This document shows, piece by piece, positions 1 to 23,720 of a DNA stretch of 23,720 bases. A program made the position numbers and the translations under genes. The number at the start of each line of letters is the position of its first letter. Position 1 is the stretch's first letter. The stretch comes from a virus, in IMG/VR virus record IMGVR_UViG_3300005663_000198, positions 1 to 23,720 of that record. One strand, 5' to 3'. The notes below the pieces were generated by a model, which saw nothing but the letters and a program-made list of their open reading frames with translations, did not search any database and was not told the DNA's origin.

Positions 1-554
1 CCATCATTGTCCTTACGGTGGATCTGTAACCCCTTGATTTGTTCCATAGAGGTAATACCAAGATCGTCTATTACATGGTTTCCGAACTCATCCACGGATT
101 CGAACTTGACCCTGATACCGCGACCACTGTAATATTTGTAGCTTCTATGGCCCGGGTCATCACAACGCCGCTTCATGTTATTGAACATTTCGCCCAGACA
201 GCCTTTAAGTGTGGCCACGTATTCTTTCATATATTGACGACGAACCTCACGCCCTCGATCTGTTGCTTGATATTTTTTCATCGCCCGACGATGTGTTTCT
301 CGACCCTTGACCGTACCCCGGTATTCTTTAACTCGTTGTGAGAGCTTCTCTCGGTTGGCCCTATAATATTCTTTTGTCTGTTGACGGATCTTGTCTTGGT
401 TATTCGCGTGATATTCTTTCCGGTACTGAATCCGACACCTCTTACATTGAGCCTGTAGTCCATCCCCGGTTGACTGATCTTTAGAAAACTCATCCACGGA
501 AAGATCAGTGCCACATTTAGGACAGTATTTGGTTGTCAGTTCAGCGGCTATCAT
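1..554 (-). CDS. HNH homing endonuclease A, 5' part (runs off window edge)
   Basis: Probable free-standing homing endonuclease; the family cuts DNA and spreads its own gene. The ATG is at 554 and overlaps the stop of the upstream ORF (ATGA). The N-terminus has a zinc ribbon (C-P-K-C near residue 11, then C-K-R-C near 39). A long basic stretch rich in Tyr, Arg and Lys follows, then the YYSGRGI motif and the catalytic-type segment around HRKDNDGHYE, reached only across the window edge. If base 1 joins base 23643, the frame continues without a break to a TAA at 23553, giving 214 aa. Oddities: RCDDP replaces the family's RCNNP, and YYSGRGI replaces YGGRGI. Bases 1-95 are identical to part of gene C (4305-4399). 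The family is recognised by motif; activity is inferred. Confidence 0.85.
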   Translation of the reverse strand, partial: MIAAELTTKYCPKCGTDLSVDEFSKDQSTGDGLQAQCKRCRIQYRKEYHANNQDKIRQQTKEYYRANREKLSQRVKEYRGTVKGRETHRRAMKKYQATDRGREVRRQYMKEYVATLKGCLGEMFNNMKRRCDDPGHRSYKYYSGRGIRVKFESVDEFGNHVIDDLGITSMEQIKGLQIHRKDND

Positions 555-748
555 TTGACCCCTCTATACTCTTCGAGAAGTTTCAGATATGGGTTCAAAG
601 GAATTGGCCGACGTTTAGAAATGGGTTCGGGTGTGGGTGTGGTTATACCTTGTGTAGATCCAAAGAACATCAGTGTGGATACGTCCTGTTTTCGCACGTC
701 CTCTGGATATGCCCGGCTGTTACCGTCCTGTTTTGCTCGTGCTACCAA
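551..748 (-). CDS. Small hypothetical protein upstream of HNH A
   Basis: A 65-aa frame starting at TTG (748) whose TGA stop overlaps the ATG of HNH A (ATGA), the coupling type used elsewhere in this window. The frame is open upstream to a TGA near 830, so the true start could be further up (a CTG near 816) and the product up to about 90 aa. It has no recognised domain. The C-terminal half is rich in Pro and basic residues and ends NPYLKLLEEYRGVK. It could be the truncated tail of a larger virion gene cut by the HNH insertion. There is no strong ribosome-binding site in front of the TTG. Function unknown. Confidence 0.4.
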   Translation of the reverse strand: MVARAKQDGNSRAYPEDVRKQDVSTLMFFGSTQGITTPTPEPISKRRPIPLNPYLKLLEEYRGVK

Positions 749-973
749 GTTGTCCTCTGTTCTGCCCCCGCAGTTAGTGTTTTTGATGTCCGCCCCTACA
801 TTTATACTATCGCTGTTCAGCCGATATTTTCAAATGATTTCTGGAAGAACTTTGAAAGTTTTTTACTCGGGTATATAAGTCCTTTATAATACAATGGTTA
901 CAGAAATAAAAATATTTAAGAATATTTTCCCATAGCATCAATTAGTATTGGTAGATGCAGGGATCTAATCCCC

Positions 974-1027
974 ATAATCATTATAATTCTTATAATCCTT
1001 ATAATCGTTACAGTCATTACAATCATT
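974..1027. repeat. 9-bp iteron-like array 1 (six units)
   Basis: Six consecutive 9-bp units: ATAATCATT, ATAATTCTT, ATAATCCTT, ATAATCGTT, ACAGTCATT, ACAATCATT; consensus AYAATCNTT. The same consensus in the same phase and strand recurs at 4995-5039 and 2643-2669. It could be protein-binding iterons. Alternatively it is the remains of a Tyr/Asn tripeptide-coding stretch: the minus strand reads N-D-Y-type triplets and resembles the tail of the 193-aa protein at 1822-2403. Confidence 0.7.
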
Positions 1028-1079
1028 ATACCTGTCGTAACCTCTTATGCAATAAGGGCCTATGAGTTCCCTGATATAT

Positions 1080-1097
1080 AAAACGTACAAAACGTAC
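1080..1097. repeat. Tandem 9-bp direct repeat AAAACGTAC x2
   Basis: AAAACGTAC occurs twice head to tail, immediately before AGAGTACC and the TACCAACAG element. It is a possible regulator-binding site; function unknown. Confidence 0.5.
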
Positions 1098-1361
1098 AGA
1101 GTACCAACAGAATTGTTGCTAACAGGATTGTTTATTATGCGGCGAGGTTTTAAAAAGGAGATAAACCCTTACCACAAAAGAACTTATGAAGACTCGAAAA
1201 CACTTTAAGGTCTTAGATTGGCTCTGAGGCGTTCGTGGATTTAACGAGGAGTATAAACCTTTTACACATAAGGGTTTACATTAATATGCTTGTTGCCTGT
1301 TTGTGGCCGGGGGTACATCGACCCCGATTCTACCCGGATCGTCGATCCTCGTGTGACTGAG

Positions 1362-1388
1362 ACCCCGCTACGGAGCTGTGGGGGTTTT
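1362..1388 (+). terminator. Hairpin followed by T-tract, terminator-like
   Basis: ACCCC (1362-1366) pairs with GGGGT (1381-1385). A short inner stem GCT/AGC sits around an ACGG loop, and TTTT follows. It looks like a weak rho-independent terminator on the plus strand, but no solid plus-strand gene lies upstream. The preceding bases (1312-1346) also pair (GGGG/CCCC, ATCGAC/GTCGAT), so this may be the 3' end of a small structured RNA. Confidence 0.3.
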
Positions 1389-1445
1389 GTAATCCAGTAT
1401 GCCACCGTCATTTCCTTATCACTCTCATACTATATAGAGATTTGC

Positions 1446-1745
1446 TTATCTTTGGGCGTAGCCAAGACACGCCGCGAGGATTAGAGCCAGCACGAACAAA
1501 GGCAATCCCCAGTATTCCGCCAACCATTCTATAAATATATCTCCGGCACCCACCTGATTTTGTTCCAACCCTGAGACATACTCTGTTGTCACATCGGTTT
1601 CTGACTGGTCCTTACAGGGTACAACTGGTTTAGTTGATACGCCTCCGTCTTTACGACCGGGTTTATATTCTACTCCGGCATTTTTGGCATGGAGTATATC
1701 TACTATACAACTACCTATTTCTTGTTTAGTTTTTTTCTTTTTCAT
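1446..1745 (-). CDS. Small C-tail-anchored membrane protein, hypothetical
   Basis: A 99-aa protein. The start ATG at 1745 follows an AGGGGGA ribosome-binding site about 9 bases upstream. The N-terminus is very basic (MKKKKTKQ). The middle is polar and the C-terminus ends in one hydrophobic segment (about residues 79-96, GLPLFVLALILAACLGYA), so the protein is probably anchored with its bulk in the cytoplasm. The spacing from the 193-aa membrane protein upstream is about 76 bases, suggesting one transcript. A lysis accessory or membrane-associated phage factor is possible, but I do not recognise a family. Confidence 0.65.
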   Translation of the reverse strand: MKKKKTKQEIGSCIVDILHAKNAGVEYKPGRKDGGVSTKPVVPCKDQSETDVTTEYVSGLEQNQVGAGDIFIEWLAEYWGLPLFVLALILAACLGYAQR

Positions 1746-1821
1746 ATTATATTCCCCCTAACACAATGCCACGTAACACAACACGGCCAACTGCAAGATC
1801 CGCTGCCAATTTTTATTCACT

Positions 1822-2403
1822 TTAATCACAACTGTTATCCCAATAAGTATTATAGTATCCCTGATTACTGTGACCGTCATAATAACCATTATAGTAATTT
1901 CTGTGGCTATTATGATAACCTGAGCCATAATCGTAGTAGTTCCGATCCCTGTAATCCCGACTGTAGCGGTTTCCGTACTGGGTTGATGTCCCGGTCGATG
2001 TTTCCGGCGTGGGTGTTGGCAGATAAACCACTATCGGGGGAGCGGGGACATCCCAAAGGCTCGATGAAAATGTCCGATCCACTGATTCACTTATTCGGTC
2101 ATACGCCTCAGACATCGACTCTACTCGGGGTTGAACTTCAACCCGAATTATTGGATTTTGCTCAGACATCCTTGCTTGTTCACCGACCCACGAGAGCTCC
2201 GAGGTTGAGTCCCGGGCCATAACTTCGTCGTACGCTGTGTCCCAATCAGCCTCGGGCGAAGATACCGGTCCTGAAGGACGACGGTGTCCACGGGGCATAT
2301 ACGGGATCGAACTATTCTGATCCGCGATCCATAACAATACCCCGATGATAAGACAGGTTGCTATTGTGGTAATAATTACAGTCTTTAACGTTTTTGTATC
2401 CAT
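1822..2403 (-). CDS. Membrane-anchored protein with Tyr/Asn-rich tail, hypothetical
   Basis: A 193-aa protein. Residues about 8-27 form a transmembrane segment (VIITTIATCLIIGVLLWIA) after a short basic N-terminus, giving a signal-anchor topology with the rest outside the cytoplasm. The middle is acidic and Ser/Thr/Pro-rich. The last 50 or so residues are a low-complexity stretch dense in Tyr, Asn, Gly, Arg and Asp with YY and NYY blocks. Its DNA resembles the 9-bp intergenic arrays. A sigma70-like promoter (2549-2578) lies about 145 bases upstream. No family recognised; a surface or envelope-associated role is a guess. Confidence 0.65.
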   Translation of the reverse strand: MDTKTLKTVIITTIATCLIIGVLLWIADQNSSIPYMPRGHRRPSGPVSSPEADWDTAYDEVMARDSTSELSWVGEQARMSEQNPIIRVEVQPRVESMSEAYDRISESVDRTFSSSLWDVPAPPIVVYLPTPTPETSTGTSTQYGNRYSRDYRDRNYYDYGSGYHNSHRNYYNGYYDGHSNQGYYNTYWDNSCD

Positions 2404-2548
2404 GGTATTGTTGGCCTTTCATTGTGGTCGCTGTATTAATTTTATTCTTGTGCCGAACCTTCACTTTGCATTTCTCTGTACTAATACCCAGTTTATCTTT
2501 TTATTTATCATCAGTTCGCCCGCCGTTGAAAAAAAGAATCCTCTATCT

Positions 2549-2578
2549 AATATAACGCTTTTTAGCCGGTTTTGTCTA
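2549..2578 (-). promoter_or_regulatory. Candidate sigma70-like promoter
   Basis: On the minus strand TAGACA (4-5 of 6 matches to TTGACA) is separated by 18 bases from TATATT (5 of 6 to TATAAT). It lies about 145 bases upstream of the ATG at 2403 and would drive the leftward membrane-protein genes. Judged by eye only. Confidence 0.35.
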
Positions 2579-2642
2579 GTTAAAAAACTGATTATCTACC
2601 AATAAAACACAAATATCACAAGTTTTTAATTCCGTTGCCGGC

Positions 2643-2669
2643 ATAATCCTTATAGCCGGTACAATCGAT
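2643..2669. repeat. 9-bp iteron-like array 3 (three units)
   Basis: Three units ATAATCCTT, ATAGCCGGT, ACAATCGAT in 9-bp phase, followed by ATGCCGTAA. They fit the AYAATCNTT consensus of the arrays at 974 and 4995 less well. The flanking CCGGC/GCCGG arms can form an imperfect hairpin over the first units. Confidence 0.45.
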
Positions 2670-2813
2670 ATGCCGTAACTGGTAGTATTGACTCGATATT
2701 TTTTTACCAGATATGGGTTTTTCTCTTGATTATATGCCGCAAATATGATATAGTTAAATAGACCTTGATGATATTATGGCGGTATACTTATGGTCAATGC
2801 TGGTTGAAAATTG

Positions 2814-2851
2814 CAATACCCGATACCCGATCCGCCGATACCCAATACCCG
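2814..2851. repeat. ATACCC direct-repeat cluster
   Basis: ATACCC occurs four times in 38 bases. Two pairs (AATACCCGATACCC and GATACCCAATACCC) are separated by a short GC-rich spacer, giving near mirror order. It is a possible protein-binding cluster. Confidence 0.45.
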
Positions 2852-3214
2852 GTTTCTATAAGTCCTTACTCTGTAAACCTTTACCTCATAAATTTTTATG
2901 GCCCTGATTCTGTCCCGCTTATTTTATCCTACCTTATGTCATATCCCGTCCCTGCAAATCAATAACCCGCCATGAAGTTGTTTAGAATATTTTCGTGCCC
3001 CGCATTCGCTTTGACTTTGCCCATCCCATAATTCTGCATACGAAATATAGGGGTCCCAGAACCCGAACCCCCCCGGGTATGACCCCCTCATTATTCGGAC
3101 TCCGCACCTCAATACCTCTTTCTAGGTCAGGCCCGTCTGCATAATAATAAAAAATAAAATATAAAAAGGGTATATCTACTTATGGGTATAAATTGCGGCG
3201 GATACACCCCCGGG

Positions 3215-3249
3215 AAAAATAAAATAATTTTTTGAAAAAATAAAATAAT
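3215..3249. repeat. AT-rich 14-bp direct repeat
   Basis: AAAAATAAAATAAT occurs at 3215-3228 and 3236-3249, within the most AT-rich part of the window and just upstream of HNH B. It could be a promoter-adjacent or easily melted element. Confidence 0.5.
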
Positions 3250-3316
3250 CCACTTGAGTCAGACCCCCTAACTGGCGATGATAAGGTAGAGATATAAATA
3301 AATCGAAAGGGGTACG

Positions 3317-3868
3317 ATGCCGGATATGAAAATATGTAATGGGCCTTGCAATCGAGAACTTCCGCTCAGTGAGTTCTACCGGAAACCAACAGCAAAAGAT
3401 GGCTATGGGGGTAAATGTAAGGGATGCTTGAAAAAATACTACCAGACGAATCGAGATAAGATCTTACAACGGAATAAAAAATACTATAGACGACCAGAAA
3501 TAGCAGCACAACATGAGGAGTACTACCAGAAAAACCGCGATAGGTATATACGACGAAGTAAAGAGCATTATGCCACACTCAAAGGCCGTCTACGGTTCAT
3601 ATTCCACTGTATGAATGGTCGGTGTAATAATCCAGATCATAAATTCTATAAATACTATGGCGGAAGAGGCATTCTCAATAAGTTTAAAACCCTTAATGAG
3701 TTCTGGGATCACGTGATAAATGATCTTGGTATTGCCTCAGTCGATCAGATTCAGGGGTTGCAGATAGATCGGATCGACAACGACGGTCATTATGAGAAAG
3801 GCAACATCCGATTTGTAACCGCCAAAGTGAATATAGGCAATAGGGGATCTTATCGTAAACAACCATAA
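3317..3868 (+). CDS. HNH homing endonuclease B
   Basis: A 183-aa member of the family that fills this window, and the only one on the plus strand. The ATG at 3317 follows AAAGGGG with 5-6 bases spacing. The zinc ribbon is near residues 8-40 (C-N-G-P-C ... C-K-G-C) with the usual phrase LPLSEFYRK. A basic linker with YYQ/YYR blocks follows. The C-terminal nuclease segment has RCNNP, YYGGRGI and the DRIDNDGHYEKGNIRFVT signature (about residues 151-168). All conserved positions are present, so it may be active. It has its own AT-rich upstream region and no gene close ahead, unlike the other copies, which sit inside operons. A GGTCC/GGACC inverted repeat follows the stop (about 3891-3918). Confidence 0.9.
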   Translation: MPDMKICNGPCNRELPLSEFYRKPTAKDGYGGKCKGCLKKYYQTNRDKILQRNKKYYRRPEIAAQHEEYYQKNRDRYIRRSKEHYATLKGRLRFIFHCMNGRCNNPDHKFYKYYGGRGILNKFKTLNEFWDHVINDLGIASVDQIQGLQIDRIDNDGHYEKGNIRFVTAKVNIGNRGSYRKQP

Positions 3869-4035
3869 ATAAAAATAAAAAATATTTCTTAGGTCCGGTA
3901 ATTGATTTGCACTGGACCCTATATTACGCGATGATATTATTGGAGTCGGTCGTATACTCAACACACCGATAACCTCGGCTGCGATTCCCTATGGTCGGCG
4001 CTACTAATTAGCAATCATATTAATATGGAGGTACC

Positions 4036-4275
4036 ATGCCAAGTTATGGGAGGACACTTATCAAAAGACCGCTGGAAGAACTATTCAAAAGGATGCAGAC
4101 CTTATCATCGGACGAACACAATCTCGATGCCCTTGTCCTCGCAAACGAAATCAGAGTAAACTATACCGTGACCGAGATAGCCATGGAGCTAAATATCAGC
4201 GAGGCCCGAGTCAAGCGGTTAATGAAGCAGTCTTCCGCAACCGGACATGGATCGCGGCGTGTTCGACGGGTGTGA
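4036..4275 (+). CDS. Small helix-turn-helix DNA-binding protein
   Basis: A 79-aa protein with a strong ribosome-binding site (GGAGGT, 5 bases before the ATG). Residues about 47-68 (YTVTEIAMELNISEARVKRL) match a helix-turn-helix with a recognition helix at SEARVKRLM. The C-terminus is basic (SRRVRRV). It is probably a transcriptional regulator or a DNA-binding cofactor. Its last 65 bases overlap the 3' end of HNH C on the opposite strand, which suggests that C landed at or copied into the end of this gene. The target is unknown; the leftward operon or the repeat-rich region at 5160-5870 are candidates by proximity. Confidence 0.65.
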   Translation: MPSYGRTLIKRPLEELFKRMQTLSSDEHNLDALVLANEIRVNYTVTEIAMELNISEARVKRLMKQSSATGHGSRRVRRV

Positions 4276-4864
4276 GAAACTCGATGTTACCAACCTCATA
4301 GTGTCCATCATTGTCCTTACGGTGGATCTGTAACCCCTTGATTTGTTCCATAGAGGTAATACCAAGATCGTCTATTACATGGTTTCCGAACTCATCCACA
4401 GACTCGAAGCGATTCTCAATACCTCTGCCCCCGTAGTTCTTATAACACCTGCCCTTGGGATTATTGCACCGAGTATTCAGGTTGTGGAATATACGGCATA
4501 AGTGACCTTTAAACGTGGCCCGGTATTCCTTTTGCCGTTGGGCATATTCTTCCTGATGAGCCGCATTGTATTTCTTACTATATTGCAAGGCCTCTTTTCG
4601 GTGGCTCTTTCGATATTTTCTAACCGCCTGACGACCTACCTCACGGCCCTTTTCCGTAGCTTGATACTTTTTTTTCTGGCATAAAAGCCTATCCCGGTTG
4701 TTCCTATAATATTTCCTCTGATGCTCCCTATTACGTTCTGTCTTGGCCTCCTGACTGCGGCACTTCTTACAATGGCCCTGTAGATCATCTTTCCTAGAAT
4801 GATCTTTACCGAACTCATCCACAGGTAAATTAGTCTCGCATTTCGGACAATGTTTTGTCTGCAT
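4211..4864 (-). CDS. HNH homing endonuclease C
   Basis: A 217-aa product from the ATG at 4864, chosen because AAAGGGTGG lies just upstream and the protein then begins MQTKHCPKC like its relatives; an upstream ATG at 4912 would add 16 unrelated residues. The zinc ribbon C-P-K-C ... C-K-K-C is followed by a basic linker and RCNNP, YYGGRGI is present as YGGRGI, and the catalytic segment reads HRKDNDGHYE. The C-terminus HAAIHV is shared with A. Bases 4305-4399 are identical to 1-95 of gene A although the rest of the two genes differ clearly, implying recent gene conversion or duplication. The 3' end overlaps the rightward HTH gene by 65 bases. Confidence 0.88.
   Translation of the reverse strand: MQTKHCPKCETNLPVDEFGKDHSRKDDLQGHCKKCRSQEAKTERNREHQRKYYRNNRDRLLCQKKKYQATEKGREVGRQAVRKYRKSHRKEALQYSKKYNAAHQEEYAQRQKEYRATFKGHLCRIFHNLNTRCNNPKGRCYKNYGGRGIENRFESVDEFGNHVIDDLGITSMEQIKGLQIHRKDNDGHYEVGNIEFLTPVEHAAIHVRLRKTASLTA
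4305..4399. repeat. 95-bp exact repeat (with 1-95 and 23644-23720)
   Basis: Identical to window bases 1-95; its first 77 bases are also identical to the last 77 bases of the window. It encodes the segment from about VDEFGNHVIDD to HRKDND in HNH genes A and C. The left boundary is exactly window base 1, which is where sequence upstream of gene C and upstream of 23644 diverge (T versus C). Confidence 0.97.
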
Positions 4865-4994
4865 TAGTAAGCCCACCCTTTCATGTGCATTGTGTTTCGT
4901 ACATATCTCCATACATACTATCGCTATCCCCGAGGATATTGCAAATCAATTCCCCTGAATATATTATTTTTATGGTTCGGTCCGGCCAACCCAT

Positions 4995-5039
4995 ATAATC
5001 GTTACAACCATTATAACCTGCGTAATCCCTATAATCAAT
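4995..5039. repeat. 9-bp iteron-like array 2 (five units)
   Basis: Units ATAATCGTT, ACAACCATT, ATAACCTGC, GTAATCCCT, ATAATCAAT follow one another in exact 9-bp phase. This is the same unit and strand as array 1 at 974-1027; ATAATCGTTACA is shared verbatim by both. Confidence 0.6.
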
Positions 5040-5193
5040 ATGGGTGTGTATTAGAGGTGTACGATCAAGTATTAATTTGATATCAATCTGGTCCCGGAAC
5101 TCCCAGACCGACGGACGCTAAATCTTTATACACACTACACTTATGGCATATTAGTACCAATTGGGCCACGAATAGACCACCTACGGGCACTAC

Positions 5194-5578
5194 TTATGGA
5201 CCACGTAAGTCTAGGTACATAAAGGACTTATAGAAGATTGGGCCATAGAAGTAGTTTTGCTTATGGACCATCATAAGTCCTTATTATTACTATACTTATA
5301 TCTCTTTTTACCCTTTTGGTCCATAGTAGTAGTAGTAAGTTAGTTTATATAGAGAGAAATATAATATGGGAATCTACACAGACACTATACAATATAATAC
5401 TATACATGCTACATGGAAGAACGAGTTTATTAGCGTGGACCAAACCAAAAAATGATCATAAGTCTTTACTACATAAGGAGTTGTGTAGGCCATAAGACAG
5501 AATACTCAGGAAATGGCCCCTATAAGTCCTTACCTATAAAGGGTTTATGAGAGGCTAGGTATAATTTCTTATGGACCA
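5194..5578. repeat. Dispersed TTATGGACCA and ATAAGTCCTT repeats
   Basis: TTATGGACCA occurs at 5194-5203, 5261-5270 and 5569-5578, with an inverted near copy at 5317-5326. ATAAGTCCTT occurs at 5273-5282 and 5522-5531, inverted at 5222-5231, and with one mismatch at 5458-5467. The two motifs are adjacent at 5261-5282. Further ATAAGTCCTT copies lie at 875 and 2858, always outside genes. Confidence 0.75.
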
Positions 5579-5679
5579 ACCCGGACCAAAACCTTCAAAC
5601 TTACGTAGCTATGCTTAGGCCAAGGCTTCAGGGTAGAGTAGTAGTGTGGGGATGATACTGAAATCAGGGCATCGGGTTA

Positions 5680-5693
5680 TGTAATAAATTACA
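5680..5693. repeat. Perfect inverted repeat TGTAAT-AA-ATTACA
   Basis: Six-base arms separated by AA. It is a size and shape typical of an operator for a dimeric repressor. No gene starts close by. Confidence 0.4.
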
Positions 5694-6006
5694 ACATCCT
5701 TCTGACGTATCTCGGATCACCCTGACCAAAATCAGTGTCAGTCAGTATAAATTTGGACCGATCCCCGCACTGCACTGAAAATACTCTGGCCCGGGCTTAA
5801 CTGGATTTAGCTAATCCTGATAAAACACCAAGGGATATATAAGGTACACTTGCTTAGGCCACGGAGGTTGGATCTTCAGGGGACGCTGGGTATTAATTAC
5901 TTATGGATAACAGGGAATAGATCGGCATAATGTTGGGGATCTTTACTTGGGCAGCGGTTCCGGCTCGTTGCTGACGGCGGTGCGATTTTAAAATTACACT
6001 TGAAAT

Positions 6007-6198
6007 ATGCACGATATGCATTACACTATTCGAGGGTTGTGCCGGCACTGTGAATATTTTAGCAACTGTCGGAAAGTGACAGTTAGGGTATTAAGTGCCG
6101 GGGGGAAACCGATTATTCATATCGTAAACCCACAAACAGAGTACCGCAAATATTATGGTAAATGGTACTATCTCACTCATTTTATTCCCCTAATTTGA
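6007..6198 (+). CDS. Possible small Cys-rich protein
   Basis: A 63-aa frame with an N-terminal CRHCEYFSNC cluster (C-x2-C-x5-C) typical of small metal-binding peptides. The C-terminus is basic and aromatic. There is no clear ribosome-binding site before the ATG and the flanking DNA is non-coding, so the gene is uncertain. No function assigned. Confidence 0.3.
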   Translation: MHDMHYTIRGLCRHCEYFSNCRKVTVRVLSAGGKPIIHIVNPQTEYRKYYGKWYYLTHFIPLI

Positions 6199-6287
6199 CC
6201 GCCCATAGGCACACTGAATCATGACAGGATGACCCGATGTACCCGATGGACGGCATATTTTAGTTTAGGTATAAATACTACTCAAGA

Positions 6288-6322
6288 TACCAACAGTTTT
6301 GTTGGCAACGGATCTGTTGGTA
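6288..6322. promoter_or_regulatory. TACCAACAG/CTGTTGGTA inverted repeat
   Basis: Perfect 9-base arms around a 17-base loop that contains a further TGTTGG. It lies 17 bases beyond the stop of the leftward gene 6677-6339. There is no T-tract, so a rho-independent terminator is unlikely; a processing hairpin or operator is more likely. A related sequence starts at 1102 (TACCAACAG ... TTGTTG ... AACAGGAT). Confidence 0.45.
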
Positions 6323-6338
6323 GAAGTAGATAATCCCA

Positions 6339-6677
6339 CTATATAGTACCTCTTCGTACCGCGTCCAAAAAGTTCCTAACCCATACTTTTCTAACGAAGT
6401 ACTTCCCATCTGTAAGGGTACTGAATTTTAGGTACACCCGTTTATCATTATTCCCGGCCAGACCTAAATGAATCCAATTATATACATTACGCCATTTACG
6501 TCGGACGCCGATAAGTTTATAGATATAGTCCATGACCCCGGATGCAGGCATCCAATCATGGCTCTCATTCTTCCTAACAAATTTGATTCCCCTAGCGGTG
6601 ACCGCATCTTCGATACGAAGCATTCGCCGCTCAAATTTATCGAGCTGTTCTGGAATAGATAGAGGTCGTTTACTCAT
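6339..6677 (-). CDS. Excisionase-like / winged-helix DNA-binding protein
   Basis: A 112-aa protein. The C-terminal half (WRNVYNWIHLGLAG ... RVYLKFSTLTDGKYFVRKVWVRNFLDAV) has the layout of excisionase or MerR-type helix-turn-helix domains: a recognition helix, an Arg/Lys-rich hairpin and a final helix ending in FLDAV. It resembles short DNA-binding proteins (DUF1580-like) common in PVC-group bacteria and their elements. The ATG at 6677 overlaps the stop of HNH D by 8 bases, so it is probably translationally coupled. It is the last gene of the leftward block. Role inferred: regulation or excision. Confidence 0.55.
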   Translation of the reverse strand: MSKRPLSIPEQLDKFERRMLRIEDAVTARGIKFVRKNESHDWMPASGVMDYIYKLIGVRRKWRNVYNWIHLGLAGNNDKRVYLKFSTLTDGKYFVRKVWVRNFLDAVRRGTI

Positions 6678-7332
6678 TATACTGCCCCGCTTTCTTTGGT
6701 TTTTGTGGCCCGGTATGAACCGCCGTATGCTCAGTTGGTATTAGGAACTTGATATTCCCAATCTCATAATGTTTATTGTTATCAATTCGATGTATATACA
6801 AGCCCTTGATTTGGTCGATATCGGTAATCCCCAGTTCATTTGTTACGTGGTTTATGAAATCCTCAGAAGACCCAAATTTATTTTCAATGCCGCGAGCACC
6901 ATAATTCTTAAAGGATCTGCAATTGGGGTTATTACACCGCTGGTTCATACCCCCGAATATGTGTCCAAGGTGGCCCCTAAGTGTAGCCCGATAATTCTTC
7001 ACCGAGAGGCGACGTACTTTACGACTTTCGGGTGTGGGTTGGCGTTTTCTACTTCGCTGTAAGCATTTCTCCCGGTTTTTTTCGTAGTATTTCTTATCCC
7101 TCCGACGATGTCCTTCTCGACCTTTTTCTGTGGCCAGAGATTTCCTATTCGCCTGATGTATTACTTCTCGGCCATGTTCTGTCGCTCGGTATTCTTTGCG
7201 TTGTTGCCTTTTACACCCCCGACATTGCCGAGCCAGTCCATCTTTGGCTGACAGATCTTCGCCGAACCCACTCAACGGGAGATCCCTCTGGCATCCCCCA
7301 CAATATTTAGTTGTCTCTGTTTCCATTTTCAT
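6670..7332 (-). CDS. HNH homing endonuclease D
   Basis: A 220-aa family member. The N-terminus METETTKYCGGCQRDLPL carries the zinc ribbon (C-G-G-C ... C-R-G-C). A long basic linker follows, then RCNNP, YGARGI and the segment HRIDNNKHYEIGNIKF. The variants YGARGI and NNKHYE differ from the consensus YGGRGI and NDGHYE, so activity is uncertain. It sits about 107 bases after the primase stop and its own stop overlaps the next start (TAATGAGTAA). The N-terminus closely matches the decayed copy at 22132-22227. Confidence 0.88.
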   Translation of the reverse strand: MKMETETTKYCGGCQRDLPLSGFGEDLSAKDGLARQCRGCKRQQRKEYRATEHGREVIHQANRKSLATEKGREGHRRRDKKYYEKNREKCLQRSRKRQPTPESRKVRRLSVKNYRATLRGHLGHIFGGMNQRCNNPNCRSFKNYGARGIENKFGSSEDFINHVTNELGITDIDQIKGLYIHRIDNNKHYEIGNIKFLIPTEHTAVHTGPQKPKKAGQYNE

Positions 7333-7438
7333 TCCTTAGCCCGCCCCCCGAATTAAATTCTGCCATCCAAGAGGTCCAACAGGAGGGTACCGGGCCGGAT
7401 CAGGAAACCCAGTACCTCCCGCGGACAATATAGTTTAG

Positions 7439-9724
7439 TTAGAGATATAGCCTTTTTGCTGTTTCTTTGATCTGTAGCCCAGTATAGGCCCGTACACGTT
7501 CGCCACCTATGTATGGTCGGGCGTGACCTATAGATGATGGTAACCTTTGTCCGAAGCGTGTATTTGTTCCGGGATTTTGGCCCCCCTCATTGCACCAACC
7601 TTTCCAAATACTGAATAATATATGCTTGGGAATAATATCATCATTCGCACCAGAAATAACACAACACTCCGACATAAATCCTAACACGGGGTTTGTGACA
7701 TCGCGGAATAGTTCGAACTCTTTTTCTGAGGACTCAGGGACCGTAAATTTATCATGCTCTCTTAATCTCCGCAAACCTTCTAAGGCCCATGGTATTAATT
7801 TATGGGCCGATTTTGCCATTTGATTTTTCAATCTGGGATCTACGCGGTCAGCGTAACAGTTTGGATAAGATAAGATATTTAAACGAGATTCCAATGCCCC
7901 GGCACTGTCTGAAATTTCAGGCATAAGGTTAACCGCCATAGTAAATTTACAAGTTAGTTGGACACCGCTTCGGACCTTTTTAAATTTAGCATTAACATCG
8001 ACTACATCACCACCGATTACTTGTAATAATTTTTCTAAGGCTCGATTAGTGTTACCTCGTGACCCCTCTTTATTCGTGTCTGGTAAGAAAGCCGCTGCTT
8101 TTCCTACTAATGGGGCGTACCCAAAATCGGTAGCTAACATCGCTAGATCTGTCGATGTTATTTGTTTAGTCCCGAGCATTGTTTCTAGGATTTTGAGTGT
8201 CGTCCCTTTCCCCGATCTTTTCTTCCCCCGGAGCAACAGCATTTTTTCATACCGCGTATTAGAGGATAGGTGGTACCCGAACCATTCTTGGAGTAGATCA
8301 ATACAATCCTGTTGATTATTAAAAAGCCTCTGGAAGTAATCTAAAATATCGTCAGCTTTAGATGATGGATCGAAGTCGTAAGGGATTGCATTCAAGCAGA
8401 AGTATCGAGGATTAGGTTCTAAGAAGTATTGTTCCCCTTTAAAATATTTTTTGAGGTCGATGATTCCGTTCCGGAACACCAGACATTCTTGTGGGTTCGG
8501 ACCTTTATGCCCGTCTAGCCATTGTGGGGGTTCCCCAGTAATAGCCGTCCACGAACTAAAAGCATCTATCACATATGAAACCATACGACTGTCAGGCCGG
8601 AACTGTGGATAAATAATTTCACCTTTAGCCGCTACCTTTTTATAGGTTTTATCTCTGAGGTAAGCATATATTTGTCCTCTCAAAGTGTCGTCATCCACTT
8701 CTACATAACGCCCCTCTTTGAAGAACCATCGTGTTTTGTTGAGGTTGCGGAGAGTTAGGGTTTTACCATGGGAATATTGGTCAGCCAAAAATGCTTCCGC
8801 AATAGTCATAGGACTATCATCCTCTAAAACATCTGTGGGAGTTGTGTCATTCCCGTGTTCTTTAATATATGCGAGTAATGACTCGTGTGTGAGCCCACCC
8901 CGCTGAAACCATTTACGTAGATCTTTGATCCCTTCGGGTGGTAATAGTCTCTGGGTTAAAGAACAGCTAGATCGGAGAGTATGAAATGTTTGTTCCATTC
9001 CTGTAACCCCTACACCACCATCGTTCTCACCGATCACTACTACCTCCCGGCCTTGTGTTAATTCGGCGAGGGATTTTATTTTGGCTGTCGCGGAGGGTTT
9101 ACCGATTGCTGTGAACCCCAAATCAAAGGCCGTTGCTACGTCTGTGAATCCTTCGACCACTAGGATGGAGGAGTCGAAGGACTTAAACACCGCTTGATTA
9201 TTTTTATCAATACGTCCGGTTTCTTTTCGGATGTGTAACCACCCACCCCCGGTTTCTTTTTCGGCCCCCTCGGAGATGAATCCACAAATAACCGCGGATG
9301 GATCATATGGGTTTTCGGCTGAGACCAAGCAATAATGGTTTCCTTTACAGATTGGACAATCAAAGTCCGTTCCATCTGTGTGGCACCAGTTATGTTTACC
9401 GGGAGCGTATTTCTTTTCTCCTATTTCATATTCCGGGTTTAAGATGTAGGTTAATCCACGTTTAGAACCCTTGGCCATTATTTTTTTACCAGAGGAAAAT
9501 CGTTCCACCAGTCCTATGATCTCCCCGGTTTCGTCACGTTCTGGGGAAATCCATGATTGGTGTATCGGATTGAATCCAATACCGATTGCTGTTAGGGCTT
9601 TTGTTGAGACCCCCAAATCCTCGGCGAGTTCGACCAACATTGCAGGGTATACGTTTCTAGTATACTGTTCGAATTGTTCGGCGAAAGTAAAATCCGCCGA
9701 AGGTGTATCTTGTCCACTACTCAT
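7439..9724 (-). CDS. Primase-helicase, TOPRIM + D5_N + SF3 (P4/D5 type)
   Basis: A 761-aa replication protein making RNA primers and unwinding DNA at the fork or origin. Residues 114-132 hold a zinc cluster (C114, C123, C126, C132). A TOPRIM-like fold follows with VVEGFTD (E191) and GENDGG (232-237). A D5_N-type region spans about 310-480. The SF3 helicase has Walker A GKKRSGKGTT (500-509), a Walker B-like AAAFLPD (543-549) and the conserved NLMPE segment (599-603) before an arginine-finger candidate (R614). A winged-helix C-terminus is probable. AAGGA precedes the ATG by about 9 bases, and a TATAAT-like box lies at 9783-9788 (minus strand). SF3 helicases often recognise an origin; the 5160-5870 repeats are a candidate. 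Confidence 0.93.
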   Translation of the reverse strand: MSSGQDTPSADFTFAEQFEQYTRNVYPAMLVELAEDLGVSTKALTAIGIGFNPIHQSWISPERDETGEIIGLVERFSSGKKIMAKGSKRGLTYILNPEYEIGEKKYAPGKHNWCHTDGTDFDCPICKGNHYCLVSAENPYDPSAVICGFISEGAEKETGGGWLHIRKETGRIDKNNQAVFKSFDSSILVVEGFTDVATAFDLGFTAIGKPSATAKIKSLAELTQGREVVVIGENDGGVGVTGMEQTFHTLRSSCSLTQRLLPPEGIKDLRKWFQRGGLTHESLLAYIKEHGNDTTPTDVLEDDSPMTIAEAFLADQYSHGKTLTLRNLNKTRWFFKEGRYVEVDDDTLRGQIYAYLRDKTYKKVAAKGEIIYPQFRPDSRMVSYVIDAFSSWTAITGEPPQWLDGHKGPNPQECLVFRNGIIDLKKYFKGEQYFLEPNPRYFCLNAIPYDFDPSSKADDILDYFQRLFNNQQDCIDLLQEWFGYHLSSNTRYEKMLLLRGKKRSGKGTTLKILETMLGTKQITSTDLAMLATDFGYAPLVGKAAAFLPDTNKEGSRGNTNRALEKLLQVIGGDVVDVNAKFKKVRSGVQLTCKFTMAVNLMPEISDSAGALESRLNILSYPNCYADRVDPRLKNQMAKSAHKLIPWALEGLRRLREHDKFTVPESSEKEFELFRDVTNPVLGFMSECCVISGANDDIIPKHILFSIWKGWCNEGGQNPGTNTRFGQRLPSSIGHARPYIGGERVRAYTGLQIKETAKRLYL

Positions 9725-9964
9725 TTTTCTGATCCTTAAAAATTAGTTAGCTACTAACTGTTTCCCCCTGTATTTCTGTACTATTATATATTCCAGACCT
9801 TTAAAATCCCTAATTAAAAAAGCCCTATTCCATATCTATATATCGGGTATCAGTCGGTTTATTCAAATCAAATCCTCCCGGACTATCGTGGTTATCGGGC
9901 TAGAAATCCCTAACCCCTTTATGTGGTATAGTTTACTGCTCGAATTTTTTTTTATTTATTTCCA
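9725..9964. other. Leader region of primase gene
   Basis: 240 bases, AT-rich, between the 95-aa helical protein and the primase. On the minus strand a TATAAT hexamer (9783-9788) could be a -10 box, but the -35 is poor. This is the largest gap inside the leftward structural-replication block, so a promoter here is plausible. Confidence 0.35.
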
Positions 9965-10252
9965 TCATTCCAATCCGAGCCTCAATCGACGCTCAAATGT
10001 TTTGCGTAACTTAGAGGCATTAAAAGTGTGCTTTCTATGGAGTTCGGTCATGCCGCTTTGGAACTCTGCGTCAGTTATATAAGCAATTTCCAACGCCCGT
10101 TTGTCCCTTTCATATTCTTGGCTGGCCGCCTCCATTTCGGCGTTGAAGTTCTGTGTAATCCGTTGTATCAATTTGCCTTCCGGAGTAGTTGGATTAACCT
10201 TTTCAAAAGCATCATCCCATAATTTATCTTCTGTCTTGTCTTTACCGAACAT
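9965..10252 (-). CDS. Small helical protein, paralog of 14665-14940
   Basis: A 95-aa, probably all-helical protein. Residues about 34-92 carry a motif shared with the 91-aa protein and the N-terminus of the 292-aa protein: Q-N-F-N-A-E-M-x-A-A-S-Q-E-Y, then a LHRKH segment, then a basic tail (FERRLRLGL). It begins 24 bases after the 1444-aa gene, so it belongs to the ejection-protein block. A charged helical hairpin could pack on the large protein, act as a chaperone or be a virion component. No known family recognised. Confidence 0.8.
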   Translation of the reverse strand: MFGKDKTEDKLWDDAFEKVNPTTPEGKLIQRITQNFNAEMEAASQEYERDKRALEIAYITDAEFQSGMTELHRKHTFNASKLRKTFERRLRLGLE

Positions 10253-10275
10253 AGCGTCATACCCCCACTTTCAAA

Positions 10276-13200
10276 TTACCTCGGTAGTTTCCGTGTTCGC
10301 GGGGCCGTACGTTTTTGCAATCTACGCTTTCGACCAACCGGAGCCGTGGCTTCCTCACCTTGACTCAACGTCCATTCGGAATATATTAGTCTTCGATAAT
10401 CATCGGTCTCATTCTGTGCGAGGTCGTATACTCCCTCTACTGTTCTTATAGCTTGGGCAGGAATACGTCCTGTGAGAGCACCAGTGGCTTTGACGCCGTG
10501 TTTGACAACATTACCAATGTCTCCCCGGAATCCAGCCGTTATAGTTTTTTCCAGTTCCGATGGCCCTATTTCAACGATTGTACTTCCAGTAAATCCTCGG
10601 ACTGCGTTATTAATTATTCGCCCAACTAAGAATGGGGTTCCAAGTGGATACAGGGCTAAGTCCGCGACAACATCTTTCCAGTCCTCCGGGGGTCCGCCGC
10701 GTCCTATCATACCAAATAATAGGGCGGGTATCACGTATGAGAATGTGGCACGATACATCGCAATTTTTTTACTTATCTTCCCGGCTTTTAAACTCCCGGC
10801 TATATCGTGGGTCCAAAAATTATAATTCTGATTCATTTGGTTTTGGAACGTTGAAAGTATTTTTTCTAGCGGCCCACCTCGGAAGAAATCGGGAAGATCC
10901 CGGGCGTTACCCATCGGCTGAGTTTTGCTTATGCCGTCGTCTGCGAAGGCTACAGCCGCCTCTTCTGACATATGCCGGTCTAAAGCCACATCATATAGAG
11001 ACCTCCATGCGAGAACGGTGGTGTGTCTATCCATCCATCGAATCCAACCCATGGCTTTTTGGGAATAAACTTTCTTCCCCATAATACGTTTTCGCATTGC
11101 CGGAAGATCATTGAGCATATAAGCTATTCTATCGAAAATACGAGCTCTCATCATAATAGATTTACTCATAACTTCATTTTCCATTGGCCGAACGTTACCC
11201 CAATCCATTGCACTTTTTGGTATGTTCGACAGTACATGTTTCATCATCAGGGGATCAATCGCTATCGCGTTCCCTAATGAAAGTACTTGTCGCATCACAG
11301 AAGGTATATTGTAACCAATCGCATAGACTATCGCATTACGACGAAGACCTGTAAGCATTTTACCAGTCCAACTACTAACCTCTGAGGATTGTCCTTTTGT
11401 GGTATCCTTCATCCATTTGTGGAGGATCTTCACGCCATACCCATTGGTAGCTTTATTGAGTGTATGGCGGTAATCCCTATTGTTTAAAAGATTCTGGACT
11501 TCGTTTACCGCGGGGGCCATATTAATAAATCGCTCTACACGAGCATTATTATAAAGGTATGACTGAAAGAAATCTGTCTCGACGGAGCCAGTGGCCGTAG
11601 GTACACGCTCTTGGGTCTCCGAAATCTCTATAGGGGTTTTGGAGATACCCGCTTGGTTTTCTAATTCGGTGAGGAAATCAAATTGTAGATCGAGGTCTTT
11701 ACTTTCCCTCGGAGTATATAATGGGAAATAGTTATCCGCCGGAGTTAGTTTTCGCCCCAACGCAATAATAGCAGCTTGATTCGCCCGGGGATATTGTTCT
11801 CGCATTTGTTCGAGTGCCCAATCTCCGAGTTGTTTTTCTTCCTCGGTAACAGAATCCAATATTGCTTTCAATGCTTCTTCTGAATTACCAAAAGAACCGA
11901 GGTTACCGCGTTTAAGACGACGCAGACCATCTTTGTTTTGTGCAAGAACATAGTAACCGATACGGTCTGCCGGAGATAACGAGATCTTATCCTTAAACTG
12001 TGGATCAGTAACGGGAGTTTGCTTCCCAGTCAGCAATTGTTTCATCACTTTAGGCCCAAAAGTCTGTTGCATGAACTCTTGAAGATCACCGAGACGTTGA
12101 TTAATAGCGTTGTCGGCTTGCATAGAAGCTTGGTTCATCGGTAAGAAAATACGATTCCAGTTTGGCCCTTTCTCGTGACCATCTAACCACTCAAGCATAC
12201 GTGCTACACGGATCTGACCAAGATGCCACCCGGTCACTTGGCGTTTAGTTTTCTGCCAATACTTTTTCAGTAACTTATTTTCTTTTTTCCCCTGTATTTC
12301 CTCTTTAGGAGTTTCGATTTTTTGTGTTTCGCGAATCGTTTCGGTCATTTCTTCGACGGCCACCTGAACTTTACCAAGAAAAGCTAATTCTTCCATGCTA
12401 AATATCTTAGAATTAACGTCACCGGTTACATTATTTTTAAACTGTACCGTTGCCATTCCACGTTTTGCATTAACTTGGATAACCTCACCCACAACCTCAT
12501 GACCTTTGGCATCCCTATAACCTTTGGGGGTAACTCTATCCCCTTCGCGGAACGTGGGCTGATGTTTTTCCATGGCATCGATTAATTTCTTCGCTTCACC
12601 ATATGTTAAATTCCTACGAGAAGTCTTGCCAGTTGTGCCTTTGGCTAATCGACGGAATGCAGGTTTAACTTTTCCTTTTTTATCTATAAGCCCGAGCCGT
12701 TTCCCTAATATAGTAATTCGTGCTTTTTGCCCATTCGTCGACCTATCATATTTTAAGGCCCCCTTCGGACCGGAGTTCAATTTCTTGAGAAGCCTTACGG
12801 CCTTCCTATCTGCGTTCTTATCATAGGTATCAAAATGTTCAATAATACGCCCGGTCTCTTTATCCTGAATCTGTAAACCGGATTGAGTTTCCACCAGAGT
12901 ATATGGTGCCCTCGATGGGGTTGTGCCCTCTTCGGTTTGCTGTATTGGTCCCGGAATATCTTCTGTACTCTGAGCTTCCTCAAGAGCTTTCTTATCTCCA
13001 CGTCTCGCAATATCCATTATAGTTTCGCTGGAAACACTAGATGTAATCGGAGCGATAGGATGTTCGGTCCCTTCTGGATCTGCGGGAGCTACAGATATGT
13101 TTTCATATCCCGGATGCTTCCTCAGAGTCTTCACTGCGTCCTCGAAGTAGCTTATATGGCCCTTATCGATCTTCGCAATTTCGGTTTGGATCTTGAGGAT

Positions 13201-14610
13201 CTTTTTTAATTTGTCTCTTGAGGGGGACTCAAGAAACGAGTCTGCCAAAACACTGAACTTATCTAACAGCGGTAGTATCTTGTTACCCTCTACTAAAGTA
13301 TTAGGATTCTTCAGAGTATGCTCCGCCACCAGATCCATTTGTTTTCTTATTTTACTGAGGGCAACTTCGACACCGGCTCGTGTCCGATTCGCTTGTCTTT
13401 TAAACTTAGGGTTCGTACCCATTTCGAGAAGATTATCTAACCCACCTTGAATCCCCGTCATCCTTTGAATAATCTGAGGCATATACCCTTTTTCCAAGAT
13501 CGTTATATCCCGAGCCAATTCTTCCGGAGAAGAATCTTTACCTACTGGACGACGAGGAGTATCGGGGACTTCCATCGAAACCCCAGCACGCGGCCCAACA
13601 CCGGCTCTACGAACAACTCCCCCAAATCCCGCACTCGCGGGGCCACCCATAAGAAAACCGGCAGTCACATTATCAAGCCAGTTGTCAAAGACATGGGCGA
13701 TACCTTCTTTTAATGCATTAGGTATGGATTTCCAATCTTTAACATTGTATCCAAAGTTAGTGATAATATTTTCACCCATACCTTGAACCCATTCTTGGAA
13801 TGATTCTTTTGAACCGCCGATCATAAAACGTCGAAGGGCAGATTTTGCAGACCCTTTTATAATACCATCTAGTGGCCCGAATGCAAGTTCAGTAGTGGCT
13901 TCCCATGCTCCGGCCAATAGGCCAAGATTTTGGGCTACGTTTTGGCTTACATCGTTATCAATAAGATCAGTGTATGTACCACTCCCGCCAAGAGTTCCCA
14001 TCACAATTGCACCTACAGTTGGATTCTTTGTTATGATACCTGCCGCAATACCCGCTGCGAATGAACCTGAACTCTCGATTGCCCCGGTTAAGGCCCGAGT
14101 AACAGGAGCGTGTTTCCATCCTTCCATACCAGCCGCCTGAATTTCTCTATATTCTTTACTGGCGGCATCTATGCCAGTATTTGCCATATCAACCCAACCT
14201 TGTGAAACTGTCTCCCCAACTCGCCGCACAAATCCTCTTGCGGCTTCTTCCATTCGGCTATGCCATTCAGGTTGAATTTTTTTCCATAGCTTGGGATATC
14301 CTGCAAGGGTAGATATAGTCCAACTCTTCTCTGCCCTAAAATTAGCCATATACTGCATGACGTCGCCGACACTTTTTGCAAGATACTGGGGCATACGGAG
14401 GGCCGCTTTACCTATTTCTTTCGCGCTCTCGCCCGCGGTAAGTTCCGGTAGTGCTCTACGGGGTTGTACTTCTCCCATCACTACATCGAGCACTTGGTCC
14501 CACCCCCCATCATCTTTTTCAAGCCCAAGTTCAGATTCAGGTTTAGATTCAGGGGACTGTCCCCCCTCTATCACCATGTCAATCACTTGATCCCAGTTTT
14601 GCTCCGGCAT
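10276..14610 (-). CDS. 1444-aa internal virion / ejection protein (large polyvalent type)
   Basis: By size, composition and position after the tail-tube and small ejection genes, this is probably a virion protein injected with the DNA, like the large ejectosome proteins of podoviruses. Residues 5-17 and 36-48 are a repeated WDQV[IL]D motif. A Gly/Ala-rich hydrophobic segment at about 175-212 could insert in membrane. A Ser/Thr/Pro and charged middle follows. A KOW/SH3-like strand-rich patch lies at about 683-740 (FREGDRVTPKGYRD, GEVIQV), then a long helical region. The C-terminal quarter has hydrophobic helices (YVIPALLFGMIGRGG) and a very basic end. I see no lysozyme or protease motif. Confidence 0.8.
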   Translation of the reverse strand: MPEQNWDQVIDMVIEGGQSPESKPESELGLEKDDGGWDQVLDVVMGEVQPRRALPELTAGESAKEIGKAALRMPQYLAKSVGDVMQYMANFRAEKSWTISTLAGYPKLWKKIQPEWHSRMEEAARGFVRRVGETVSQGWVDMANTGIDAASKEYREIQAAGMEGWKHAPVTRALTGAIESSGSFAAGIAAGIITKNPTVGAIVMGTLGGSGTYTDLIDNDVSQNVAQNLGLLAGAWEATTELAFGPLDGIIKGSAKSALRRFMIGGSKESFQEWVQGMGENIITNFGYNVKDWKSIPNALKEGIAHVFDNWLDNVTAGFLMGGPASAGFGGVVRRAGVGPRAGVSMEVPDTPRRPVGKDSSPEELARDITILEKGYMPQIIQRMTGIQGGLDNLLEMGTNPKFKRQANRTRAGVEVALSKIRKQMDLVAEHTLKNPNTLVEGNKILPLLDKFSVLADSFLESPSRDKLKKILKIQTEIAKIDKGHISYFEDAVKTLRKHPGYENISVAPADPEGTEHPIAPITSSVSSETIMDIARRGDKKALEEAQSTEDIPGPIQQTEEGTTPSRAPYTLVETQSGLQIQDKETGRIIEHFDTYDKNADRKAVRLLKKLNSGPKGALKYDRSTNGQKARITILGKRLGLIDKKGKVKPAFRRLAKGTTGKTSRRNLTYGEAKKLIDAMEKHQPTFREGDRVTPKGYRDAKGHEVVGEVIQVNAKRGMATVQFKNNVTGDVNSKIFSMEELAFLGKVQVAVEEMTETIRETQKIETPKEEIQGKKENKLLKKYWQKTKRQVTGWHLGQIRVARMLEWLDGHEKGPNWNRIFLPMNQASMQADNAINQRLGDLQEFMQQTFGPKVMKQLLTGKQTPVTDPQFKDKISLSPADRIGYYVLAQNKDGLRRLKRGNLGSFGNSEEALKAILDSVTEEEKQLGDWALEQMREQYPRANQAAIIALGRKLTPADNYFPLYTPRESKDLDLQFDFLTELENQAGISKTPIEISETQERVPTATGSVETDFFQSYLYNNARVERFINMAPAVNEVQNLLNNRDYRHTLNKATNGYGVKILHKWMKDTTKGQSSEVSSWTGKMLTGLRRNAIVYAIGYNIPSVMRQVLSLGNAIAIDPLMMKHVLSNIPKSAMDWGNVRPMENEVMSKSIMMRARIFDRIAYMLNDLPAMRKRIMGKKVYSQKAMGWIRWMDRHTTVLAWRSLYDVALDRHMSEEAAVAFADDGISKTQPMGNARDLPDFFRGGPLEKILSTFQNQMNQNYNFWTHDIAGSLKAGKISKKIAMYRATFSYVIPALLFGMIGRGGPPEDWKDVVADLALYPLGTPFLVGRIINNAVRGFTGSTIVEIGPSELEKTITAGFRGDIGNVVKHGVKATGALTGRIPAQAIRTVEGVYDLAQNETDDYRRLIYSEWTLSQGEEATAPVGRKRRLQKRTAPRTRKLPR

Positions 14611-14664
14611 TATACCATCACCACTTTCATTCTGTTTTATTTTTTGTTATTATAATAAGTGTTA

Positions 14665-14940
14665 TTAACCTAAACCTAATTGAAGCCGGCGATCAAAATC
14701 CCGACGCAATCCAAATGCATTCAACGAATGTTTTTCATGAAGCTGGACCATTCTGTCTTGGAATTCTTCATCGGGCATATATGCTACCTCTAATGCAAGC
14801 TTATCAGTTTCATATTCTTCGCTGGCAATCTTCATTGTAGCATTAAAGTTCTGTGTGATCCGTAGGGCTGTGGCATCGACTGCCTTGAAAGCTAGATTCC
14901 ATTTCAGTTCTTCCTCTGCATTATTGTCAATGTTATCCAT
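14665..14940 (-). CDS. Small helical protein, paralog of 9965-10252
   Basis: A 91-aa protein with an acidic N-terminus. Residues about 30-88 hold the shared helical motif (QNFNATMKIASEEY ... VQLHEKH ... RRDFDRRLQLGLG). Its closest relative here is the 95-aa protein at the other end of the 1444-aa gene; both end in R-R-L-x-L-G-L. The ATG directly follows the stop of the 292-aa gene (TAATATG), so the two are coupled. It is probably structural or an assembly partner of the neighbouring ejection proteins. Confidence 0.82.
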   Translation of the reverse strand: MDNIDNNAEEELKWNLAFKAVDATALRITQNFNATMKIASEEYETDKLALEVAYMPDEEFQDRMVQLHEKHSLNAFGLRRDFDRRLQLGLG

Positions 14941-14941
14941 A

Positions 14942-15820
14942 TTATTCTATCCCTCCAAAAATTTGTATGGCAAGTTCTTTAATACGTTCTCTACTGGCAC
15001 CCTCTCCAAGTTGAGCCACGGCCTGTTGAACAGCTTTTTCCTGCGTCATCTTATAGCCCGGAGTTTCAAGCCGTTCACGTTCTCTACCATCAGGTTCAGC
15101 CTCCCCTAATGGAATAACATTCCGTTTCCCCCCAACACCCGGAGTCTGTTGTACGCGAGGACCCATTGCCATCGCCCGGGATAACTGATTCACTTTACGC
15201 TGTTGCGGATTCATCTGGGTTAAAAGGGAATATTCATACTGATCGAACTCTGTTATTGTCTGTTTAACAGCTTCAATCTGTTGGACTTCAAGCTCTGTTG
15301 CTTCTCTGCCCCAGCGAGAAACCTCTCCTCTTTTTCTACCTTTTGTGTGAACCGCTTCAACCTGACGCCACTTCCCCTTACGGAAATCCCATTGATCGTT
15401 CATCTGCACTAATCGTTCCCGTTCTTGGATAAGGTTACGATGCTCGGCCCAATAATCAGGCTTCTTTCGCTGAGGCACATCATAACCAGAAATTTCATAT
15501 TGTTCTTGCTTTGCCTGTTCAGGGGTTATGGTCCCCGCGGCACCAAGTTTTTCATACTGCTGGATCATTGTCATTCGCTGATTCCAATCCCGCTTCATTT
15601 TGAGGGCTTTCACCGAATGTTTCCCATGGAGTACGGACATCTTATTATATTTCTGTTCCTTGGTAAGATATTGTCGACTCAACGCATTCATACCAAGTTT
15701 ATATTCCTGACTAGCGGCGGCCATTTCATCGTGAAATTGCTGTTCTGCCTGTTGGGCCATCGGCCCACTAGGAGTTTCCAAGCTCATAGCTTGTACTCTA
15801 TTATATTTTGGTCTCGCCAT
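14942..15820 (-). CDS. 292-aa virion/ejection protein with shared helical domain
   Basis: A 292-aa Gln/Arg/Glu-rich, mostly helical protein. The ribosome-binding site GAGGAG precedes the ATG by 9-10 bases. Residues about 25-85 carry the helical motif found in the two small paralogs (FHDEMAAASQEY ... SVLHGKH ... KMKRDW). The rest is low in hydrophobics, with probable coiled coil around 130-210 (RNLIQERERLVQM; ELEVQQIEAVKQTITEF). The position between the 206-aa and 1444-aa proteins parallels the middle ejection protein of podoviruses. Function inferred from context only. Confidence 0.75.
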   Translation of the reverse strand: MARPKYNRVQAMSLETPSGPMAQQAEQQFHDEMAAASQEYKLGMNALSRQYLTKEQKYNKMSVLHGKHSVKALKMKRDWNQRMTMIQQYEKLGAAGTITPEQAKQEQYEISGYDVPQRKKPDYWAEHRNLIQERERLVQMNDQWDFRKGKWRQVEAVHTKGRKRGEVSRWGREATELEVQQIEAVKQTITEFDQYEYSLLTQMNPQQRKVNQLSRAMAMGPRVQQTPGVGGKRNVIPLGEAEPDGRERERLETPGYKMTQEKAVQQAVAQLGEGASRERIKELAIQIFGGIE

Positions 15821-15837
15821 GTTATTCTTTCTCCTCT

Positions 15838-16443
15838 TTAGTATTGGTAAGGATTATAAAAACTAGGTTGACTCGTCGAAGGTGCAGAAGGTGCTTGAGT
15901 CTGCCATGAAGGGGTTGTCATCTTAGCCCATCTCGCCGCCGAAGCCGTTCTTTCCGCGGCCCGTAGTGCACTCTGGGCGGTCGATGCTTGTAGATTTGCC
16001 GCGTATCTCTGAGCCTCTATATTCGCTTGGGAGGTAACCATTTGCCCTATGTCACCCATACTCGCAGTCCCCGGATCGTAGCTTGCATACATTTGACCTA
16101 AAGAACCGAGTGCTCCACCAAGACGTTCCATACGGACATCCTCGCCTCGCAAACGTGCGGGCATCCCAATCTCTTCTTCATAAGTCTGTTGTAAATGCAT
16201 TGGCATTGTCGTACCAGCAAGACCAGCACTTACAATATTTTGCATACCACTCGCAACGGCTCTCTTCTCCCCACGGCCTATCATCGCCTCAACACTCTTT
16301 CCGTATTCCCCACCGGGCTTAAATATATCGGCGTAACTCTGTAATGACCCTACACCAGTTTGGAACGCTGTCTCTTTTTGTGCTCGACCCGCAGTGTAGT
16401 CTTGGTACATCGTGCTCAGCCACTCTGAAATATTACTTGCCAT
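15838..16443 (-). CDS. 201-aa ejection-type internal virion protein
   Basis: The start was chosen at the ATG at 16443 (MASNISEWL) with AAAGGG about 7 bases upstream; an ATG at 16458 would add five residues. The Ala/Gln/Met-rich sequence with QANIEAQRYAANLQASTAQS near residues 145-165 is typical of small podoviral DNA-ejection or internal core proteins. The Ser/Pro/Gln-rich tail ends in YNPYQY. It lies directly downstream of HNH E and 18 bases before the 292-aa gene, heading the ejection block. Assignment by composition and order, not by a specific motif. Confidence 0.7.
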   Translation of the reverse strand: MASNISEWLSTMYQDYTAGRAQKETAFQTGVGSLQSYADIFKPGGEYGKSVEAMIGRGEKRAVASGMQNIVSAGLAGTTMPMHLQQTYEEEIGMPARLRGEDVRMERLGGALGSLGQMYASYDPGTASMGDIGQMVTSQANIEAQRYAANLQASTAQSALRAAERTASAARWAKMTTPSWQTQAPSAPSTSQPSFYNPYQY

Positions 16444-16465
16444 TATAATCCCTTTCAAACTATGT

Positions 16466-16981
16466 TTATTTTTTACTACATTCTTGGTTATTCATATTCA
16501 CTTTCGCTGTTACGAAGCGAATGTTACCCCGTTCGTAGTTGCCATCATTGTCGATCCTATCGACCTGCAATCCTCTTGGATCAACATGTAATTCATTAAT
16601 AACATACTCAACGAACTCAGTCGAGGATTTAAAATTATTCCTGATACCTCGGCCACCATAATTTTTATAGTTATGAACCGCAGGATTATTACATCGACGA
16701 TTCAAATGTCCGAATATCCGGGCAAGACGACCTTCGAGGGTATTAAAGTATACCTTTTGTTTACCTAAATATTCGCTCCGATTTTCCCCCCGATACCTCG
16801 CCGACCGCTGTTTAATTCTTTCCGGATTCTTTCGGTAGTACTTTTCCATATACCGGGACCTACACTCTTTACATTCCGCTTGTAGTCCGTCTTTCGCGGA
16901 CCGGTTTTTACTAAACTCACCTATCGGTAAATCTTTTTCACAGCCGGGACAATACTTTGTTTGTAATGTCGCTAACATCAT
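16466..16981 (-). CDS. HNH homing endonuclease E
   Basis: A 171-aa, compact family member. Its ATG overlaps the TGA of the 759-aa nozzle gene (ATGATG), and it ends 22 bases before the ejection gene. The zinc ribbon is C-P-G-C ... C-K-E-C near residues 11-40. The linker is short. RCNNP, YGGRGI and DRIDNDGNYERGNIRFVT (about 143-160) are all present, so it is probably active. The C-terminus KVNMNNQECSKK belongs to the same subgroup as F and the remnant at 21881-21931. It sits neatly between two virion genes without damaging either. Confidence 0.9.
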   Translation of the reverse strand: MMLATLQTKYCPGCEKDLPIGEFSKNRSAKDGLQAECKECRSRYMEKYYRKNPERIKQRSARYRGENRSEYLGKQKVYFNTLEGRLARIFGHLNRRCNNPAVHNYKNYGGRGIRNNFKSSTEFVEYVINELHVDPRGLQVDRIDNDGNYERGNIRFVTAKVNMNNQECSKK

Positions 16982-19257
16982 CGGAATTTACCCCCGGCCT
17001 TTATATTGCCTATAATTTTGTTCACGCTCCACGTCTCCGCGACAGTACTATTCCATAGCCTCAACCCTAAATACATGGCCCTAAATCGTTTTCGTATCCT
17101 AGATCCTTTTGGACGACCGGGAGCAATAACTGTACCGGTCACACGGTAATCTGTATTCGCCGACAGTTTCTCTAAAATCTCTTCGGCGGTATTTGCGACA
17201 AATATATTATAACTTACATCGTTCGAGTCTGACTGACTTCCGCCAGATGCCCCACCAGCGGTAATGATTTCAAGAGCATTAACAATCCCGTAAAGATCAT
17301 CACCTCGTGCGAGTTTTATTGGCCCCCATGTACAATATGCATTAATCGAACTTGCAGAATCGTCACCTAAAACATCTGATTTATCGCTATCGCTAAAGGT
17401 TCGTATATACCCGTCTTTACTACCTACTAATAGGCCGGAGTAATCCGAATCATTAGCGGCATAATAGAATGCAGAATATACGCCGCACTCAGTGGGGTAG
17501 GATTCCGGAAAAAACCCCCCAGTGGTTAAATCATAAAAATAGTTAGAGCTCGTGCCATCAGACATTAAAGTTATACATATTATAATTCCTGTTCTTACAC
17601 GATCATAAACTAATGTGATACGATGGGTAGCCGGATTTACACCTTCATCGGTAACTAACTTTGGAAGTTTTGCCCGGGAAATATTTTCTGGTACTCCGGG
17701 GACGGTTGTTTTATAGAGGCCGTTTGTACCCCAAAAATATAAATTACCCGCATTATCAATACACCATGATTGTGGGCCATAGATACCTGTCGTAAGATCC
17801 AGTTCATTTAACGAACCTCCAGCCGCGGGATCACCAGCCATATACCATATTTGACTGGCACATCCAATAATCAGGTAGTCATCTTTAAATGGAATAAGTG
17901 CCCTTACAATATCTCCCAGTTCCCCGGCATCTGCATTGCTTCCAGCCACAGCCGTTTGTACATCATTCGAGGCGAAGTTAAAATCGAACAGATGATTCTG
18001 TCGAGACATATACCACTGATTAGGGTGCTCTGGATCGCCGCTCAATACACCCCGCCCACGATACAAGCATCCAATATAGGCTTTGTTCGGCATGGTGCCG
18101 TATGTTGATGTGTCATTGTTGTACGGTGTCCAGTCATACCAATGTGGGTTTGATACTGGGGCCGCTGGTGACGGGAATATCACGTTACCAGCACCGCCCA
18201 CAGTAGATGTGATAGCTGTAGTTACTTCAAATGTGCCCGAGATAACAAAGCCGTACATAGTATCATCATCACCGTTTATAAAATCCACTACCATAACAGC
18301 GGGATCAGAGCCATTCTGATATACTAATTGGCCCTTGGTTGGTTTGGTGGTGAATGTATTGGCATCTACAATCTTGGTGTTTACAAAATCTGCCACTTTG
18401 AGATTCGATCCGTTGATTACAAATACTTTTTGGTAGCCCTCGAATATCATCAGTTGATCGGATGTATCTATGTCGTTAACTGAACCTGCTAATGCTGTCA
18501 TTGAACCGGCCATGTTTTCATACTCCAATAAATCGTTGCCACATGCAACTAGTTTTTTAAATGTTTGTATGTTTGCTTTACTGAGTATATTACCATACAA
18601 CAGATACCCACTTACTGCACCCGTTGCAGCTATAGTACCCGCTAGGCTCAACACTGGGAATGTTAAATTACCGGACTGTCCAGCATTACCCGCTATAGTT
18701 CCCACCAAACCAGTTCTGTAAAAAGACAGGGCACCAGACTGTCCAGCACTACCCGCTATAGTTCCAATGGGCCAATCCACACTGTATGTCTTAAACATAC
18801 CGTCAAATCCAACATAGTCTGTCCAGCTACCAGAATACTCGGCAACGTTACCATTAGGATACCCGGCCACAGAGCTAACAAGCCAATTGATGTCCCCAGT
18901 GTTGGCGTCCGGAGCTTTTAATACCAGAGCATAAACTGAGGAACCCACTATATTATATGTGGCGGCAAAAGTAACTGTATAATACTCACCGTTGGTATTC
19001 GTAGTTACGCCATTCAGTGACACAGTAGCAGTAGCCAATACATTTGTTAGATCGGGTTTCGGTGGTGAATCTCCAGTTACACCAGTCAGTTGGAAAATAC
19101 AGTCACCGGGTGAGTCTCCGGCACCTCTGTACAACAGCAACTCAATACTATCAATTGTATAACTCTGTGCCGCAGTAAACGTTTGTGCGAGATACACTAC
19201 CCCCCTTGGAGTAAATGCGTGCGTTTTAGCTGCAATATAATTATCTTGTAATGCCAT
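16978..19257 (-). CDS. 759-aa tail nozzle-like protein with N-terminal sandwich and GTIAG repeats
   Basis: Probable virion tail protein. Residues 1-155 look like a beta-sandwich (choice-of-anchor or carbohydrate-binding type: LAQTFTAAQSYTIDSIEL). Residues about 160-230 contain three GTIAG...G repeats of 20-27 residues, stalk-like. The rest reads like a podoviral tail-tube/nozzle beta-propeller: KKLVACGNDLLEYEN, DQLMIFEGYQKVFVING, then YLIIGCASQIWYMAGDP and NLYFWGTNGLY. The C-terminus is basic. The ATG follows the previous stop as TGATATG, and the TGA overlaps HNH E. The N-terminus differs from the usual nozzle start, which is instead seen in the broken gene at 21878, suggesting domain exchange. 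Confidence 0.72.
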   Translation of the reverse strand: MALQDNYIAAKTHAFTPRGVVYLAQTFTAAQSYTIDSIELLLYRGAGDSPGDCIFQLTGVTGDSPPKPDLTNVLATATVSLNGVTTNTNGEYYTVTFAATYNIVGSSVYALVLKAPDANTGDINWLVSSVAGYPNGNVAEYSGSWTDYVGFDGMFKTYSVDWPIGTIAGSAGQSGALSFYRTGLVGTIAGNAGQSGNLTFPVLSLAGTIAATGAVSGYLLYGNILSKANIQTFKKLVACGNDLLEYENMAGSMTALAGSVNDIDTSDQLMIFEGYQKVFVINGSNLKVADFVNTKIVDANTFTTKPTKGQLVYQNGSDPAVMVVDFINGDDDTMYGFVISGTFEVTTAITSTVGGAGNVIFPSPAAPVSNPHWYDWTPYNNDTSTYGTMPNKAYIGCLYRGRGVLSGDPEHPNQWYMSRQNHLFDFNFASNDVQTAVAGSNADAGELGDIVRALIPFKDDYLIIGCASQIWYMAGDPAAGGSLNELDLTTGIYGPQSWCIDNAGNLYFWGTNGLYKTTVPGVPENISRAKLPKLVTDEGVNPATHRITLVYDRVRTGIIICITLMSDGTSSNYFYDLTTGGFFPESYPTECGVYSAFYYAANDSDYSGLLVGSKDGYIRTFSDSDKSDVLGDDSASSINAYCTWGPIKLARGDDLYGIVNALEIITAGGASGGSQSDSNDVSYNIFVANTAEEILEKLSANTDYRVTGTVIAPGRPKGSRIRKRFRAMYLGLRLWNSTVAETWSVNKIIGNIKAGGKFR
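18590..18770 (-). repeat. In-frame GTIAG repeat units in the 759-aa gene
   Basis: Three protein repeats beginning GTIAG or GTIAA. The first two are still nearly identical in DNA (CTGTCCAGCA[TC]TACCCG near 18676 and 18735, plus strand), so they duplicated recently. Such units can expand or shrink and would change stalk length. Confidence 0.7.
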
Positions 19258-19258
19258 A

Positions 19259-19651
19259 TCAGTCCAGTGTTATAACTATAGCACCCGCTGCAAACTCTGG
19301 TGTGTCACCACTCCCTACTGCTTTACTGGAATCCAGTACCCCGGATGCGAGTAAATTACCGGCACTAGCGGCATCAAAAATAGCAAAGTAGTCCACCGTT
19401 CCCCAGCTACCACTTGCCTGTGGAAACGTAATTGCATTGGCGTTGTCAATACTGCCAGATGCAGCAGCGTTCCAATCGCCACCGGCGGTAGAAACTCTGG
19501 CATAATTGTTCCCACTCACCTCTGATCCACCAGCACCAGTGTCAAGCGGATCACCAACGAACAATGCCAGATATGCAGTCGGCATAGTGAAGGCGGTTTT
19601 ACCCACTATTTCATCCAGCAATTTTAATTCAAGGTAGTTACTAAAAGACAA
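19259..19651 (-). CDS. 130-aa phage structural protein (gp80-like family)
   Basis: It matches a common small phage protein whose members read SFSNYLE-x-LLD near the start, ITFP-A-G-WGTV-FAIFDA--GNLLA-G in the middle and TPSFAAG-I-ITLD at the end. They are usually placed with tail or fibre genes. Here the phrases WGTVDYFAIFDAASAGNLLA and FAAGAIVITLD are clear. The start is TTG at 19651, supported by AAAGGAG 8 bases upstream. The gene lies just before, and is coupled to, the 759-aa nozzle protein (TGATATG). Exact role unknown; probably a minor virion or tail protein. Confidence 0.75.
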   Translation of the reverse strand: MSFSNYLELKLLDEIVGKTAFTMPTAYLALFVGDPLDTGAGGSEVSGNNYARVSTAGGDWNAAASGSIDNANAITFPQASGSWGTVDYFAIFDAASAGNLLASGVLDSSKAVGSGDTPEFAAGAIVITLD

Positions 19652-19683
19652 GATAAGTCTCCTTTCTATTTTAATTATTTTAA

Positions 19684-20072
19684 TTATTTCAAATATTTTA
19701 TAACTTCGTGTAAAATATCCACACCCAATTCGTCCACCCGCAAATCCCCCAGAGCAATATTACAAGCAGTACACAACAGGCCACGAACTTTTCCCGTCAC
19801 ATGATTATGGTCCACGCATAATCTTTTCCCAACTCTAATTGGTGTCTGTCACAAATGGCACATTTACCTTTTTGTTTACTGAACATTTTATTATAATCGT
19901 CTAAAGTAATGCCATACTTTTTCTTGAGGTTCCATTCTGCCCCGTAGTGGGGACGTTTTTCGTTAAACCTCTTGCGTGACTCTAGGTGTTTAAGCCTGCC
20001 TTTTTCTGTTTTCTTATATTTTTTTGAAGCTACCCCATTAAGTAGCCTTTTTTCAACAGGGTCCGGGGACAT
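19684..20072 (-). pseudogene. Recombination endonuclease VII-like HNH nuclease needing -1 frameshift
   Basis: The frame from ATG 20072 (AGGAGG upstream) encodes a basic N-terminus and the KKKYGITLDDYNKMFSKQKGKCAIC start of an endonuclease VII domain, but ends at 19797 (91 aa). The -1 frame continues it exactly: LCVDHNHVTGKVRGLLCTAC, then N-I-A-L-G, ending at 19684. The domain is complete only across the shift, with the zinc cysteines C-x2-C ... C-x2-C and the DHNH catalytic core. The switch point is G GGA AAA (19830-19824), a perfectly phased X XXY YYZ slippery heptamer. This is either a one-base deletion (decay) or programmed frameshifting. Length if fused is about 128 aa. Confidence 0.8.
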
Positions 20073-20083
20073 ATCTCTACCTC

Positions 20084-20461
20084 CTATGTTTCATAATAAA
20101 GTGTTCCTTTTGCAACGGCGACCAATCGCCGTATTGTAATCATATTATTTAGCCCAGACCAGACCCAATCTGTTCCCTCGATCCCCGGGGGGTCATCGAC
20201 ACCGGGGGGGCCTTGTCCATTTCCCCCATCGACTGGGTTCCATGAGGGAATCGGCGGATAGAAAACTATAGTTGCAAAATACCATTCGTCTCCCTCTGTG
20301 ACCCCGTCATCATTAACAGAATCTATACGCCAGAAATACAAAATATTATAATCCAGAGCGGGCATATCGAAAGATTCTTCTGTTAGGCCGCCCGCAACCT
20401 GAGTTAGGTTCCCAGATTGAGTGCCAAAATAAAGATTAAAAGTAACTGAGATATTACACCG
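20084..20461 (-). pseudogene. Third piece of split virion gene (FN3 second half)
   Basis: The frame is open from 20461; the first ATG is only at 20365 and lacks a good ribosome-binding site. From the start it reads the second half of a fibronectin type III-like domain: VTFNLYFGTQSGNLTQ, then YFWRIDSVNDDGVTEGDEWY. The first half (NLSWQAG) is the end of the piece at 21138. It then has a Gly/Pro linker and ends RRLVAVAKGTLYYET, similar to KKLVACGNDLLEYEN where the propeller of the 759-aa protein begins. So this piece may once have been fused to a nozzle propeller. Its stop TAG overlaps the AGGAGG of the next gene. Confidence 0.7.
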
Positions 20462-21134
20462 TCACTTTCTTTGAACATCTTCGATTATTAGTATTTACAC
20501 TAGCCGTTGCGAAACGGATATTCCCCGGTTCATAATGGCCGTCGTTATTGATCCTATCAACCTGTAACCCCCGAATCTGGTCGATATGGGTTACACCAAG
20601 ATCGACCATCACATAATTAATAAACGCCTCGGGGCTTTGAAACTTATTTTGGATACCCCGGCCACCGTAGTATTTATAACTCGTGGCTTTAAGGTTGTTA
20701 CACCTCTGATCCATATTGTGGAATGTCCGGCGTAAGTGGCCCTTGAGGGTGTTGCAGTATTTTTTCACCCCTCGACGCATCACTTCACGGCCTTTTTCTG
20801 TGGTCGCATATTTTTTATTCTGGGACAAAATCTTATCCCGGTTGTTCCCATAATGTTTTTTATGTGCTAGACGTTGTATCTCCCGACCCCGATCTGTTTT
20901 CTGGTAGTCACTTCGATGTTTTTGACCATGTTCTGTTTCACGATATTCTTTTTGGCTCCGTCGAATTTTTTCCCTGTTATCTGCACGATATTTTTTGCCC
21001 CGGCGACTTTCACATTTTCTGCATCGACAAGCTAGCCCGTCCTTTTTCGAACGGTCTTTATTGAACTCACCTGTCGGCAAATCCTTTTCACACCCGGTGC
21101 AATGTTTAGTTTTTATTTCAGTCATTGTTATCAT
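20454..21134 (-). CDS. HNH homing endonuclease F, inserted in a virion gene
   Basis: A 226-aa family member with a zinc ribbon (CTGCEKDLP ... C-R-K-C), a long Lys/Arg linker with repeated TEKGRE/TDRGRE blocks, RCNN, YYGGRGI and DRINNDGHYEPGNIRFAT. The tail is NNRRCSKKVTV. It looks complete. The gene begins 4 bases after the in-frame stop that ends NLSWQAG in the upstream piece, and its last codons overlap the resumption of the same FN3 domain. Thus the whole insertion is little more than the nuclease ORF, with no room for a group I intron. An alternative ATG three codons downstream (21125) is equally usable. Confidence 0.92.
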   Translation of the reverse strand: MITMTEIKTKHCTGCEKDLPTGEFNKDRSKKDGLACRCRKCESRRGKKYRADNREKIRRSQKEYRETEHGQKHRSDYQKTDRGREIQRLAHKKHYGNNRDKILSQNKKYATTEKGREVMRRGVKKYCNTLKGHLRRTFHNMDQRCNNLKATSYKYYGGRGIQNKFQSPEAFINYVMVDLGVTHIDQIRGLQVDRINNDGHYEPGNIRFATASVNTNNRRCSKKVTV

Positions 21135-21137
21135 TCT

Positions 21138-21530
21138 TTACCCTGCCTGCCAACTTAAATTGCCGTAACCTAATATTATATCTACCGCTTGATGAGAGGG
21201 TGTTGGACTTGTAGCCTTTGCTGGTCCACTGGGTGCATTTGTAATTACTACTGTCCCAGTACCGCCGTAATCCCCATCTGTAAATGAGGTTACCCATATA
21301 CCCGAAACTACTTTTTCAAATATCGTATAGGGACCGGTTCCCCCGGACCACGCTTCAATTATAATAAGAGTCTCCGTCGAGGAACTCCAATGAGGCCGCC
21401 ACAGAATACCGGGGAGTGGGTCTACCGCAGTATGTTTATAGTAGTCTGGATTAACCCCATCGGGAATTACTTCCAACTCGAAAGCTCCTGAGGCCGAAAC
21501 AACCCCCACGCCATCAATATCCTTCTGAAC
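21138..21530 (-). pseudogene. Second piece of split virion gene (middle and FN3 first half)
   Basis: The frame is open from about 21574. The only usable start is GTG at 21509, so it lacks a normal beginning. The sequence has GVVSASGAFELEVIPDGVNP, a beta-rich middle, GTVVITNAPSGPA, and the first strands of a fibronectin III-like domain (PTPSHQAVDIILGYGNLSW). It stops at TAA 21138 next to HNH F. The upstream end at GTTCA (21526-21530) matches GTTCA at the end of the first piece. Joining the two gives SAVQKDIDGVGVVSAS in one frame. No other stops or frameshifts are seen inside, so decay is recent or the piece is still translated. Confidence 0.7.
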
Positions 21531-21555
21531 ATTTATAGTAGCAATAACCGCGATA

Positions 21556-21624
21556 CTACACCCCCGCCAGTATTAATTTCTGTCTACATTCGCCGCAATA
21601 TTTAGTTTTAGTCTTTATTATCAT
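21556..21624 (-). pseudogene. Decayed HNH endonuclease N-terminus
   Basis: A 22-codon frame beginning MIIKTKTKYCGECRQKL, which matches the first zinc-knuckle of the HNH family (compare KTKHCTGCEKDL in F), and then running into unrelated sequence and a stop. It lies inside the 123-bp stretch bounded by GTTCA direct repeats (21526-21530 and 21649-21653) that interrupts the virion gene. The rest of the nuclease has been deleted. Confidence 0.75.
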
Positions 21625-21644
21625 AGATTTATTTTCCGACGTTA

Positions 21645-21878
21645 TCATTGAACTGCTGAGACAGAACACATTGCGACGACTGGTTGCTCAATATCTCCAA
21701 TTTGAGTTCCGGCACCCCACTTAATCAACGCGGGGCGTTGCCCACCACGAATACGTTCATCTGATACATCAAACGGGCGTACATTATTCATGCCCGGCGA
21801 AGTGAGCTCCGGCTGTTCATCTGGCAAACGACTACGATTCACACCGCCCACTGGAAACAAAAGCCTAAGATTAGCCAT
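21645..21878 (-). CDS. First piece of split tail/nozzle-type gene
   Basis: 77 aa from the ATG at 21878 (MANLRLLFPVGG), chosen because GAGGT lies 7 bases upstream; an ATG at 21905 belongs to an HNH remnant. The sequence PDEQPELTSPGMNNVRPFDV followed by RIRGGQRP is typical of the N-terminus of podoviral tail-tube/nozzle or related structural proteins (x-P-x-N-V-R-x-x-D ... R-G-G-x-R). It stops at TGA 21645 just after SAVQ, where the HNH remnant begins. Reconstituted with the next two pieces the protein would be about 329 aa before the point where a propeller would follow. As it stands it is probably a non-functional fragment unless bypassed. Confidence 0.75.
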   Translation of the reverse strand: MANLRLLFPVGGVNRSRLPDEQPELTSPGMNNVRPFDVSDERIRGGQRPALIKWGAGTQIGDIEQPVVAMCSVSAVQ

Positions 21879-21880
21879 CT

Positions 21881-21931
21881 TTATACCTCTACTTTCTTTG
21901 AGCATCTTCTGTTATTTAGATTCACTTTCTT
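21881..21931 (-). pseudogene. Decayed HNH endonuclease C-terminus
   Basis: The frame reads KKVNLNNRRCSKKVEV then TAA, almost the C-terminal tail of HNH F (VNTNNRRCSKKVTV) and E. Together with the N-terminal remnant at 22132-22227 it brackets a 54-aa ORF, as if the middle of an HNH gene had been replaced. It also supplies the ribosome-binding site GAGGT of the tail gene at 21878. Confidence 0.75.
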
Positions 21932-21948
21932 TAAATAGTACAGGGGGG

Positions 21949-22113
21949 CTACGATTTCAATTTCTTCCCACAAGCATAGCAGACGCCCTCTTCCTCGGCG
22001 TTGTCCTTTTTTTCTCTAAGTCTTTGATCGGCCTGTCTTTGTAGTTCGTCTGATTCTTGCCGTCTGTGTTCTGCTTGTATTCTTTTTACACCTTCTGTAC
22101 ACCATGTTCCCAT
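21949..22113 (-). CDS. 54-aa small zinc-type peptide, hypothetical
   Basis: ATG at 22113 with AAAGGAG about 10 bases upstream. The product has Cys near the N-terminus (MGTWCTEG), a charged helix rich in Arg, Gln and Glu, and ends CYACGKKLKS (C-x2-C). It is probably a metal-binding or DNA-associated small protein of unknown role. It lies between the N-terminal and C-terminal remnants of an HNH gene on the same strand. Confidence 0.55.
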   Translation of the reverse strand: MGTWCTEGVKRIQAEHRRQESDELQRQADQRLREKKDNAEEEGVCYACGKKLKS

Positions 22114-22131
22114 CTCTACTCATCTCCTTTC

Positions 22132-22227
22132 TCACACACCGGCTTTGGTCGCCGGGTCTTTATGGAACTCATCCAATGGGAGATCCTTCTCACACCCACC
22201 ACAATATTTAATTGTCTCTGTTAATAA
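22132..22227 (-). pseudogene. Decayed HNH endonuclease N-terminus (second)
   Basis: The frame reads TETIKYCGGCEKDLPLDEF then HKDPATKAGV and a TGA. It is very close to the start of HNH D (TETTKYCGGCQRDLPL), but it has no start codon and is truncated where the family has KDGL. It directly follows the stop of the lysine-rich gene at 22235. Confidence 0.78.
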
Positions 22228-22234
22228 TACCCTA

Positions 22235-22504
22235 TTAATACCCGAACACTTTCCTCAAGCGCTTCTTTGTTTTTTGTAATAGAGTTAGTTTTTTCTTCTT
22301 CTTCTTTTTCTTAACCACAGTTTTCGGTTTCTTTACAGTTAGGTCTTTTACATCCTTAACTTTTCCCCCGGCCAGACTGTGTTTTTGAAACCCCCTCACA
22401 AATTCCTTATGATATTCCTTCTGTCGTTGAATGGTTCGGTCTCGCTCCTTTTTCGACGGTATGTGTTTTTTAAGCACATATTTTTTGGACACTCGCTTTT
22501 GCAT
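22235..22504 (-). CDS. Lysine-rich basic protein, paralog 2
   Basis: 89 aa, about one third Lys or Arg, with an eight-lysine run (about 65-72). It starts MQKR and ends TLLQKTKKRLRKVFGY, the same ends as the protein encoded just upstream (22830-22570), so the two are tandem duplicates with divergent middles. The high positive charge suggests nucleic-acid binding or packing against DNA in the virion. AGGGACAGAG lies before the ATG. No known family recognised. Confidence 0.75.
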   Translation of the reverse strand: MQKRVSKKYVLKKHIPSKKERDRTIQRQKEYHKEFVRGFQKHSLAGGKVKDVKDLTVKKPKTVVKKKKKKKKLTLLQKTKKRLRKVFGY

Positions 22505-22534
22505 TATCTCTGTCCCTGTTTATGTTGGGTATTG

Positions 22535-22570
22535 TTATTTTCCTTGCTCACGTTTTTTAGTCTTAGTCAT
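22535..22570 (-). CDS. Possible 11-aa coupled peptide
   Basis: MTKTKKREQGK; the ATG overlaps the stop of the 86-aa basic protein (TAATG), with GGAAAGGG just upstream. It is too short to confirm. It could be a reinitiation-coupled peptide or a relic of a further basic gene. Confidence 0.2.
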   Translation of the reverse strand: MTKTKKREQGK

Positions 22571-22830
22571 TAGTACCCTTTCCTTCCAAATACTTTCCTC
22601 AATCGTTTCCTCGTTTTTTGAAATAAAGTCGGCTTCTTCTTCATCTTGACCGGAACCATCGGTTTCTTTTTAGTTGTGGTCATGCTTTTGACCGCTGCTA
22701 TTTTAGCTGCTTTCTTTTTCACCGCTCTAGCTTGGGCCTCTTTTTCCCCAGCGTTAATCATGTCTTGGATCGCCTGTGGTTGTTTTTTAAGGGCCCTTGT
22801 ATATTCGTAATATGGCTGTCGCTTCTGCAT
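22570..22830 (-). CDS. Lysine-rich basic protein, paralog 1
   Basis: 86 aa from the ATG at 22830 (MQKRQPYYEYTRALKK), preceded by GGAGAG 9 bases upstream; longer frames reach into HNH G and are rejected. The middle is Ala/Lys-rich, and the C-terminus KKPTLFQKTRKRLRKVFGRKGY matches its tandem paralog. Likely DNA-binding, perhaps a virion or condensation protein, inferred from charge and neighbours only. Confidence 0.75.
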   Translation of the reverse strand: MQKRQPYYEYTRALKKQPQAIQDMINAGEKEAQARAVKKKAAKIAAVKSMTTTKKKPMVPVKMKKKPTLFQKTRKRLRKVFGRKGY

Positions 22831-22858
22831 TATGTCTTCTCTCCGTTTACGTCGATTG

Positions 22859-23551
22859 TTATTTTCTTTGTTGCTTCCATACAACACGCCCTCGTACCAA
22901 AACCTTTTCCGGAAGAGATTTAAACTCGAGGTTACCTTTTTCATAGTGCCCATCATTATCGATGCGATGCACCCGTTTATCTCTTGGGTCAACCTGTAAT
23001 ACATCCGTTACGTAGCTTATGAACTCTTCAAGGGACTCGAACAAATTCTTGGTACCCCCGCCACCATACTGAGGATAATCGTGAGCCTTTGGATTATTAC
23101 ATCGTTGATTCATACCGTGAAAGACAAATCGTAGATGGCCTTCAATCGTCCCGAATACAAAACCCGGCTCTCCATAACCCTCTTGGTCAGCATAGTTGAG
23201 CTGTCTGACATATTCTTCGACTCGTTCTTGAACTTTTGCCCGGTATATTTTCTGTCGTTGCACAAGACACCTTTTACAATAGACCGAGAGCCCATCCTTA
23301 GTTGATAAATCTACATGGAATAGTTTGGCAGAAGGCTTTTGTTTACAGCCCGGACAGAATTTCTCTTTTAACACGATGATTTTTCCGACTAGGTGTTTTG
23401 CCACGTTCTTTACGCGATATAATCGATTCCGTTCGTTGTCACAGACCCGACACCGCGGGCAAAGCTTATCCTTTGTGACATTGTCTTTACTATATTGGAT
23501 GAGAGGTAAATCTCTTTCGCATTCACTACATTCTTTTGTTGGTATCGCCAT
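22859..23551 (-). CDS. HNH homing endonuclease G with duplicated zinc ribbon
   Basis: A 230-aa family member whose start overlaps the stop of HNH A (TAATATG). It has two consecutive zinc ribbons: CSECERDLPLIQYSKDN with C-R-V-C (about 8-38) and CPGCKQKPSAKLFHVD with C-K-R-C (about 67-95). All other copies have one. The catalytic segment is intact (HRIDNDGHYEKGNLEF) and RCNNP is present, but YGGRGI is changed to YGGGGT. The linker between the second ribbon and the nuclease part is shorter. The duplicated ribbon suggests fusion of two copies and perhaps altered DNA recognition. Confidence 0.88.
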   Translation of the reverse strand: MAIPTKECSECERDLPLIQYSKDNVTKDKLCPRCRVCDNERNRLYRVKNVAKHLVGKIIVLKEKFCPGCKQKPSAKLFHVDLSTKDGLSVYCKRCLVQRQKIYRAKVQERVEEYVRQLNYADQEGYGEPGFVFGTIEGHLRFVFHGMNQRCNNPKAHDYPQYGGGGTKNLFESLEEFISYVTDVLQVDPRDKRVHRIDNDGHYEKGNLEFKSLPEKVLVRGRVVWKQQRK

Positions 23552-23552
23552 A

Positions 23553-23720
23553 TTATATAGCCACCTTTAATTCCCGTAACTTGACATGAATCGCGGCGTG
23601 ATCCTTGGGTGTCACAAACCGTATGTTACCCGGTTCGTAGTGCCCATCATTGTCCTTACGGTGGATCTGTAACCCCTTGATTTGTTCCATAGAGGTAATA
23701 CCAAGATCGTCTATTACATG
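23553..23720 (-). CDS. HNH homing endonuclease A, 3' part (runs off window edge)
   Basis: The frame enters at the window end and stops at TAA 23553. It encodes the C-terminal nuclease part: HVIDDLGITSMEQIKGLQIH, then KDNDGHYEPGNIRFVT, ending in KLRELKVAI. With bases 554-1 it gives a 214-aa protein of the expected family length. The terminal 77 bases (23644-23720) repeat bases 1-77, so part of this stretch is counted twice. Confidence 0.85.
   Translation of the reverse strand, partial: HVIDDLGITSMEQIKGLQIHRKDNDGHYEPGNIRFVTPKDHAAIHVKLRELKVAI
23644..23720. repeat. 77-bp terminal direct repeat (equals 1-77)
   Basis: Exact match between window end and start, and also to 4305-4381. A length of 77 equals a k-mer size used by common short-read assemblers. 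The sequence is coding (HNH gene A/C), not a phage-like terminal repeat. Confidence 0.97.

Follow-up and report, generated by a model that had tools for sequence, protein, structure and literature searches.

A cluster of short DNA sites in the putative early/late control region of a podovirus-like genome fragment

What is the role of a gene-free patch, crowded with short recurring words, in the genome of an uncultured virus? The patch considered here occupies positions 5161–5861 of the IMG/VR virus record IMGVR_UViG_3300005663_000198, whose 23,720 bp, classed as linear, make up the whole stretch analysed (the window). A sequence-only reading of this DNA had offered two explanations, namely the origin recognised by the primase-helicase or the operators of a phage-wide regulator. 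To our knowledge, how such phages are regulated or replicated has received little study. The present analysis defines, from sequence alone, a 27-bp site and a control region for an uncultured podovirus clade.

Gene layout of the window

Most window genes to the right of the patch lie on the minus strand, and they encode tail and ejection-type proteins (759 aa and 1444 aa) and then a D5/P4-type primase-helicase. No credible gene is present in three long stretches, p1 (555–1445), p2 (2404–3316), and p3 (4913–6338), the last of which contains the patch. GC skew tracks gene strand and is uninformative. An exact 77-bp repeat is common to both contig ends, but the circular genome that it might suggest was not accepted, because the same 77-mer is also found internally at 4305. 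The repeat comes from HNH genes (1–95, 4305–4399, and 23644–23720, with 95 bp common to the first two copies), and the contig therefore probably broke at these repeated genes. The tail-gene region at 19259–21905 is fragmented into short ORFs separated by HNH genes, as though mobile elements had interrupted it. The 99-aa ORF at 1446–1745 looks truncated; its N-terminal part matches proteins of relatives, and it resembles, by eye, the beginning of a longer nuclease-like protein from contig L092. Each non-coding stretch also carries one array of a 9-bp unit, TTATAATCN (964–1035, 2635–2670, and 4985–5040), readable as D-Y-N/K repeats on the minus strand and always located to the left of the 27-nt dyads described below.

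Recurring words in the patch

The patch is a real and strongly non-random cluster of short DNA sites. It contains 15 redundant 10-mers against a mean of 1.22 in dinucleotide shuffles, a value reached by 0/500 of them, and a 10-mer seen three times was likewise found in 0/500. GGNCCA cores, of which the sequence-only reading had counted about a dozen, are found at about 11 separate places; their 18 strand-hits compare with a shuffle mean of 1.24 (0/1000). TTATGGACC with at most one mismatch occurs 5 times against 0.22 (0/150). The density of recurring words described earlier was thus borne out, and equal density was obtained neither in shuffled sequence nor in coding DNA of related phages. A second stretch, 2801–3500, likewise scores 15 redundant 10-mers.

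Three words account for the exact copies noted previously, all of which lie at the places given. ATAAGTCCTT is found at 5222 (minus) and at 5273 and 5522 (plus), with a one-off copy at 5458 (plus), and its further exact copies at 875 and 2858, both on the plus strand, indeed fall in non-coding DNA. TTATGGACCA occurs at 5194, 5261, and 5569, always on the plus strand and always inside the longer word CTTATGGACCA (5193–5203, 5260–5270, and 5568–5578, plus strand); the first two copies of CTTATGGACCA stand just left of the dyads at 5205 and 5273. A one-off copy of TTATGGACCA, CTATGGACCA, is present on the minus strand at 5317–5326. GCTTAGGCCA is found at 5613–5622 and 5852–5861, both on the plus strand. 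Recurrence in both orientations, which had been claimed for all these words, therefore holds for ATAAGTCCTT and fails for TTATGGACCA and GCTTAGGCCA, whose exact copies are all on the plus strand. The complement of CTTATGGACCA, with CCATAAG, holds the same ATAAG core as the dyad arm. The most AT-rich part of p3 (5273–5432, 68–74% AT in 80-base windows) lies between groups of sites.

Outside the window, the TTATGGACCA clusters were not found elsewhere: pairs of TTATGGACCA in IMG/VR amounted to 10 single pairs, which is background-like. CTTATGGACCA is not conserved in relatives, the composite CTTATGGACCAYN0-2RTAAGTC had no match in IMG/VR, and a nucleotide search with p3 against named phages returned nothing useful.

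A 27-bp dyad in all three non-coding stretches

What the sequence-only reading missed is the larger site to which ATAAGTCCTT belongs: the word forms one arm of an imperfect 27-bp dyad, which recurs in all three non-coding stretches. The arm reads YRTAARYCYTTA over 20 sites from the window and its relatives. Ten copies were located in the window. Four of them are in p3, namely GTAAGTCTAGGTACATAAAGGACTTAT (5205–5231), ATAAGTCCTTATTATTACTATACTTAT (5273–5299), ATAAGTCTTTACTACATAAGGAGTTGT (5458–5484), and the best-scoring copy, ATAAGTCCTTACCTATAAAGGGTTTAT (5522–5548). In p2, two dyads overlap (2858–2884 and 2873–2899), so that 2858–2899 holds three half-units in a row with a 15-bp spacing. The four p1 copies are found at 875–901, 1037–1063, 1161–1187, and 1253–1279, the first overlapping a predicted sigma70-like promoter (862–890, plus strand). 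The copies are written mostly on one strand.

The p1 and p2 dyads were recovered by a matrix built from the four p3 sites alone, with 0/1000 shuffles reaching the score; over the genes at 6339–23720 (17.4 kb), a region picked after a first look at the matches, the same matrix reaches 10 bits at one position only. In the window, a nine-site window matrix scores 9 bits or more at 12 places, among them the sites from which it was built; other viral DNA, 2.65 Mb in all, yields 0.76 such matches per 23.7 kb.

In the 20-site alignment, the boundaries of the site are crisp, with almost no information in the flanks and none in the centre. The dyad is near-symmetric, and its 12-nt arms vary independently, with no covariation. 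Independent arms and uninformative flanks fit a DNA site bound by a dimer rather than an RNA hairpin, and the dyad thus bears the signature of a DNA site that would be read by a two-fold symmetric protein. The TAA cores of the two arms are 22 bp apart, about two helical turns, which would place them on one face of the helix.

Recurrence upstream of terL in relatives

Neither the primase nor the 1444-aa protein, each searched singly against IMG/VR, revealed a close relative. Primase alignments placed the window in a clade of podovirus-like contigs with about 30–42% primase identity, the complete-looking members of which measure 40–50 kb. In a 50-kb member (G001), the late genes are on one strand and the early genes on the other, with a gene-poor region between them in which strong TTGACA/TATACT promoters face the early genes. 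The stretch upstream of terL in relatives corresponds to this early/late intergenic region. Primase relatives in genome contigs (L239–L260) are mostly from Planctomycetota MAGs, which is suggestive of Planctomycetota as hosts of the clade.

The dyad recurs at this same genomic place. The scan used a matrix from window sites only and one uniform rule for the 19 relatives in which terL was located. In their non-coding DNA, all 9 matches fall within 6.5 kb upstream of terL, a zone that totals 33.7 kb, and the other 46.5 kb contain 0 (Fisher p=4e-4); in all of their DNA, the same comparison gives 12 matches in 123.5 kb against 9 in 754.5 kb (p=5e-6). The GC-rich relatives are mostly without matches. 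G003, a fragment located via its HNH gene, carries a comparable patch beyond terL; the 1.45 kb scanned there, picked after a first look at the matches, hold three dyad matches. Promoters were scored with E. coli-type weights, and by this measure the dyads of relatives mostly lie about 20–570 bp from predicted promoters, with no overlap. Among possible DnaA boxes upstream of terL, TTATCCACA is slightly enriched (4 vs 3, p=0.01), and a looser pattern is not.

In the relatives, the dyads upstream of terL are far from the primase gene, and the primase is adjacent only in the window, whose genome is rearranged. The primase and the homologue of the 1444-aa protein are convergent in all fetched relatives that showed both genes; in the window, the two are on the same strand (7439–14610). 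Inverting the early block of a relative puts the primase and the gene for a 112-aa protein beside the early/late region, as they stand beside p3, so p1–p3 are taken to be that region, which would have been interrupted by HNH and other genes after such an inferred inversion.

Candidate binding proteins and known systems

Three proteins encoded in the window are candidates for binding the sites. The first is the primase-helicase itself (7439–9724, minus strand), which carries a Pox_D5 or RFX-like winged helix near its C-terminus: Pox_D5 matches residues 678–732, and the family profile over 687–751 matches the RFX5 DNA-binding protein (E 3e-5). The next is the 112-aa protein (6339–6677, minus strand), of the DUF1580/HTH_17-type winged-HTH family. 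This family is conserved downstream of the primase in relatives, and five of its members match DUF1580; it was not found in G001 and G017, though both carry dyad matches. A fold search with a model of the 112-aa protein gave nothing at E 0.001, the MerR-like BldC appearing only among weak matches. The third is a 79-aa HTH protein (4036–4275, plus strand) with a weak Sigma70_r4-type match below the cut-off.

Replicons of the P4 and SaPI type offer one comparison. Phage P4 tolerates distance between its origin sites and its helicase gene. As in origins of these types, the window combines short repeated sites clustered in non-coding DNA with a nearby gene for a D5/P4-type primase-helicase having a winged helix in its C-terminal region. 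The winged helix of the P4 alpha protein binds repeats at the P4 origin (PMC4234260), and the iteron origin recognised by SaPI Rep lies downstream of the gene for that protein (PMC7581432). In contrast to such origins, the main site of the window is a 27-bp dyad distributed over three patches, and the sites of relatives are far from the primase gene rather than directly downstream of the helicase gene as in SaPI. Since the sites of relatives lie away from the primase gene and binding by the primase-helicase is a prediction only, we do not claim membership of the P4/SaPI type. Phage operator clusters offer another comparison. They resemble the present sites in the position at the early/late divide in relatives, in dyads with independent arms, and in strong early promoters nearby; the differences are that the dyads of relatives are mostly off predicted promoters and that only candidates for the regulator can be named.

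Predicted function and alternatives

Since the commonest word of the patch makes up half of a two-armed 27-base site, and this site recurs in the corresponding control region of related, apparently Planctomycetota-associated phages, the patch is most likely a place where a phage protein binds, either to switch genes or to initiate DNA replication. On balance, we favour the view that it is part of an early/late control region and forms an array of predicted sites for at least one phage-encoded DNA-binding protein. The 27-bp dyad would be the main site, with a dimer or a pair of dimers binding one face of the DNA, and CTTATGGACCA and the GGNCCA cores may be accessory sites in which the ATAAG core returns on the other strand. 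A nucleoprotein complex could then form from several bound sites together with the AT-rich stretch of p3. As the dyads of relatives mostly lie beside predicted promoters without overlapping them, we lean toward a replication-initiation or enhancer-type role upstream of the early promoters over promoter-blocking operators, a combination being possible. Of the earlier proposal of an origin or operators, the part assumed by both, a cluster of protein-binding sites, is well supported: the sites have dyad form, are confined to non-coding DNA, and recur in relatives at the early/late intergenic region. The choice of a particular function and binder does not follow, given dyads mostly off promoters and a primase that is adjacent only here. 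The motif-rich patch is in this way reduced to a short probe that is testable against the three named proteins.

The strongest competitor, less probable but to be taken seriously, is that the sites are purely transcriptional operators without a role in replication, the 112-aa winged-HTH or the 79-aa HTH protein binding the dyads and CTTATGGACCA to control early or late promoters. In its favour are the strong early promoters near the early/late position of the sites in relatives, the dyad form, the overlap of the 875 dyad with a predicted promoter, and the small DNA-binding proteins encoded beside the patches, but the p3 sites contain no strong promoter and the dyads of relatives mostly do not overlap promoters predicted with E. 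coli-type weights. Packaging, partition, or attachment sites, or other structural DNA, would suit the location of the dyads in relatives, upstream of the terminase gene by no more than a few kb, but they are improbable for sites spread over 4.7 kb and three patches, and no integrase or partition protein was recognised among the proteins searched in the window, itself a fragment.

Promoters of a phage single-subunit RNA polymerase would also be repeated, conserved over at least about 20 bp, non-coding, and mostly on one strand. This reading is very improbable, as the site is near-symmetric and not directional, the matrix scan found no dyad ahead of the tail and ejection genes in 6339–23720, and the window genes to the right are mostly on the minus strand. 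Decayed coding repeats or an RNA element, finally, are largely refuted. The half-units in p2 are spaced by 15 bp, a multiple of three, and the 9-bp arrays read as D-Y-N/K, but the patches have no open frame under standard stops, recoding of stop codons was rejected on the same ground, and comparison with ORFs of relatives disclosed no gene remnants. As to RNA, the arms do not covary, folding in 5161–5861 is ordinary with no fold signal, and an RNA family search there found none. Beyond the patch, the positions 5993–6112, 6288–6322, and 1102–1132 comprise one stretch with an unusually stable fold on both strands (z about -4) and CAACAG/CTGTTG inverted repeats common to p1 and p3.

TTAT-GGAC arrays in other phages

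Short TTAT/GGAC words are also repeated in gene-poor DNA of other phages, including relatives of the window. In regions picked after a first look at the matches, G007 has 15 copies of TTATNGGAC in 1.7 kb of its early/late region, with none elsewhere in its 49 kb, and G003 has 5 in the region corresponding to the window patches. TTATNGGAC itself is at chance level or below in the window patches, and the window motif is therefore not just an instance of that array. The patches have TTATGGACC instead, and the TTATNGGAC arrays can be strongly strand-biased and far denser. As the window is devoid of TTATNGGAC arrays, a link between its TTATGGACC words and those arrays is only a possibility. It is unlikely, in our estimate, that the patch represents, in one lineage, a wider and apparently undescribed class, in which phages would use dense TTAT-(N)-GGAC arrays of 9–10-mers as DNA for origins, decoys, or partition, recognised by a protein of a common type. 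The literature, among the matches listed, gave no account of TTAT[C/A/G]GGAC phage arrays.

A scan of IMG/VR for paired TTATCGGACC found 56 loci, most of them without detectable relation to the clade, against the 10 single pairs of the equal-length control, TTATGGACCA; in Planctomycetota genomes, paired TTATCGGACC occurred in 2/294. Dense TTATCGGAC arrays are present in many unrelated phages, where up to 60 mostly co-oriented copies of the TTATNGGAC type can occupy a few kb. Arrays of TTAT[C/A/G]GGAC were seen in the IMG/VR contigs L363 (4701–8900), L323 (1298–3933), L328/L329, L331, L335, L353, L356, L361, L365, and L372. No wider consensus was found for them; they are mostly strand-biased and lie partly inside small ORFs, with same-strand spacing peaks near 14, 25, and 34.
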